From positions 711,785 through 775,784 of the forward strand of contig NZ_BMJA01000002.1 of NCBI RefSeq assembly GCF_014642835.1: a stretch of DNA of 64,000 nucleotides, given 5' to 3'. Of the stretch, positions 1 through 64,000 are shown piece by piece (position 1 is the first letter of the stretch; each line of letters begins with the position of its first letter). The position numbers and the translations under genes are program-made. Source of the DNA: Dyella nitratireducens (GTDB taxonomy: Bacteria > Pseudomonadota > Gammaproteobacteria > Xanthomonadales > Rhodanobacteraceae). The notes beneath the pieces are model-generated. The model saw nothing but the letters and a program-made list of their open reading frames with translations. It made no database searches and was not told the origin of the DNA.

Positions 1-24
1 GCCGGAATGACGAATCGCTTTGAA
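1..24. repeat. partial copy of the GCCGGAATGACG palindromic repeat
   Basis: The first bases match one arm of the inverted repeat found complete at 30949-31032 and 32323-32450. The match continues into the flank (ATTCGCTTTGA-like) seen after 32450, so a copy of this element probably straddles the left window edge. A second weak match (TTGCCGGAATAACGG) lies at 50-64. From here to 322 I see no gene and no other clear structure. Confidence 0.5.
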
Positions 25-322
25 AAAGCATTAACTCGAACTTCGGTTCTTGCCGGAATAACGGAAGAAGTTCGTAAACTCAGTTAGCAATCGCAGCAAT
101 GCAAACTTGTGTGTAGATGCTCAAGTAAAAGCTGCGCACATGACCTGTCATTCAATCCTTACAGACAGGCCCATACAGGTTTGCTACGTTCGCCCCGTCA
201 TCGACGCCATCCTAATCCGTGCAACGTCGATGACCCATGCAGCAATGCTTGGAGAAGCGCAGATCGTGAGAGCTGGAACTCCCACGACCTGCTGACCACA
301 ACCAACTATCATGGAGTTGATC

Positions 323-652
323 ATGGCTGCCATAGATCATACGGCACGCGCACGCCCTCAGGTTCGCAACGAACCCTCATCCCCACCCGATCCGTTCATC
401 GACCAGCGCGACCCGCTGGGCCTGGGCCTGGAAAAGTTCGACAACTACACGGCGAAACTCGCTGGCACCTCGTTGGCCATCAACGTTCTGCGAGGTCTGC
501 TGGAACGCAGTGAAACCAGCAAGAAACCCAACGCCCCGCGCAGCGCGCAGACGTACTGGCCACTTAACTCAGTGCAAGTCACCGGCCTGCATGCAGCCAT
601 CTACTTGCTGCAGCAATACGTGGATACGCTCAACCCTGAGCCGGGTGGATAA
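323..652 (+). CDS. hypothetical protein, 109 aa
   Basis: I do not recognise this small soluble protein. It has no signal peptide and no membrane segment. The first 30 residues are polar and proline-rich. The rest (FDNYTAKLAGTSLAINVLRG onward) reads as two or three amphipathic helices ending in LQQYVDTLNPEPGG. An ATG also exists at 311, but the GGAG that would act as ribosome binding site lies inside that codon run, six bases before the ATG at 323, so 323 is preferred. The gene stands alone, convergent with the cytochrome peroxidase to its right. The low-repeat, coding-like composition supports a real gene, but function is unknown. Confidence 0.6.
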   Translation: MAAIDHTARARPQVRNEPSSPPDPFIDQRDPLGLGLEKFDNYTAKLAGTSLAINVLRGLLERSETSKKPNAPRSAQTYWPLNSVQVTGLHAAIYLLQQYVDTLNPEPGG

Positions 653-751
653 CGCGTTCGCGTCCGTATGGTTCCTTCGCGGCGGGTCGCTTGAGGAACG
701 GCGCGCCGCTTTTGGGGGAATCGTTATTCGTCACTTCGTCGGACGACGGAC

Positions 752-783
752 GCCATGAAATACGTCACCGAGCATTTCATGGC
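752..783. terminator. hairpin between convergent genes
   Basis: GCCATGAAAT (752-761) and ATTTCATGGC (774-783) form a perfect 10-bp stem with a 12-base loop. It ends three bases from the stop side of the leftward peroxidase gene. There is no long T run, so it is only a plausible intrinsic terminator or mRNA-end hairpin. Confidence 0.35.
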
Positions 784-785
784 CG

Positions 786-1826
786 TCAGAGTGAGCGCAG
801 AAATTCGGCCAGATCGAGCCGTTCTTCCACGCTGAGATTCAACGGTCGACCTGCCTGCAAGCTGCGGTAATAAACCTCGCGATCAATCGCGTCTTCAAGT
901 GTCGGTACGCTTCCATCGTGCATGTAAGGTGCCGTGTGGGACACGCCACGTAAGGATGGGGTGCGAAACAACCCGATATCTGCCGGGTCCAGTGTGACGT
1001 TGAATCGCCCAAGTTGTGCTTCATCCGCATGCGTGGCGACGCGGTCACCCACAGCGCCGCCTTGTAGCGAACGTGCTATCACTCCTTCGGTGACTGCGGG
1101 AAGATTCGCCGCGATGCCATCCAAACCGACACCGGATCGGTGATAGGCATGATCGGTAAACGCGGGTGATGAGCCGTCTAGCCGATGACATTCGGCGCAG
1201 CCGGCTTTGCCTCGGAACAGGGCTAGCCCGAGTTGAGCACGAGGACTCAAGGCAGCACGATCACCCTGCCGATAACGGTCGAACGGGCTGTCGGGCAGCG
1301 TCAACGAGCGGACATACGCGGCGAGCGCCGTGCCAACTTCGTTGGGAGTGGGCGAATCGCCACCGTCAGAAAAGGCTTGCGCAAAAGCCGCGCGGTACGC
1401 ACTGCTGCGCGTGATTCGCTGCAACAGTTGCGTTTGGTCGTGAAGCCCCATCTCCACCGGATTGGTCAGCGGATCGAGCACCGCTTGCTCAAGCGCCGTA
1501 CGACGCCCATCCCAAAAGAACGAAGATTCGCTTGCCGCAGCAATAGTGAGAAGACTCGGCGTATTGCGTGTTCCCGCATGCCCATACACCCCGATTGCTA
1601 CAGGGCGCCCATCCGTATAGCTCTTTTCTGGCACGTGGCAGGACGCGCAGCGCACAGTGCCGTCCGCGCTCAATGATGGATCGTTAAAGAGCTGCTTGCC
1701 CAAAGCGATGCGCTGGGCAAGCACTGCTGCGCTGGGCGACGCTTGAGTCGGATGCAATACGAACCCAGTCGCCGCACTGATTAGCACGCCCGCAACCAAC
1801 GACCCGATCAAAACCCTGCGCGGCAT
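786..1826 (-). CDS. di-haem cytochrome c peroxidase (CcpA/MauG family)
   Basis: A periplasmic protein of the di-haem peroxidase family, which reduces H2O2 with electrons from small cytochromes; MauG relatives instead oxidise protein residues. The N-terminus (residues 1-29) is a signal peptide. Two c-type haem sites are visible: CASCH at residues 60-64 and CAECH at 210-214. The length of 346 aa fits the family. The segment FRTPSLRGVSHTAPYMHDGS near residue 290 is the usual conserved C-terminal motif with the distal Met. The lipoprotein gene at 1858-2367 lies 31 bases upstream in the same direction, so the two are probably co-transcribed. Whether it acts as a true peroxidase or a MauG-type enzyme cannot be settled from sequence alone. 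Confidence 0.88.
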   Translation of the reverse strand: MPRRVLIGSLVAGVLISAATGFVLHPTQASPSAAVLAQRIALGKQLFNDPSLSADGTVRCASCHVPEKSYTDGRPVAIGVYGHAGTRNTPSLLTIAAASESSFFWDGRRTALEQAVLDPLTNPVEMGLHDQTQLLQRITRSSAYRAAFAQAFSDGGDSPTPNEVGTALAAYVRSLTLPDSPFDRYRQGDRAALSPRAQLGLALFRGKAGCAECHRLDGSSPAFTDHAYHRSGVGLDGIAANLPAVTEGVIARSLQGGAVGDRVATHADEAQLGRFNVTLDPADIGLFRTPSLRGVSHTAPYMHDGSVPTLEDAIDREVYYRSLQAGRPLNLSVEERLDLAEFLRSL

Positions 1827-1857
1827 CCTGCACGTTCTCCTGTGACGGATAGGCTAT

Positions 1858-2367
1858 CTACATCGTCACAAAGCGCACGGTTGCGGCACTGGGTTTGAGC
1901 GCTGCCGTATCAGCCGATTGCTCGGACGCATCGCTCACGACCATCACGACAATACCCTTCATCACATCCGCTTTCAGCTGCTTGGAAAGGTTTGTGATGA
2001 ACACGGTGGTCTGCTTCGCATCCGGTCCACCCACAATCAGCATGCCACCCGGCATCAGAATCGGTCCGATGCTGTGCACGATCGAATCCGTTTCATTCTG
2101 GCGCCGATCATTGGCTGCCACGCTGTCGCCAGCAGGAATCACGTAGATGTATGGCCGCATGCCCACATCCTTGCCGTGCAGCTTGCCTTGCTGGGCAAGA
2201 TAGTTACCCCAGGTGTTTTCATCCGCCGTGGCCGCCGGCTTGGCCGGGCCAGCCGGAGGCGATGCATTGGTATTCGAAGCGCCACCATTGGAAGACGCCG
2301 AGTGGTTGCACCCTGCCACCGCCACTGCCAAGGCTCCCACGCCTACAAGCAATCCTGACCGAGTCAT
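1858..2367 (-). CDS. hypothetical lipoprotein, 169 aa
   Basis: The N-terminus is a clean lipoprotein signal ending in the lipobox VAGC (Cys at residue 20), followed by a low-complexity Ser/Asn/Pro/Ala linker to about residue 50. The remaining 120 residues form a globular periplasmic domain that I do not recognise (GMRPYIYVIPAGD, LMPGGMLIVGGPD). An ATG four codons earlier (2379) is possible, but GAGGGA sits just before the ATG at 2367, so this start is preferred. It lies upstream of the di-haem peroxidase in the same direction, suggesting a shared operon and perhaps an accessory role in the periplasm. The pair is divergent from the 2642 gene. Confidence 0.7.
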   Translation of the reverse strand: MTRSGLLVGVGALAVAVAGCNHSASSNGGASNTNASPPAGPAKPAATADENTWGNYLAQQGKLHGKDVGMRPYIYVIPAGDSVAANDRRQNETDSIVHSIGPILMPGGMLIVGGPDAKQTTVFITNLSKQLKADVMKGIVVMVVSDASEQSADTAALKPSAATVRFVTM

Positions 2368-2641
2368 GTGTTCCCTCATTAAGAAATGGCGCTACCCCTG
2401 TGAATGGACTCGGGATCGAATCCATGCGTCTTCATGCACTTCGCTGCGCATTAAAGCTTATGCGTGGATGTGATGGCTACTGGGTGTTTCTTCACAAAAT
2501 CGTCACGCCATTTTGTGATGGTATACACAAAGGTCATGCCCGCGACGCGTCTATACCGCCACGGACAAGGGGCGCCTATTCAAGGGCATCGCATTACATC
2601 AAGCCAGCCATTCGTGACCAGGCGGCATAAGGGACGTGCGT

Positions 2642-5371
2642 ATGGAGTTGCAGCACTGCGGAGCAGTTAAGGGCCAGAACCGTCGCTTTGGCTTGAGATG
2701 GGGATGCCGATCAGGGCGACATTTGCTTGTCTTGGTCTTTTGGCTGCTATGCAGCGCCGTGCTTGGCATGAGCGAAGCCAGTGCACAATCAACCAGCTAC
2801 GTCTATGACGCCAACGGCCGCGTTGTGGCAGTCACCGCGAATAGCGGCACCAGCGTTCAGTACGGCTACAACCCCCTGGGGCACACCAATCAGATCAGTT
2901 CGGCGCTGTCGCCCGGACAACTGGCGATCTTTGCCTTTATACCCATGCATGGCGTAGCTGGCACGGAGGTTACCCTCGAAGGCCAGGGTTTCAGCAGCAG
3001 TGCGGCCAACGACAGTGTGAGCTTCAACGGCACGGCGGCGACGATACTTTCCGCTTCGGCCACCCAATTAGTGGTCAACGTTCCCAACGGTGCGACGACG
3101 GGGCCGATCAGCGTGACCGTCAACGGTCAAACAGCAAGCAGCGCCACGCCATTCGAGGTCGACGATACCGGGGTACCTCCCACCATCAGCCAGGTCAGTC
3201 CCGCCATCGTGGCGGTGGGCGGGACAGTGACCGTGACCGGTACGCACCTGGATCCGTTACCTGGGCAAACAGTGGTTCAAATGGCGGGGAACGACGTTAC
3301 ATTGTCGGCTGCATCCGATGCCCAATTGCAATTCGTCGTGCCGAGTACGGGCACGAGCGGCTATGTCGTGGCACAAACAGCATACGGACAGGCATCGAGT
3401 CCGGCTCCTATCCTTGTTCTGCCCGCTGGGATCAGCGCAGCAAGCGTGGTGAGTAGCGGCAATACCACCGTCGATGGGGCTTCGGTCAATCTGAACATCG
3501 GGGCAGCCGGTCAGACGGGTGCGGTGCTATTCAGCGCGACTGCAGGCAGCTGGCTAAGCCTGCAGGCGAGCAATATCGTCACCACGGCAAGCAATATCGC
3601 CTATACGATTTACGCGCCAGGTAATCAGGTGATCCTGTCAGGCACCGTCTCAACCGCGTCACCGTCGATCCACTTACCTCAGCTCAGCGGCAACGGTACT
3701 TATCTGGCGACCTTCCAGCCGGATACAGCGGGGGCACAGTTGACGGTGATGGTGCAGACCAATCAGGCACTGACGCCTAGCGTGCCGGCGACAGTGGTTA
3801 CAACGGTACCCGCGCAAAGCCAGCGCGTACTGTTCCAGGCGACGGCAGGGGAGTCGCTGGCATTCGACGTGGTGAATACCACCACGTCACCGGCCAACCA
3901 AGCAGTGACCTATACCGTATATACGCCGAGCGGCGCGAGCTATACCAGTACGTCGACGGCGAGTACGGGTTTGATCAATCTCGGCAATTTGCCGACAAGC
4001 GGGACATATCAGATTGTGATCGCGCCAGGTGGCGGCGTGACAGGAACGATGCAAGTGGAGATGATCCCGAGTGCGGCTGGGACGCTGCTTCCAACCGACA
4101 CACCGCAAAGTTATGCCACCACGATCTCCGGTGAGAACGCCTACCTGTCATTCACAGCCAACCTGGGCGACAACCTGGATCTGACGTTCAATAACGTCAG
4201 TGGTTCCTTCAATGTGACCGTGTTCAATGCAGCCGGAACGCAGATAACAAGCTTCTCATGCGCGCCGTCGAACCCTGGTGCGAGTTGCATGCAACACCTG
4301 TGGTATCTGGCAGCGGGGACCTATTCCGTCGTGGCTGTACCCACTGGAGGCACCATCAGCTTCAGTGTGCTGCTTCAGCCCGATGTGGTGGGGCCGGCGT
4401 TAGTGTCCGGTACCCCGGTAACGGTCAATCTGAGTGCAGGGCAGGCGGAGCGGCTGACGTTCAACGCGAATGCGGGTGACTCGGTGACTTTGAATTTGTC
4501 GGCAGTGAGCACAACGCCTGCAGGCCAGTATGTGTATGTCAACGTGTATCGCCCGGACACAGGCCCCATTACGACGGACAACCACTATTCATACCTCGAT
4601 AGCACCGGTGCGAGCACGACGTTGAATCTGTCAAACCTTCCAGCCACTGGTACTTACACCCTTGTGGTCTACACGGTTTATGGGGAACCAGCGAGTGCGC
4701 AACTCACGTCAATAACGAGTGGGGTGCAGACGCTACCTTCAACCGGCACGCCGCAGAGTTATGCCACCACAGTCGCCGGTCAGAACGCCTATCTTTCATT
4801 CACCGCGAACCTAGGCGACAACCTCGATCTGACGTTCAATAATGTCAGTGGTTCCTTCAATGTATCCGTGTTCAATGCAGCCGGAACGCAGATAACAAGC
4901 TTCTCATGCGCACCGTCGAATCCTGGTGCGAGTTGCATGCAACACCTGTGGTATCTGGCAGCGGGAACCTATTCCGTCGTGGCTGTGCCCAGTGGAGGCA
5001 CCATCAGCTTTAATGCGTTGCTTCAGCCTGATGTGGTGGGGCCGGCGTTGGTGAGCGGCACCCCCGTTATGGTCAATCTGAGTGCAGGGCAAGCGGAGCG
5101 CCTGACGTTCAACGCGAATACGGGTGACTCGGTGACCTTGAATTTGTCGGCGGTGAGCACGACGCCGGCAGGCCAGGATGTGTATGTCAACGTGTACCGT
5201 CCGGATACAGGTCCGATCACGGCGGACTACCACTATGCGTATCTCGACAGCACCGGCGCGAGCACCACGTTGAACCTGCCAAACCTTCCGGCCACTGGTA
5301 CTTACACCCTTGTGGTCTACACGGTTTATGGGGAACCAGCGAGTGCACAGTTGACCGAGACGGCGCAGTAG
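2642..5371 (+). CDS. secreted YD/TIG-domain protein with tandem C-terminal beta repeats
   Basis: A 909-aa exported protein. An N-terminal signal region (hydrophobic run LLVLVFWLLCSAVLG, ending near SEASA) is followed by a single YD/RHS-type repeat (TSYVYDANGRVVAVTANSGT). Next come two IPT/TIG immunoglobulin-like domains (about residues 95-265). The rest is beta-rich repeats of the type seen in pre-peptidase C-terminal domains (GTYLATFQP, GTYQIVIAPGG, GTYTLVVYTVYGEP). The last two 215-residue units are nearly identical and arose by duplication at 4081-4728 and 4729-5371. GTG at 2636 is an alternative start; GGGA seven bases before the ATG supports 2642. It sits 70 bases upstream of the full-length RHS gene and may be a surface partner of it. 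No enzymatic motif was seen. Confidence 0.75.
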   Translation: MELQHCGAVKGQNRRFGLRWGCRSGRHLLVLVFWLLCSAVLGMSEASAQSTSYVYDANGRVVAVTANSGTSVQYGYNPLGHTNQISSALSPGQLAIFAFIPMHGVAGTEVTLEGQGFSSSAANDSVSFNGTAATILSASATQLVVNVPNGATTGPISVTVNGQTASSATPFEVDDTGVPPTISQVSPAIVAVGGTVTVTGTHLDPLPGQTVVQMAGNDVTLSAASDAQLQFVVPSTGTSGYVVAQTAYGQASSPAPILVLPAGISAASVVSSGNTTVDGASVNLNIGAAGQTGAVLFSATAGSWLSLQASNIVTTASNIAYTIYAPGNQVILSGTVSTASPSIHLPQLSGNGTYLATFQPDTAGAQLTVMVQTNQALTPSVPATVVTTVPAQSQRVLFQATAGESLAFDVVNTTTSPANQAVTYTVYTPSGASYTSTSTASTGLINLGNLPTSGTYQIVIAPGGGVTGTMQVEMIPSAAGTLLPTDTPQSYATTISGENAYLSFTANLGDNLDLTFNNVSGSFNVTVFNAAGTQITSFSCAPSNPGASCMQHLWYLAAGTYSVVAVPTGGTISFSVLLQPDVVGPALVSGTPVTVNLSAGQAERLTFNANAGDSVTLNLSAVSTTPAGQYVYVNVYRPDTGPITTDNHYSYLDSTGASTTLNLSNLPATGTYTLVVYTVYGEPASAQLTSITSGVQTLPSTGTPQSYATTVAGQNAYLSFTANLGDNLDLTFNNVSGSFNVSVFNAAGTQITSFSCAPSNPGASCMQHLWYLAAGTYSVVAVPSGGTISFNALLQPDVVGPALVSGTPVMVNLSAGQAERLTFNANTGDSVTLNLSAVSTTPAGQDVYVNVYRPDTGPITADYHYAYLDSTGASTTLNLPNLPATGTYTLVVYTVYGEPASAQLTETAQ
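4081..4728 (+). repeat. 648-bp in-frame tandem repeat, copy 1
   Basis: This unit of 216 codons begins at GACGCTGCTTCC and repeats almost exactly from 4729. Differences are few and mainly synonymous, so the duplication is recent or homogenised by gene conversion. Confidence 0.85.
4729..5371 (+). repeat. 648-bp in-frame tandem repeat, copy 2
   Basis: Second copy of the 216-codon unit. It ends with the gene's stop codon after a shortened last segment (TETAQ in place of TSITSGVQ). Confidence 0.85.
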
Positions 5372-5441
5372 CCAACACCGCGCGATCGGGTATTTCGATG
5401 AACATATGGAATCAAGCCGCAGCGTTTCTGGGGAGCTGGTG

Positions 5442-8400
5442 ATGAAGGCGCAATGGAAGGGATGGTTTGGGACGGGGAGCATGAGCGCCCTTGGCATAGC
5501 GGCGCTCAGTGCGGTTGCCTTGGCGTTGCCGCCTGCGACCTCGCCGGAGCGAGTCATCAGCGCCGGTCACACCTATGTATTGCCGGCCTCCGCTGACGTC
5601 AGTCACACGTTGTTACCGGACGGCCGCACCTTGGAAATTCATGGTGCGCAAGGCAGGGGGGCTATCGTCGATGGTGATCAGCGCCTGTCGTTCCCGCTTC
5701 CGGAAATACGCCGCTTTGCTTCCGTCACCGTCATGCCAAACGGCTTGGTATTACTGTGGGGCGGTATCGATGCACAGGGGCACCTGCTCGATAGCGGCGA
5801 ATGGTTCAATCCCGACACGCAACATTTTGTACGCACAGGCCCCTTGGGCTTGCCCGCACGTGCAGGTCATACACTGACGGTGCTGTCGGATGGTACGTTG
5901 CTGATGACGGGTGGCTGGTCGTCCGATGGCACATCGGCTACCACGGCGGTGGTATGGCAGGAAGCCTCCCATCAAGCCACCTCGTTGCCGGAGACCCACG
6001 TGCCGCGCATGGATGCGATCGCCACGTTGCAGGCCGATGGCTCGGTGCGCATCGAGAACGGTGTCGATGTCAAAGGGCAGCCGTTGCATGATGCGTGGAC
6101 CTTCCATCCGGAGGTTTCGTCAAAGCTTGCCACCGCAAAACCGTCATTAGCGTCGCTGATTGCTGAAACCCGTCCCCTCTCGGATACCCAACAAGCCTCC
6201 ATTCACGGCCCCTTGGTGTTGCGCTTTGCCGTACCGGTCGATCTCAAGCAACTGAATACTCACAGCGTGACGTTGCTGGGACCGGAAGGCACGGTACGTG
6301 TGCACGTGATCGGCACTGAGGGCGGCCGCTTGGCGTTCGTGCAATTGCCGGATGACCTGTATCCCGGTTCGCGCTACACACTGTTCGTGAAAGGCTTGCA
6401 TACCTCGACAGGGGCGGCCATGCCTTACACCACGGTCGGCTTTACGACCGCGAGTACCGATGCCACGGGCGTGGTGGTGGCGGGTCACGGTGGACGGCCG
6501 GCGCCGGAAGAGACGACGGCTACTTCCTCACTGCCGCCGCTTTACGTAATGGCGGGTGGCGATCATGCGGCACCCTGCCCAGACGATAGCTTGTGTCGCG
6601 CGCACAGCTTTGTGCGTGATGGTGCGTTTTATCCTGGCAAGAACAATGCGCCCGATTTCACCGGTGCGCACTGGCGCCTCTATGCTCCTTATCAGCATCT
6701 GCCCGATACGCATGCACTGGAAGCCGCGTTACCGAAGGGCACGACAGCGCTGATCGGCCAGGTGCGGCAGATCGACGAAACCCCGGTCGTCAACGCAGAA
6801 GTGAGCATCGGCGAGACCACCGTGCACACCGATGCAAAGGGTGTGTTCGTGCTGTCCAACATCCCGGCCGGCCGCGACGAATTGCTCGTGGACGGCGCCT
6901 CGGCTAGCCACGGTGAGGTGAAGTACGGCCGCTTCGTCGTGGGTGCGGACGTGAAGGCCAAGGCCATCAGCCACATGCCGTTCGTGATGTACCTGCCGCG
7001 CATTTTGCCGCGCGATGAAATCACGCTGCCGACGCCAACCACGCGCGAAGTCGTGCTGACCCACCCGGATATGCCGGGATTGGAATTGCACGTACCCGCG
7101 GGTGCAGTGTTCAAAGACCGCCATGGCCACGTGCTGACGCATATTGCGTTGGTACCCACGCCGGTCGATCACGCCCCGTTCCCGCTGCCCGACAACTTTC
7201 CGATGTACTTCACCATCCAGCCGGGTGATGCGGTGGTGCAGGGGCTTACACCCGAAGCGGCCCGGGGCATCCGTGTGGTGTATCCGAACTACGGCAAAGC
7301 TAAAGCCAGTGCGCCGGCGGATTTTTGGGTGTACAGCGTCAAGGAAGGTTGGCAGATGTATGGCTCGGGGCACGTGACGGCTGATACGAAGCATCTGGCA
7401 CCGGACCCGGGTGTGACGTTGGCTTGGGCATTGGGTGCCGGTGCTTCGCAGAGCAGTGGCAATCCACCCAATGCAAAAAAACCGAACAATTGCAAGAAAG
7501 GACAACCGATCGATTTGCAGACCGGCATCCTGTTCCACGAATGGAACGACTTCGCCATCAATGATGTGATGCCGCTGACGCTCACACGCGCCTACACCTC
7601 GGCCGATTCCAATTCCCATGCCTTCGGCATCGGTGGCAATGCCAACTTCGGCATCCATTTGTGGAGCGCGGCCAATGGTGGTGTGACCACGGCCATGTCG
7701 TTGGTGCTGCCCTGCGGTGAAGGGATTGCCTACAACCAGATCAGCGGCAACGATACCTGGCCGCTAACCGGTGCCGTGTGGGAGCACACGGGCACCGACT
7801 CGGCCTACTACGGCTCGACCATCCAGTTCCTGCTGGACAACACGCCACTAGGGGCGCACTGGATACTCACCATGAAGGACGGCACCCAGTACGCCTTCAC
7901 GCGCCACGTGCCCAATTCCCTGTCGTGGATACAGGACCGCTACGGCAACCAGATCCAGTTCAACTACAACGGCGGCCTGATCCAGCAGATGGTGTCACCC
8001 AGTGGTCGCACCATCACCTTCAACTACGACAGCAGCAATCGCGTCACCAGCGCCACCGACAACAGTGGACGCACGATCGGCTATGCCTATAACAGTGCCG
8101 GCAGCCTGGCCACGGTCACCTATCCCGATCAGACCACCGAGCAATACACCTACGACAGCAACAACCGCATGCTGACCATGCAGGACCGGCGCGGTCATGT
8201 GTGGGTCACCAATCAGTACGACACCAATGGAAGGGTGACCAAGCAAACGTACGCGGATAACACGGCCTACCAGTTTGCCTACGCCACAGACAGCAATAAC
8301 AACGTCACCACGACCACCGTGACCGATCCCAACGGCAACCAGGAACAGGTGGCGTTCGATCCGGTCAGTAGTTATCCCAGCAGTGACACCCAGGCCTACG

Positions 8401-10787
8401 GCACCTCGTTGGCCCAAACGACGACTTATCAGCGCGAGCCATCGGGTCTTCTTGATGGTGAAACGGATGCCCTGGGACGTACCACGGCTTACACCTACGA
8501 TGCATTGGGCAATGTCACGAGCGTTACCCGGTTGTCCGGTACACCGAATGCGGTCACTAGCCAGTTCACCTACACCAGCGACTACAATCAGCTCGCGTCG
8601 GTGACTGATCCGCTGGGTCATGCGATCAATTTCAGTTATACCAACGGCTGCTTGACCCAAGTCACCGACCCACTAGGCCACAGTACGACGACTCAATGCA
8701 ACAGTGCGGGTCAGCCCACGGCGACCCGGGATGCACTGGGCAATACGGTGACGTTTGCCTACCAGGGCTATGACCTTCAAAGCACTACTGATCCCCTGAA
8801 CCGTACCACCAACTATGTGGTGGATACCTTGGGTCGTCGCATCGCCATCCGCGATGCCTTGGGTAACGTCACACTCACCCAGTACGACACCAACGACCGC
8901 GTGGTGTCCAGGACCGATGCGCTCAATCAGACCACCTCACTGAACTACGACGGCAACGGCAACCTGTTGAGCGTCACGCTGCCCAACACCGGCGTGGTCC
9001 AATACACCTACGACAACCGCAACCATCCAATCACCCGCACAGACGCGATGAACCAGAGTGAGTCGTGGACGTATGACGGCATGGGCAACGTGCTCACGCA
9101 CACCGACCGCAAAGGGCAGGTCACGGACATCAGCTATGACGCGCTCAACCGTCGAAGCCTGGTGTCTTATGCAGATGGCTCCGGCATCCAGTCCAGTTAC
9201 GATGCTGGCAATCGCCTCACAAGCCTCGTCGACTCGATCAGTGGCACGTTGAATTGGGGCTACGATGGCCTTGACAGAGTGACAAGCACCAGTAACCCGC
9301 AGGGCAGCATCAGCTACACCTACGATGCGGCCGGCAGGCGCATCAGCATGACGGCCGCTGCCCAGGCAACAGCCAACTACAGCTACGACAACGCCAATCG
9401 CCTGACGGCGATCACGCAGGGTAGCGAGACGGTGCAGTTGGCTTACGATGCAGACAACCATAGAACGACGTTGACGCTGCCTAACGGCATCAGCGTTGCC
9501 TACGGGTATGACACCGCCAGTGAGTTGACGGGGCTGACGTATACCCAAGGCAATGGTACGAATCTGGGGAACCTGACCTATGGCTATGACGCGGATGGGC
9601 GAATCGTCAGCAAAGGCGGCACTTTCGCGACAGACGTGTTGCCCATGGCAACGACGCAACCGGCGACGTTCGATCTCAATGATCGGGAAACGAGCTTCAA
9701 CGGTGCAGCACTCACCTATGATGCCAACGGCAATCTGACCAGCGATGGCACAAATACGTATACGTGGAATGCGCGCAATCAGCTTACGCAGATCAGTCAG
9801 GGCGGTAACGCCCCACTGAGCTTCATCTATGACGCGCTGGGGAGGCGTATCAGCAAGACGATACAGGGCACTGCTACACAGTTCCTGTATGACGGGAGCA
9901 ATGCTGTGCAGGAGACGCAGGGCAGCACGGTCAACCCGATTCTGGTCGGGCTAGGTATCGACGAGCGCTTCGCACGCAACGACGTGACGGGACGAACCTA
10001 CTTCCTGACGGACTTGCTCAACAGCACGATTGCTTTGATTGATCCAACTGGCGCTATCAAGCAGAAGTACAGTTATGACCCATATGGGAACGTGACAGCG
10101 AGCGACACGACCACGGGGTTTACGAATCCGTATCAGTACACAGGTAGGGAGGCTGACACGGCTGGGCTCTACTACTACCGCGCGCGCTATTACAGCCCCA
10201 TGATGGGTGGGTTCATCAGCGAGGATCCCAGCGCGTTTGGCGGAGGACAACTAAGCTTCTATGCCTATGTAGGGGGCAATCCGATTGCAGGTACTGATCC
10301 TCTTGGTTTAGATGATACGTTTTGCAGAATTGACCCGAGTTCGTGCGGTTGGAACGTCGACAATCCCACATATGGGAACATTTCCGTGGGGATCAATGAA
10401 ACCGGAAACGAAGCTATTTTTGGCGAATCAGGAGAATGGGGGTTTGCCGCTGATACGACTCCGAACATGTGTTTTTATGCGACAACTTGCGGATCGGTGG
10501 CTACCACCATGGGTGCTGGCGGTGCAGTGGGAGGGACCGCTGCGGTCGGCAACGGAGCTCTAAGTGATGGTGATTCCACAACTGCTAACTTTGGCTTCGA
10601 TGGAGGAGAAGCGATTACTGCAGGTGGCTCGTTGCAGTATGACCCCGACAGTGGCCAAATAACCGCTGCTAAGGGTTTTCTAGGCGGCGGGGGTGGCATA
10701 TGGGGTGGCATGATGGTGTGCAAATCACATTTTTATTGCGCACGCAAAGGGCCGCCGCCCAAGCCAAAGCCTAAACACAAGTGCTGA
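5442..10787 (+). CDS. full-length secreted RHS-repeat protein with C-terminal tip 1
   Basis: A 1781-aa polymorphic-toxin-like RHS protein. The chosen ATG has GGGGAG six bases upstream and gives a signal peptide (MKAQWKGWFG through AVALALPPA); the ATG at 5406 would spoil it. Order of parts: Kelch-like segment (about 70-180), carboxypeptidase-regulatory-like beta domain (430-486), DUF6531-type entry (GQPIDLQTGILF near 687), some thirty YD repeats (770-1560), and the RHS core signature YYYRARYYSPMMGGFISEDP near 1577, ending DPLGL near 1623. The variable tip (1624-1781) is Gly-rich, ends KPKPKHKC, and shows no toxin motif I recognise. Secretion by a signal peptide rather than a PAAR/VgrG N-terminus is like other signal-peptide YD proteins. 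A small membrane gene follows at once and is the immunity candidate. Confidence 0.85.
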   Translation: MKAQWKGWFGTGSMSALGIAALSAVALALPPATSPERVISAGHTYVLPASADVSHTLLPDGRTLEIHGAQGRGAIVDGDQRLSFPLPEIRRFASVTVMPNGLVLLWGGIDAQGHLLDSGEWFNPDTQHFVRTGPLGLPARAGHTLTVLSDGTLLMTGGWSSDGTSATTAVVWQEASHQATSLPETHVPRMDAIATLQADGSVRIENGVDVKGQPLHDAWTFHPEVSSKLATAKPSLASLIAETRPLSDTQQASIHGPLVLRFAVPVDLKQLNTHSVTLLGPEGTVRVHVIGTEGGRLAFVQLPDDLYPGSRYTLFVKGLHTSTGAAMPYTTVGFTTASTDATGVVVAGHGGRPAPEETTATSSLPPLYVMAGGDHAAPCPDDSLCRAHSFVRDGAFYPGKNNAPDFTGAHWRLYAPYQHLPDTHALEAALPKGTTALIGQVRQIDETPVVNAEVSIGETTVHTDAKGVFVLSNIPAGRDELLVDGASASHGEVKYGRFVVGADVKAKAISHMPFVMYLPRILPRDEITLPTPTTREVVLTHPDMPGLELHVPAGAVFKDRHGHVLTHIALVPTPVDHAPFPLPDNFPMYFTIQPGDAVVQGLTPEAARGIRVVYPNYGKAKASAPADFWVYSVKEGWQMYGSGHVTADTKHLAPDPGVTLAWALGAGASQSSGNPPNAKKPNNCKKGQPIDLQTGILFHEWNDFAINDVMPLTLTRAYTSADSNSHAFGIGGNANFGIHLWSAANGGVTTAMSLVLPCGEGIAYNQISGNDTWPLTGAVWEHTGTDSAYYGSTIQFLLDNTPLGAHWILTMKDGTQYAFTRHVPNSLSWIQDRYGNQIQFNYNGGLIQQMVSPSGRTITFNYDSSNRVTSATDNSGRTIGYAYNSAGSLATVTYPDQTTEQYTYDSNNRMLTMQDRRGHVWVTNQYDTNGRVTKQTYADNTAYQFAYATDSNNNVTTTTVTDPNGNQEQVAFDPVSSYPSSDTQAYGTSLAQTTTYQREPSGLLDGETDALGRTTAYTYDALGNVTSVTRLSGTPNAVTSQFTYTSDYNQLASVTDPLGHAINFSYTNGCLTQVTDPLGHSTTTQCNSAGQPTATRDALGNTVTFAYQGYDLQSTTDPLNRTTNYVVDTLGRRIAIRDALGNVTLTQYDTNDRVVSRTDALNQTTSLNYDGNGNLLSVTLPNTGVVQYTYDNRNHPITRTDAMNQSESWTYDGMGNVLTHTDRKGQVTDISYDALNRRSLVSYADGSGIQSSYDAGNRLTSLVDSISGTLNWGYDGLDRVTSTSNPQGSISYTYDAAGRRISMTAAAQATANYSYDNANRLTAITQGSETVQLAYDADNHRTTLTLPNGISVAYGYDTASELTGLTYTQGNGTNLGNLTYGYDADGRIVSKGGTFATDVLPMATTQPATFDLNDRETSFNGAALTYDANGNLTSDGTNTYTWNARNQLTQISQGGNAPLSFIYDALGRRISKTIQGTATQFLYDGSNAVQETQGSTVNPILVGLGIDERFARNDVTGRTYFLTDLLNSTIALIDPTGAIKQKYSYDPYGNVTASDTTTGFTNPYQYTGREADTAGLYYYRARYYSPMMGGFISEDPSAFGGGQLSFYAYVGGNPIAGTDPLGLDDTFCRIDPSSCGWNVDNPTYGNISVGINETGNEAIFGESGEWGFAADTTPNMCFYATTCGSVATTMGAGGAVGGTAAVGNGALSDGDSTTANFGFDGGEAITAGGSLQYDPDSGQITAAKGFLGGGGGIWGGMMVCKSHFYCARKGPPPKPKPKHKC
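6528..10310 (+). repeat. 3.8-kb RHS duplication, copy 1
   Basis: From TCACTGCCGCCGCT (6528) to the DPLGL codons (10310), this DNA matches 11270-15070 at high identity, with long stretches (for example around 8700-9250) nearly unchanged. Similarity ends sharply at the tip boundary. Confidence 0.9.
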
Positions 10788-10799
10788 GTAAAATTGAGC

Positions 10800-11009
10800 A
10801 TGAAAAGATTTGATCTTACTATGATATTTAAAGAGCGCCGATTTCTTGGCGTTCGATTGTGGCTTTACACATTTCCATTCGCGGGAATCGGTTTTTTCCT
10901 ATTCTTGACAGGGCAGAAGACGATTGGATTATTGCTTTTTCTTTTCTCTTGGATTTCGACTGTGATCGGATTCTTTATCCACATTTCCCATTGGCGAGAC
11001 CGCGAATAG
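10800..11009 (+). CDS. small two-helix membrane protein, 69 aa (immunity candidate)
   Basis: A short membrane protein: a basic N-terminus (MKRFDLTMIFKERRFLGVRL) is followed by two hydrophobic helices and a charged end (HWRDRE). TTG at 10794 is a possible start, but the second copy of the gene at 18456 supports the ATG at 10800. It begins 12 bases after the RHS tip-1 stop codon. Position and duplication along with the tip suggest an immunity or tip-associated role; this is inference. The coding DNA is AT-richer than the RHS core, as usual for exchanged tip and immunity modules. Confidence 0.65.
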   Translation: MKRFDLTMIFKERRFLGVRLWLYTFPFAGIGFFLFLTGQKTIGLLLFLFSWISTVIGFFIHISHWRDRE

Positions 11010-11124
11010 GCATACTCCGTCTCAGGGTAACCTCATGACTCTTCGGCGCTACTGGATACGATTCCAACTTGAGCTTTCCCAGTCCGGCCCAAAGCCGGGG
11101 TGTGGTGTAACAGCCCACGACTAT
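10800..11124 (+). repeat. direct repeat around small membrane gene, copy 1
   Basis: The membrane gene plus about 115 bases downstream (through CCGGCCCAAAGCCGGGGTGT and CAGCCCACGACTATGAA) recurs at 18456-18780 with roughly nine in ten bases matching. The copies bracket 7.3 kb that contains RHS copy 2. Confidence 0.85.
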
Positions 11125-11160
11125 GAAGGCCGAAACTGGGGTTGCACTTTCATCGGGTAA
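11035..11160 (+). pseudogene. truncated copy of small GCGVTAHDYE-family gene
   Basis: This reads MTLRRYWIRFQLELSQSGPK then PGCGVTAHDYE and then runs into unrelated codons and a stop at 11158-11160. The first 31 codons match the longer gene at 18689-18958. The match breaks after HDYE, exactly where the DNA switches to the leader of RHS copy 2. The family (a conserved small hypothetical, often with GCGVTA-DYDDAL and a VPNMGVPVWRGVWFP-like end) is recalled from genomes but has no function known to me. The truncation marks a recombination junction. Confidence 0.65.
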
Positions 11161-14100
11161 TCTCGACTTTTTTTGGCTTTCCGATCTTGGCTGGTCGAGC
11201 GCGCCACCCGAGTTGAGCCTCAATGACTGCACGAGCCGGTTACGGCACAAAGCTAAGGATCCAGGCCCATCATTGCCACCGCTCTACGTGATGGCGGGCG
11301 GTGGCCATGAAGCACCTTGCCCAGACGATAGCTTGTGTCGCGCGCACAGCTTTGTTCGTGATGGTGCGTTTTATCCTGGCAAAAACAACACGCCCGATTT
11401 CACCGGTGCGCATTGGCGCCTGTACGCCCCGTATCAGCATCTACCTGATACGCATGCACTCGAAGCCGCGTTGCCGAAGGGCGCGACAACGCTGATCGGC
11501 CAGGTGCGGCAGATCGATGAAACCCCGGTCGCCAACGCAGAAGTGAGCATCGGCGAGACCATCGTACGCACTGATGCGCAGGGTGTGTTCGTGCTGTCCA
11601 ACATACCAGCTGGTCGCGACGAATTGCTTGTGGACGGTGCACCGGCCAGCCACGGTGATGTGAAGTACGGCCGTTTTGTGGTGGGTGCGGACGTGAAGGC
11701 CAAGGCCATCAGCCACATGCCGTTCGTGATGTACCTGCCGCGCATCCTGCCGCGCGATGAAATCACGCTGCCGACGCCAACCACGCGCGAAGTAGTGTTG
11801 ACCCACCCGGATATGCCGGGATTGGAATTGCACGTACCCGCGGGTGCAGTGTTCAAGGACCGCCACGGCCACGTGCTGACGCATATTGCGTTGGTGCCCA
11901 CGCCGGTCGATCACGCCCCGTTCCCGCTGCCCGACAACTTTCCGATGTACTTCACCATCCAGCCGGGTGATGCAGTGGTGCAAGGACTTACACCGGAAGC
12001 GGCCCGAGGCATCCGTGTGGTGTATCCGAACTACGGCAAGGCCAAGGCTAGCTCGCCGGCGGATTTTTGGGTGTACAGCGTCAAGGAAGGTTGGCAGATG
12101 TATGGCTCTGGGCATGTGACGGCCGATACCAAACACTTGGCACCGGACCCGGGTGTGACGTTGGCTTGGGCATTGGGTGCCGGGGCCTCGCAGGGTACTG
12201 CCAATCCGCCTAACGCAAAAAAACCGAACAATTGCCAAAAAGGACAGCCGATCGATTTGCAGACCGGCATCCTGTTCCATGAATGGAACGACTTTGCGAT
12301 CCACGATGTGGTGCCGCTAACACTCACGCGTGCCTACACATCGGCTGATACCAATTCACACGCCTTTGGCATCGGTGGCAACGCCAACTTTGGCATCCAC
12401 TTGTGGAGTGCGGGCAATTTATGGACCAGTGGTGGCAGCAATGGGAATACCTCGATGTCGGTGGTGCTGCCCTGCGGCGAGGGGATTGCCTATAACCAGA
12501 TCAGTGGCAACGACACCTGGCCACTGACTGGCGCTGTGTGGGAGCACACCGGTACGGATTCGGCCTACTACGGCTCGACTATCCAGTTCCTGCTGGACAA
12601 CACGCCACTGGGGGCGCACTGGATCCTCACCATGAAGGATGGCACCCAGTACGCCTTCACGCGTCACGTGCCCAATTCCCTGTCGTGGATACAGGACCGT
12701 TACGGCAACCAGATCCAGTTCAACTACAACGGCGGATTGATCCAGCAGATGGTGTCGCCGAGTGGTCGTACGATCACCTTCAACTACGACAGCAGCAATC
12801 GCATTACGAGTGCCACCGATAACAGTGGACGTACCATCGGCTATGCCTACAACAGTGCCGGCAGTCTAGCGACCGTGACTTATCCCGATCAGACCACGGA
12901 GCAATACACCTACGACGGCAACAATCGCATGCTGACCATGCAGGACCGGCGCGGTCACGTGTGGGTGACCAACCAATATGACGCCAACGGAAGGGTGACC
13001 AAGCAAACGTACGCGGATAACACGGCCTACCAGTTTGCCTATACCACTGACGGCAATAACAACGTCACCGCCACCACTGTCACCAATCCCAACGGCAGCG
13101 AGGAACAGGTGGCTTTTGATCCCATCAGTGGTTACCCCAGCAGCGATACCCAGGCGTATGGCACCTCGTTGGCCCAAATGACGACCTACCAGCGTGAGTC
13201 ATCGGGTCTCCTCGATAGTGAAACGGATGCTCTGGGGCGTACCACCGCCTATGCCTACGATGAGCTGGGTAATGTCACGAGCATTACTCGATTGTCTGGC
13301 ACATCGAATGCTGTCACAACTCAGTTCACCTACACCAACGACTACAACCAGCTCGCCTCGGTGACCGATCCGTTAGGCCATACGGTCAACTTCAGTTATA
13401 CCAATGGCTGCTTGACCCAAGTCACCGACCCGCTGGGTCACGGTGCGACGACTCAATGCAACAGCGCTGGTCAGCCCACGGCGACCCGGGATGCACTGGG
13501 CAATACGGTGACGTTTGCCTACCAGGGCTATGACCTTCAAAGCACCACTGATCCCCTGAACCGCACCACCAACTATGTGGTGGATACCTTGGGTCGTCGC
13601 ATCGCCATCCGCGATGCCTTGGGTAACGTCACACTCACCCAGTACGACACCAACGACCGCGTGGTGTCCAGGACCGATGCGCTCAATCAGACCACCTCAC
13701 TGAACTACGACGGCAACGGCAACCTGTTGAGCGTGACGCTGCCCAACACCGGCGTGGTCCAATACACCTACGACAACCGCAACCATCCGATTACCCGCAC
13801 AGACGCGATGAACCAGAGTGAGTCGTGGACGTATGACGGCATGGGCAACGTGCTTACGCACACCGATCGGAAAGGGCAGGTCATGGATATCAGCTACGAC
13901 GCGCTCAACCGTCGAAGCTTGGTGTCTTATGCGGATGGCTCCGGCATCCAGTCCAGTTACGATGCTGGCAATCGCCTCACAAGCCTCGTCGACTCGATCA
14001 GCGGCACGTTGGGCTGGAGCTATGATGGGCTCGATCGCGTCACCAGTAGTAGTACGCCGCAAGGCAGCGTTAACTACACCTACGACGTCGCTGACCGGCG

Positions 14101-15544
14101 CACCAGTATGACAGCGGTCGCTCAGGCGACGGCCAACTATACCTACGACAACGCCAATCGCCTGACGGTGATTACACAAGGCAACGAAACAGTGCAACTG
14201 GCCTATGACGCCGACAACCGAAGGACAGCGTTGACGCTGCCTAATGGCATCACTGTTACCTACGGCTACGACATCGCCAGCGAACTGACTGGGCTGACCT
14301 ACACCCAGGGCAACGGCAACACGTTAGGCAATCTCACTTACGCTTATGATTCAGATGGTCGGGTTATCAGTAAGAGCGATACGTTTGCGACGGACGCGTT
14401 ACCTACAGCGACCACCCAAGCGGCAACGTTCGATCTCAACGACCGTGTAACAACTTTCAACGGTGGAGCACTTACCTATGATGCCAACGGAAATCTGACC
14501 AGCGATGGGACAAACACGTATGACTGGAATGCGCGGAATCAGCTTGCGCAGATCAGCCAAGGCAGCAATGTCCAATTGAGTTTTAGCTACGACGCGCTGG
14601 GCCGGCGTATTAGCAAGACCGTGCAAGGTGTTGCGATGCAGTTCCTGTATGACGGCAACAATGCTGTGCAGGAGACACAGGGCAGTACGGTTAACCCGAT
14701 TCTGGTCGGGCTAGGCGTTGACGAGCGGTTTGCTCGCAATGATGTCACGGGGCGAACCTACTTCTTGGCAGACTTGCTCAACAGCACGATTGCATTAACT
14801 GATCCGACCGGTGCAATCAAGCAGAAATACAGCTACGACCCATATGGGAACGTGATACCGAGCGATACGACCACGGGATTCACGAATCCGTACCAGTACA
14901 CGGGTAGGGAGGCGGACAGCTCGGGGCTGTATTACTACCGTGCTCGCTACTACAGCCCGATGATGGGAGGCTTCGTCAGTGAGGATCCAGTCACATTTGG
15001 CGGCGGTCAACTGAGTTTCTATGCATATGCCGCAAGCGATCCGCTGAGCTACAACGATCCAACAGGGCTGAATGTGACCATGACTTGTCGTCCTTTAAGT
15101 GCGCTGGCGATATTGGGCTGGACTACCCCCAAACATTGTGGTGACTTTGTTTGGCATTGGGCTACAGATCCTTGCACAGGCAAAAAATATAAGGTGATCG
15201 ACTCCCAGTATTCGTTGCCTGGGTTTGCGACTGCACCGACTACTGATCCAAATAATCAGACGTATATAGATGACCGGGCCGCGTTCAATAACCCCGGCGG
15301 TGCTAACTCCAATTACGATATTCCACCGCCTCCTGGCATGACACAAGCGCAATTTGATCAGAGCGTGACAAATTGGGGTAATCAATACTCACAAGGTGAC
15401 TATCGTCTATTCCCTGGCCCGAATTCAAATACCGCAGCATATGACATTATTTTTGGAGCTGGTGGTAATCCACCAGATGTACCGGATGCGCCCGGAAATC
15501 TTTATTATCGAATGCCCCATTTTCCGCCAGGCTATGGACAATAA
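11123..15544 (+). CDS. N-terminally truncated RHS copy with C-terminal tip 2
   Basis: The reading frame is open for 1473 codons, but the first 50 residues are unrelated to the full-length RHS protein and hold no signal peptide. Homology begins at SLPPLYVMAGG (11270). An internal ATG at 11291 is another possible start. It therefore lacks the signal, Kelch-like region and about 350 residues of the full protein, but keeps the DUF6531-type entry, YD repeats and the core (YYYRARYYSPMMGGFVSEDP). The tip after DPTGL is wholly different: 158 residues with a Pro-rich stretch and a YRLFPGPNSNT motif. Without export it is probably an orphan cassette that can donate its tip to the intact gene by recombination. 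A lipoprotein gene follows three bases later and may be the matching immunity gene. Confidence 0.7.
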   Translation: MKAETGVALSSGNLDFFWLSDLGWSSAPPELSLNDCTSRLRHKAKDPGPSLPPLYVMAGGGHEAPCPDDSLCRAHSFVRDGAFYPGKNNTPDFTGAHWRLYAPYQHLPDTHALEAALPKGATTLIGQVRQIDETPVANAEVSIGETIVRTDAQGVFVLSNIPAGRDELLVDGAPASHGDVKYGRFVVGADVKAKAISHMPFVMYLPRILPRDEITLPTPTTREVVLTHPDMPGLELHVPAGAVFKDRHGHVLTHIALVPTPVDHAPFPLPDNFPMYFTIQPGDAVVQGLTPEAARGIRVVYPNYGKAKASSPADFWVYSVKEGWQMYGSGHVTADTKHLAPDPGVTLAWALGAGASQGTANPPNAKKPNNCQKGQPIDLQTGILFHEWNDFAIHDVVPLTLTRAYTSADTNSHAFGIGGNANFGIHLWSAGNLWTSGGSNGNTSMSVVLPCGEGIAYNQISGNDTWPLTGAVWEHTGTDSAYYGSTIQFLLDNTPLGAHWILTMKDGTQYAFTRHVPNSLSWIQDRYGNQIQFNYNGGLIQQMVSPSGRTITFNYDSSNRITSATDNSGRTIGYAYNSAGSLATVTYPDQTTEQYTYDGNNRMLTMQDRRGHVWVTNQYDANGRVTKQTYADNTAYQFAYTTDGNNNVTATTVTNPNGSEEQVAFDPISGYPSSDTQAYGTSLAQMTTYQRESSGLLDSETDALGRTTAYAYDELGNVTSITRLSGTSNAVTTQFTYTNDYNQLASVTDPLGHTVNFSYTNGCLTQVTDPLGHGATTQCNSAGQPTATRDALGNTVTFAYQGYDLQSTTDPLNRTTNYVVDTLGRRIAIRDALGNVTLTQYDTNDRVVSRTDALNQTTSLNYDGNGNLLSVTLPNTGVVQYTYDNRNHPITRTDAMNQSESWTYDGMGNVLTHTDRKGQVMDISYDALNRRSLVSYADGSGIQSSYDAGNRLTSLVDSISGTLGWSYDGLDRVTSSSTPQGSVNYTYDVADRRTSMTAVAQATANYTYDNANRLTVITQGNETVQLAYDADNRRTALTLPNGITVTYGYDIASELTGLTYTQGNGNTLGNLTYAYDSDGRVISKSDTFATDALPTATTQAATFDLNDRVTTFNGGALTYDANGNLTSDGTNTYDWNARNQLAQISQGSNVQLSFSYDALGRRISKTVQGVAMQFLYDGNNAVQETQGSTVNPILVGLGVDERFARNDVTGRTYFLADLLNSTIALTDPTGAIKQKYSYDPYGNVIPSDTTTGFTNPYQYTGREADSSGLYYYRARYYSPMMGGFVSEDPVTFGGGQLSFYAYAASDPLSYNDPTGLNVTMTCRPLSALAILGWTTPKHCGDFVWHWATDPCTGKKYKVIDSQYSLPGFATAPTTDPNNQTYIDDRAAFNNPGGANSNYDIPPPPGMTQAQFDQSVTNWGNQYSQGDYRLFPGPNSNTAAYDIIFGAGGNPPDVPDAPGNLYYRMPHFPPGYGQ
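11270..15070 (+). repeat. 3.8-kb RHS duplication, copy 2
   Basis: Second copy of the 6528-10310 segment. It carries a short in-frame insertion near 12415 (NLWTSGGSNGN) and patchy divergence, with the stretch 13480-14010 almost identical to copy 1. The mosaic identity suggests gene conversion. Confidence 0.9.
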
Positions 15545-15547
15545 CCT

Positions 15548-16207
15548 ATGACTAAGGTTAAGAAGATTATGTTTGGGGGCCGGATGATTGTTGTCATGGG
15601 CCTTGCGGTCAGTAGCGTAAGCTGCACGAATTCCGTGTTTGTTGAATCAAAGGACATCACAAAGGGAGAAATTGGTGGCTTTGCAATTGGTATGAGCAAA
15701 CAGCATGCTATGGAGATTGCACAGCAGGAGCATGTCCATTCGATTAGACCACTCCTAAATGTAGCCTCTGTATATAACTATTCAAACAGCGAAACGCTCC
15801 TGTCTCTGGGAGAGGGTCGGTCGATTGAACTCGATAATGGCCGTGATTTGAAAGTTGTCTATACCGTCGCTAGATGCAAAGTCGCCAATGTCCGAACTAT
15901 CGGTCGCGTAGACAGTCCGTTTGATACACCTGTGGGGACCTCCGTCAATGACTTGATTGTGGAGTTAAAAAAAGCACTCAACGAAAATCATTCACTTTCA
16001 GCGCGAGAGGTAGTCAGTAGTGGCAATGGGACATGGTTCGTGGTTGATCAGGCAAAATCGAAAGAGTCGGGAACAATTTTTGCTTACGACGTTTGGTCCT
16101 TTGAGGTAACTGCGATTAAACCGGCTGGAGCGGAATTTGTCGTGTACTTTTCGGAGGGATTGATTGATCGAATAACTTACAAACGACCGCGTATTCGTAT
16201 TGAATGA
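15548..16207 (+). CDS. lipoprotein, 219 aa (tip-2 immunity candidate)
   Basis: The N-terminus is a lipoprotein signal with lipobox VSSVSC (Cys at residue 26). The mature part begins with a polar stretch and a GEIGGFAIGMSKQHAMEIAQ segment that resembles the start of many small outer-membrane lipoproteins of the SmpA/OmlA type, but I cannot assign a family. It starts three bases after RHS copy 2 and has the same lower GC as tip 2, so it likely moves together with that tip. An immunity role is inferred from position only. Confidence 0.6.
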   Translation: MTKVKKIMFGGRMIVVMGLAVSSVSCTNSVFVESKDITKGEIGGFAIGMSKQHAMEIAQQEHVHSIRPLLNVASVYNYSNSETLLSLGEGRSIELDNGRDLKVVYTVARCKVANVRTIGRVDSPFDTPVGTSVNDLIVELKKALNENHSLSAREVVSSGNGTWFVVDQAKSKESGTIFAYDVWSFEVTAIKPAGAEFVVYFSEGLIDRITYKRPRIRIE

Positions 16208-16239
16208 TGTGTATAGAGAAAACGGGGTTAGGAACAAAG

Positions 16240-16456
16240 AGGCCATTGCTGGCAGTAGTCATCAGGGGGTGTGCATGATTGGTCATAAAAACATAGGCGT
16301 GTACAACGCAATGCTCATGCAAAGTGATTTCGCGTAGGTCATCGAGGTACCGAACACGATCGATGTCAATGAAAAAAAGCACGGTTGCTTATTGTTGCCA
16401 TGCTAGACAACATACTGAGGTATGCCAGCAAGATCGAGTCGGAGCTGGCGAGACAT
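16240..16456 (-). pseudogene. broken REP-associated tyrosine transposase (IS200-like, Y1_Tnp)
   Basis: On the minus strand the sequence reads MSRQLRLDLAGIPQYVV, stop, HGNNKQPC, then after a one-base slip in a T run FFFIDIDRVRYLDDLRE and HAYVFMTNHAH. This is the N-terminal third of a REP-associated transposase (usual motif QRGNNRQPCFF ... HAYVLMTNHVH). It has an in-frame TAG where the family has Gln, a frameshift at the poly-T (16372-16378), and a lost C-terminus. The HAH pair is the HUH metal site. It is dead. The surrounding 16208-16620 stretch holds no other gene that I can see. Confidence 0.75.
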
Positions 16457-16620
16457 GGCTCTTGGGTCCATCACAGGGTGACTTCATCACGCAGATGACC
16501 AGCACCGGAGGCGTCCGGAAACTATCGCGTTCGAGTGACGGAAAGTGCAACCTACCCCTATTTCGTTAGACCCTCGTTTCGCTATGATCGCTGCACTAGT
16601 GGAGGGAACGGATAAGCAAC

Positions 16621-17430
16621 ATGAAACTACGCAGGCTTGTGCGTAACACGCTTTATGGGTTACTCGATATTCGCGATTCCCTGACCGGGCGCCGTGGGCC
16701 AATGGTGCCACCCCGCCGGCTGATGAATGTCGGAAGCAATTCGCGCTGGTTGAACGACTTCACGTCGATCGGCGACGAGGTATTCGGGTATCTCAAAGAG
16801 GTAGGTGGAGTGAAACCCACCGATCGCGTGCTGGACATTGGATGTGGCGTTGGCCGCTTGGCGATCCCGCTGACCGGCTATCTGACGTCCGGAAGCTATG
16901 AGGGTTTCGATATTGAAAAGGCACCGATCGAGTATTGCCAGCGCGTGATTACGTCGAGGTTCCCAAACTTTCGGTTCAGGCATATCGACCTGTTCAATAC
17001 GCACTACACGCCGAATAGTTCAACTCAGCCGCACGAGTTCCGATTCCCCTATCCGGACAACAGTTTCGACTTCGTATTCTTGACGTCTGTATTCACGCAT
17101 ATGCGTCATCGTGAAGTAGCCAGCTACCTGGCCGAGATTCGTCGCGTTTTGGCTCCAGGTGGACGATGCTTTGCAACATTCTTTCTGCTGAACCAAGAAA
17201 CCGATACAATGATCGAGACTAATCCTCAAACTCTGACGTTCAGGCACCCCATGGAGCATGGACGGGCGAACAACGCAGCCAATCCCGATGCGGCCTTTGC
17301 TTTCGATGAGACATTTATCCGGACCCTCTATCACGACAACGCCATGCAGATAGAACGTCTTGCCTACGGCTCGTGGCGCGGAATACCTAGCACTACTGGT
17401 TATCAAGACACTGTCGTTTCGACCAAGTAA
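16621..17430 (+). CDS. class I SAM-dependent methyltransferase
   Basis: A 269-aa soluble methyltransferase. Motif I, VLDIGCGVGR, is at residues 70-79; the acidic post-I position follows in YEGFDIEKA; motif II-like DNSFDFVFLTSVFTHM and motif III-like RRVLAPGGRCFATFFLL are typical of the Methyltransf_11/25 fold. The substrate is not predictable. It lies alone among island debris: a dead transposase upstream and an IS3 scrap downstream, which suggests it was acquired with the accessory region. A 35-codon frame starts two bases after its stop and may be the beginning of a lost partner gene. Confidence 0.8.
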   Translation: MKLRRLVRNTLYGLLDIRDSLTGRRGPMVPPRRLMNVGSNSRWLNDFTSIGDEVFGYLKEVGGVKPTDRVLDIGCGVGRLAIPLTGYLTSGSYEGFDIEKAPIEYCQRVITSRFPNFRFRHIDLFNTHYTPNSSTQPHEFRFPYPDNSFDFVFLTSVFTHMRHREVASYLAEIRRVLAPGGRCFATFFLLNQETDTMIETNPQTLTFRHPMEHGRANNAANPDAAFAFDETFIRTLYHDNAMQIERLAYGSWRGIPSTTGYQDTVVSTK

Positions 17431-17432
17431 GG

Positions 17433-17540
17433 ATGGAAGGTAATTATCTTATCTCCGATCCAATCATTGAGTTGCTGAAGGCGTGCCTACAGGAGCAACA
17501 GTTCATTGATGGCCAAAACGTGAGATGTGGGCTCCACTAA
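17433..17540 (+). CDS. 35-aa frame, possibly a truncated gene start
   Basis: ATG two bases after the methyltransferase stop begins MEGNYLISDPIIELLKACLQ, a helix-like coding start. The frame ends inside the hairpin at 17528-17560. It could be the head of an operon partner cut by the rearrangement that brought in the IS3 fragment. Support is weak. Confidence 0.25.
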   Translation: MEGNYLISDPIIELLKACLQEQQFIDGQNVRCGLH

Positions 17541-17560
17541 ACCAAAGCTAGTGGGGCCCA
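17528..17560. terminator. strong 12-bp hairpin
   Basis: TGGGCTCCACTA (17528-17539) pairs with TAGTGGGGCCCA (17549-17560) with one G-T wobble and a nine-base loop. No T run follows. It could terminate the methyltransferase transcript or be part of a lost mobile-element end. Confidence 0.35.
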
Positions 17561-17647
17561 TAGGTGCCAAACCAAGACGTTGCGGCGGCACAAGGTGTGC
17601 CGCGAGCACATCATCTCGCAGCACGTTCTTGATGACGAAGAATTCAT

Positions 17648-17873
17648 CACGACAATACCGTCATGGAGAGCTTTTTCAGCTCGCTCAAGCAGGGGCTGAT
17701 GTATCACGAACGTTTCAAAGATCGTGATACGGCCAGAGCTCTCATTTTTGAATACGTCGAAAGCCTCTATAACCGGCAACGATTACATAGTAGCTTGAGC
17801 TACCACACCCTCGACGCTTTCGAGAGAATGGCTGAGGTGACTAATTAAACTGTCCGTGGAAACGGGGTCGCTC
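17648..17873 (+). mobile_element. IS3-family transposase C-terminal fragment
   Basis: The frame HDNTVMESFFSSLKQGLMYH through YVESLYNRQRLHSSLSYHTL is the last 65 residues of an IS3-family DDE transposase (OrfB). It includes the catalytic Glu of MESFF and the K/R seven residues later. The stop codon is at 17846-17848. It is followed by ACTGTCCGTGGAAACGGGGTC, which resembles an IS3 terminal repeat. The N-terminal two thirds and the left end are missing, so it is a dead remnant. Confidence 0.7.
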
Positions 17874-18005
17874 AACCTGAACCTTGTTTTGCCAGGCGTG
17901 TACTACTATCGTGCTTGTTACTGCAGCCCGATGATGGGTGGGTTTATCAGTGAAGAGCAAATTGGAAAATTAATTGAAACGCGATTAGCATGTGAGGTTC
18001 GTGGT
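17856..18005 (+). pseudogene. orphan RHS core fragment
   Basis: Codons from 17896 to 17957 read VYYYRACYCSPMMGGFISEE, the RHS core signature of the two large genes with decay (R to C, Y to C). It joins directly to the IS3 fragment on its left and to unrelated, AT-rich tip DNA on its right. It is what remains of a third RHS cassette. Confidence 0.75.
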
Positions 18006-18263
18006 ATGGATTGGCTCACGGCTTTTTTTTCTGATTGGATGTCTCCAGCTTATTTATTTGTTTCATTGTTGCTTGGGCTGTTGTCATGTCTTCTGTTATC
18101 AAATAAAAATCATGAATCTTTGCGATTTTTCAATAAAAGATCAAGGTTCGTAAGATTTTTTTGCGCGATGTTTTTTATTACATTTTCTATGATATCACTA
18201 TATGCTTCTCACGGCGCGCTAGCTTTTCAGTACTATCTGGATATTAAAAAATTTCATCCATAA
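18006..18263 (+). CDS. small membrane protein behind RHS fragment, 85 aa
   Basis: ATG at 18006 has GAGG eight bases upstream and gives MDWLTAFFSDWMSPAYLFVS followed by a hydrophobic helix (LLLGLLSCLLL), a basic loop (NKNHESLRFFNKRSRFVR), a second helix (FFCAMFFITFSMISLYA) and a short end. The frame is also open to the RHS scrap upstream, but the ribosome site suggests independent translation. It may be an immunity gene left from the third RHS cassette. The DNA is clearly AT-rich compared with the chromosome. Confidence 0.5.
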   Translation: MDWLTAFFSDWMSPAYLFVSLLLGLLSCLLLSNKNHESLRFFNKRSRFVRFFCAMFFITFSMISLYASHGALAFQYYLDIKKFHP

Positions 18264-18366
18264 CGCGAGTTATACATAATGCAATCTAATTAATGGTTTC
18301 AATTGAATAGGGTGAATCAGGGTTCATCATTTTGCTACTAGCGTCAATTGTATGCAGAGCGGTGTA

Positions 18367-18435
18367 ATGCTGTGTAGATCGCATTTTTATCGCGACTTAC
18401 AGGTCCATCTTTCAAGGCCAGAGCACAAGTGCTGA
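18367..18435 (+). pseudogene. decayed end of RHS tip 1
   Basis: MLCRSHFYRDLQVHLSRPEHKC and a stop match the last codons of tip 1 in the full-length RHS gene (MMVCKSHFYCAR ... KPKHKC). The stop is followed, as in the intact locus, by the small membrane gene. This shows that a complete tip-1 module once stood here. Confidence 0.6.
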
Positions 18436-18455
18436 GTTGAATTAAGCAATCATGC

Positions 18456-18662
18456 ATGAAAAGATTTGATCCATCTATGATATTTAAGGGTCGCCGATTT
18501 CTTGGCGTTCGATTATGGCTGTACACATTTCCGTTCGCGGGAATCGGCTTTTTCCTATTCTTGACAGGGCAGAAGGCGCTTGGATTTTTTTTTCTTGTCT
18601 CTTGGATTTCGACTGTGATCGGATTCTTTATCCATATTTCCCATTGGCGAGATCACGAATAG
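18456..18662 (+). CDS. small two-helix membrane protein, copy 2, 68 aa
   Basis: Nearly identical to the protein at 10800-11009 (changes such as LTMIFKE to PSMIFKG, KTIGLL to KALGFF, DRE to DHE). It has the same basic start, two membrane helices and HISHW end. The reading frame is intact although the RHS tip before it is decayed, so it may be kept as protection against tip 1 (orphan immunity); that role is inferred. Confidence 0.6.
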   Translation: MKRFDPSMIFKGRRFLGVRLWLYTFPFAGIGFFLFLTGQKALGFFFLVSWISTVIGFFIHISHWRDHE

Positions 18663-18780
18663 GGATATTCCGTCCCAGGTAACCTCCCATGACTCTTTAG
18701 CGCTATTGGATACGATTTCAGTTCGATCTTTCCCAGTCCGGCCCAAAGCCGGGGTGTGGTGTAACAGCCCATGACTATGA
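18456..18780 (+). repeat. direct repeat around small membrane gene, copy 2
   Basis: Counterpart of 10800-11124. Here the repeat continues naturally into the rest of the GCGVTAHDYE gene, so this is the ancestral right-hand side. Confidence 0.85.
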
Positions 18781-18958
18781 AGATGCCTTGGTGATTTTGC
18801 GTAGCACTGTCTTTCGGGATAGGGAGATGCCCGTTATCGAGCAGGTTATCGAAGGAGTGGACATCTTTTCGTTGGATCAAAAACACGTCATCCCAAATAT
18901 GGAGGTGCCTGTTTGGAGAGGAGTTTGGTATCCAAAGGGATACTCTCAAACGCCATAG
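18689..18958 (+). pseudogene. GCGVTAHDYE-family small gene with a stop at codon 4
   Basis: From ATG 18689 the frame reads MTL, TAG, RYWIRFQFDLSQ, GCGVTAHDYEDALVILRSTV, then VIEGVDIFSLD, HVIPNMEVPVWRGVWYPKGY and a natural stop (90 codons). The truncated copy at 11035 has CGG where this has TAG, so the stop is a mutation or a sequencing error. Apart from it the frame is open and typical of a conserved family of about 90-100 residues common in proteobacteria. No function is known to me. It may belong to the RHS immunity set. Confidence 0.65.
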
Positions 18959-19169
18959 CTCTGAGCTAGCCTAAGTCTATGCTTAGATCACTTGCCGAAG
19001 ACTTGCGACAGGACGACGACGTTCACTTTGCAAAAACACAAAGATCGGGACGGGTTTGGTTAAGCGGCTTAACTTCTTTCTAGCTACCTTGCTGCCCGCT
19101 TTCAGCCAAATCAAACAAAGCATGGCAGGCACTTGGTGCAATCAAGCCCTCGACAAACATCGATCATCA

Positions 19170-19620
19170 ATGATGAAAAGGCGACTTAGTGTTTTGCTGT
19201 GTTTCTTCTTGGCATTCGGCGCTTATGCTACGAATTGGCTAAGTCCTCCGCCAACACTCAATCAAAAGGTTTCGGACCAAGAAGTCTCCGACTCAGACTT
19301 CTTTGAAGTTCCGGTTTCAAAGTTTGAAGCGGCTGAGGAATCTCTGAAGACGGATGCTTAATGTCTCGCTGAGAAGCAACGAGGCTTCCTATTACGGTCA
19401 CCCGGGATTTCAGTGCAGCTCGCCGAGGAGGCTTTATTTGGTACGCGCGTCCTTTGGCAACGGCGGCACCGGTAAGTTTTCGATGTACTGGCGGGGGGCC
19501 TGGCTTGTTATTTCACATATGTCGCTCGGGCCATCCGGAGAGCCTAGGCGATCCGCGCTGGTAGCCTGCCTTTCCAAGGTTCCCGTTGCTGTTTATGGCG
19601 CCATCGGTGGAGCGCTTTAA
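19170..19620 (+). pseudogene. small secreted protein split by a frameshift
   Basis: ATG 19170 begins MMKRRLSVLLCFFLAFGAYA, a signal peptide, and continues to a stop at 19361 (KFEAAEESLKTDA). The +1 frame from 19354 continues with LNVSLRSNEASYYGHPGFQC, LYLVRASFGNGGTGKFSMYW and RSALVACLSKVPVAVYG to 19620, which reads like the second half of one secreted protein of about 150 aa. A one-base change near 19357 would join them. Two overlapping genes are the alternative. No function is assigned. Confidence 0.45.
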
Positions 19621-19814
19621 CTACAACGTACCGAAACTAAAGGGGGAGGCCCGCCTCATAACGTCCACCTTCGCGCTTACGTACCTCAATTTCACGTTCC
19701 GGCAGCTACTTTTTAATTTCAGCGCACCGTGACGCATGCCCGCGGGCGTGCGAAAAACGCCGGGGCATCGGATCTGCCCCAGCGGAAGTTCGTTACCGAG
19801 CCGGGCCGGGAGCG

Positions 19815-22800
19815 ATGTTCAAGACCAGCCAATCCGTTCTGTTGCAGGCTGCATTACATGCCCATTCGGCGGCCGAATCCTTGGCGGCGGCCGAGCAATC
19901 GATGGAGCCGGCGCTGCGGGCGGAGTTGTTCAGCGCCGAGCAGATGGAGCAGCACGGCATCGGGCTGGCCAAGCAGCACAAGCTGAGCCCGCGCTCGTCC
20001 TCGGATCGGCTGCTCAAACGCCTGGATGAAAACGCAACGCTACTGGTGCAGGCGTGTGAAGCGTTGACGGCGGCGGCCAAGAGCAGCCGGCGCATGTCGC
20101 CGGCGGCGGAATGGTTGCTGGACAACTACTACCTGATCGAAGACCAGATCCGCATCGCGCGTAAGCACTTGCCGCGGCGCTACAACCGCGAGTTGCCGTG
20201 CCTGGTGCAGGAAGGCGAGGGCAGTGGCTTGCCGCGCGTATACGTGCTGGCGCTGGAAACCATCTCGCATGGCGATGGCCGGGTGGATGATGAAAGCCTG
20301 GGCCGTTTTATCACCGCCTATCAGAGCGTGCAGCCGCTGAAGCTGGGTGAGCTGTGGGCCATTCCCATCATGCTGCGCCTGGCGCTGATCGAAAACCTGC
20401 GCCGCGCGGCGGTGCGTGTGCTGTCGGATTGGCGTTACCGCGACCAGGCCGGCAAATGGGCCGATCTGCTGGTGGAGATCGCCGAGCGCGATCCAAAGAG
20501 CGTGGTGATCGGCGTGGCCGACATGGCGCGCTCCGATCCGCCGATGACCAGCGCTTTTGTGGCGGAACTTGCGCGCCGTCTGCAGGGGCAGAGTCCCGTA
20601 CTGGCGATGCCGCTGACCTGGGTGGAGCAGCGCCTGGCTGAAACCGGTTCCGGCATTGAACATGAATTGCAGCTCGAAGCGCAGGAGCAGGCCGCCAACC
20701 AGGTTTCCGTCGGCAACAGCATTGGCACGCTGCGTCATCTGTCAGCGATCGATTGGCATGCGTTCGTCGAGCGCTTGAGCATCGTCGAGCAGGCGTTGCA
20801 GAAAGATCCGGCTGGGGTGCATCCGCACATGGATTTCGCCACGCGCGACCAATACCGCCACGTGATCGAGCGGTTGGCGCGTTCGAGCAACTTTGCCGAA
20901 GGCGAGATTGCGCAGCAGGCGGTCGAACTCGCCACGGCCCACGCGACGGAGCACACGGTCGCCGGCATCGGCGCACACGTAGGCTATTACTTGATCGACG
21001 AGGGGCTGCCCGCGTTAGAACAGAAGGCCGGCTACCGCTATCACGCGTGGGCCAACCTGCGGCGCGCGCTGCAACGTCACGCGCTGGTGTTGTACCTGGG
21101 CATGACGACCTTGCTCACGCTGGCATTCGCCGTACCGATGGTGCGAGCCGCCAGCATCAGCGGATTTCCGGATTGGGCGCTGGTGCTGATTGCCATCCCG
21201 GCTTTGCTGGCCACCAGCCAGTTCGCGCTGGGGCTGGTGAACTGGATTGTCACCGTGACGACCTCGCCCAGCATGCTTCCGCGCATGGATTACGCACGCG
21301 GTGTGCCACCTGCCTCACGCACGCTGGTGGCGGTGCCGGCCTTGCTGGGCAGCGCACAAGATGTGGAAGACATGATCGAAGCGCTGGAAGTGCACTTTCT
21401 GGCCAACCGCGACCAGAACGTGCACTTTGCCCTGCTCAGTGACTTCAAGGATGCGGACGAGGAATGGCTGGAAAACGACCAGCCCATCCTGCGTCTTGCG
21501 CGGCAACATCTGGAAGCCTTGAACGCGAAGTACGCTCCAGGTTCCGGTGATCGCTTTTTCCTGTTGCATCGTCCTCGCCGCTTCAATGCCGCGGACAAGC
21601 TATGGATGGGCTACGAGCGCAAGCGCGGCAAGCTCACCGATCTCAACAACCTTCTCCGCACGGGCAACACGGCAGCGTTCATGCTCACCGTGGGGCCGAT
21701 GGAGTCGCTGCGCAGCATCCGTTACGTGATCACGCTGGATGCGGACACCCAGCTGCCGCGCGACACCGCGCAGGCGTTGGCCAGTGTGATGGCGCATCCG
21801 CTCAACCGCCCGGCGTACGATGCATCGACAGGCCGCATGCTGCGCGGCCACGGCATTTTGCAACCGCGCTTGGGCATCAGCTTGCCCAGCAGCGGCCGCT
21901 CGCGCTACGCCATGCTGTTCGGCAGCGAAGTGGGTATCGATCCGTATACACGCATGGTGTCGGATGTCTATCAGGATTTTTTCGGTGAAGGCTCCTTCAT
22001 CGGCAAGGGCATCTACGATGTGGAAGCCATCGCGCAATCGCTGGATGACCGCTTCCCCGACAACACCATTCTCAGCCATGACCTGATCGAAGGCTGCTAT
22101 GCCCGCTCCGGCCTGCTCAGCGATGTGCCGCTGTATGAGGAATACCCATCCAGCTACGTCGGCGATTACCAGCGCCGCCACCGCTGGATTCGCGGCGACT
22201 GGCAGTTGCTGCCGTGGATGTTGTCGCGCGTGCCCGACGCACAGCGCGAGTGGGTGAAGAACACGCTGGATGGCCTGTCGCGCTGGAAGATCTTCGACAA
22301 TCTGCGGCGCAGCCTGGTGCCGCCTTCGTTCGTGGCCTTGCTGCTGATTGCCTGGCTCGGTTTCACGCAACCGATCATCTGGACGGTGGCGATACTGGCT
22401 TTGCTGTTTACCTTGCCGTTGTTGTCCTCGCTGCTGGCGATCGTGCAAAAGCAGGAAGACATCACGCTCACCTCGCATCTGAAGTCCGCCCTGACGCCGG
22501 CCGGCCAGCACATCGCACGCGCGCTGTTCAACCTGACCACCTTGCCGCACGAGGCGTATTACAGCCTCGATGCGATCGTACGCACGCTATGGCGCATGGC
22601 GGTGAGCGGACGAAACCTGTTGCAATGGCGCACCTCGCGCGACGTGGCGCAGGAAGGACCGCACACCGCCGCGCGCACGTATCGCTTGATGTGGGTCAAT
22701 CCTGCGCTGGCTGTGTTGACGGCTGCAGCGGTGTGGTCGCGTCAGCCGCTGGCGCTCGCGCCAGCCGTGCCGGTATTGCTGCTGTGGTTCCTCGGCCCGG

Positions 22801-25800
22801 TGGTGGTGCGCCGGTCGAGCGAACGGCGCAAGGAAGTGGCCTTCGTGCCTTCGCGTCGGCAGACACGCTTTATGCGCTCGCTCTCGCGCCGCATCTGGGC
22901 TTTCTTCGAAACCTATGTCGGCCCGGAAGATAACTGGCTGCCGCCCGACAACGTGCAGGAAGTGCCAGCCTTGGTGGTGGCACATCGCACGTCGCCGACC
23001 AATATCGGATTGTCGCTGCTGTCCTGCCTTACCGCCTACGATTTCGGTTACATCACCGCCGGGCGGCTGCTCGACCGTGTCGCCAAGACCGTGCAGACCT
23101 TGCAGGGCATGTCGCGCTATCGTGGGCATTTGTACAACTGGTACGACACCGTCACGCTGCAACCGCTTGCGCCGAATTACGTATCTTCCGTGGATAGCGG
23201 CAATCTTGCCGCGCATCTGCTGGTGCTGCGGCCCGGCTTGCTGGCCTTGCTCGACGAACCGGTGTTCCATCCGCGCTCGCTGGAGGGCCTGCGCGATACG
23301 CTCACGCTGATGCGCGATGCCATGCCGGATGGCAACGCCAACGCCGCCATCGCCAGCTTGCGCCAGTTGCTGCGCGACCATGTGCAGGAGCCGCCCGCAT
23401 CGCTGGATCGCGTGTTGATCCATCTGGTGGACCTGCAGATGCGTATCGACAGCCTCGGTACCGCCGTTCCCCGCGATGGCAACGACGAGACCCATTTCTG
23501 GCATGAGCGCTTGCGCGAGCAGCTCGCCGATATTCGCCACGAGGTGGAGCTGGTCTCCGCATGGGCCACCCACTTGTCGGAGCAGGAAGGTATTCCAAGT
23601 TTGCGCCAGCTGCTGCTTGCCGCCGGCACCGGCGGCGATAGCGAGTCGTCCAGCCCGAAGGCGCGCCGTGATGAAATCTTGCGTCTGTCGTCGAGCATCT
23701 CGGAGCTGGCGACGATGGATTTCCGTTTCCTGTTCGATCCGCGCAAGAAGCTGTTGTCCATCGGCTACAACGTCGACGAGCGCCGTCTGGATGCCAGCTG
23801 TTACGACCTGCTTGCCTCCGAAGCGCGTCTCGCCAGTTACCTTGCGATTGCGCAAGGGCAGTTGCCGCAAGACAACTGGTTTGCGCTGGGCCGCCTGCTT
23901 ACCACCGCGGGCGGCAAGCCGGTGTTGTTGTCATGGTCGGGCTCGATGTTCGAATACCTGATGCCGATGCTGGTGATGCCCACCTACGAAGGCACGCTGC
24001 TGGACCAGACCTGCCGTGCCGCCGTGCGGCGCCAGATCGACTACGGCCAGCAAGCCGGCGTGCCGTGGGGTGTTTCGGAATCGGGTTACAACACGGTCGA
24101 CGTGCATCTGAATTACCAATACCGCGCGTTCGGCGTGCCGGGCTTGGGCCTGAAGCGCGGCTTGGGCGAAGACGTGGTGATCGCACCTTATGCAAGCGTG
24201 ATGGCCTTGATGGTGGCGCCGGCTGACGCGTATGCAAACCTCGAGCGGCTGGCAGCTGACGGCAGGCGAGGGCGTTTCGGTTTCTACGAAGCGGTCGATT
24301 ACACGCCGGCACGTGTGCCGCATGGGCAGACGGCGGTGACCATATCGTCGTTCATGGCGCACCACCAGGGCATGAGCCTGCTGTCGCTGGCCTATCTGCT
24401 GCTGGATCAGCCGATGCAGAAGCGCTTCGACAACGATCCGCAATTCCGCGCCGTCTCGCTGCTATTGCAGGAGCGTGTGCCGAAGAACGCCACCGAATAC
24501 CTGCAGAGCGTCGGTTTCGAGACCTGGCAGACCGGCATGGCCACCGCCGACAATCCGCTGCGCGTGTTCACCGATCCGAACATGCCGCGGCCTGCGGTGC
24601 AGTTGTTGTCGAACGGCCGCTATCACGTGATGGTCAGCAGTGCGGGCGGTGGCTACAGCCGTTGCCGTGATCTTGCCGTGCATCGTTGGCACGAGGACAT
24701 CACCCGCGACAACTGGGGGCAATTCTGTTATCTGCGCGACGTGGAAACCGGCGAGTTCTGGTCCACTACCTACCAGCCCACGCTGGCGAAATCCGATCAC
24801 TACGAAGCCATTTTCTCCGATGCACGCGCGGAATTCCGTGTGCGCAAGCACCACTACGATGCGCATACCGAGATCGTCGTATCGCCCGAAGACGATATCG
24901 AGCTGCGTCGTGTGCGCCTGACCAACCGCGGCCGGCGTCCGCGCACCATCGAGATCACCACGTTTGCCGAACTGGTGATCGCACCAGCCATGGCCGATGC
25001 CTCGCATCCGGCCTTTAGCAATCTCTTCGTGCAGACCGAATGGGTCGCCGCAACGCAGGCCTTGATCGGCACGCGCCGCCCGCGTGCGAACGACGAACGC
25101 GTACCGTGGATGTGCCATGTGATGGCCGTGCACGATGCGATGATCGACGAGATCTCATACGAGACGGATCGCGCGACATTCGTCGGTCGCAGCCGCAGCA
25201 TCGTGAAACCCTCGGCGCTGAGCAAGCTGGCATCGCATGCGCAGCTTTCCAACACGGTGGGCTCAGTACTCGATCCGATCGTGTCGATTCGTGTGCGTAT
25301 CACCTTGCCGCCGGAAGCTTCGGCGACCATCGATGTCGTCACGGGCGTTGCCGAAAACCGCGACGCCTGTTTGCATCTAGCCGACAAATACCGCGACCGT
25401 CACCTGGCCGACCGCGTGTTCGATCTCGCCTGGACACACAGTCAGGTGTCGCTACAGCAGCTCAACGCGACGCATGCCGATGCGCGACTCTATGAGCGCA
25501 TGGCCGCTTCCATTCTTTATGCCAATACTTTGCTGCGCGCCGAAGCGAGCGTGTTGCAGGCCAACCGGCGCGGGCAATCGGGTTTGTGGGGGCAAGCGAT
25601 TTCGGGTGATCTGCCGATCGTGCTGCTGCGTATCGGCGATATCGCCAACATCGAGTTGGTGCGTCAGGTGGTGCAAGCGCACGCATATTGGCGCATGAAA
25701 GGCATGACGGTGGATCTGGTGATCTGGAACGAGGATCAAGCGGGCTATCGCCAGGAATTGCAGGACCTGATCCTGGGCCTGATCGCTTCGAGTACGGAGG

Positions 25801-28433
25801 CGAGCCTGATCGATCGTCCCGGCGGTATCTTCCTGCGTCCTTCGCAACAACTGTCGTTGGAAGACCGTGTGCTGGTGCAATCGGTGGCGCGCATCGTGCT
25901 CTACGACAGTCGCGGTACATTGGCCGAGCAGATCGAGCGACGGCGCGTGGAACCGCAACTGCCGGCCTTGGTGATCAGCCGACAGGGCGGCACCGAGACC
26001 ACGGCGATCGAAGACAACACGCAAGCGCTGTTTGACACGTTGCAGTTGGGCAACCGCTATGGCGGCTTCTCGCCCGATCTCAGCGAGTACGTGATCATCC
26101 AGGGCCCCGGCCGGCACACGCCTGCGCCGTGGGCCAACGTGCTGGCCAATCCGGATTTCGGCTGCGTGGTCTCCGAAGCCGGCAGTGCTTACACCTGGGC
26201 CGAGAATTCGCACGAATTCCGCCTCACGCCCTGGCACAACGACCCGGTCAGCGACAGCTGCGGCGAGGCGATGTACGTGCGCGATGAGGAAACCGGCCGC
26301 TACTGGTCGCCCACGCCGCTGCCGCATCGCGGCAAGGGCAGCTACGTGACGCGGCATGGTTTCGGCTATTCGGTGTTCGAGCACGTCGAAGAAGGCATCC
26401 ATACCGAGCTGTGGATGTACGTGGCCTTGCATGCGCCGGTGAAGTTCTGGGTGCTGCGTGTGCGCAACCGTTCGGGGCGTGCGCGGCGCCTGTCCGCCAC
26501 CGGTTACGTGGAATGGGTGCTGGGCGATATGCGCAACAAATACGCCATGCATATCGTCTCCGAATCCGATCCCGTCACCGGCGCCTTGCTTGCGCGCAAC
26601 GCGTACAACACCGAATTTCCCGGCCGGGTGGCGTTCTTCGACACCGATGCCACCACGCGCAGCGTGACCTGCGATCGCATGGAATTCATTGGCCGCAACG
26701 GCCATCCACGCACACCGGGCGCGATGAGCCGCACCGGTTTGTCCGGACGCATCGGTGCGGGCCTTGATCCTTGCGCGGCGATCCAGGTGCCGTTCGAGCT
26801 GGGCAAGGATGACATGCGCGAAGTGATCTTCCGGCTGGGCGCTGCGCGCGATGCCAAAGGTGCGAGCGATCTGGCGCATCGCTATCGGCGCTCCAACGTG
26901 GCCATGGCGGCACTGGAAGAAGTGCGCATGCATTGGCGCTGGACCTTGGGGCGCGTGCAGGTGAAAACACCGGATATGGCCGTGAATGCGCTCGCCAACG
27001 GTTGGCTCATGTACCAGGTGATTGCTGCGCGCTTCTGGGGGCGCAGCGGCTACTACCAGTCCGGCGGCGCATTCGGCTTCCGCGACCAGTTGCAGGATTC
27101 CATGGCGATGGTGTATGCCAGCGGCTACAACGCGCGGCAGCACCTGTTGCTGTGCGCGGCGCATCAGTTCGTGGAAGGCGACGTGCAGCACTGGTGGCAT
27201 CCGCCTTCCGACCGCGGTGTGCGCACACATTGTTCGGATGATTACCTGTGGCTGCCGCTCGCACTCAGCCGCTATGTGCACACCACGCACGACACCGGCG
27301 TGATGGATGAGCGGATCGGCTTTATCGAAGGCAGGGCGGTGCGGCCCGATGAGGAATCCTATTACGACCTGCCGATGCGTTCGCAGCAGAGCGCCACGTT
27401 GTACGAGCACTGCGTGCAGGCGATCGAGCGCGGCATCAAGGCATGCGGCCCGCACGGCTTGCCATTGATCGGCACCGGCGACTGGAACGACGGCATGAAC
27501 AAGGTCGGCGAGAAAGGCATCGGCGAAAGCGTGTGGCTGGGTTTTTTCTTGTACCAGGTGCTGACGACCTTCGCCGAAACCGCGCGGCGTCACGCTGACG
27601 AAACCTTCGCGCTGCGCTGCGAACAGGAAGCGCGCAAGCTCGCCACCGCACTGAATGAACATGCCTGGGATGGCGAGTGGTACCGCCGTGCATATTTCGA
27701 TGACGGCACGCCGCTGGGTTCCAGGCAGAACGAAGAGTGCCGCATCGATTCGATTGCGCAGAGCTGGTCGGTGCTGTCCGGCGCGGCGCCGCCGGAACGC
27801 CGCGAGCAGGCGCTGGAATCGCTGGACAAGCACCTGGTGAAACGCGAGGACGGCATCATCCAACTGCTCGATCCGCCGTTCGACCGTTCGTCGCTGGACC
27901 CCGGCTACATCAAGGGCTACGTGCCCGGCGTGCGCGAAAACGGCGGGCAGTACACGCATGCGGCCGTTTGGGCCACCATGGCCTTTGCAGCCATGGGCGA
28001 TGCGCGCCGCGCCTGGGAGCTGCTGCACATGATCAGCCCGATCAGCCACGGCAGCGGCGAGCGCATCGACGTGTACAAGGTGGAGCCCTATGTGGTGGCC
28101 GCCGACGTGTATTACGGCGGCGTGCACGACGGGCGCGGCGGCTGGACCTGGTACACCGGGTCCGCCGGCTGGATGTACCGCCTGATCGTGGAATCCCTGC
28201 TGGGCCTGCGCGTGGAGGGCGAAAGCCTGTACATCGACCCCGTGCTTCCGCCAGACTGGCCGGAGTACCGCCTGAGCTACCGGCACCGCGAGACCGACTA
28301 CCAGATCCTGGTGCACGCGGCGCAGGGCAGGGCGGAACCGCGCCGCATCCTGTTCAATGGTAAACCGGTCGAGGGGGACCGCCTGCCGCTGATCGACGAT
28401 GGCGGCGAGCATCACGTGGATATCTATTTGTGA
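19815..28433 (+). CDS. ndvB: cyclic beta-1,2-glucan synthase
   Basis: A giant inner-membrane enzyme (2872 aa; usual NdvB/ChvB length about 2800-2870) that starts, elongates and cyclises beta-1,2-glucan from UDP-glucose. Parts in order: cytoplasmic N-terminal region; membrane helices near 424-480; GT84 glycosyltransferase with LDADTQLPRDTAQ near 640 and QRRHRWIRGDW near 787; more helices near 836-890 and 950; glycoamylase-like domain near 1375 (YEGTLLDQTCRAAVRRQ, GVSESGYN); then two GH94-type carbohydrate-binding/phosphorylase modules ending with GTGDWNDGMNKVG near 2552, the chain-length control region. GGGAG precedes the start. The HAD gene overlaps its stop and pgm lies downstream, giving a glucose-1-phosphate supply next to the UDP-glucose consumer. 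The product glucan acts in the periplasm in osmoadaptation and host interaction. Confidence 0.93.
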   Translation: MFKTSQSVLLQAALHAHSAAESLAAAEQSMEPALRAELFSAEQMEQHGIGLAKQHKLSPRSSSDRLLKRLDENATLLVQACEALTAAAKSSRRMSPAAEWLLDNYYLIEDQIRIARKHLPRRYNRELPCLVQEGEGSGLPRVYVLALETISHGDGRVDDESLGRFITAYQSVQPLKLGELWAIPIMLRLALIENLRRAAVRVLSDWRYRDQAGKWADLLVEIAERDPKSVVIGVADMARSDPPMTSAFVAELARRLQGQSPVLAMPLTWVEQRLAETGSGIEHELQLEAQEQAANQVSVGNSIGTLRHLSAIDWHAFVERLSIVEQALQKDPAGVHPHMDFATRDQYRHVIERLARSSNFAEGEIAQQAVELATAHATEHTVAGIGAHVGYYLIDEGLPALEQKAGYRYHAWANLRRALQRHALVLYLGMTTLLTLAFAVPMVRAASISGFPDWALVLIAIPALLATSQFALGLVNWIVTVTTSPSMLPRMDYARGVPPASRTLVAVPALLGSAQDVEDMIEALEVHFLANRDQNVHFALLSDFKDADEEWLENDQPILRLARQHLEALNAKYAPGSGDRFFLLHRPRRFNAADKLWMGYERKRGKLTDLNNLLRTGNTAAFMLTVGPMESLRSIRYVITLDADTQLPRDTAQALASVMAHPLNRPAYDASTGRMLRGHGILQPRLGISLPSSGRSRYAMLFGSEVGIDPYTRMVSDVYQDFFGEGSFIGKGIYDVEAIAQSLDDRFPDNTILSHDLIEGCYARSGLLSDVPLYEEYPSSYVGDYQRRHRWIRGDWQLLPWMLSRVPDAQREWVKNTLDGLSRWKIFDNLRRSLVPPSFVALLLIAWLGFTQPIIWTVAILALLFTLPLLSSLLAIVQKQEDITLTSHLKSALTPAGQHIARALFNLTTLPHEAYYSLDAIVRTLWRMAVSGRNLLQWRTSRDVAQEGPHTAARTYRLMWVNPALAVLTAAAVWSRQPLALAPAVPVLLLWFLGPVVVRRSSERRKEVAFVPSRRQTRFMRSLSRRIWAFFETYVGPEDNWLPPDNVQEVPALVVAHRTSPTNIGLSLLSCLTAYDFGYITAGRLLDRVAKTVQTLQGMSRYRGHLYNWYDTVTLQPLAPNYVSSVDSGNLAAHLLVLRPGLLALLDEPVFHPRSLEGLRDTLTLMRDAMPDGNANAAIASLRQLLRDHVQEPPASLDRVLIHLVDLQMRIDSLGTAVPRDGNDETHFWHERLREQLADIRHEVELVSAWATHLSEQEGIPSLRQLLLAAGTGGDSESSSPKARRDEILRLSSSISELATMDFRFLFDPRKKLLSIGYNVDERRLDASCYDLLASEARLASYLAIAQGQLPQDNWFALGRLLTTAGGKPVLLSWSGSMFEYLMPMLVMPTYEGTLLDQTCRAAVRRQIDYGQQAGVPWGVSESGYNTVDVHLNYQYRAFGVPGLGLKRGLGEDVVIAPYASVMALMVAPADAYANLERLAADGRRGRFGFYEAVDYTPARVPHGQTAVTISSFMAHHQGMSLLSLAYLLLDQPMQKRFDNDPQFRAVSLLLQERVPKNATEYLQSVGFETWQTGMATADNPLRVFTDPNMPRPAVQLLSNGRYHVMVSSAGGGYSRCRDLAVHRWHEDITRDNWGQFCYLRDVETGEFWSTTYQPTLAKSDHYEAIFSDARAEFRVRKHHYDAHTEIVVSPEDDIELRRVRLTNRGRRPRTIEITTFAELVIAPAMADASHPAFSNLFVQTEWVAATQALIGTRRPRANDERVPWMCHVMAVHDAMIDEISYETDRATFVGRSRSIVKPSALSKLASHAQLSNTVGSVLDPIVSIRVRITLPPEASATIDVVTGVAENRDACLHLADKYRDRHLADRVFDLAWTHSQVSLQQLNATHADARLYERMAASILYANTLLRAEASVLQANRRGQSGLWGQAISGDLPIVLLRIGDIANIELVRQVVQAHAYWRMKGMTVDLVIWNEDQAGYRQELQDLILGLIASSTEASLIDRPGGIFLRPSQQLSLEDRVLVQSVARIVLYDSRGTLAEQIERRRVEPQLPALVISRQGGTETTAIEDNTQALFDTLQLGNRYGGFSPDLSEYVIIQGPGRHTPAPWANVLANPDFGCVVSEAGSAYTWAENSHEFRLTPWHNDPVSDSCGEAMYVRDEETGRYWSPTPLPHRGKGSYVTRHGFGYSVFEHVEEGIHTELWMYVALHAPVKFWVLRVRNRSGRARRLSATGYVEWVLGDMRNKYAMHIVSESDPVTGALLARNAYNTEFPGRVAFFDTDATTRSVTCDRMEFIGRNGHPRTPGAMSRTGLSGRIGAGLDPCAAIQVPFELGKDDMREVIFRLGAARDAKGASDLAHRYRRSNVAMAALEEVRMHWRWTLGRVQVKTPDMAVNALANGWLMYQVIAARFWGRSGYYQSGGAFGFRDQLQDSMAMVYASGYNARQHLLLCAAHQFVEGDVQHWWHPPSDRGVRTHCSDDYLWLPLALSRYVHTTHDTGVMDERIGFIEGRAVRPDEESYYDLPMRSQQSATLYEHCVQAIERGIKACGPHGLPLIGTGDWNDGMNKVGEKGIGESVWLGFFLYQVLTTFAETARRHADETFALRCEQEARKLATALNEHAWDGEWYRRAYFDDGTPLGSRQNEECRIDSIAQSWSVLSGAAPPERREQALESLDKHLVKREDGIIQLLDPPFDRSSLDPGYIKGYVPGVRENGGQYTHAAVWATMAFAAMGDARRAWELLHMISPISHGSGERIDVYKVEPYVVAADVYYGGVHDGRGGWTWYTGSAGWMYRLIVESLLGLRVEGESLYIDPVLPPDWPEYRLSYRHRETDYQILVHAAQGRAEPRRILFNGKPVEGDRLPLIDDGGEHHVDIYL

Positions 28434-29113
28434 ATCAAGCCAACGCTTCGCACGTATTTTTGCTGGACGTCGACAACACCTTGCTCGACAACGACCGCTT
28501 CGGCGCCGACCTGCGCGCCCATCTCACGCGTGAATTCGGCCTGGAGGAATGCGATCGCTACTGGGCGATCTACGAGCAGCTCCGGGATTCGCTGGGCTAC
28601 GTCGATTACCTGGGGGCACTGCAGCATTTCCGCCTGGAAAACGACACCCGCCCCAGCATTTTCACCTTGTCGTACTGGCTGCTCGATTACCCGTTCGAGC
28701 AGCGGTTGTATCCCGCTGCGCTGGAAACCATCGATCAACTCAACAAGCTCGGCCGCACCGTGATCCTTTCCGACGGCGACGTCGTGTTCCAGCCGCACAA
28801 GCTTGAGCGCGCCGGTATCCGCGGCGTGGTGCGCGGCGAGGTGCTGATCTTCGTGCACAAGGAGTTGGCGCTGGATGAAATGCTGGCGCGTTATCCCGCC
28901 TCTCATTACGTGATGGTGGACGACAAGCCCAACCTGCTGACCAAGATGAAGCGCAAGCTCGGCGACCGTCTCACTACCGTGTTCGTGCGCCAGGGCCATT
29001 ACGCCTCCGTGGCGAACCTGGCCGAACTGCAGCCCGGGCCGGATTACATCATCCATGCAATCAGCGAGCTGCCGGCGCTGGCCGCAGACCTGGTAGGGGC
29101 CACGGCGGCCTGA
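28430..29113 (+). CDS. HAD-family hydrolase
   Basis: A 227-aa cytoplasmic HAD phosphatase. Motif I, FLLDVDNTLLDND, lies at residues 10-22 with both nucleophile aspartates. Motif II is VILSDGD near 109. Motif III Lys is in the central part, and motif IV is YVMVDDKPNLL near 162. GTG start overlaps the glucan synthase stop by four bases (GTGA), so translation is probably coupled. The substrate is unknown; between a UDP-glucose-using synthase and phosphoglucomutase, a sugar phosphate is a reasonable guess. Confidence 0.82.
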   Translation: MNQANASHVFLLDVDNTLLDNDRFGADLRAHLTREFGLEECDRYWAIYEQLRDSLGYVDYLGALQHFRLENDTRPSIFTLSYWLLDYPFEQRLYPAALETIDQLNKLGRTVILSDGDVVFQPHKLERAGIRGVVRGEVLIFVHKELALDEMLARYPASHYVMVDDKPNLLTKMKRKLGDRLTTVFVRQGHYASVANLAELQPGPDYIIHAISELPALAADLVGATAA

Positions 29114-29179
29114 ACCGACTGCGATCGCTAACGCGGCGCAGACGCTGGGTTGATGCTCCGTCGCCGATAATTTGCCGCT

Positions 29180-29253
29180 GTAGGTTGGGGTGCAAACCCC
29201 AACGACGCCATCTTGGTTGACACGACCATGTTGGGGTTTGCACCCCAACCTAC
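29180..29253. repeat. REP-like palindrome, family A
   Basis: GTAGGTTGGGGTGCAAACCC (29180 on) faces its inverted copy ending at 29253, with a 26-base spacer. The same element occurs at 44540, 59213 and 61761 and, decayed, at 53732. Translating it creates a false N-terminal extension of the pgm product. Confidence 0.9.
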
Positions 29254-29279
29254 GCATACCTTGCGAGGAACCCTTACAC

Positions 29280-30938
29280 GTGAACCCCAAAGTCGACGCG
29301 CTTGCCGGAAAACCCGCTCCGGAATCCATGCTGGTAGACGTGCCCAAGCTGCTGGATGCCTATAAGGCGCTGCGCCCCGACCCTTCCGAAACGACCCAGC
29401 GCGTGAGCTTCGGCACCTCCGGCCATCGCGGCTCCTCGTTCGACCGCAGCTTCAATGAATGGCACGTGCTGGCCATCACCCAGGCCATCTGCGATTACCG
29501 CCGCCAGAAGAACATCACCGGTCCGCTGTACATCGGCATCGATACGCACGCGCTATCCCAGCCGGCGCTCGAAAGTGCTGTCGAAGTGCTGGTCGCCAAC
29601 GAAGTGGCCGTGGCGATTTCCGCCGGCGGTGAATTCACGCCCACGCCCGCGGTGTCGCACGCCATCCTCACGTACAACCGCAATCGTCATGATGGTTTGG
29701 CTGACGGCATCGTCGTTACGCCTTCGCACAACCCGCCTGCTGACGGCGGCTTCAAGTACAACCCGCCCAATGGCGGTCCAGCCGAAACCGACGTCACCAG
29801 CTGGATCCAGCAGCGTGCCAACGCCCTGCTCGAAAGCCGCCTGGATGGCGTCAAACGCATCAGCTTTCCGCAGGCGCGGCGTTCCAGCCTGGTGCAGGAA
29901 TACGACTTTCTCGGCCGTTACGTCGACGATCTGAAAAACATCATCGATTTCGAGGTGATCCGCAGTGCCGGCGTACGCATGGCCGTCGATCCGCTCGGCG
30001 GTGCGGGTGTGCATTACTGGCAGCCGATTGCACAGCGTTACGGTATCGACCTGAACGTCGTGAGCGACACGGTCGATCCCACCTTTCGTTTCATGACGGT
30101 GGACTGGGACGGCAAGATCCGCATGGATCCCTCGTCGCAATATGCGATGCAACGCCTGATTGGTTTGAAAGATCGCTACGACGTGGCCTTTGCCTGCGAT
30201 ACCGATCATGACCGCCACGGCGTCGTATCGCGCAGCGCCGGCCTGATGCCGTCGAACCATTACCTGTCGGTGATGGTGGATTACCTGTTCCGCCATCGCC
30301 CGCAGTGGACCGACAAGGCCAGTGTCGGCAAGACCGTGGTGAGCAGTTCGCTGATCGACCGCGTGACGAAGCGTCTTGGCCGTCGTTTGTATGAAGTACC
30401 GGTGGGCTTCAAATGGTTCGCCGATGGCTTGTTCAACGGCGTGCTCGGTTTCGGCTGCGAGGAAAGCGCAGGCGCTTCCATGCTGCGCCACGACGGCAAG
30501 GTGTGGACCACGGACAAAGATGGCATTGTCCCCTCGCTGCTTGCCGCGGAAATGACGGCGCGCCTGGGCAAGGACCCGGGCGAGCTGTATGCCGATCTGA
30601 CCGAAGCCCTGGGCAAGCCGTATTCCAGCCGCGTCGACGCCGCCGCCAACGCACAGCAGAAGGCCAGGCTGGCCAAACTCTCGCCAGGGCAATTGCAGAG
30701 CAAGGAGTTGGCCGGCGAGAAGATCACCGAGGTGCTCGACCGCGCGCCCGGCAACAACGCCCCGATCGGCGGCATCAAGGTGATGTCGGAAAGCGGCTGG
30801 TTTGCGGCACGCCCGTCGGGTACCGAGGAGATTTACAAGATCTATGGCGAGAGCTTCCGCAGTGAGGAACATCTCAAGGCGATATTGAGCGAAGCGCAGG
30901 GCATCGTGGATGCGGCGCTGGCGGGTGATATGGATTAA
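29280..30938 (+). CDS. pgm: phosphoglucomutase (alpha-D-glucose-specific)
   Basis: Interconverts glucose-6-phosphate and glucose-1-phosphate, the precursor of UDP-glucose. At 552 aa it matches the E. coli Pgm type (about 546 aa) along its length. Visible motifs: SFGTSGHRGSS near 39; catalytic serine loop TPSHNPPADGG (Ser149); metal-binding loop DTDHDRHG in place of the common DPDYDRHG; sugar-binding GCEESAGAS; phosphate-binding RPSGTEEIYKIY. The frame is open to 29190, but that part is the REP palindrome. GTG at 29280 with GAGGAA nine bases upstream is the likely start. It is located with the glucan synthase and HAD genes, which suggests dedicated precursor supply. Confidence 0.93.
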   Translation: MNPKVDALAGKPAPESMLVDVPKLLDAYKALRPDPSETTQRVSFGTSGHRGSSFDRSFNEWHVLAITQAICDYRRQKNITGPLYIGIDTHALSQPALESAVEVLVANEVAVAISAGGEFTPTPAVSHAILTYNRNRHDGLADGIVVTPSHNPPADGGFKYNPPNGGPAETDVTSWIQQRANALLESRLDGVKRISFPQARRSSLVQEYDFLGRYVDDLKNIIDFEVIRSAGVRMAVDPLGGAGVHYWQPIAQRYGIDLNVVSDTVDPTFRFMTVDWDGKIRMDPSSQYAMQRLIGLKDRYDVAFACDTDHDRHGVVSRSAGLMPSNHYLSVMVDYLFRHRPQWTDKASVGKTVVSSSLIDRVTKRLGRRLYEVPVGFKWFADGLFNGVLGFGCEESAGASMLRHDGKVWTTDKDGIVPSLLAAEMTARLGKDPGELYADLTEALGKPYSSRVDAAANAQQKARLAKLSPGQLQSKELAGEKITEVLDRAPGNNAPIGGIKVMSESGWFAARPSGTEEIYKIYGESFRSEEHLKAILSEAQGIVDAALAGDMD

Positions 30939-30948
30939 CCCCCCAATT

Positions 30949-31032
30949 GCCTCACCGTCATTCCGGCGAAGGCCGGAATCCATCGCCAGTACGAAGCATG
31001 GATTCCGGCCTTCGCCGGAATGACGGTGAGGC
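30949..31032. repeat. palindromic repeat, family B (complete)
   Basis: GCCTCACCGTCATTCCGGCG (30949 on) is perfectly inverted at the right end (… GACGGTGAGGC, ending 31032), about 36 bases per arm with a short spacer. A long hairpin this close to the pgm stop may also serve as a transcript end. Confidence 0.9.
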
Positions 31033-31273
31033 GAGAGTTGACTTGAACGCTAACCTTTAGCCCCCGTACTCGTGTCCGCATTCCTCGGGCATGGGATGCT
31101 CCTGGCTGGGCGGACGTCAACGCTTTTTCACATATGGGTTCGACCGGCATCAAAGGGGCGTGCGGGGCTGGACATCGTTGTCATTTCGCCGACAAAATCG
31201 CAGTTGCTGCAGGCGGGCCTGCGCTAGGCTCGCTTTCCAATGGCTGCTGCCACGTAACGCGTGAGGGGATGTC

Positions 31274-32296
31274 ATGGCGAACGTCGAGTTGAGGCCGGTG
31301 GTCCACGTCGACAATGAGTGGCGCCGATGGATTGCCGAAAACCTGCTGCTGGATGGCCCGCCGCAGGCTATCTACGAACAGATGCTGCAAGCGGGCATTG
31401 CGCATGAAGAAGCCGTGCAGGAAATTCAGCAGGCGATGACCAGCCCTTACATCGTGGGTGCGCAGCGCTTGCGCAACCGCCTGGCGAAACACGATTGGGT
31501 GCTGGAAGCGCAGCGTCACATGAATCGCCTGCGCGACACGGAGGTGCCGCGCCGACACAAACTGTCGCGCGAGGAATTTCTCGACGCGTACTACACGGCC
31601 GGCCGCCCGGTCATCATCACCGGCATGATGGACGACTGGCCCGCGATGACCAGGTGGAGCCTGGATTATTTCAAGGAGCGCTGCGGCGATCGCGAGGTAG
31701 AGATCCAGTTCGGCCGCGATTCGGATACGCAATACGAATTGCGCAAAACGGCGCATCGCAAGACGATGCTGTTCGGCGATTACGTCGAGATGGTGCGCAA
31801 CGCCGAGCGCAGCAATGATTTCTACATGACGGCTTACAACGAGGGCAAGAATCGCAAGGCGCTCGACGTGTTGTGGCAGGACATCGTGCAGATTCCCGAG
31901 TACTTGAACGGCAATGATTCAACACAAGGGTTTCTGTGGTTCGGTCCACCCGGCACCATCACGCCGTTCCATCACGACCTCACCAACAACTTCATGGCGC
32001 AAGTGATGGGCCGCAAGCGCATCCTGCTGATGCCGGCGTGCGAGATCGCTCACGTCTACAACCACGAACACTGCTTTACCCATGTGGATGGCCGACAGAT
32101 CGACCTGCAGCGCTATCCGCGCATGGCCGGCGTGCAGGTGCTGTCGTGCACCTTGAATCCTGGCGAAGTGCTGTTCTTGCCGGTCGGTTGCTGGCACTTC
32201 GTGGAAGGGCTGGATATGTCGGTGACAGTGTCGTTTACCAACTTCCTGTGGGATAACGATTTCACGGCGGAGTATCCGCAGCAGCAAGTCTTTTAG
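31274..32296 (+). CDS. Cupin_8 (JmjC-like) Fe(II)/2-oxoglutarate oxygenase-like protein
   Basis: A 340-aa soluble protein. The N-terminal 100 residues are helical. From about 105 the cupin-like part begins (FLDAYYTAGRPVIITGMMDD). The metal triad appears as the His-x-Asp of TPFHHDLTNNF (about 229-238) and the distal His of VGCWHFVEGLD (about 306). LFLPVGCWH is the usual late motif of the FIH/JmjD-like family, whose members hydroxylate amino acid side chains. The target here is unknown. GGGGATGTC with a short GAGGGG precedes the start. It stands alone between two family-B palindromes, so it could be a single-gene unit. Confidence 0.8.
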   Translation: MANVELRPVVHVDNEWRRWIAENLLLDGPPQAIYEQMLQAGIAHEEAVQEIQQAMTSPYIVGAQRLRNRLAKHDWVLEAQRHMNRLRDTEVPRRHKLSREEFLDAYYTAGRPVIITGMMDDWPAMTRWSLDYFKERCGDREVEIQFGRDSDTQYELRKTAHRKTMLFGDYVEMVRNAERSNDFYMTAYNEGKNRKALDVLWQDIVQIPEYLNGNDSTQGFLWFGPPGTITPFHHDLTNNFMAQVMGRKRILLMPACEIAHVYNHEHCFTHVDGRQIDLQRYPRMAGVQVLSCTLNPGEVLFLPVGCWHFVEGLDMSVTVSFTNFLWDNDFTAEYPQQQVF

Positions 32297-32322
32297 TTTG
32301 GGCTTGCGAGTAACGTGACCTG

Positions 32323-32450
32323 GCCTCACCGTCATTCCGGCGAAGGCCGGAATCCAGTTTAAATATGCGTCCGAAGGACACAACATGTTTTATGTTGAGT
32401 GCTTCGCACGACTCATTTGTACTGGATTCCGGCTTTCGCCGGAATGACGA
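32323..32450. repeat. palindromic repeat, family B, with longer spacer
   Basis: The left arm (GGCCTCACCGTCATTCCGGC) starts at 32323 and the right arm (GATTCCGGCTTTCGCCGGAA) ends at 32450. The spacer is about 65 bases instead of the short one at 30949, so the arms are two elements set head to head. Confidence 0.85.
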
Positions 32451-32501
32451 TTCGCTTTGAAGTGGAACTCACGCGAGCGCCAGGTTTGCAGCGCACGAGG
32501 G

Positions 32502-32527
32502 AGCCCCTTTCCCGAAGGAAAGGGGCT
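32502..32527. terminator. intrinsic-terminator-like hairpin
   Basis: AGCCCCTTTCC, CGAA loop, GGAAAGGGGCT: an 11-bp perfect stem with a stable tetraloop between two convergent genes. The following CTT is a weak T run on the plus strand. It may serve either direction. Confidence 0.6.
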
Positions 32528-32570
32528 CTTCATGCCGGAGGTTTGCAGGGTGGCCGCCGGCGATGAACTG

Positions 32571-34355
32571 TCAGCCCTTCGTAATGACACTCACGGACAC
32601 GAAGGTGTATCCCATCGCCTGCAGGCCTTGCACGATCTGCTTGAGGTAGCTGATGTCCAGGGTCGGATCGATAAAGAAGCTTTGCACGGCATCCTGGATC
32701 ACCGTGTTGCAGTTGGCGCTATACAGGATGTCGGCCGGAAAACGTGGCGGATTGTTGTTGTATTCCACCAGTTCGACGTCGCCCAATTGTTCGGGCATCA
32801 CCACGGAACCGAACACGTTGCGTACCAGGTACGGATAAAACTGGCCGTAGATGCGGGTGTAATCCGGTGTCCCTGTTCCGCAAGCGCCATTCGGGCACCA
32901 GCCGATGGCATACAAGTCGCGTTGAGACATCGCATGGAAGTTGGATTGGAATACCTGGTAGTCGACCGCCGAGGCGGCATAGTGCGGCGGTACGAAGACC
33001 GTGGGCAGGATCAAACCCGCCTTGGCGAATTCCTGGAAGCCGGCGGTGACGCGTGCCTGCGTCCATGATGCGGAATCGACCGGCACGGGGGCGTCAAAAA
33101 TCACGTAGTTGGACGAGTCGATATGTGCCGTATAGAACTCGAAATCGTCACCACTGACACCGGTGTAGGGATTGTCGATATTGGAATATTGATGCGTGTA
33201 ACCATGCATCATCATGACGCCGCCCCTGGCTTCCATGTATTTCAGTGCACTGACCAGGGCCGTGGCCTGATACAGATGGATCGATACCGGCACGCCATTG
33301 TTGTAGTAGCCGTTCGGATCCACGTAATACGGAATCAACGCGACGCTGAAAGGCACGTTCTTGCTGTACAGGTAGTCGGCGATCGCACGCAACTGGGCAG
33401 GGCTGTCTTCCGCATCCACGTCCTCAATGCGCACCAGCGCACGTTTGCGTGACAGCATGTTCGGGTTGGATACCTTGCCGATCAGGTCGATGGCCGCCAG
33501 GTAACGATCGTTCGGGCCGGTATAGCTGAAAGGAATCTCGCCGATATAGGTGAGATTGGCACCCTTGGTCGCCCAGTTGACGGTGCCGCCAGTGTCGTTG
33601 GTGGCGACAGCCAATACCTGCGCCTTGGTGGAATCGTTGATGGTTGTCTGCAGCAGGCCGGAAGGCACGGCCAGCGCATTGCGTTGCAGCGCGATGTTCT
33701 TGTAGGTCACCGTCAAGGTGTTGGAGAAGTCGAAGTACATCGGTGTGAAGCCGTATTGCCCGGCGAAATTCGTAGCGCGCGCAGACAGCTGCCAGATGTT
33801 GTCGTTCATCCACAACACCGGCTTGGTGGTCGCCAGTACGTCGTCCAACAGCGCGGTGGGCAAGGGCTCGCCATAGGTCGAGCCGATGTAGATCAATCCC
33901 GTGTAGCTATTGAGTTCGCCCGCAACGTAGTTCACGGCGGGCTGCAACGTGTATTTGCTGCCGTGCGTGACAAGGTTGCCGGCCATGACGCCATAGGCTT
34001 CGCCCAGCCAACCCCATTGCCCGGTGATGTCATACAGCACGAGCGTGTTCTGGTTTGGATTTGCACCCGGCGCGGCAGCGTAAGCATTCGCAGCGGCCGT
34101 CACCGCGGCCTTGATCGTGTGCGTGATGGTGCTCGATATGTTCGACACCTGCTTGGCCGATATCTGCACTTTCGGCAGTGCTGCGTGAGGTGGCGGCGGT
34201 GGCGCAGGCAAGGCCGCGCGATCAAGGCTCGGCATCATGCTGCCTTGGGCTGCATGCGCAACGGACATCGGGCCGGATGCCGCGAGTAGCGCCACTGCAA
34301 CGCCGAGGAGGAAAGATTGAAAACGAGATGGCCCGCAGAGTGATGGTCTGAGCAT
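32571..34355 (-). CDS. secreted DUF2334 protein (polysaccharide deacetylase-like fold)
   Basis: A 594-aa exported protein. ATG at 34355, preceded by GAGGGAAA, gives a proper signal peptide (SFLLGVAVALLAASG, cleavage near AHAAQ); the frame is open further up but without signal logic. A Pro-rich linker follows, then a ThuA/GATase-like region (about 60-290, LVLYDITGQWGWLGEAYG). The DUF2334 domain comes from about 300 on (RIEDVDAEDSPAQLRAIADY), with HGYTHQ near 380 as the candidate metal-binding motif of the NodB-like fold. It is divergent from the wecB-nfr operon by 409 bases. A role in de-acetylating or otherwise editing the exported polymer is plausible, not proven. Confidence 0.75.
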   Translation of the reverse strand: MLRPSLCGPSRFQSFLLGVAVALLAASGPMSVAHAAQGSMMPSLDRAALPAPPPPPHAALPKVQISAKQVSNISSTITHTIKAAVTAAANAYAAAPGANPNQNTLVLYDITGQWGWLGEAYGVMAGNLVTHGSKYTLQPAVNYVAGELNSYTGLIYIGSTYGEPLPTALLDDVLATTKPVLWMNDNIWQLSARATNFAGQYGFTPMYFDFSNTLTVTYKNIALQRNALAVPSGLLQTTINDSTKAQVLAVATNDTGGTVNWATKGANLTYIGEIPFSYTGPNDRYLAAIDLIGKVSNPNMLSRKRALVRIEDVDAEDSPAQLRAIADYLYSKNVPFSVALIPYYVDPNGYYNNGVPVSIHLYQATALVSALKYMEARGGVMMMHGYTHQYSNIDNPYTGVSGDDFEFYTAHIDSSNYVIFDAPVPVDSASWTQARVTAGFQEFAKAGLILPTVFVPPHYAASAVDYQVFQSNFHAMSQRDLYAIGWCPNGACGTGTPDYTRIYGQFYPYLVRNVFGSVVMPEQLGDVELVEYNNNPPRFPADILYSANCNTVIQDAVQSFFIDPTLDISYLKQIVQGLQAMGYTFVSVSVITKG

Positions 34356-34764
34356 GGGATTTCCCTCGCGCAAAGACGAAGACAACGCGCAACAGCCGCT
34401 ATGCCGCCCTGCGCGCATGGCTGTGAATGCGATTCAATCCCGAAAGCCCAGGCCCCTGTCCCGTGTAAGGAACGCCTCGCCGTGGAAGAGATTACGTCGA
34501 AGCGCTCGATTTGTCGACTAGCAAATTATTTGTATCGAGTCAATATGCCTATAACAATAAAATAATGAAAATAATGTGTTTACTTAACTCGTAGTTGGCA
34601 ATATGGCGCACAGCGCAGCTTTTTGCGCCGAACTGCCAGCGCATTCACCGATTCCGTCCACTCGGAACATGCGCGGTCCGCTGCTCGCGACTGGGCATTA
34701 GGGGGCGAGGACAGGATGTTCGGGAAGCAGGGTGGTGTCGCCATCCTGCACGTGAGGGGGATGT
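34356..34764. promoter_or_regulatory. AT-rich divergent control region
   Basis: No gene is present. The interval 34515-34600 is strikingly AT-rich (runs such as AACAATAAAATAATGAAAAT) compared with the GC-rich surroundings, and separates the DUF2334 gene from wecB. It probably holds both promoters and could bind a nucleoid protein or a regulator of exopolysaccharide genes. I could not fix a -35/-10 pair with confidence. Confidence 0.5.
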
Positions 34765-35877
34765 ATGCAGGACATCCTGATCGTTTCCGGCACGCGGCCG
34801 GAGATCATCAAGCTGGCGCCGTTGTATCACTGCCTGCATGCAAGTGGTTGGGCGCGACCGCACTGGCTGCACACCGGGCAACATGGCGAGATGGCGCAGC
34901 AGATGCTCGCCTGTTTCGACATCATTCCCGACATGGCGCTTGAGCGCGGCGGCGATGGCTTGTGCGAATTCAGCACCTGTTGCCGCCAACTGCTCGACAA
35001 CGTGATGGCAGATGGTGCGTGGTCGCTGGTGCTGGTGCAGGGCGACACCGAAAGCACCTTCCTCGGTGCGCTGTGCGCCTACTATCGCCACATTCCTGTT
35101 GCGCACGTCGAGGCGGGTTTGCGCACTTACGATCTGGGCCGGCCCTTTCCCGAAGAGGGATTGCGCCAGATGGTCAGCCGCATCGCCAGCTTCCACTTTG
35201 CGCCGACCGAGCGCGCGGCGCTTGCGTTGCGTCGAGAAGCCATTTCTGAGGAACGCATCAGCGTCACCGGTAATACCGTGATCGATGCGCAGCACTGGGT
35301 GGTGCAGCGCCATCGTTTGCAGCGTCGCATGGAAGGGCGCGGCCATCTGCTGGTGACGGCGCACCGCCGCGAAAACTGGGGCAGCGATCTGCGCGAAATC
35401 TGCTATGCGATCGCTGATGTGGCGAACCATCATACCGAGCTGCAGGTGTTGTTTCCTGTGCATCTCAACCCGGTCGTGAGCAAGCCCGTGCACGCGATCC
35501 TTGGCGGTTTGTCCAACGTGCGCTTGAGTCCGCCGCTGGATTACCTGCAGATGCAGCAGGCGCTGCTCGATGCCTGGCTGGTGCTGACCGATTCGGGCGG
35601 TTTGCAGGAAGAAGCCCCCACCTTTGGCGTGCCATTGCTGGTGCTGCGCACGGAAACCGAACGGCCGGAAGCGATCGAGGCCGGTTGCGCGCGGCTTGCC
35701 GGCACGCGGCGGGCATCCATCGTCAATCAGATCGAGGCGTTATGGTCGGATGCGGCTGCCTACGGTGCCATGGCACATGCGGGCAATCCATTCGGCAACG
35801 GCACGGCCAGCGTGCGCGTCGTCGGTCGGCTCAAGAGAGCACTTGCCAGCGACGAGCGCAGGCGCGAAGCGAGCTGA
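34765..35877 (+). CDS. wecB: UDP-N-acetylglucosamine 2-epimerase (non-hydrolysing)
   Basis: Converts UDP-GlcNAc to UDP-ManNAc in the cytoplasm. The 370-aa length and motifs fit: SGTRPEIIKLAPL at 7-19, HTGQHGEM near 36, QGDTEST near 92, HVEAGLRTYDLGRPFPEEGL near 114, TAHRRENWG near 195 and TDSGGLQEEAPTFGVP near 273. The family usually has PWPEEANR; here FPEEGLR, so it is a divergent branch. AGGGGG precedes the start by four bases. It heads the operon with nfrB 16 bases downstream. In E. coli, wecB is needed for the NfrA/NfrB-dependent N4-glycan although it sits elsewhere, so its place here strongly links it to the same polymer. Confidence 0.9.
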   Translation: MQDILIVSGTRPEIIKLAPLYHCLHASGWARPHWLHTGQHGEMAQQMLACFDIIPDMALERGGDGLCEFSTCCRQLLDNVMADGAWSLVLVQGDTESTFLGALCAYYRHIPVAHVEAGLRTYDLGRPFPEEGLRQMVSRIASFHFAPTERAALALRREAISEERISVTGNTVIDAQHWVVQRHRLQRRMEGRGHLLVTAHRRENWGSDLREICYAIADVANHHTELQVLFPVHLNPVVSKPVHAILGGLSNVRLSPPLDYLQMQQALLDAWLVLTDSGGLQEEAPTFGVPLLVLRTETERPEAIEAGCARLAGTRRASIVNQIEALWSDAAAYGAMAHAGNPFGNGTASVRVVGRLKRALASDERRREAS

Positions 35878-35893
35878 GCCAGCGAGGTGCCCC

Positions 35894-38119
35894 ATGTGGT
35901 GGCTCGACGCATTCTCGACCTATCTCTACGCGCTGGGCGCGGTGGTCATCGTCATTGCCTTGCTGATTTTGATCAGCGGCCTGGATGATTTTTTCATCGA
36001 CGTCGTCTACTGGACGCGGCGCCTGTGGCGGTCGTTGTTCGTCTACAACACGTGCGAGCACATGCTGTACCACCAGTTGTACCGCCCGGCGGAAAAACCG
36101 CTGGCGATCATGGTGCCGGCATGGCAGGAAACCGGTGTGATCGGCCCTATGGCCGAGCTGGTGGCCACCACCCTGGATTACGAGAACTACCACATTTTCG
36201 TAGGCACGTATCCGAACGACCCGGATACGCAACGCGACGTGGACGAAGTGTGTGTGCGCTTTCCCAACGTGCACAAGGTGGTGTGTGCACGGCCCGGACC
36301 GACCAGCAAGGCCGACTGCCTCAACAACGTGCTCGATGCGATCTTGCAATTCGAACAGCGTGCGCGCATGACCTTCGAGGGATTCATCCTGCACGATTCT
36401 GAAGACGTGGTGTGCGAACACGAGCTGCGCCTGTTCAATTATCTGGTGCATCGCAAGGACCTGATCCAGATTCCGGTATATCCCTTCGAACGGCAGTGGA
36501 ACAATTTCACCAGTCTGCATTACCTCGATGAATTCGCCGAGCTGCATGGCAAGGATGTGCCGGTACGCGAAGCGCTGGCGGGCCAAGTGCCCAGTGCGGG
36601 CGTAGGTACCTGCTTCAGCCGGCGCGCCGTGCTTGCCTTGATCGAGGAAGGCAACGGCATTGCGTTCGATGTGCAGAGCCTCACCGAGGATTACGATATC
36701 GGCTTGCGCTTGAAAGCACGCGGCATGGAAGAGATCTTCGTGCGCTTTCCGGTGCTGCGCTACCAGCGGCATCCCAAGCAGCCCGACCGGCTAGGCCAGA
36801 GCCGGCACGAGGCCAACGTGGTCTGCGTGCGTGAATATTTCCCGGACCGCCTGACGACGGCGGTGCGGCAGAAATCGCGCTGGATTATCGGCATCGTCTA
36901 TCAGGGTTATCGCACCCATGGCTGGAAGCGCAGCCTGGTGCTCAACTATTTCCTGTGGCGCGACCGTAAGGGTGCCATCAGCAACTTCGTCAGTTTTGCC
37001 GCCATGCTGATCATGCTGCAGCTTGCCGCCGTCGGCCTGCTGCAGCTGGTGTGGCCAAGTGCGCCGCGCTTCGTGTCGATCTTCGAAGGGCAGGGCTGGT
37101 TCGACGGGGTGCTTGTCGCGAACGTCGCGTTGATGGGTAACCGCATGCTGCAGCGGATCATCTTCGTATCCGGCTATTACGGCGTGAAACAGGGGCTGCT
37201 TTCGATCCCGCGGTTGCTATGGGGCAACTTGATCAATTTCATGGCGAACTGGCGTGCGATTCGCCAGATCATCCGCTGCGGCGATCCGCGCCGGGTGGCA
37301 TGGGACAAGACGACGCACGATTTTCCCAGCATCGGCGGGGAGAACCACGCCAAGCGATCGCTGGACGAAGTGTTGGTCGACAACGGCGTGATCTCCGCGG
37401 CGGACTTGCACGATGCACAACTGCATCGCATCGATGGCCTGCAACTGGGCAGCTCGATGATTCACGAAGGCCGCATCACGGCCGAGCAACTCGCGGCTCC
37501 CATCGCCGAACAGATCGGCGTGTCTTGCGAATCGGTAGACCCCGCCAGCCTGCCACGCGAATTGCTGATGGCCGTGCCCCGGCACGTCGCGCTGCATTAC
37601 GCCGTGCTGCCGCTACGCGTCGAGAGCGGCACGCTGGTGCTTGCGAGCGAGTCGTACATCGATCCGGTGTCGCTCGCCGCCATCGCACGCCAGCTCGGGC
37701 GGCGCGTACGTTATGTGATCGCGTACAAGGGCCAGGTGACGGTTGGTCTGCGTCGCTGGTACGCGCATGCAGAGAAGGGCGATCGCGATCCTCATCATCT
37801 GCTTGAAATGGCCGCCGACCGTGGGTTGATCGCGCGCGAACGTGTGTCTCAGTTGTGGAACGGGTACATGTCGCGCCAGGTGATGCTGGGCGAGATTCTG
37901 GTTGCGCAAGGCCATTTGGATGAGGTTGCGTTCCGGGCTTTGCTGCTCAATCACGCGCGCAGCGAGCAACGGCTTGGCGAATTCCTGATCGAGCAGGGCG
38001 TGATCAGCAAGGAAACCTTGCATCGCCTGCTGCGCTTGCAAGCGTCGTTGCAGCCCAGCGTGACGAGCCTGCTTGAACAGGAATGCGCCAGCTTCCAGCG
38101 GCTGGAGCGTGCCTCATGA
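35894..38119 (+). CDS. nfrB: NfrB-like processive glycosyltransferase with c-di-GMP-binding-type C-terminus
   Basis: A 741-aa inner-membrane protein (E. coli NfrB is 745). The ATG follows GAGGTG. N-terminal membrane helix (about 11-33), then a GT2 catalytic domain: HDSEDVV, LTEDYDIGLRL and RQKSRWIIGI, equivalent to the DXD, TED and QxxRW motifs of processive synthases. Two or three more helices lie near 365-450. From about 486 there are MshEN-type repeats; the last, RLGEFLIEQGVISKETLHRL near 693, fits the c-di-GMP motif RLGxxLxxxGxIxxxxLxxxL very closely, while the earlier three are less perfect. This implies activation by c-di-GMP, as reported for E. coli NfrB. The stop overlaps the nfrA start (ATGA). 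Confidence 0.9.
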   Translation: MWWLDAFSTYLYALGAVVIVIALLILISGLDDFFIDVVYWTRRLWRSLFVYNTCEHMLYHQLYRPAEKPLAIMVPAWQETGVIGPMAELVATTLDYENYHIFVGTYPNDPDTQRDVDEVCVRFPNVHKVVCARPGPTSKADCLNNVLDAILQFEQRARMTFEGFILHDSEDVVCEHELRLFNYLVHRKDLIQIPVYPFERQWNNFTSLHYLDEFAELHGKDVPVREALAGQVPSAGVGTCFSRRAVLALIEEGNGIAFDVQSLTEDYDIGLRLKARGMEEIFVRFPVLRYQRHPKQPDRLGQSRHEANVVCVREYFPDRLTTAVRQKSRWIIGIVYQGYRTHGWKRSLVLNYFLWRDRKGAISNFVSFAAMLIMLQLAAVGLLQLVWPSAPRFVSIFEGQGWFDGVLVANVALMGNRMLQRIIFVSGYYGVKQGLLSIPRLLWGNLINFMANWRAIRQIIRCGDPRRVAWDKTTHDFPSIGGENHAKRSLDEVLVDNGVISAADLHDAQLHRIDGLQLGSSMIHEGRITAEQLAAPIAEQIGVSCESVDPASLPRELLMAVPRHVALHYAVLPLRVESGTLVLASESYIDPVSLAAIARQLGRRVRYVIAYKGQVTVGLRRWYAHAEKGDRDPHHLLEMAADRGLIARERVSQLWNGYMSRQVMLGEILVAQGHLDEVAFRALLLNHARSEQRLGEFLIEQGVISKETLHRLLRLQASLQPSVTSLLEQECASFQRLERAS

Positions 38120-41019
38120 AACAGACCTTGCCGAGCCGTTGTGCGTTGGCGCTGTTCATCATGGTGCCTGCCTGGCCGCTGTGTGCAGAGAGCCAGGCGT
38201 CGCCCGGTGACGGCAGCCGCTATCAGCACTTTATGGTGTATCCGCACCGGCAAGCGGGTTATGCGGCCATGCGCGTTGGCGACGAGCGCACCGCCATCGC
38301 TGAATTCACGCGTGCGCGCGAGCTTGCGCCGCAGAGTGTGGATACAGCCTTGGACCTGGCTGAAGCGTACCGGCACTTCGGCCATGCCGCGCAAGCGCAA
38401 ACGGTATTGAACGAGCAGATGCGCTACACACCGAACGATTCACGGCTACGCGCGGCGATGACACCGCCCGCCTCGCCGGCCGTGGACTGCAACCGCGACA
38501 ACCGGCCCGTATGCCGCGCCAAGCGCGGCTTCGGCGACCTGCAGACGGGCGATCTCGCTCGCGCACAGGCCGAGCTTGATGCCCCCGACTTCGCCGCCAG
38601 TCCGGAAGGCCGCCGCTTGCGCCATGCCCTGGTGCAGCGGGCGATTTATATAGGCGACGACCAACGTGCCGTCACGCAGCTGGCCGAACTGGATGCACAC
38701 GACAAGCTCAGTAGTGACGAGCGCAATCAATGGTTCATGCTGTTGCTCAAGCTGGGCAAGCTCGATGCTGCGCAACAGCTGCAATCGCGTGGCGGACTGG
38801 ATGCGCCAACGCAGCAGCTGTCCATGGCGCAGGCGATGGGAAGCAGTGGCGATCGCAAGCTGCTCGCGTCGTACATGGCGGTGCATCAGCCCACCTTCGC
38901 CAACGCGAAGGACGAGCGGCAATGGATCAATCTGCTGGCGATGGCAGGGCGCATCCAGCCCGCGCTATTGGATCATTACACGGTGCGCTTTCCCGCCAAT
39001 GCGGCCTGGCAGGCGCGCGCTGCGCTGCCCTTGGCGATGATGCGCGGCGACCTTACGGTGGCTGGCAGCATGCTGTCCCGCCTGCCGGCGGATGGCTTCC
39101 ACGAGGAGCGCTTCAGCCTCGATCTGCAGCAAGGTCGATATGCCGAAGCGCAACAGCAGGCAGAGATGCTGATCGCACAACCGGACGGTTATCGTTTGCT
39201 TGATCCGCTCAGCTATCGCCTGATGGAAGCCGGCGCGCTGCATGGGGCGAAGCAACTGCTGCTCGATGCGTATCCGTTTACCGGCAATACGCATTCGGCG
39301 GCTTTATGGGCTCGCCTGGCAGTGTTGGCCGGCGAGCAACCGGCGCTGTTCTCGGCCGACGATCGCATACGCCTGCGTCGGCCGCTCGATAGTGTGACGC
39401 TGCGTGTTGCACAGTTGCAGATTCTGGGTGCGTTGCGTGATTGCGACGGTATCCACCAGGTGATGGCCGATTTGTCGCCGGACTATCCTGCCGAGCTATG
39501 GCGGCAATTGGGCGACTGCTATGGCAAGGATCGTCCTGGCCTGGCCGAATATGCCTATGCGCAAGCCGGCAAGCGCAAACCCAGCATGGATACGACACGC
39601 GCGCTGGCGTATCAGGCCTATAGCGCGCAGGACTATGAAACGGCTCTGCTGGCCTGGCGTTCCGTACCGGCAGCGCACATGGGGCAGGCTGATCTGATCG
39701 CTGCCGCCACTACTGCGCTCACCATCCACGAAACGGCCGTGGCGAGCGCATGGCTGGATACCTATGCGGCGCAAGGCGGAAAGCAGGACGGGACTTACTG
39801 GTGGCTGCGCGCGCAAGCCGACGAGCCGCACGATCCGGTGCTGGCGAGTACGGATCTGGAAAACGCCGTCGATGTGCAGCCTGATCCGCGCTACTACGCG
39901 CGGCTTGCCGCGTTGCAAGCCCAGGCGGGTGACGCGCAACAGGCGCTGGCTTCATGGCAGCACGCAAGCGCGCTCGCTCCCGATGACGGCGGCTTGGCCG
40001 CATCGCTCGGCTATGCCTACCTGCAAGCCGGAGAGCCGCAGAAAGCTCTGGTGTCATTCGAGCGCGCACATCAAGCGGATCCGGATAATCCGGCATTGAC
40101 CCGCCAACTGCTGTACGTGAACCAGCGGTTGGGCGATTACGCACGGGCGCGGTTCTACGATGAGCAGGCGATCGATCAATTCGGTGCAGTGGACCCTGAC
40201 GGAACCAGCAGCGATACCAAGCAAGACCAGGACGCGCTCTATAGCCTGCGCCGGCTGCACGAAAACCTTGGCCGTACGTGGAGCTTCAACGCCGACATGT
40301 CGTTGGGCGACACCGTATCTTCGGCTGCCAATACCGTGGCGCCCGGTGTTTCCTATCGAAGCTATGCGCAATGGGAGGCTCAATATCATCTCGACCCACA
40401 GCTCACCGGAGGGGACCTCAATACACTTACGGCTTACGCGCGCCTGTTTGCCGGCAGCGGCGTCAGCGGCGCGGTGTGGCCGGTGCACGAAGCGATGCTT
40501 GGTATCGGTGTGCATTGGAAACCGCTGATCTCGCAAAACATCGTGCTGTCGGTGGAGCAGCAGACCCCTGCCGACAACAGCCGCGATACGCACAACGACA
40601 CCTTGTTGCGCGCCAGCGGTTCATGGTCGTTTGGTCCGAAACTTAGCGACGACTGGCACGCGAGCGGGTGGGGGTGGCCTGCGCAGAATTTCTATGTCGA
40701 CATCGCGCACTACCTGCGTGCCAAAGAAAGCGTCGTCACCCTCGATTACCGGTTCGGATTGCATGACAAAATCGCCAGCGGACAAACCATCGAGCCATAT
40801 ATCCATCTGCAATACACCGGCATCGACCGCTCGCAAGGCTTGACCTATCTGCGCGACGGACGTGCTGGCCTCGGCGTGCAGTGGAACGTGTGGTACGGCG
40901 AAACGCATTACGACGCTTATCCGCATCGTTTCAGCGTCGCGGTGGAAGGGCAGCACGCCTTCACCACCTATCTGCGTGATAGAAACGCGGTATTCCTGAT
41001 CGTGAGGACGCAATGGTGA
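38116..41019 (+). CDS. nfrA: NfrA-like outer-membrane exopolysaccharide porin with TPR domain
   Basis: A 967-aa protein (E. coli NfrA is 990). The ATG overlaps the nfrB stop and gives a signal peptide (ALALFIMVPAWPLCAES). The large middle part is helical, with TPR units visible at about 45-105 (GYAAMRVGDERTAIAEFTRA) and near 580-680 (ALASWQHASALAPDDGGLAA, AYLQAGEPQKALVSFERAHQ). The last 270 residues form the NfrA C-terminal beta-barrel, ending in a terminal aromatic residue (VFLIVRTQW), as expected for outer-membrane insertion. In E. coli, NfrA is the phage N4 receptor and is thought to export the NfrB-made glycan, the TPR part acting as periplasmic scaffold. It overlaps the next gene by seven bases. 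Confidence 0.88.
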   Translation: MKQTLPSRCALALFIMVPAWPLCAESQASPGDGSRYQHFMVYPHRQAGYAAMRVGDERTAIAEFTRARELAPQSVDTALDLAEAYRHFGHAAQAQTVLNEQMRYTPNDSRLRAAMTPPASPAVDCNRDNRPVCRAKRGFGDLQTGDLARAQAELDAPDFAASPEGRRLRHALVQRAIYIGDDQRAVTQLAELDAHDKLSSDERNQWFMLLLKLGKLDAAQQLQSRGGLDAPTQQLSMAQAMGSSGDRKLLASYMAVHQPTFANAKDERQWINLLAMAGRIQPALLDHYTVRFPANAAWQARAALPLAMMRGDLTVAGSMLSRLPADGFHEERFSLDLQQGRYAEAQQQAEMLIAQPDGYRLLDPLSYRLMEAGALHGAKQLLLDAYPFTGNTHSAALWARLAVLAGEQPALFSADDRIRLRRPLDSVTLRVAQLQILGALRDCDGIHQVMADLSPDYPAELWRQLGDCYGKDRPGLAEYAYAQAGKRKPSMDTTRALAYQAYSAQDYETALLAWRSVPAAHMGQADLIAAATTALTIHETAVASAWLDTYAAQGGKQDGTYWWLRAQADEPHDPVLASTDLENAVDVQPDPRYYARLAALQAQAGDAQQALASWQHASALAPDDGGLAASLGYAYLQAGEPQKALVSFERAHQADPDNPALTRQLLYVNQRLGDYARARFYDEQAIDQFGAVDPDGTSSDTKQDQDALYSLRRLHENLGRTWSFNADMSLGDTVSSAANTVAPGVSYRSYAQWEAQYHLDPQLTGGDLNTLTAYARLFAGSGVSGAVWPVHEAMLGIGVHWKPLISQNIVLSVEQQTPADNSRDTHNDTLLRASGSWSFGPKLSDDWHASGWGWPAQNFYVDIAHYLRAKESVVTLDYRFGLHDKIASGQTIEPYIHLQYTGIDRSQGLTYLRDGRAGLGVQWNVWYGETHYDAYPHRFSVAVEGQHAFTTYLRDRNAVFLIVRTQW

Positions 41020-41915
41020 TGCGCACATGGCTACGCTTCACGCTGCTGCTGTGGCTGCTCACGCCATGCCTGGCCTGTGCGTCGACGGCCATCATCTATC
41101 AGCCGCAGCTGCGCGATCGTGCCGTCGCCGAGACGCAGTGGCCGCTGCTCTTCACGCAATTGCGCGCGCAAGGTTTCGACACGCTGGTGGTGCAATGGAC
41201 GCAATACGGCGATGCGTTCAGCGATGCCGAAGGCCATGCTTGGTTGCTGCGGCGCGTGCGCGAGGCGCGCAGCGCGGGGTTGAGCATCGTGCTTGGCTTG
41301 AACAGCGATCCCGCTTTCTTCCAGCGGCAGGAGGCGTCGACCGCTGCGCTGGGAGGCTATCTGCACACGCTCTCGCGTCGCAATGACGCTTTGGCGCATG
41401 GGTGGGTGAATGATTTGGGCGTGGAAGCCATTGACGGCTGGTATCTGCCTTTGGAGATCGACGATAGACGCTGGCGCGATCCTGCAGCGCGCAAGGCATT
41501 GCAGGAATATCTGGTTTCCGAACGCCGCCAGCTCGATCGGATTGCAGCGCGACCGGTGTATGTCACCTCCTTTTTCGCCGGCAATATGGCGCCGGAACGC
41601 TACGTGGAACTGCTCGACGACGTGCAGCGCACGGGGGTACGAGCATGGGTGCAGGATGGCGCGGGAACCGGGCATCTCAGCGAGGGCGAGCGCAAGCTGT
41701 ATCTCGATGCAGTCGGTCAATGCACGGCGGCACACGTACACGGCATCGTCTTCGAGATTTTTCACCAGATCGGCGAAGACAAGGCGTTCAGTGCCACGGC
41801 GTTGCCCAATGCCAACGCAAGCACGGCCTTGGCGCAACGTGCACCATGCGGTGGCGACAGTGTGTTCTTTGAGTTGCGTTACCTGCCGGAGATGGCGGGG
41901 GTGATGAAGCGGTAG
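41013..41915 (+). CDS. DUF4434-family periplasmic protein (YbcH-like)
   Basis: A 300-aa exported protein with a signal peptide (RFTLLLWLLTPCLACASTA). The mature part looks like a TIM-barrel: FTQLRAQGFDTLVVQWTQYG, GLSIVLGLNSDPAFFQ, VEAIDGWYLPLEIDD, RPVYVTSFFAGNM. This is the layout of DUF4434, a glycosidase-like fold. In E. coli a gene of this kind (ybcH) follows nfrA-nfrB, so the order supports a shared pathway, perhaps trimming or releasing the polymer. The start overlaps nfrA; GAGG lies six bases upstream. An ATG at 41019 is equally possible. Confidence 0.8.
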   Translation: MVMRTWLRFTLLLWLLTPCLACASTAIIYQPQLRDRAVAETQWPLLFTQLRAQGFDTLVVQWTQYGDAFSDAEGHAWLLRRVREARSAGLSIVLGLNSDPAFFQRQEASTAALGGYLHTLSRRNDALAHGWVNDLGVEAIDGWYLPLEIDDRRWRDPAARKALQEYLVSERRQLDRIAARPVYVTSFFAGNMAPERYVELLDDVQRTGVRAWVQDGAGTGHLSEGERKLYLDAVGQCTAAHVHGIVFEIFHQIGEDKAFSATALPNANASTALAQRAPCGGDSVFFELRYLPEMAGVMKR

Positions 41916-41954
41916 GGCGTGGCGCCCGAAACGCTTGCTTCGTGCAGGAGGCAT

Positions 41955-41989
41955 CGCGGACGAAGGCTCGTGGCGAACCTTCGTCCGCG
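41955..41989. terminator. hairpin between convergent operons
   Basis: CGCGGACGAAGG (41955-41966) pairs perfectly with CCTTCGTCCGCG (41978-41989) over 12 bases with an 11-base loop. It lies between the end of the nfr operon and the convergent glycosidase gene, so it likely ends transcripts or protects 3' ends in both directions. Confidence 0.5.
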
Positions 41990-42010
41990 CATGCTGCGCT
42001 TACCTGCGCA

Positions 42011-42988
42011 TTATTGCGGAACCTTCAACGGTGCGATCGTCTGATCGAGCGTGCTCCAGTATGCCTTGGTGTACGGCACCATCTCTTCGGCGTAATACCA
42101 CCAGAAGAAGCCGCCGATGAACTTCGGATCCTTGAAGCTGTTGACCATCGGGTAGTACGTCTTGATCAGGCCCGTCTGTACCGACGTGGGCGCGCCGGTG
42201 CTGGACGTGCCGATCTCGCCGAAGCCCACTTTCGCGTTCGGGAAGATGCTTTCGAGTGCACTGAAATCAGAGCTCCACGAAGGCGACAATCCTGGGCAAT
42301 CCTGGTACGGGTAGTAGCTGAAGAGCGCGTAGTCGGTACTCTGCAGAACGGAGGCCGGCAGGAACGTTGTGGGCCAGGTCTTCCAGTAATCCTGGGGCTT
42401 TTCCCAGCAATTGTTTCCCTTGCTGTCATCGTTGTAATACAGCGTGACCGCGGTCTTGCCGCCCGCGGCTTTCACGATAGCGCTGGCGGCGGCGACCATC
42501 TGCCCGATCTGCGTCTCTTCCGCATTCACGACGCTGTTGCTGCCATCCGGATTCTGGCGCAGCCATTCGCCGTTGATCTCGTTGGCGATCTCCCATACGT
42601 CGACCGTGCCGTTCAAACCGTTGACCAATTCCTTGGTTCGCGCGGTGTACGTGTTGATATTGGTCGGGAAGTAATACGAGTCCATGATTTCGCCCATCAC
42701 GTTGGCGACGGCGTGCAGCTTCACCAGTGAGGGGTAGTACTCGGCGGCGGTGGTGCCCGGATCGAACACCACGCGAACGGTGGGACGATACGGCAGTTTG
42801 CTTAGCGAGGTGATGATGGCGTTGAGGTTGGAAAGATCATCCAGGGTCACGCCGTAGATCGGTGCTTTCAGGGTCGCTGCAGCTTGTGCGTCGGCATTCG
42901 ACGCCAACGGCGCGGATGCTGCAAAAAGAGCGACGGATGCGGCAAGTGGAGCAAGAAGTTTTTTCGTTACGGGTGCAAGTTTTCTCAT
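42011..42988 (-). CDS. secreted TIM-barrel glycoside hydrolase (clan GH-A type)
   Basis: A 325-aa exported protein. The signal peptide covers about residues 1-35 (APLAASVALFAASAP). The catalytic features of clan GH-A are visible: VWEIANEINGEW with acid/base Glu137 after strand 4, and AKVGFGEIGTS with nucleophile Glu258 after strand 7. FWWYYAEEM near 290 gives the usual strand-8 Trp. I cannot place it in one GH family with certainty. It faces the nfr operon tail to tail, so a role in cutting the NfrAB polymer is possible but only by proximity. The region after its 5' end, 42989-43553, is non-coding. Confidence 0.75.
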   Translation of the reverse strand: MRKLAPVTKKLLAPLAASVALFAASAPLASNADAQAAATLKAPIYGVTLDDLSNLNAIITSLSKLPYRPTVRVVFDPGTTAAEYYPSLVKLHAVANVMGEIMDSYYFPTNINTYTARTKELVNGLNGTVDVWEIANEINGEWLRQNPDGSNSVVNAEETQIGQMVAAASAIVKAAGGKTAVTLYYNDDSKGNNCWEKPQDYWKTWPTTFLPASVLQSTDYALFSYYPYQDCPGLSPSWSSDFSALESIFPNAKVGFGEIGTSSTGAPTSVQTGLIKTYYPMVNSFKDPKFIGGFFWWYYAEEMVPYTKAYWSTLDQTIAPLKVPQ

Positions 42989-43553
42989 CGATTCGAGTTC
43001 ACATACGGTGGCGCTCCTTCGCCTGGTTTAATGTTGTGGCAGTAACGCAAAGCTTTTGGCCACGACATGACGGCGGCGCCGCAAATGAAAGATGCGGCTC
43101 CGAACTTGGTCGTGCTTATCCGAGCACCATGGAAATCATCCGTAGAACGGCTTGATCGTCTTCCCCTGAGCGCCGAAACGCGAAAGATGATGGGCAGCAG
43201 CCGTTTGGAGTGCCTGCGAAACGTCGAGTACTGCGAACGGTCGACATGCCGACCACCATTCGCTGCGCCGCACGGTGCTTCCCGGGCGGTTGGGAAGCCG
43301 TGCGGTACCTATCCTGGGAATGACGCACCTGGATAACGCGGGCCGTTGGGAGTCTAGCGATCGATCCCGCGTGGGAATCAAAAATTGGTTAGATCGAGCT
43401 ATGTGGCTGCTTTTTTTGTGATCGATCTCACATGGATGCAACTTGAAAAGACTTCGCCGTTCCAGAAGCAGACAGCCACGCGGTTGAGGCGGGAGCCCTG
43501 GCATTACGCACAACCGTCCCCACGTTGGGAGCTTCCTTGCATGGGCCTTACGC
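42989..43553. other. non-coding 565-bp stretch with one bulged hairpin
   Basis: Divergent intergenic region between the glycosidase and the flavin oxidoreductase genes. GCACGGTGCTTCCC (43271 on) pairs with GGGAAGCCGTGC with a two-base bulge around an eight-base loop. GTAACGCAAAGCTTTTGGCC near 43040 recalls one strand of a c-di-GMP-I riboswitch, but the other half is missing. No convincing gene or repeat otherwise. Confidence 0.4.
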
Positions 43554-44543
43554 ATGATCCCTTTTTCCGTACTCGACCTCGCCCCCGTCATCGAAGGCAA
43601 CACACCCACGCAAGCCTTCGCCAATACCCTGGATCTTGCACGCTGGGCCGAGCAACTGGGCTATACCCGCTATTGGCTGGCCGAGCATCACAACATGCCT
43701 GGTATTGCCAGTGCGGCGACGGCGGTGTTGATCGGCCACGTGGCTGGTGGCACGTCGACGATCAGGGTAGGGGCGGGCGGCATCATGCTGCCCAATCACG
43801 CGCCGCTTCAGGTGGCCGAACAATTCGGTACGTTGGCTTCGCTGTATCCGGGACGCATCGATTTGGGATTGGGACGTGCGCCGGGTACCGATCAAGCGAC
43901 GGCACGTGCATTGCGCCGCTACTACGAAGGTGCGGAAACTTTTCCCAACGACGTGCAGGAGTTGCTCGCCTACTTCGAACCTGCTGCACCGAGCCAGCTT
44001 GTGCGTGCTGTACCTGGCGCTGGGATTGAGGTGCCGGTGTGGCTGTTGGGATCAAGCTTGTTCAGCGCGCAACTCGCGGCTGCACGGGGTTTGCCGTTCG
44101 CCTTCGCCTCGCACTTCGCTCCGGATGCGATGGATGAGGCACTGATGCTTTATCGACGCGATTTCAAGCCTTCTGCGCGTCTGGAAAAGCCGTACGCCAT
44201 GCTTGGTGTCAACGTAGTGGTTGCTGAAACGGATGGTGAGGCACGGCGCTTGTTTACGTCGCAGCAGCAAAGCTTCGTCAATTTGCGGCGTGGGCGACCT
44301 GGACTGATTCCGCCGCCGATTGACGATATGGATGCGTATTGGGCGCCGCATGAGAAGGCCATGGTGGAGCGTGCGCTGGCCTGCGCCGTCGTGGGTGATC
44401 GGGATATGGTGCGGGACGGCTTGGCGGCGTTTATCGCACGGCATCGGCCGGATGAGTTGATGGTGACGGCGAATATTTTTGATCATGCGGCGCGGAAGCG
44501 GTCGTTTGAGTGGGCGATGCAGGCGCGCGAGATGCTCCCGTAG
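43554..44543 (+). CDS. YhbW-like LLM-class flavin-dependent oxidoreductase
   Basis: A 329-aa luciferase-like monooxygenase family protein. It matches the E. coli YhbW type over the whole length: [12 protein letters not shown] at the start, [20 protein letters not shown] near 41, [20 protein letters not shown] near 80, [16 protein letters not shown] near 100, [15 protein letters not shown] near 160 and [13 protein letters not shown] near 205. The family binds FMN and uses reduced flavin; no natural substrate is known for YhbW. It is a single gene, with a family-A REP directly overlapping its last codons (44540-44613). Confidence 0.88.
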
Positions 44544-44613
44544 GTTGGGGTGCAAACCCCAACATCGAGATCTATGCAGGCATGGCAACGTTGGGGTTTT
44601 CACCCCAACCTAC
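44540..44613. repeat. REP-like palindrome, family A
   Basis: GTAGGTTGGGGTGCAAACCC with inverted partner ending at 44613 (one arm has GGGGTTTTCACCCC instead of GGGGTTTGCACCCC). It lies exactly between the ends of two convergent genes. Confidence 0.9.
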
Positions 44614-44639
44614 ACGCCGTATCGGCGCGACAACCTACC

Positions 44640-46109
44640 TCAATGGTTGATTCTTTCCAGCGCAATGCCCTTCGTCGAAGGCCCAAAGACACCGATAACG
44701 GTAATGCCCACCACCATCGCTATCGCAATGAAGGTGGCGACAGCGAGTGCACCGCCAAGCTCGAGGAAATAACCAACCGCCAGCCCTGCAAACGCAGCAG
44801 CAAAGCGGCTCCATGAATACACAAAGCCAACCGCACGCGCACGAATCCGGGTGGGATACAGCTCAGCCTGATAGTTGTGATAGGCGTAGGACATGATGTT
44901 GGCGGCAAGCGTGAACACCACGCCAAGCGTGATCAGTACCACGGGCGATGTGGCCTGTGCGAAGCCGAGCATCGCCACGCCCATCACAGCCAGGCCCAGG
45001 ATGATCTGTGTTTTCCTTTCCAGGTAATCGGCAAAGTAGGTGCCAACCAGCGGGCCGAATGGATTGGCGATGGCGATGATGAAGGAATACTGCAGGCTGT
45101 GCGTGATGTTGATGCCGCGTGCGATCAGCAACGTCGGCACCCATGCGGCGAAGCCGTAGAAGCCGATCACCTGCGCCATGTTGAACACCGACAACATGAC
45201 GGTGCGGCGCCAATAATGTGCTGCAAAGATTTCCCGGAACCGGCCCACGCTTTCTTCCTCCGGCGCTTCGGCATGGACTGGCGGAAGAGGTCTGCCCGTT
45301 TCCGTTGCAACCTGGCGCTCGATGCCGGCGGTGATCGTGTCGGCTTCCTTGATGCGTCCATGCAGCGCGAGCCAGCGCGGGCTCTCCGGTACTTGGCGGA
45401 TAAGAAACCACGCCACGGTGGCACCGGCCGAGCCGATCAGCACCACCCAGCGCCAGCCATCCCATCCGAACGGCGCCGTCGGCACTAGCAGCCAGGCGAA
45501 CAAGGCCACCACCGGCACGATGCCCAGTGACACGAACTGGTTGAGCGAGAAGGCGCGGCCGCGCAATGCGAGTGGTGTGAGTTCGGAAATATAGGTATCG
45601 ATGGTGACAAGCTGCACGCCGAAGCCGACGCCGGCGATGAAGCGCCAGAGGTTGAGCAGTTCGCCGGTATGCTGGAAGGCCATGATGGTGGTGCTGCAGA
45701 CGTACCAGACCAATGACCACGTAAACACCGGGCGTCGGCCGTAGCGATCGGCAAGCTGGCTCAAAAACGCCACGCCCACCCACAAGCCCGCGAAGGTGCA
45801 GAAGATGAAGGTGCCGAATCCGGCCACCTTGATACCGGCGAGGCTGGCGAACACGCCCAGGGAGTCCGGCGAAAACAGCCCGGACTTGGCCATGCCTGGC
45901 GCGACATAGCCGGTGAAGAACAAATCGTAGTATTCGAACAAGCCACCCAGGGAAATCAGCGCGATGATTTTCCACAATGTGCGTGAGGCAGGCAGCCGGT
46001 CGAGGCGCGCGGCGATCGTGGCCGATGTGCTCGCTGCCACGGTATCCGGCCGTTTTTCCACGCCAGGGGCAGGGTCGGTTTGCGCGGATGTGCCTGCCGA
46101 TAACTTCAT
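44640..46109 (-). CDS. MFS transporter (sugar/organic-acid porter type)
   Basis: A 489-aa inner-membrane carrier of the major facilitator superfamily with 12 predicted helices. The ATG at 46109 has GAGG six bases upstream; the frame is open 49 codons further but without coding character. RLDRLPASRTLW and GLFEYYDLFFTGYVAPGM open helix 1. LADRYGRRP (119-126 region) is the MFS motif A in loop 2-3, and PESPRWLALHGR near 245 marks the central loop as in sugar-porter/metabolite:H+ symporters (NiaP- or YdjK-like). The substrate is unknown. It is convergent with the oxidoreductase and divergent from the two-component pair. Confidence 0.85.
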   Translation of the reverse strand: MKLSAGTSAQTDPAPGVEKRPDTVAASTSATIAARLDRLPASRTLWKIIALISLGGLFEYYDLFFTGYVAPGMAKSGLFSPDSLGVFASLAGIKVAGFGTFIFCTFAGLWVGVAFLSQLADRYGRRPVFTWSLVWYVCSTTIMAFQHTGELLNLWRFIAGVGFGVQLVTIDTYISELTPLALRGRAFSLNQFVSLGIVPVVALFAWLLVPTAPFGWDGWRWVVLIGSAGATVAWFLIRQVPESPRWLALHGRIKEADTITAGIERQVATETGRPLPPVHAEAPEEESVGRFREIFAAHYWRRTVMLSVFNMAQVIGFYGFAAWVPTLLIARGINITHSLQYSFIIAIANPFGPLVGTYFADYLERKTQIILGLAVMGVAMLGFAQATSPVVLITLGVVFTLAANIMSYAYHNYQAELYPTRIRARAVGFVYSWSRFAAAFAGLAVGYFLELGGALAVATFIAIAMVVGITVIGVFGPSTKGIALERINH

Positions 46110-46378
46110 GAGGACCTCGATGCGTTGGTTTGAGCTGACACTGTGCATTAAAAAGCATTCCGGGTGAGCATTGAATTTCAGCATCGTCGATGGTCGTGGC
46201 TCGCCGGGATAAGGGCTCTGCACCATGACCATAGAACCGCTTCCTGTCGCGGCCATGAAAGCTTCCTTAAAAAATTTTCAGGTAAGCGCGCGTCGTGAAG
46301 CGAGCTTGTGCGTCGCGTCAAGCAAGCGCTGTTGTTTGGCGTAGACTCAATCACCGTACAGGGTGACGGGTCTTGTCA

Positions 46379-47038
46379 ATGAAAGTCCTGATCGTCGAAG
46401 ACCAGTACAAGCTAGGTCAGTTTTTGAAGCGAGGTTTCAGCGAACGCTCCTACACGGCGGAATGGGCGCAGAGCTGCATGGCAGCGCGAGACGCGCTCGC
46501 GGAAGATAACTTCGACGTGATCATTCTCGATCTTGGCCTGCCGGATGGGGACGGGCTGGAGCTCTTGTGTGAATGGCGCCGGTGCGGCTTCAACGAGCCG
46601 GTACTGATCCTGAGCGCGCGTGACACGGTGGACGATCGCATCGCCGGCTTGAACTTGGGTGCTGACGATTATCTGCCCAAGCCTTTCAGCTTCGAAGAGC
46701 TGCTCGCGCATGTACGTTCGCTGATGCGCAGACAATGTGCGGTCAAGCAGACGATGCTCGAGCACAAGAGCATAAAGCTGGATCTACTGAGCCGCACCGT
46801 GCGCTTGCGTGGGCAACCGGTGGAGCTCACAAGCCGCGAATTCGCCTTGCTTGAAATCTTCATGCAGAACGCCGGACGCACGTTGACGCGCTCTTATATT
46901 TCTGAGCGTGTCTGGCCCGGTTTGGTCGAAGACAACCTGCTGGACGTCTATATGAGCCGGTTGCGTACCAAGCTCGAGGACGGTGCTGGCACGTTGCTGT
47001 TCAAGACGCTGCGCGGGATAGGCTACCAACTGGTATGA
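46379..47038 (+). CDS. OmpR/PhoB-family response regulator
   Basis: A 219-aa DNA-binding response regulator. Receiver domain: acidic pair Glu7/Asp8, phospho-acceptor Asp51 in IILDLGLPDGDG, Ser79 in ILSAR and Lys101 in YLPKPFSF. A winged-helix DNA-binding domain follows (about 125-219; LTSREFALLEIFMQNAGRTL, VYMSRLRTKLEDGA, TLRGIGYQLV). TTG at 46373 is an alternative start. The stop overlaps the histidine kinase start by four bases (ATGA), so they are translated together. The type is near QseB/PmrA. Targets are unknown. Confidence 0.92.
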   Translation: MKVLIVEDQYKLGQFLKRGFSERSYTAEWAQSCMAARDALAEDNFDVIILDLGLPDGDGLELLCEWRRCGFNEPVLILSARDTVDDRIAGLNLGADDYLPKPFSFEELLAHVRSLMRRQCAVKQTMLEHKSIKLDLLSRTVRLRGQPVELTSREFALLEIFMQNAGRTLTRSYISERVWPGLVEDNLLDVYMSRLRTKLEDGAGTLLFKTLRGIGYQLV

Positions 47039-48438
47039 AGTCCCTGCGGGCGCGCATCAGCTTGTGGTTTGCGCTGAGTGCCACGATCACCCTGGCTGTG
47101 CTGTTTGCCGTCGGTTATCTCCTGCTGGAAAGCCATATGCAGCGTGATCTGGACCTGCTCAACAAAACCGAGTTCGAGCAGATTCGCGCTCGACTTGGCA
47201 CGGACTATGGTGCGTTGACGCCGCAAATCGTGGATCAACGCATACATGAAACTGCCGACTATGCCTCCGTGCTTTTCTACGTCAACATCGACGAGCCGCC
47301 GCACGATATGTTGTTCTATTCCAACAATCTGGACGGCAAACCGATTCCAGATGTTCCCGGCAAACATATCTACAACGCTTTCGTGCCCGGTGTGGGGGAA
47401 TTGCGCGTCGGCGAATTCATCATGCCGCCTTTCGATGTCACGATCGGCACACCAACGCGCCAGATGCGGCAGGATTTGACCGCGTATGTCGAGGTATGCA
47501 TTGCCTTGCTGGTAATCATGCTGTTGACCAGCGGCTTGATCGGCATTGTCACCAGTCGCCTGATTCTTCGCCCGGTGCGGCTGATCGGCGAAACAGCCAA
47601 TCGAATACGCTCGGACAATCTGGCAGAGCGCATTGCCGTTCCAGGGGGCAAGGATGAGATCTTTGACCTGGTGCGGTTGCTCAACCAGATGTTCGATCGC
47701 CTGGAGGCATCGTTCAAGCAGGCTCGGCAGTTTTCCGAAGAGGTATCGCACGAGTTGAAAACGCCGCTGTCGCTGGTGCGCTTGCACGCCGAGCGCCTGC
47801 TTGTCGAAGGCAAGCTCGAACGGCGACAGGAAGACGCCGTGCTTGTGCAGCTCGACGAACTGGCGCGCATCAACCAGATGATAGACGAGCTGCTGTTCAT
47901 ATCGCGCGCCGAAGTGAATGGCGTCACGCTGAATCTCATCAACCAGCATCCCGGACATTTTCTGCGCAGCGTCGAACCGGATCTGCATGCCTTGGTCGAG
48001 CACCGTGGACGGCGCCTGCGTTGCGTGCAACACGGTGATGGCCTGGTGGCGATGGAAGAGAAATGGCTGCGCCAGGTCATTTTCAACCTGTTGACCAATG
48101 CGCTGCGCGTATCGCCGCCGAACGGCTTGATCACCATGACGTCCATCGTTGCCGACGGAAGCTGGTGCGTCAGCACCGAAGACGAAGGTCCGGGCTTGAC
48201 GGATGAACAGTGCGAGCGCGTCTTCGACCGCTTCGTGCGTTTCAACGTGCGGGCAGGGGAGGATCAGGGCAGCGGCCTGGGACTTACCATTTGCCGCAGT
48301 ATCATCGAGCTGCATGGCGGCAGTATCCGCGCCCAGCCGCGTGGCGGCGAACTGGGGTTGCGCGTGAGTTTCAGTCTTCCGGTGGCGACGGTGGTGGAGT
48401 CATCGTACGCGATGGGACAGCCTTTGTTAGGGACGTGA
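47035..48438 (+). CDS. sensor histidine kinase
   Basis: A 467-aa inner-membrane kinase. Helix 1 (about 13-34) and helix 2 (about 157-176, IALLVIMLLTSGLIGIV) enclose a periplasmic sensor of about 120 residues. HAMP follows (RPVRLIGETANRIRSDNLAE), then HisKA with phospho-acceptor His239 in VSHELKTPLSLVR, and HATPase_c with N-box NLLTNALRV, G1 DEGPGL and G2 GSGLGLTICRSI. It partners the overlapping response regulator. The signal is unknown; the periplasmic part has the motif DEPPHDMLFYSNN-type (about 84-96) seen in related xanthomonad kinases. Confidence 0.9.
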   Translation: MKSLRARISLWFALSATITLAVLFAVGYLLLESHMQRDLDLLNKTEFEQIRARLGTDYGALTPQIVDQRIHETADYASVLFYVNIDEPPHDMLFYSNNLDGKPIPDVPGKHIYNAFVPGVGELRVGEFIMPPFDVTIGTPTRQMRQDLTAYVEVCIALLVIMLLTSGLIGIVTSRLILRPVRLIGETANRIRSDNLAERIAVPGGKDEIFDLVRLLNQMFDRLEASFKQARQFSEEVSHELKTPLSLVRLHAERLLVEGKLERRQEDAVLVQLDELARINQMIDELLFISRAEVNGVTLNLINQHPGHFLRSVEPDLHALVEHRGRRLRCVQHGDGLVAMEEKWLRQVIFNLLTNALRVSPPNGLITMTSIVADGSWCVSTEDEGPGLTDEQCERVFDRFVRFNVRAGEDQGSGLGLTICRSIIELHGGSIRAQPRGGELGLRVSFSLPVATVVESSYAMGQPLLGT

Positions 48439-48542
48439 GTCACCGCGTAGGCGCAATCGTGCGATAAACCAGTTCTCTCTCCTTGAAGGAGATAAAGAGC
48501 AGGGAGACACTACAGTGTCGATTTTTTGCGAACCATAGTGCG

Positions 48543-48600
48543 CGAGACGGGTGATTCACACTGAGGCTCTTTGGGGTAAGGGAGTGAATCACCCGTCTCG
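48543..48600. terminator. 17-bp perfect inverted repeat between convergent genes
   Basis: CGAGACGGGTGATTCAC (48543-48559) and GTGAATCACCCGTCTCG (48584-48600) are exact inverts with a 24-base spacer. It lies between the kinase gene and the end of the TonB receptor gene. It lacks a T run, so it may be a bidirectional transcript end or a single repeat element not related to families A or B. Confidence 0.5.
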
Positions 48601-48613
48601 ACGCGGTCAAAGC

Positions 48614-51589
48614 TTAGAACTTGAGCGTTGCTGTGCCATAGATCAGCCGTCCGATGGGTGAGTACGTCGCCACATCAGCGTTGTTGTCGGTAAACGCCTG
48701 CGGGGCGAGTGGTGGCATGCGGTTGGCGATGTTATTGATGCCCAGCGCCACCGACCATCCCTTGATGATCTCGTGTGACGCCGAACGATCGACCGAATAG
48801 CCAACCCGCAAGTCCCACGTGAGATAACTGCTGACAGGAATGCGCTTGAGCGTGGTGCTTTGTGCGTAGACGATGCCGCCAGGGCCGATGTCTGTCACCG
48901 ATGCGATGTAATTGTTGCCGACCGTGAGATCCCAGTTGCCGTATTGCCAATCGGCAGTGGTGTAAAAGCTGAAGCGTGGGATCGTCCCCTGCACGCCGGT
49001 GCCACCGTTGGTTACGAAGCCGGCGTAGTTGTAATACTGCTGGCCGGGCAGCGCCTGGAACTGGTATTTGAAGAACATCGCGCCGTTGGTGGCAAACGTG
49101 AACGTACCGGCGTGATCGCTGACGAAATAATACTCTGCCGACATGTTCGCGGAGCGCACATGCAAGCCGCCCAGGTTGGTGAAGCGGTCGATCGCGTACA
49201 GATTCAATGGATCGCCACCGGAGCGCAGATAGGCTTGCACCTGGCCCGGCGCCGTGAATGCCGTAGCGCCCGGCATGCCTGGAAAATTACCCAGCGCCAG
49301 GTTGGATGCGAACGGTGACGCCGCGCCAAGCTGGTTCACGCTTTGCAGGATGTTGGTAAAGCCGATGCCACCGGGGTAGCCACGCTGATCCACCGACGAG
49401 TAATCGATCGACGCCGTCAAGCCGGGCAGTGCCTGCGGCGTGAAGGTGATGCCCATCGAGCGGGTGACGGCCGTGCTCGGTTTCAGGCGTGGATTGTTGC
49501 CGTCTTCACCATTGAACTCGAGCCCAGGAAGGCCGAACACGGATTGAATGACGCTGCTGCCCACCAGCCGTGTGTCGGTGGGGCCGTACATCGCATACAG
49601 CGTCGGCGCCGTATACGCCCGCGAGAACGAACCGCGCAGCGTGATCTGGTTGTCGATCGGCTGCCAGCGGAACCCGAACTTGGGTACCAACGAATTGCCG
49701 GCGTCGCTGTAATGCTCGTAACGTGCAGCGGCGATAAGGTCAAAGGCATGGAATCCGGGTGCCGACCAGCCGGGACTGGTGATAGGCACGCGAACTTCAC
49801 TGTAGGCGCTGTCAATGTCGCGTCCGCGGGAGAACGGATCAGCCGCTGTGCCGCCGATCCAGTCGTGCGCGGTGGGGCCGGTATTTCGGCCATTGGGATC
49901 TGTGTAGGCGGAGAGCGATTCGTGACGCACCTCCATGCCGAAAGCAACGCCCACTTTGCCAGCCGGTAATTCGAACGGTTTGCCCACCAGCTTGGCGTCG
50001 AAGGCATCCAGCTTGCTCTGGGCGTGGATCGCTTCCGTACCGTACAGATTCGCAAGCGCAGCAGGATTGATGCCCGACGTCACCGCCAACGGATCGAGTG
50101 CGGGCTGGATGACGAACGCACCCGTACCGGAGAAGCCGGTCTGCACGCGGCTGTAGGCGCCTCCGAGAACGGGATTGCCGTGTGCGTCGTATCCCCCGGC
50201 GATTGCGCGCGCGACGTTGGGTGCGTAGATGAGATTGAACTGGTCCTGTTCCAGCGTGTTGTCACTGTGATCGAGCGTGCTTTCCCAGTGCCAGTCGCGG
50301 GTGATGTCGCCACGCAGGCCAGCCACGATCCGGAAACCTTCCGCTGTGTTGATGAACTGCTGGGGATAGGGAAGGTAGCCGAATACCACCTGGTTGAATG
50401 CGGTGGTCAGCGGGTTGTAGGGGGAGCCCGCCGGTAGCGAGACAGTAGTCCGGATCGGCAGCCACTGGGTGAAACTCTTGGTACGCGAATACAGGATGTT
50501 GCCGAAGGCCGTGAGTTTGTTGTCATCCAGCAGGTCGGCAGAAAGATTGATGCTCAAGCCTTTTTGATCCTGCCGCTCCAGCAAGGTCTGGTAGCGGGAC
50601 ACGTCGAAACCATCAGCTACAGCGGTTGGTGTGGTGGTCAGATAGGTGCCGTTGGCGATCAGGCTGTCGATATTCGTGGCGGTTGCCTGCGTGCCGGTTG
50701 GGTTGTCTTGCGCAGGGGAACTGAGTCCCGGAGCGAGGATGGCGCCTGGGAAACGGCCATCGGCGCCAACCGTGCCGGGTATGTTGGAGATGCGGCCGTA
50801 GAGCGGGCTGGTGAAGCTTCTTGCGTCCTGGTAAAGCGGATCGGTCTTGGCTTCGCTGCCGGTCACGGTGATGTGCACGCCATGCAGTGTCGTGCCCGCC
50901 ACGAAATAACCGGATTTTTCGCGATAGTTGCCGCTGGCAGCGCCATAGCGCACGCCGACTTCCGCACCCTGGTAGTCCTTTTTCAGGATGATGTTGACCA
51001 CGCCGCCAATCGCGTCGGAGCCGTAGATGGCCGAAGCGCCATCGGTCAACACTTCGATATGGTCGATCGCCGACACGGGAATCTGGTTCACGTCGACAAA
51101 GTTCTTGCCGCCGATGCCGTTGATGCCGCTGGTAGCCACGCGCAGGCCGTCGACCAGCACCAGTGTGTCGAGATTGCGTAACTGCAGCTGAGAACCGCCA
51201 GCCGTGTTCTGGTTGTTGTTGTTCGCGTTGCTGGTGCCGGTGTTGCTGCGCCCGGCAAACGAGGGCACCACCTTGCGCAACAGATCGAGTGCGTTGGAGT
51301 TGACGCCTGCGGCTTTGATCTCGTCGTTGTCGACGGAGGTCACCGGCACCATGACCTCGTCGGGCGCTACCGGCAGATTGGAACCGGTGACCACCACAGT
51401 TGCAAGGGTGGCTGGTTTTTGCGATTTGTCCGGTTGGTCCGCCTTTGGGGTCGTGCCCGCGGAAGTGTCCGGATTTTGTTGCTGGGGCGGTTCGTCCGCA
51501 TACAGATTGGTGGAAACCGCTGTTGCGCAAGTAGTACCCATTGCCATCAGCAATGCGCCGAGCAATGGCTTTACGGTCAAACTCTGCAT
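48614..51589 (-). CDS. TonB-dependent outer-membrane receptor
   Basis: A 991-aa receptor. After the signal peptide (about 1-25) comes a polar linker, then a TonB-box-like/plug start (ATVVVTGSNLPVAPDEVMVP). The plug domain has the usual LVLVDGLRVATSG, VDVNQIPVSAIDHIEVLTDG and ASAIYGSDAIGGVVNIILKK. The 22-strand barrel fills the rest and ends YGTATLKF with terminal Phe. A low-complexity Asn run (NANNNNQN) in the plug is odd. The type is that of the many OAR-like/carbohydrate or peptide receptors of Xanthomonadales. It is transcribed after the beta-propeller gene (137 bases apart), recalling the E. coli yncD-yncE association. The substrate is unknown. Confidence 0.9.
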   Translation of the reverse strand: MQSLTVKPLLGALLMAMGTTCATAVSTNLYADEPPQQQNPDTSAGTTPKADQPDKSQKPATLATVVVTGSNLPVAPDEVMVPVTSVDNDEIKAAGVNSNALDLLRKVVPSFAGRSNTGTSNANNNNQNTAGGSQLQLRNLDTLVLVDGLRVATSGINGIGGKNFVDVNQIPVSAIDHIEVLTDGASAIYGSDAIGGVVNIILKKDYQGAEVGVRYGAASGNYREKSGYFVAGTTLHGVHITVTGSEAKTDPLYQDARSFTSPLYGRISNIPGTVGADGRFPGAILAPGLSSPAQDNPTGTQATATNIDSLIANGTYLTTTPTAVADGFDVSRYQTLLERQDQKGLSINLSADLLDDNKLTAFGNILYSRTKSFTQWLPIRTTVSLPAGSPYNPLTTAFNQVVFGYLPYPQQFINTAEGFRIVAGLRGDITRDWHWESTLDHSDNTLEQDQFNLIYAPNVARAIAGGYDAHGNPVLGGAYSRVQTGFSGTGAFVIQPALDPLAVTSGINPAALANLYGTEAIHAQSKLDAFDAKLVGKPFELPAGKVGVAFGMEVRHESLSAYTDPNGRNTGPTAHDWIGGTAADPFSRGRDIDSAYSEVRVPITSPGWSAPGFHAFDLIAAARYEHYSDAGNSLVPKFGFRWQPIDNQITLRGSFSRAYTAPTLYAMYGPTDTRLVGSSVIQSVFGLPGLEFNGEDGNNPRLKPSTAVTRSMGITFTPQALPGLTASIDYSSVDQRGYPGGIGFTNILQSVNQLGAASPFASNLALGNFPGMPGATAFTAPGQVQAYLRSGGDPLNLYAIDRFTNLGGLHVRSANMSAEYYFVSDHAGTFTFATNGAMFFKYQFQALPGQQYYNYAGFVTNGGTGVQGTIPRFSFYTTADWQYGNWDLTVGNNYIASVTDIGPGGIVYAQSTTLKRIPVSSYLTWDLRVGYSVDRSASHEIIKGWSVALGINNIANRMPPLAPQAFTDNNADVATYSPIGRLIYGTATLKF

Positions 51590-51726
51590 AGCGTCTATCC
51601 CTCCCCGGACGACACGTTCGCGACTGGTTTCAAATGACGGTCATGTTGTTCCGCTTCGATTTGCTTGCATGGTCGTATACCGTTGTTGTTGGTGGGAAAC
51701 GCGGGTGATGTTTGATCGGCTTGCGC

Positions 51727-53556
51727 TTATGGATGAAGCGCAAACCACAGGATTTCTCCTCCTTTGCCCTTGTCGCCGGGCGATGCTGCGAGATAAATGC
51801 GGTCAAGTGATTTCCAAAGCATGCCGGACTTGGCGCCTTGCGCGCTTGGCACTCGCGCCAGTTCCGTATAGTGGTCGGCATCGTTCTGCTGGAATACACC
51901 GAGGTAGCCGTCGCCGCCGGGTATATAGATGCGCTTGTGCACGTTGTCGTAGAAAAGGCCATCCGATGTTGCCGGCGCATCGAGGCTTGCCACCTGCTTG
52001 CCGGTCTCTGTATCAAGCACGATCAGCTTGCTGGGATTGCGTGTACCGATGAACAGCCGATGGTCAGCCTCATCCAGCGCCATGCTCAGATTCGTCTGCG
52101 CACCTGTCAGTGGCCAACTGGCGATCACCTGCAGTGTTTTCTTGTCCACCACGGCGACCAGGTTCTTGTCGGCGACATTGACGAACAGTCGATGACCTTG
52201 TTCTTCCGCACGCACCGCCTCCACATGATCGGAATCGAAGCGAAGCTTCCGATAAACCTTGCCAGAGTAGGGATCGACCTCGTTGAGGTAGCACTCCTTC
52301 ATGTCCACGTCCTTGCCGCCGCTCACGATGTAGAGCAGATGGTTGGATTTGTCGTAGACCATCGAGTCCGCGCCCGGCGCGGTATTGATGTAACCAAGTA
52401 CCTTGTAGGTGGCGGCATCCAGCACGCGCGTACCGCCCTTGCCGCTATCGGTCACGATCAGCCGGTCTTTCTCCGGCAGATAGAGAATCGCGTGCGGCGT
52501 GCTGAAAGTGGTGAGCGTCTTTTCATGCGCGCCTGTGTCGAGATTGAACACTTCCAGCGTGCCGTGGTCTTCGGCTGCAAGCAGCAGCTTGTTGCGCTTG
52601 GTGTCTACACCGAAGTGGTCGAAGTCGCCGGAGTACTGCGGCTTCCAGGTCGTGCTGCGCCCGATCAGGGTGGCCGGCGCCGACGCCGGATCTGCCGCAG
52701 CCGGTGGCGCCATCAGCTTGGTGAGCGAGGGAATCTTGGCGGCCAATTCATCGCGGATCGCGTAGGCGCGTTGCTCCAGGGCTTTCTTGTCGTCGCCGGG
52801 CTTGTAGCGGAAAACGATGCCGATGGCGCCGATGGTCTGCTTGCCGGCATCCAGCAGGCGGGTTTCCACCTCGAAGCGATTGCCGTTCACTTCGAGGTTC
52901 GGAATGCCGGTACGGATGGCGCGAAGATCGTCATCATCCGCCGCTTTGCCGATGCGCCCGATGCTTGAACCAACGATCACGTTGCTGCTGCTGCCTGGCG
53001 GCGTGGCATGCATGGCAAGGATGATGACATCCGGATATGCCACCATGGCTTGGTCGACCAATTGCTGGGCGAGGGTGTTGGTTGGAGTGCTGGCATCGTA
53101 TTGATACGGCTGGGTCAGATTGCCCGGGTTGGAAATCCGCCTGGCAAGTTGACCGCGAATCTGCTCGGCTCGCTGTTGCAGTGCCTGCTTGTCGTCGCCG
53201 TTGTGGTACGGGTAGACGATGCTGAGCGCACCGAGCGTGTCGCCAGTTGTGTCGAACAAGGGTAGTTCGACCTCCAGCCGGTCGCCGGCCTTGTTGACCT
53301 CCACCAACGGCTTGCCGGTGTTGACCACCCCCATGTCGTCTGCGTCGCCCTTCTTGCCGATGCGGCCGATGTTGGAAGCGATGATGACGTTGTCCTTCTG
53401 CTTGGGCGGTGTGGCGTGGATGGCCATCACCACGATGTCGGGATGCGTTGCGATGGTCTGGTCGACCAGTTCCTGCGCGTAGATCTTGGACGGGGTCTGG
53501 GCGTACAGCGGTAGTACCGAGAGAGCAATCGCAGCAGCAAGTACGCGACGAATCAT
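51727..53556 (-). CDS. periplasmic YVTN beta-propeller protein with tandem N-terminal sensor-like domains
   Basis: A 609-aa protein with a signal peptide (VLAAAIALSVLPLYAQ). Two similar domains follow, at about 26-140 and 165-275, each with LVDQ-PDI-HATPP, NVI-S-IGRIGK and GDDK-AL-QRA landmarks; they arose by duplication. I do not recognise the domain; the layout is similar to PDC/Cache-like sensors. The C-terminal half (about 305-609) is a seven-bladed YVTN/YncE-like propeller (GTLEVFNLDTGAHEKTL, RLFIGTRNPSKLIVLDTETG, KRIYIPGGDGYLGVF). It is first in the operon with the TonB receptor. A TTAAG direct repeat lies 110 bases upstream. Confidence 0.8.
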   Translation of the reverse strand: MIRRVLAAAIALSVLPLYAQTPSKIYAQELVDQTIATHPDIVVMAIHATPPKQKDNVIIASNIGRIGKKGDADDMGVVNTGKPLVEVNKAGDRLEVELPLFDTTGDTLGALSIVYPYHNGDDKQALQQRAEQIRGQLARRISNPGNLTQPYQYDASTPTNTLAQQLVDQAMVAYPDVIILAMHATPPGSSSNVIVGSSIGRIGKAADDDDLRAIRTGIPNLEVNGNRFEVETRLLDAGKQTIGAIGIVFRYKPGDDKKALEQRAYAIRDELAAKIPSLTKLMAPPAAADPASAPATLIGRSTTWKPQYSGDFDHFGVDTKRNKLLLAAEDHGTLEVFNLDTGAHEKTLTTFSTPHAILYLPEKDRLIVTDSGKGGTRVLDAATYKVLGYINTAPGADSMVYDKSNHLLYIVSGGKDVDMKECYLNEVDPYSGKVYRKLRFDSDHVEAVRAEEQGHRLFVNVADKNLVAVVDKKTLQVIASWPLTGAQTNLSMALDEADHRLFIGTRNPSKLIVLDTETGKQVASLDAPATSDGLFYDNVHKRIYIPGGDGYLGVFQQNDADHYTELARVPSAQGAKSGMLWKSLDRIYLAASPGDKGKGGEILWFALHP

Positions 53557-53665
53557 GGTGTCGTATTCCAGGGTGGTTGGCGGTGACGGTTTTGGGTTCT
53601 CGCCGTAGCGATCGGAGCCGGGCTTAGAAATAAACCTTCAACCTGACGCTTTCCTGTAATGCGTC

Positions 53666-53680
53666 TTAAGAAAGATTAAG
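53666..53680. promoter_or_regulatory. possible response-regulator box (TTAAG-N5-TTAAG)
   Basis: TTAAG at 53666-53670 and again at 53676-53680 are ten bases apart, one helical turn, in the region upstream of the beta-propeller/TonB operon. OmpR-family regulators of the PmrA/QseB type bind similar direct repeats. The match is short, and the window's own response regulator is only a guess as binder. Confidence 0.3.
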
Positions 53681-53731
53681 GTTGCGATGCAGCATTGTTG
53701 TGTATTGCATGCCGTATCACTGCGTCCAGTC

Positions 53732-53803
53732 GTAGGCTGGGGTGCAAACCACCCAAGGTGGCCGTATTGATCGAGATCGCGATGTTGGGGGTTACCCAGT
53801 GTG
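53732..53803. repeat. decayed REP-like palindrome, family A
   Basis: GTAGGCTGGGGTGCAAACCA opens like family A, and GATGTTGGGGGTTACCCAGT stands where the inverted arm would be, but both arms carry several changes. The stretch 53557-53893 holds this element, the TTAAG repeat and an AT-rich promoter-like zone (53822-53865), but no gene. Confidence 0.65.
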
Positions 53804-53893
53804 CGAACGTCCGTAGGGCAATTTTCTTTACATCTAAATATTACATTTATATAATATATGCTTGTGAACTATCAGCTCAGAGTTGTGCCCGCC

Positions 53894-54385
53894 ATGGCCG
53901 ATTTCGCCCTCACCGAACAGCGCCTCGCCGTCACCTGCCGCCGCTACCCCGACTTCCCGCGCCGCCCGGCCACTCTGGTACGCCTGATCAAGTACATTCA
54001 CAAGCTGCTGAGCGACGACGCCAACGCTACCCTCAAGCCCTACGGCATCAATCATCCGGAATACAACCTGTTGATGATGCTGTATGGCTCGGCCAGCGGT
54101 ACGATGTCGCCATCGGAGTTGGCGGAGGCCGCAGGGGAGAAGTCCGCCAATATCACACGCTTGACCAACGAGCTGTGTGACAAAGGCCTGATCGACCGCA
54201 GCGGCAGCGCCGAAGATCGCCGCAAGATCGAGTTGAGCTTGACGCCGCATGGACAGGTGTTGCTTGAAAGTCTTCTTCCGGATATTTGTACGTTGCTGGC
54301 GAAGCAGGGGCGTCATCTCAAGGTTTCCGAGCAGGTTCAGCTCGAAAAGCTGTTGAAGAAGTTTCTGGGCGGATTGGCAGACTGA
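53894..54385 (+). CDS. MarR-family regulator (EmrR/MprA-like)
   Basis: A 163-aa winged-helix regulator. The N-terminal part (EQRLAVTCRRYPDFPRRPAT) resembles the EmrR/MprA start with its conserved DFP. The wHTH follows: MSPSELAEAAGEKSANITRL with recognition helix, and the wing SAEDRRKIELSLTPHG. An ATG at 53858 extends the frame by 12 residues, but EmrR alignment favours 53894. It lies 10 bases ahead of the efflux operon and is most likely its ligand-released repressor, as for EmrR with emrAB. Upstream AATATTACATTTATATAATA is a good candidate for promoter and operator overlap. Confidence 0.85.
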   Translation: MADFALTEQRLAVTCRRYPDFPRRPATLVRLIKYIHKLLSDDANATLKPYGINHPEYNLLMMLYGSASGTMSPSELAEAAGEKSANITRLTNELCDKGLIDRSGSAEDRRKIELSLTPHGQVLLESLLPDICTLLAKQGRHLKVSEQVQLEKLLKKFLGGLAD

Positions 54386-54395
54386 GGCGGCCACC

Positions 54396-56522
54396 ATGTC
54401 CGTAACCCATGTCCAGGCAACACCGCCCGGTACGCGCGACGTTTTCGTGGCGGCCTTGCGCGAGGAGACCACCACCTGGTTGTTCGTGGTGAAGTCGCTG
54501 CTCGCCTTCTACATCACCGGCTGGCTGGCCATGCGCCTGGCGCTGCCGCAGCCTTCCACGGCGATGCTCACCACCATCATTGTTGCCAACCGCCAGACCG
54601 GCATGGTGCTGGCCAAGAGCTTTTACCGCGCCATCGGCACGATGGTCGGCGCGCTGGCAGGCTTTCTGATCGTGGCTTTCTTTCCACAGGAACGCGTGCT
54701 GTTTCTTACCGCGCTGTCACTATGGATTGGTGTATGCGCCGGCGGCGCCACGCTGTATCGCAATTTCAAATCCTATTCGTTCGTGCTGGCCGGTTATACG
54801 GCGGCGATCGTGGCGCTGCCGGTCATCAATAACCCGCTGGAAGTGTTCAACACGGTGGTCTGGCGCTTGAGCGAGGTGCTGCTGGGTATCGGTGTCTCCG
54901 CCGCGGTGAGTGACATCGTGTTTCCCAGCCGCATCCGCGATGACCTGCGCCGTCTTTGCCGCGCGCAGTTCGCCAACTTCATCGATTTCGTGCAGCGCGC
55001 GGTGTGCGGCAAGGTGGCGCGTGCCGATCTGGAGAACGCGCATCTACGCTTCGTGCGTGACGCCGTTGCGGTGGAAGACCTGCGCAGTTCGGTGATTTTC
55101 GAAGATCCGGAAGCACGCGCGCGCAGCGGCCACATGCTGCTGCTCAACCAGCGTTTCATGGCAACATCCACCACGCTGCAGACCTTGCATCACCTCATCA
55201 ATCGCCTGAAGCGCAAGGGACATGAGGTTGCAGCCGACGCGCTGATCGAACTGTACCGGCCATTAGCTGGCGCGCTTGATGCACCGATCGAGGCGGGCGC
55301 CGCGGCGCGCGTGTTGTTGCCGCGACTGGATGATGCCCGGCAAGCGATCAGCGAGCGCAAGGGAGCGCTGCGCGCGAACATGAGCTCCGCCTACGACATG
55401 CTCGATTTCGACACGGGCGCCACCCTGGTCGATCGCTTCGTTGATGAGCTTTATGCCTACGTCGAAACGGCCTCGCAACTGCAGGCGCCCAGGCTTTTTG
55501 GTTCGGTGACCGAACGCGTGCGCTTCGAGCGTGGCAATGACTATTTCGGTTCGGCCCTGACGATGGTACGCACCTCGCTCGTCATGGGTGTCTTGAGTTT
55601 CTACTGGATCGTCTCGGCTTGGCCGTCCGGTGCGTCGGCAATGCTGCTGGCAACGGTCTTCGCCGGCTTGTTTGCCGCCGCGCCCAATCCTGCCCAATGG
55701 GTGCTGCACACCTCGTTGGGGTTTGTGCTCGGCACGTGCGCGAGCTTCATCTGCCTGTTCTTCGTGTTGCCGTTGATGGATGGCTTCGGGTTGTTTGTGG
55801 CCGGTTCCGCACCGTTTCTGATGATCGGCCTGGCGATGATAACGTGGCCCGTCACCGCGCGCGCCGGCGTGGGCTATTGCATGGGCTTTACCTTGACCAT
55901 CGCCGTGCGCAACGAGATGAGTTACGACGTGGTGTTTTTCTGGAACGACACATTGGCCCAGTACATCGGCCTGGCTGCTACGGGTATGGCCTTCCTGCTC
56001 TTGCCTCCGGCTATCGGCAGCCTATGGTTCCGTCGTCGCCAATTGGAGAAATTGCGCCGTCAGGTGCGTCTCGCTGCTTCCGCGCCGTTGCCCGGCTTGC
56101 GCGCGCGCTTCGAAAGCATGAATCACGATCTGTTCGGGCAGATCGTGTCGCAGACCGAGCGCGGCAGCCAGGCGTCGCGCCACCTGGTGGCCTGGACGTT
56201 GTCCGTCAACGAAGTAGGGCGCACCTTGATCGAGTTGCGCAGTGACATGGCTGGCCGCCCGCTGCCCGAGGAGGTGCGCGAAGCCATCGAACGCACCATC
56301 GATGCGATCGCCCAGCTTTACGAGCATCCCGATACCGCTGCCTATATCTATGCGCGCGATGCTGTTGCTGCTACCACGGCGATGATCGAGGGTGATGAAG
56401 CCATGGGACTGCTACTCAATCACTTGAACGTATTGCGCCTGGCCATGCTGGACGAGCAATCCGTGCTTGCTGCGTACATGCAAGCGCATCCCCCCGCACA
56501 AGGAGTTGCCCATGCCGCGTGA
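54396..56522 (+). CDS. FUSC-family efflux permease (AaeB-like)
   Basis: A 708-aa inner-membrane protein with two bundles of about five helices each (N-terminal about 30-180; second about 385-530), split and followed by cytoplasmic helical regions, as in AaeB/FUSC. The start LALPQPSTAMLTTIIVANRQ and LLPPAIGSLWFRRRQLEKLR mark the two bundles. AaeB exports hydroxybenzoates and other aromatic acids with AaeA. Here it is followed by AaeX-like, AaeA-like and outer-membrane lipoprotein genes, giving a full tripartite pump. The end overlaps the next gene by 11 bases. Confidence 0.87.
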   Translation: MSVTHVQATPPGTRDVFVAALREETTTWLFVVKSLLAFYITGWLAMRLALPQPSTAMLTTIIVANRQTGMVLAKSFYRAIGTMVGALAGFLIVAFFPQERVLFLTALSLWIGVCAGGATLYRNFKSYSFVLAGYTAAIVALPVINNPLEVFNTVVWRLSEVLLGIGVSAAVSDIVFPSRIRDDLRRLCRAQFANFIDFVQRAVCGKVARADLENAHLRFVRDAVAVEDLRSSVIFEDPEARARSGHMLLLNQRFMATSTTLQTLHHLINRLKRKGHEVAADALIELYRPLAGALDAPIEAGAAARVLLPRLDDARQAISERKGALRANMSSAYDMLDFDTGATLVDRFVDELYAYVETASQLQAPRLFGSVTERVRFERGNDYFGSALTMVRTSLVMGVLSFYWIVSAWPSGASAMLLATVFAGLFAAAPNPAQWVLHTSLGFVLGTCASFICLFFVLPLMDGFGLFVAGSAPFLMIGLAMITWPVTARAGVGYCMGFTLTIAVRNEMSYDVVFFWNDTLAQYIGLAATGMAFLLLPPAIGSLWFRRRQLEKLRRQVRLAASAPLPGLRARFESMNHDLFGQIVSQTERGSQASRHLVAWTLSVNEVGRTLIELRSDMAGRPLPEEVREAIERTIDAIAQLYEHPDTAAYIYARDAVAATTAMIEGDEAMGLLLNHLNVLRLAMLDEQSVLAAYMQAHPPAQGVAHAA

Positions 56523-56709
56523 AATCGCCATCGGTGGCGCGCTGGTTCCCGGACTGCTGATCTGGTTCCTGTTGTCTGTCGTGCTGTTGCTGCTGTTCGA
56601 CTGGGTGGTGGGCCGCTATGGCTTGTACCGCTACGTGTGGCATCCGGCGCTGTTGCGCTTGGCTTTTCTGGTTTGCGTCTTCGGCTGCTTTGCGCTGCTG
56701 AACCTTTAA
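56512..56709 (+). CDS. DUF1656 small membrane protein (AaeX-like)
   Basis: A 65-aa protein with two membrane helices (GALVPGLLIWFLLSVVLLLL and LLRLAFLVCVFGCFALLNL). AAGGAG lies seven bases before the ATG at 56512, inside the end of the permease gene; upstream in-frame codons belong to the shadow of that gene. DUF1656 proteins regularly sit between AaeB- and AaeA-type genes. Their exact job in the pump is not known. Confidence 0.88.
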   Translation: MPREIAIGGALVPGLLIWFLLSVVLLLLFDWVVGRYGLYRYVWHPALLRLAFLVCVFGCFALLNL

Positions 56710-56734
56710 CGGCGAATGATTCGACCCTGATTCC

Positions 56735-57757
56735 ATGAAAAACACACTCTACATCCGCATCGCCATCACCGCCGTTCTCGTATTGCTCGCCGCGTTTATC
56801 GGCTACGGCTTGTGGCGGCATTACATGTACTCACCGTGGACTCGCGATGGACGCATCCGCGCCAACGTGGTGCGCATCGCACCGGACGTCGCCGGCTTGG
56901 TCACCGCGGTGAACGTGGTCGACAACCAGCAAGTAAAGCAAGGCGATGTGCTGTTCGTGATCGACCGCCCACGCTATGAGGATGCCTTCGAGCAGGCCAA
57001 GGCCAATCTTGCCGCGGCGCAGGCTTCCGTCGCGGCAGCACAGGCGAATATCGATGCCGCCAAGGCCGCTACCACGCAAAGCAAAGCCAACTTCACCATG
57101 TACGAGGCGCAGTCCAGGCGCCGGCAGAGTCTGCGGGACGTGGTATCCAACGAAGACATTGCCAACGCCAGCGCTACCGCCGATGCTGCCCGCGCCACCT
57201 GGGACAAGGCGCGCGCAGGCATCGAACAGGCGATTGCCGCGCAACAGCAAGCGCAAGCAGCGGTGAAACAAGCACAGGCAGCGTTGGCCACGGCAGAACT
57301 CAACCTGCAACGCACGGAAGTCCGTGCACCGGTGGATGGCTACGTCACCAACCTGCTGGTGCGCGTCGGCGATTACGCCAGCGCCGGTGCGCCGCGCCTT
57401 GCGATTATCGACAGCCGTTCGTTCTGGGTGGACGGCTATTTCGAGGAAACCAAGCTGCCGCATCTGCACGTGGGCGATCCGGTCGATATCCGCCTGATGG
57501 CCGGTGGCGTGCATTTGCGCGGTACGGTGGAGGGCGTGGCGCGGGGTATTGGCGGTGCGGTCGATCCCACCGGCAACGACCTGCTCGCCAATATCAATCC
57601 CACCTTCAACTGGGTGCGGTTGGCGCAGCGTGTGCCGGTGCGCGTGCGCATCGATACCGATCACATGCCGGCCGGTACGGTGCTGGTGGCGGGGCAGACC
57701 GCCACGCTGGTCGTGCAGCCCGGCGGCCATGGTGATGCCCTGGCCGAGTCACGGTGA
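56735..57757 (+). CDS. HlyD-family membrane fusion protein (AaeA-like)
   Basis: A 340-aa periplasmic adaptor. The N-terminal membrane anchor is at about 8-27 (AITAVLVLLAAFIGYGLW). MYSPWTRDGRIRANVVRIAP is the signature start of the biotinyl-lipoyl-like domain in the AaeA/EmrA group. A long alpha-hairpin rich in Ala/Gln runs about 80-190 (AAAQASVAAAQANIDAAKAA). LRTEVRAPVDGYVTNLLVR-type second lipoyl half and a beta-barrel (SFWVDGYFEETKLPHLHVGD) follow. It links the FUSC permease to the outer-membrane channel seven bases downstream. Confidence 0.9.
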   Translation: MKNTLYIRIAITAVLVLLAAFIGYGLWRHYMYSPWTRDGRIRANVVRIAPDVAGLVTAVNVVDNQQVKQGDVLFVIDRPRYEDAFEQAKANLAAAQASVAAAQANIDAAKAATTQSKANFTMYEAQSRRRQSLRDVVSNEDIANASATADAARATWDKARAGIEQAIAAQQQAQAAVKQAQAALATAELNLQRTEVRAPVDGYVTNLLVRVGDYASAGAPRLAIIDSRSFWVDGYFEETKLPHLHVGDPVDIRLMAGGVHLRGTVEGVARGIGGAVDPTGNDLLANINPTFNWVRLAQRVPVRVRIDTDHMPAGTVLVAGQTATLVVQPGGHGDALAESR

Positions 57758-57764
57758 AGCCGCC

Positions 57765-59210
57765 ATGCGTAGCGTGAACATCTTTTCCCATTTACCCGTT
57801 GCAGCAACGCTGGCGCTATGCGTGGCGCTGGCCGGTTGTGCCACACCGGGCGGTTTGCATCCCACCGGCAAGACGCTTGATGTGAGCCGCCTCAAGAGCG
57901 ACCAGAGTTTCGCCAACGTGCCGCTCAGCCCCACGGCGTGGCCAAAACAGGATTGGTGGACGAGCTTCGGCGATCCGCAACTGAGTGCGCTGATCGAGGA
58001 AGCGCTCAAGAACAACCCCGGCCTCGACGAAGCGCAAGCGCGTGCACGGCAGGCGCAGGCGGTGACCGATGAAGCCTATGCCGCGCGGTTGCCAAACGCG
58101 GACCTTGAAGCGGGCGCCGAAGGCACTCGTCTGTCTCTGAAGGATCCGGTCTACCCTCAGTACGTGCTGGGCCATTTCGCCTGGGGTAAAGCCGTCACGG
58201 CGAATTTTTCCTGGGATCTCGATCTGTGGGGCGGCAAACGCGATGCATGGGAGGCCGCACTTGGGCGCAGCCGTGCAGCGGAGATTGAAACGCGTGCAGC
58301 ACGTATCCAGCTCTCGGTGAACGTGGCGCGTGCCTATGTGCAGCTGGGTTATGCCTTCGCGGAGCAGGATGTCGCGGAAGGTGAGCTGCAACGTTCTTCA
58401 CAAACCCTGGAGCTGACGCGCCGGCTGCTGGCCGGCGGCCTCGCTACGACGCAGCAGGAGGCGTTTGCCGATTCACAGGTAGCGAGCGCCGAGCAGCAGA
58501 AGGCGCAGGCTGACCGCGCCATCGATGCCGCGCGCAGCAGCTTGTCCGTGTTGCTGGGGCAGGGACCGGATCGCGGCTTGAGCATCGCCCGTCCGCATCT
58601 GCTCGACCCGGGTCTTGTCGCCCTGCCTGATCAATTGCAGATGAACCTGATCGGCCGCCGCGCCGACCTGGTTGCCGCGCGTTGGCAAGTCGAAGCGGCG
58701 TCGCAAGACATCAAGGCCGCCAAGACGGAATTTCTGCCCAACATCAGCTTGAGCGCGATGGCCGGCTTCGTCGCTGTCGGCGGCAGTACCAATGTGTTCC
58801 AGCTGCCGGCGCGCACGTATTCCGTTGGGCCAGCCTTGAGCTTGCCGATCTTCGACGGCGGCCGGCTGCGCGCCAATCTTGCCGGGGCCGATGCGCGCTA
58901 CGACGAAGCCGTTGCGCATTACAACAGCCAGCTGATCGGTGCGGTGAACGAAGTGTCGGATCTCGTCTCCGCGCTGGCGTCAGTGCGTACGCAGGTCGCG
59001 CTGGAGCAGCGTGCGAAACAGGACGCCGAGAAGAGCTGGCGCGATGCGTTGGCGGCATACAAGGGTGGTGTGAGTGGCCCGTTGACGCCGTTGACCAGCC
59101 GCCAACAGTTGCTGCTTACCGACCAGCGGCTGGCGTTGTTGCAGAGTCAGCAGGCGGATCTGTCGATTCGGTTGATCAACGCGCTGGGTGGCGGCTACGA
59201 CGCAAAGTGA
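57765..59210 (+). CDS. outer-membrane efflux lipoprotein (NodT/OprM family)
   Basis: A 481-aa TolC-like channel. The lipobox LAGC (Cys25) follows a hydrophobic signal (AATLALCVALAGC). The frame is open 87 codons upstream but those overlap the adaptor gene in another frame; ATG at 57765 gives the lipoprotein signal. Two OEP repeats are visible (WWTSFGDPQLSALIEEALKN; IGRRADLVAARWQVEAASQD). It completes the pump and is the last gene of the operon; a REP palindrome starts two bases past the stop. Confidence 0.9.
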   Translation: MRSVNIFSHLPVAATLALCVALAGCATPGGLHPTGKTLDVSRLKSDQSFANVPLSPTAWPKQDWWTSFGDPQLSALIEEALKNNPGLDEAQARARQAQAVTDEAYAARLPNADLEAGAEGTRLSLKDPVYPQYVLGHFAWGKAVTANFSWDLDLWGGKRDAWEAALGRSRAAEIETRAARIQLSVNVARAYVQLGYAFAEQDVAEGELQRSSQTLELTRRLLAGGLATTQQEAFADSQVASAEQQKAQADRAIDAARSSLSVLLGQGPDRGLSIARPHLLDPGLVALPDQLQMNLIGRRADLVAARWQVEAASQDIKAAKTEFLPNISLSAMAGFVAVGGSTNVFQLPARTYSVGPALSLPIFDGGRLRANLAGADARYDEAVAHYNSQLIGAVNEVSDLVSALASVRTQVALEQRAKQDAEKSWRDALAAYKGGVSGPLTPLTSRQQLLLTDQRLALLQSQQADLSIRLINALGGGYDAK

Positions 59211-59212
59211 TC

Positions 59213-59285
59213 GTAGGTTGGGGTGCAAACCCCAGCATCGCGATGCTGATTGACATGGCAATGTTGGGGTTTACGCCCCAACCTG
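59213..59285. repeat. REP-like palindrome, family A
   Basis: GTAGGTTGGGGTGCAAACCC opens at 59213; the inverted arm ends CGCCCCAACCTGC at 59285 with two changes. It sits at the very end of the efflux operon. Confidence 0.88.
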
Positions 59286-59403
59286 CGCACGTTGCTACGA
59301 TTATCATTCGACAACGTTGCGATATTTATCGCACCATGAAACCAGCCTGCAGTTTGGCTATCCAAAACGGAGGTCAGGCGTCCTTTGATGACAGGGTCCG
59401 CGC

Positions 59404-61758
59404 ATGGGGAAGCGAGTTTATTATTTCGGGGATTTTCGCCTTGACCCCGTTGCGCGGGAGCTGAGCCGGAACGGCGAGCCGATCACCATCGCGGCCAATG
59501 CCTTCGCTTGCCTGGTCTATTTGATCGAACATCGCGAACGTGCCGTCGGCAAGGACGAACTGGTATCCGCGGTGTGGGGGCGTGTTGACGTCAGCGACAA
59601 TCTGCTCGCCCAAACCATCGTGCGATTGCGCCGCGCTTTGGGCGACGTCAGCCCCGAGCAGCGCTGTATCAAGACCATGCCGCGCGTGGGTTACCGCTGG
59701 ATGCTGGATACGGTGGTTGGCGACGCACCTGACGATACGGCCGAGCAGGCCCGCATAAAAAATGAAAATACGCAGCCTGAAGCGGGTGCCACCCCAACGC
59801 GTGCTTTGTCGCGATCGCCATGGCTGCGGCGTTCACTATGGATGACATCGCTGCTCGTGCTTGTCGCCGTGGTGGTTTGCTGGCGATGGTCGACACATCA
59901 CAAACGCGTATCTTTTAGCCGAGGCACGGCCATCGTGTTACCTGCCGAGGTGAATGCCCCGGAGGACTGGAAGTGGCTGCACCTGGGACTGATGGATCTC
60001 ATTTCCAATGATTTGCGCGAAGCAAAGGTTCCCGTCGAAAGCAGCCAGACCGTGCTCGATCTGCTCAACGAACCGGATACGAACGGTGGCCAGCGGTTTG
60101 CGGCATTCGCCTTGGTGATCCGTCCACGCGTCGCCTTGGTCGACAACGCCTGGCAGGTCCATTTGGATGCCAGCAGTCCCAATGGCCGCACCTGGCAGGC
60201 GGAATCGTCGATGGACAGCGTGCTGAAGGCGGCTCGCTCGGCAGAGACCCGGCTGCTGGCGCAGATGGGCATCGCGGCAGCACCCGGCAAGCCGGTCTCC
60301 GATGACGAAAAACAAGAATATTTGATGAGCATCGAGGCGGCGACGTATGCCGGTTCCGGCGATGTCGTGCGTGAGTTGCTCGACAAGGCCCCGCCTGCCG
60401 TTCGCGAGATGCCCGAGTATGACTATGAAAAAGCCGCATTTCATTGCAACCAAGGCGAGTACGAGCTTTGCAAGCAAGGCTTGGCTGATCTGCTGCAACG
60501 CTTGCCTGCCGACAAGCAGCCGGTATTGCGCGGCAGGGTGCTTGCGCAACAGTACTACGTCTATTTCCGCGAACATGATTACGCCGGGGGCGAGGCTGCA
60601 TTGAACGAAGCGGTGCAACTTCTGCAGAAGCAGAAGAACGCCACGTATCTGGCATTCGCCTATGCCCAGCGCGGAGAGCTGGCTCTTGCCGACGGAAAAT
60701 TCGACCAGGCACAGTCCGATTTTGGACTCGCCCGCGTCAACTATGCATTGGATGGCTATACCGTCGCTGCGCTCGGGATGGATGCGTCCCTGGCCAGGCT
60801 AGCCATGCAGCGCGGGCAATTTGCGCAGGCACTTCCCGTGCTGCAGCGCGCCTACGATGAATACCAGCGCATGGGCATGCGACAGTTCATTCCCGATCTG
60901 TTCCAGGACATGGTTGTTTCGCGAAGGATGTTGTTGCAGTACGCCGACGAGCTGGCTGTCGCCGACAGCTACTGGCCATTCGAGGAGAAGCACTGGGACA
61001 TTCCAGATGACGTCACCCGTCACGTGCTCGTCTATGAACGTGCGCGTGCGTTGGCCGACAACGGCCGCACGACCGAGGCGACCAGCCTGTTGGAACATCT
61101 GCTTGGCGATATCCAGCGCGATCCCGCCGGCGAACCGGGTTTGCAAGACGTGACCTACATATTGTTGGCCAAACTTGCGTTGCAACGGGGCGATATCCAG
61201 GCATCGCAAGCGTGGATAGCCAAGGCCCTGGTGCCGCAGCTGTTGCAAAAGGGCAACGACAAGCGGGACTACGCCGACGCGTTGCTGACGAACGTGATGG
61301 TGATGCAGCGTGCAGGCAAGACGAAGGAACTCAAGGATGGCGTTGCCGCTATGCAGGCATGGGTAGCGGGAGCACCAGACAAGGACGAGTGGATCGCCAT
61401 CCTGCTGTTGCGTGCGCAGGCGGTGGAAGCGTGGAGCGAAGGCCACCACGATCAGGCGCTGGCTCAGTGGAAGCTCGCCATGAGCAAGGCGGATGAATTC
61501 GGCGTGCCTGAACTCATCGTCGATATCGGCCAGGCTTATACGCAGGCGTTGCTGGCGGCCGGCAACGTGGAAGAAGCGGCATCCGTCAGCGGCAAGCTTT
61601 CGACCTGGGGCCAACTGGATTGGCGTGCGGCGTGGGCACAGGCATGTGTGTATCGCGCGTTGGGGCAGATGGCGTATTGGGAGCAATACCGGAACAAGGC
61701 ACGGCAACTTGCAGGTGATCGTGCATTGCCTGCAGATGCTTCGGTGTTCGTCTATTGA
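59404..61758 (+). CDS. CadC-like membrane transcription regulator with helical-repeat domain
   Basis: A 784-aa one-component regulator. An OmpR-type winged helix spans residues 1-103 (YYFGDFRLDPVARELSRNGE, QTIVRLRRALGD, VGYRWMLDT). One membrane helix lies at about 145-162 (WMTSLLVLVAVVVCWRW). The large periplasmic part (about 165-784) begins with a short alpha/beta segment and continues with TPR-like helices (AYAQRGELALADGKFDQAQS, MQRGQFAQALPVLQRAYDEY). CadC-like proteins read an outside signal and bind DNA directly from the membrane. No neighbour is an obvious target. It is set between two family-A palindromes. Confidence 0.85.
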   Translation: MGKRVYYFGDFRLDPVARELSRNGEPITIAANAFACLVYLIEHRERAVGKDELVSAVWGRVDVSDNLLAQTIVRLRRALGDVSPEQRCIKTMPRVGYRWMLDTVVGDAPDDTAEQARIKNENTQPEAGATPTRALSRSPWLRRSLWMTSLLVLVAVVVCWRWSTHHKRVSFSRGTAIVLPAEVNAPEDWKWLHLGLMDLISNDLREAKVPVESSQTVLDLLNEPDTNGGQRFAAFALVIRPRVALVDNAWQVHLDASSPNGRTWQAESSMDSVLKAARSAETRLLAQMGIAAAPGKPVSDDEKQEYLMSIEAATYAGSGDVVRELLDKAPPAVREMPEYDYEKAAFHCNQGEYELCKQGLADLLQRLPADKQPVLRGRVLAQQYYVYFREHDYAGGEAALNEAVQLLQKQKNATYLAFAYAQRGELALADGKFDQAQSDFGLARVNYALDGYTVAALGMDASLARLAMQRGQFAQALPVLQRAYDEYQRMGMRQFIPDLFQDMVVSRRMLLQYADELAVADSYWPFEEKHWDIPDDVTRHVLVYERARALADNGRTTEATSLLEHLLGDIQRDPAGEPGLQDVTYILLAKLALQRGDIQASQAWIAKALVPQLLQKGNDKRDYADALLTNVMVMQRAGKTKELKDGVAAMQAWVAGAPDKDEWIAILLLRAQAVEAWSEGHHDQALAQWKLAMSKADEFGVPELIVDIGQAYTQALLAAGNVEEAASVSGKLSTWGQLDWRAAWAQACVYRALGQMAYWEQYRNKARQLAGDRALPADASVFVY

Positions 61759-61760
61759 GC

Positions 61761-61834
61761 GTAGGTTGGGGTGCAAACCCCAACATCGCCATGTCGATGA
61801 GGATGGCAATGTTGGGGTTTGCACCCCAACCTAC
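61761..61834. repeat. REP-like palindrome, family A
   Basis: Perfect 24-base arms (GTAGGTTGGGGTGCAAACCC … and its invert ending 61834) between the convergent CadC-like and porin genes. Confidence 0.92.
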
Positions 61835-61855
61835 GGGCATCGTTCTGGCTAATCG

Positions 61856-63283
61856 TCAGAACTTGTAATACGCACTCACATTCACCTGATTCCCACTCGT
61901 CTGCTCGCGAGTCTTGCCATTGCTGGTGGAATCGAGAATCGCGTGAATCCATTCCAGCGCAAACGAATAATCACCCACGCTGTACATCAGGTTCGCGGCC
62001 GTCTGGCGATCCTTCAGCAAGCCGGTTGAGCCATTGTCGAGCCAGCGGATCACGTCGGTCGAATTGGGTTTGCTGAGGGAATAGAACAGATTGGCGCTCC
62101 AGTTCGGCGTGAACTTGTAGCCGCCCATCACGTAGCCGCCGGTATCCTTGATATCGCCGAACTGCGAGAGGTCACCGAAGATCTGGCCGATGCCGCGGCC
62201 CGTATAACCCACGCCACGGAATACCCATGGACCAGGCGTCCATTCACCGCCCAGCTCGAAGGCCGTGCTGGCGAACTGGCGCTTGATCGGCGTTGGCGAA
62301 CTGTCGCCCACCCCAGCCAGGTGGATCTGGCCCCAATGCGCCGCGGCGAACAGCATCCACTCCTTCGCCTCCTGCACGTGCAGCTTTGCTTCGATCTGCG
62401 GGCGGAAGTTGGCATTGCCTGCGCTGATGTAGTTGATCGGACTTCCCGGGCCGCTCCATGTGCCTGAGAACGCGGCTAGATCCAGGCGCCACAGCGGACC
62501 GCTCGAACCGTGATTGAGATCCTGCGAGAAGATGATGCCGGGGAAGCGCCAACCGATGATGCCGGTGCCGTAGCCTAGCGGGAAGGCGATGTGGCTGAGC
62601 GAGTTGGGCAGATCATCCAACGGGAATATCAGATCCCACATCTGGCCAATCTTGAAGCTGCTGCCGGTCACCGGGTTTTCCAGCGTCATATAGGCCTGGC
62701 GCAAGCGGGGCAGCGGCTGTTCCATCGAATAAGCGCCGGTGCCGTTGTTGCCGCCGAAGAAATCCATTTCCAGGTGGCCGCCGCCGATCCAGTCGCCTGC
62801 GACCTTTCCGCCGGTCAGATCCAGCCAGAAGCGCGTGTTGCGCACGTCTACGCCACTGAGCTGGCCATTCGATCCGGGGATCGGATATTCGGCGTTCTGG
62901 CCATTGCCGTAGGTGAAACTCTTGCTCTGCGTAAACGCCGTGGCATCGATAAAGCCATGCAGTGCCACCGAAACGCCCGGCGAGCTGGTGAACGTCGGTT
63001 TCGTCGGCACCGAGGCGATGGTCTGGGCCTGTTGCGCCTGAACTTGCTGCGTTTGCTGAATTTGCGTCTGCTGCTGGGTTTGCTGGCTCTGCAGCTGGGT
63101 CAGTGCATCCTGCAGTTGCTGCAGATCTTGCTGTTGCTGATTGAGTTGTTGCTGTTGCTTTTCGACCAGCGCTTTCAGCGCCTGGATTTCCTTGTCCCGT
63201 TTGTCGGTCTTTTGTGCGAAAGCAGAAGTGGTGACGGTAAGGCCGATAGCTGCAAGGGCCAGAAACAGGGCATGTCGTTTCAT
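61856..63283 (-). CDS. DcaP-like trimeric outer-membrane porin
   Basis: A 475-aa porin. The ATG at 63283 with AAGGAG nearby gives a signal peptide (ALFLALAAIGLTVTTSAFAQ); the longer frame upstream has none. The N-terminal mature part is a long Gln-rich coiled coil (about 28-95, LKALVEKQQQQLNQQQQDLQ), as in DcaP-like proteins where it trimerises in the periplasm. The barrel (about 110-475) ends in VNVSAYYKF with terminal Phe. DcaP-type porins take up dicarboxylic and other organic acids. It follows the acetate transporter gene by 31 bases, fitting organic-acid uptake. Confidence 0.88.
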   Translation of the reverse strand: MKRHALFLALAAIGLTVTTSAFAQKTDKRDKEIQALKALVEKQQQQLNQQQQDLQQLQDALTQLQSQQTQQQTQIQQTQQVQAQQAQTIASVPTKPTFTSSPGVSVALHGFIDATAFTQSKSFTYGNGQNAEYPIPGSNGQLSGVDVRNTRFWLDLTGGKVAGDWIGGGHLEMDFFGGNNGTGAYSMEQPLPRLRQAYMTLENPVTGSSFKIGQMWDLIFPLDDLPNSLSHIAFPLGYGTGIIGWRFPGIIFSQDLNHGSSGPLWRLDLAAFSGTWSGPGSPINYISAGNANFRPQIEAKLHVQEAKEWMLFAAAHWGQIHLAGVGDSSPTPIKRQFASTAFELGGEWTPGPWVFRGVGYTGRGIGQIFGDLSQFGDIKDTGGYVMGGYKFTPNWSANLFYSLSKPNSTDVIRWLDNGSTGLLKDRQTAANLMYSVGDYSFALEWIHAILDSTSNGKTREQTSGNQVNVSAYYKF

Positions 63284-63314
63284 GGTGTGCTCCTTATCGT
63301 TATGGCTGATGGTT

Positions 63315-63893
63315 TCATGCGGCGCGGGGCGTACCGACCGGCAGCACCTCCCGCTTGTGCGCTTCATTGATGATTTCTGCCGCCGATACGTAAAACGCCA
63401 GGAGTGCTGTGATCAGGCCCACGTAACCGCCGGCCACGTGCAGGCGGCCCATGCCGGTCCACTCGCCGGCAGCGAGCAGGAAAAAGGTGATCCACAACGC
63501 CAGAAAAATAAGCTGCACCGCACGCACGCCGCGCAGCGTGCCGATCCACATGTAGAACGTGAATACGCCCCACATGAAGAGATACCAACCCACGAATGCA
63601 GCGGGCACTTTGTCGTGCAGAAACAGCACGAACAATGCAAACGACCACCAGAAGGCGCCATAACTCACGAACGCCGTGGCACCGAAGGTATTGCCTCGTG
63701 GCAGCTCCATCACGCCGGCGATCATCTGCGCCGTACCGCCATACGCCATCGCTACCGCCAGCACCATGTTCATCGCATCGCCGGTAAACCAGCCGGCGTT
63801 GATCATGCTCAACAACCACGTCGTCAACGCGAAACCCGCCAGGCCTAGCGGGGCCGGGTTGGAAAATCGCGCAATACCCTGTTCATTGCTCAT
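63315..63893 (-). CDS. satP: acetate/succinate uptake transporter (SatP, GPR1/FUN34/YaaH family)
   Basis: A 192-aa inner-membrane protein with six helices. The family motif NPAPLGLAGFALTTW lies at residues 12-26. GGTAQMIAGVMELPRGNTFG near 52 and FGATAFVSYGAFWWSFAL near 70 are also typical, as is the end with AEIINE. GGGGAGG precedes the ATG. SatP relatives import acetate and succinate with protons. It heads an operon with the DcaP-like porin, making an uptake route across both membranes. The promoter should lie in 63894-64000, where I see no other feature. Confidence 0.92.
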   Translation of the reverse strand: MSNEQGIARFSNPAPLGLAGFALTTWLLSMINAGWFTGDAMNMVLAVAMAYGGTAQMIAGVMELPRGNTFGATAFVSYGAFWWSFALFVLFLHDKVPAAFVGWYLFMWGVFTFYMWIGTLRGVRAVQLIFLALWITFFLLAAGEWTGMGRLHVAGGYVGLITALLAFYVSAAEIINEAHKREVLPVGTPRAA

Positions 63894-64000
63894 GGCAGAA
63901 ACCTCCCCAAAATGGAATGGACGGAGTGCGTGCTCCGTACTGCCCGCAGTGCCCGGCTCCCTGGTTGGCGTGGTGCGCCATGCCCGCGCTCTGACACGGA

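Follow-up and report, generated by a model that had tools for sequence, protein, structure and literature searches.

In Escherichia coli, the receptor for phage N4 is the NGR glycan, made by NfrB, NfrA and YbcH together with WecB. According to the accessible part of PMC8669472, its structure is only postulated to be ManNAc-based, a K15A substitution leaves WecB inactive, and a G491L substitution in NfrB abolishes killing by N4. The same source describes an Achromobacter (A. xylosoxidans) cluster with nfrA, nfrB, wecB, a bcsB homologue and O-acetyltransferases (PMC8669472), and the available text of another paper states that the organisms identified without another wecB all have one directly associated with nfrB (Junkermeier & Hengge, 2021; PMC8669469). 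In the accessible accounts of Bacillus subtilis, the ydaJKLMN genes encode a glycosyl hydrolase, a c-di-GMP receptor, a glycosyltransferase and YdaL, and ydaLMN are needed for the polymer (PMC5422440; PMC13274460).

Here I analyse a 64,000-nucleotide stretch of Dyella nitratireducens DNA (the window) that carries a variant of the Nfr system with the following features.

32297-43553, no strand: extent of the exchangeable module, the gap between the cupin_8 and luciferase-like genes (from comparison within the genus)
32571-34418, minus: DUF2334 gene, divergent to wecB, predicted CE4-like polysaccharide deacetylase/esterase (PF10096, 170.8 bits)
34419-34764, no strand: divergent DUF2334-wecB intergenic region, presumed to hold the promoters
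34765-35877, plus: wecB, non-hydrolysing UDP-GlcNAc 2-epimerase (UDP-GlcNAc to UDP-ManNAc; TIGR00236, 388 bits, cut-off 210)
35894-38119, plus: nfrB, processive GT2 synthase with an MshEN domain and a second, C-terminal MshEN-like pair (NF008411, PF13632/PF13641)
38116-41019, plus: nfrA, TPR repeats and outer-membrane NfrA_C barrel, predicted export pore (PF13283, TPR hits)
41013-41915, plus: ybcH (DUF4434), modelled as a periplasmic glycosidase-type TIM barrel (PF14488, 106.8 bits)
42011-42988, minus: gene for a secreted glycosidase-like protein, facing ybcH in convergent orientation (Pfam gave no match above cut-off)
43417-43432, plus: CRP/Clp-type palindrome without mismatch, 5' of the glycosidase gene (pattern scan)

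The original prediction of four tightly spaced or overlapping genes is confirmed: wecB, nfrB, nfrA and ybcH are all present and form one tight operon on the plus strand (34765-41915). The longest open reading frame of nfrB opens at 35624, inside wecB, and homology places its start at the ATG at 35894, so that the two genes are 16 bp apart; nfrA, starting at 38116, overlaps the end of nfrB by 4 bp, and ybcH, starting at 41013, overlaps the end of nfrA by 7 bp. The prediction ended the unit there, and in this it needs correcting: the DUF2334 gene and the glycosidase-like gene also belong to it.

Full-length NfrB (>1100 bits) was found in 19 of 233 genomes of the family Rhodanobacteraceae, in six genera and patchily in five of them. 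Exactly these 19 genomes also contain the long form of DUF2334 (>170 bits) and the glycosidase (E up to 1e-10), a count that is not a probability because the species in the set are related and not independent. A weaker-scoring form of DUF2334 (at most 106 bits) occurs in 17 other genomes of the family. Regions were fetched from 18 relatives with full-length NfrB and from one genome (G223) with a divergent NfrB-like gene (673 bits), which was kept out of the 19 and on whose 12.4-kb contig no other module protein was matched. wecB lies directly 5' of nfrB in all 19 genomes, the window's own included, and this adjacency is thus not a matter of chance. The DUF2334 gene is the divergent upstream neighbour in 18/18 of the relatives fetched, ybcH follows nfrA in 17/17 (one contig ends within nfrA), and the glycosidase gene is convergent downstream in 14 of 18.

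Comparison within the genus sets the limits of the unit. The genes flanking it are separated by only 60-823 bp in 11 of 16 genus genomes (by 95 bp or less in eight of these), an empty site, and by 11.08-11.26 kb in three, where the extra DNA contains the six genes; the remaining two lack one or both flanking genes. In one of the 11 (G078; contig 11, L150 and L151) the module sits at another place and the usual site is empty. The best reading is that the module has been gained or lost as one six-gene unit.

Do the two outer genes simply ride along? On that account, this is a plain, published Nfr operon in which four genes matter and two flanking genes hitch-hike on a horizontally moved island. 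A four-gene core with wecB is indeed already known, and an island moving en bloc would yield co-occurrence without function. Moreover, among the best 80 of 132 named nfrB loci, where the relatives nearest by NfrB are Dyella and then Rhodanobacter, Frateuria and Oleiagrimonas, wecB is directly upstream of nfrB in 43 (once as a fragment), and most have neither outer gene: DUF2334 was found in 21 (14 from Rhodanobacteraceae, seven of Burkholderiales type) and not in the other 59, some of them on short contigs, and the glycosidase in ten, which are ten of the 14 Rhodanobacteraceae loci, with none in loci from outside the family. Neither outer gene, then, is a general component of Nfr loci. However, four of the 19 family genomes still have the glycosidase although it is separated from the operon (in G085 it lies some 7 kb beyond ybcH, and in G098, G140 and G141 on another contig), DUF2334 adjoins nfrB in the seven Burkholderiales-type loci in a different order and strand, and it also lies next to wecB and a GT2 gene in Streptomyces. 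Its active-site residues, furthermore, are invariant. I therefore regard hitch-hiking of the outer genes as quite unlikely. The module is a real, well-bounded variant of a known system.

The DUF2334 protein has, by inspection, a Sec-type N-terminus. Across all 28 aligned DUF2334 rows, Streptomyces and Burkholderiales included, R330, E332, D333, H405, H409, D425, P478 and H479 are invariant, and each row thus contains ED332-333 and H405xxxH409, a CE4-like ligand pattern; in the deacetylase domain of CE4-type enzymes an Asp and an HxxxH motif bind the metal, and the residues here are candidates for that role. No Pfam deacetylase, CE4 families among them, was matched even at E 5. Judged by this pattern, its probable role is to deacetylate the polymer or to hydrolyse it in some other way. 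As a control of the search, PF10096 was found in B. subtilis, whose YdaL is presumably a DUF2334 protein. Of 250 Comamonadaceae genomes, 16 contain an NfrB-family gene (E up to 1e-80) and four contain DUF2334 (E up to 1e-25). In three of these four, DUF2334 is no more than about 4 kb from an NfrB-family gene; it is missing from 13 of the 16. Among open-licence papers (supplementary figures apart), none of the matches listed contains nfrB and DUF2334 together, DUF2334, deacetylase and polysaccharide were not found together, and in wider searches no title among the matches listed draws such a connection.

Several other arrangements of DUF2334 were encountered. A Burkholderiales metagenome-assembled genome has three tandem DUF2334 genes downstream of nfrB (L112, about 15700-21000). 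On a Burkholderia plasmid (L179, 5477-16270), DUF2334 lies between two diguanylate cyclase genes, and no wecB or glycosyltransferase is annotated within 17.5 kb, a stretch for which the gene table is incomplete. On a Comamonadaceae plasmid (L180, 4800-13746), EAL and PAS-domain genes enclose genes for WecB, an NfrB-like glycosyltransferase, DUF2334, a TPR protein and DUF4434; the glycosyltransferase is 515 aa long, and its match to the NfrB model is confined to the first two thirds.

The product of the gene at 42011 was assessed for clan GH-A by a TIM barrel with Asn-Glu at strand 4 and Glu at strand 7, on a fold model of middling confidence (pLDDT 71). It is probably a secreted, separately transcribed glycosidase that acts on the polymer outside the cell. 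A search of 50,697 phage records gave no phage-borne copy, and among plasmids there was a single, distant relative, from a Fusobacterium record of 2.1 Mb.

The upstream region of this gene suggests that it likely has a promoter of its own. The CRP/Clp-type palindrome is the sole perfect match in the 64 kb (with up to one mismatch, two were found against 1.73 expected), and a site with zero or one mismatch starts 437-446 bp upstream of the glycosidase in all four genus loci that have the gene; a CRP/Clp-type regulator perhaps controls it. A block of the form CTAACC...TTTTGAT...TAGACT follows the palindrome in nine of 19 glycosidase upstream regions under a strict pattern, and a leader of about 330 nt ahead of the gene is conserved (upstream stretch 42989-43392). 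Despite this conservation, I do not claim a structured leader RNA, because no more than six of 30 predicted pairs showed changes in both partners, with a covariation term of -0.7. A known RNA or riboswitch was likewise sought over 31000-44600 (E up to 1), and the only Rfam match was a sub-threshold WsnRNA46; it coincides with a palindromic repeat at 32312-32466, in the space separating the cupin gene from DUF2334, and this is probably a dispersed repeat. In the intergenic region at 34419-34764, no Rfam match, no sigma-70-like site and no CRP-like site with up to two mismatches was found. Scans for promoters and terminators returned fewer sites than shuffled sequence.

The product at 38116 was predicted to be an NfrA-like protein, and it proved to match the C-terminal barrel domain NfrA_C (PF13283) at 130.8 bits as well as TPR_19, so that both TPR repeats and barrel are present; its score against the full NfrA model (NF007302) is 602 bits, below the cut-off of 1223. 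YbcH likewise falls below the cut-off of its own model (NF007404, 312 bits against 344). Clan GH-A enzymes are TIM barrels in which strands 4 and 7 each end at a catalytic Glu; the structure model of YbcH is a glycosidase-type TIM barrel, and the glutamates at both catalytic positions are conserved. On this model, YbcH probably acts as a glycosidase in the periplasm, clearing or trimming chains, which makes it a candidate enzyme open to testing instead of a scaffold. Searches at sequence level for PDB relatives of YbcH, the glycosidase and the DUF2334 protein gave nothing meaningful. The YbcH-type gene had been presented as part of the E. coli N4-receptor machinery; in the accessible literature, YbcH is dispensable there for N4 infection.

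The predicted supply of UDP-ManNAc by WecB is supported. The operon wecB is the sole copy in a search of the genome, which fits the rule of Junkermeier and Hengge (PMC8669469), and its product retains the equivalents of K15 and five more active-site residues. The E. coli numbering of those five is assumed here. All six are kept in 53/53 nfr-linked WecBs of the alignment. In the family, 13 of the 19 nfr genomes have the operon wecB only and six have a second copy (counted at E up to 1e-30); since all 19 retain the operon copy, the linked wecB is kept even beside another.

In a maximum-likelihood tree of 74 WecB rows (the 53 nfr-linked, 20 unlinked from the family and E. coli WecB), 45 linked sequences form one clade with support of 100/96 that contains no unlinked row and not E. 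coli WecB. Its members come from Rhodanobacteraceae, Chitinibacteraceae, Burkholderiales, Aeromonas, Vibrionaceae, Lysobacter and one Acidobacteria metagenome-assembled genome. The remaining eight linked WecBs fall outside, and in five of these cases wecB is encoded on the opposite strand. Here "linked" means anywhere within a fetched nfr locus, the unlinked rows were hand-picked from about 80 further family rows, several of them have long branches (a warning of the tree tool), one fragment (L119) was left out and two rows (L034 and L135) are identical. The window's epimerase thus groups with nfr-linked enzymes only, apart from the 20 sampled unlinked WecBs and that of E. coli.

What does the synthase polymerise? 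Of the ManNAc-based polymer that was predicted, the part that stands is a source of UDP-ManNAc linked to a synthase and an exporter of NfrBA type; the identity of the polymer I infer from it. UDP-ManNAc could instead be one of two substrates, or be modified before use, and the product something other than plain poly-ManNAc. The ManNAc structure of the E. coli glycan is itself a postulate (PMC8669472, accessible part), and the extra modifying enzymes in the module point to a modified product. On the other hand, the module contains a single GT2, and none of the three full-length NDP-sugar dehydrogenases in the genome reaches the UDP-ManNAc dehydrogenase cut-off; there are five family matches, two of them short, and for the three full-length proteins the top-scoring models are those of UDP-Glc or UDP-GlcNAc dehydrogenases. 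A second substrate or a prior modification is therefore possible, though on balance doubtful.

NfrB scores 1142 bits against NF008411, just below the cut-off of 1170. The equivalents of E. coli D169, D267 and W330 are conserved in the alignment, and the motifs TED264 and QKSRW326 complete the D, TED, QxxRW active site. For the search of named loci, the NfrB query was an alignment in which the window row starts 15 bp past the ATG and several rows have over-long N-termini; the residue counts below come from an alignment with the correct window start (35894).

Control by c-di-GMP as in E. coli had also been predicted. An MshEN domain is matched (43.8 bits), but E. coli G491, which lies within the first MshEN motif, is replaced by Asp in the window, and the E. 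coli mechanism does not simply carry over. The replacement is a property of the family: Asp or Glu occupies this position in 15/15 Rhodanobacteraceae NfrBs, whereas Gly occupies it in 67/67 others. The second Gly of the first pair (G519) is kept in 13 of the 15, the window included; in the other two (L032 and L033) it is Cys and Tyr, and only the C-terminal pair stays intact there because both first-pair glycines are lost. That C-terminal pair (LGEIL/LGEFL) is intact in the window and has both glycines in 15/15 Rhodanobacteraceae. Because the first motif has lost its Gly while the C-terminal pair is intact, c-di-GMP sensing may have moved to the latter in this lineage. Rhodanobacteraceae share an intact C-terminal pair with other families: Vibrionaceae (6/6) and Comamonadaceae (4/4) NfrBs keep all four glycines. 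Aeromonas and Moritella NfrBs have lost the C-terminal glycines.

These substitutions could also mean that c-di-GMP control has been lost, with the first MshEN broken, the C-terminal pair structural and NfrB constitutive or gated by its expression. The family-wide Asp or Glu at the G491 position, the further loss of the second Gly in two of 15 proteins and the failure of E. coli NfrB G491L to support N4 killing (PMC8669472, accessible part) are all as expected from such a loss, as is the lack of a GGDEF motif in the open reading frames of the 14 named Rhodanobacteraceae loci. Against this, the C-terminal pair keeps both glycines throughout the family, whereas in Enterobacteriaceae its first member has Ala in 25/25 rows with a letter there, and the window's C-terminus scores 54.5 against the NCBIfam c-di-GMP motif, above the cut-off of 38. 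I consider outright loss of control rather unlikely and favour a shift of the sensor. The replaced Gly offers a natural experiment in the gating of NfrB by c-di-GMP.

At this point, the reading that I find reasonably likely is a variant Nfr/NGR exopolysaccharide system encoded as one six-gene unit with its own precursor supply and modifying enzymes. Judging from gene content, protein families, co-occurrence, the empty site, the wecB clade and residue patterns, WecB would convert UDP-GlcNAc to UDP-ManNAc, which NfrB, by homology with E. coli, would polymerise in the inner membrane upon binding c-di-GMP, a signal more likely read by the second, C-terminal MshEN-like pair because the first motif lacks its key Gly. 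NfrA, again by homology with E. coli, would guide the chain across the periplasm and outer membrane. YbcH would clear or trim chains as a periplasmic glycosidase, the DUF2334 protein would deacetylate or otherwise hydrolyse the polymer, and the secreted glycosidase, from its own transcript and perhaps under CRP/Clp-type control, would cut it outside the cell. The system thus probably deacetylates and trims its own polymer.

More speculatively, Rhodanobacteraceae might possess a complete NGR-type ManNAc module to make, export, modify and degrade a polymer, gained and lost as one unit and with sensing moved to the second MshEN pair, and the set of wecB, GT2, DUF2334 and a hydrolase of GH-A type may recur, as far away as Streptomyces, as a general toolkit for ManNAc polymers that are deacetylated; I hold this broad version only tentatively. 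The link between wecB and nfrB is not new, as PMC8669469 reports it for genomes without another wecB; what is added here is the extent of the unit (six genes), the nfr-linked WecB clade, the altered MshEN glycine with its possible shift of the sensor, and the reading of YbcH as a glycosidase. In the 2021 work, the chemistry of the NGR polymer is no more than a postulate. The putative hydrolase and deacetylase that this lineage keeps with the synthase could serve as enzymes to digest and identify the polymer, perhaps that of E. coli too.

Finally, how does the locus compare with its counterparts? It resembles the E. coli system in its synthase, exporter and YbcH families and in its UDP-ManNAc supply. 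However, the E. coli wecB lies in the ECA cluster and not inside the operon, the window adds DUF2334 and the glycosidase, and in the MshEN part of its NfrB the first Gly is replaced and the C-terminal pair preserved. The nfr operons of the Pseudomonas soli type, in the accessible text, have wecB clustered with nfrB as in the window, and some of these and of the A. xylosoxidans type contain extra modification genes; compared by text, the modifiers are acetyltransferases in A. xylosoxidans and DUF2334 and a glycosidase in the window. B. subtilis ydaJKLMN likewise combines a hydrolase, a glycosyltransferase, a c-di-GMP receptor and YdaL, but in the available accounts the receptor is a separate protein (YdaK), no wecB or outer-membrane part is named, and lectin data point to Gal/GalNAc. 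The Comamonas testosteroni locus (L120; wecB-nfrB-nfrA-DUF2334-DUF4434) has the same families as the window, DUF2334 included, although all its genes are on one strand, it has no glycosidase of the window's family and its NfrB, unlike the window's, keeps the glycines of both MshEN pairs. On a plasmid of Streptomyces sp. NBC_01237 (L178, 3658-10671), wecB and a GT2 gene, the latter not an nfrB, run divergently from DUF2334 and a GH113 gene; the window's NfrA, YbcH and glycosidase have no match among the five proteins tested. I regard this locus as a possible Gram-positive cousin without NfrB, its DUF2334 protein being 43% identical to that of the window.
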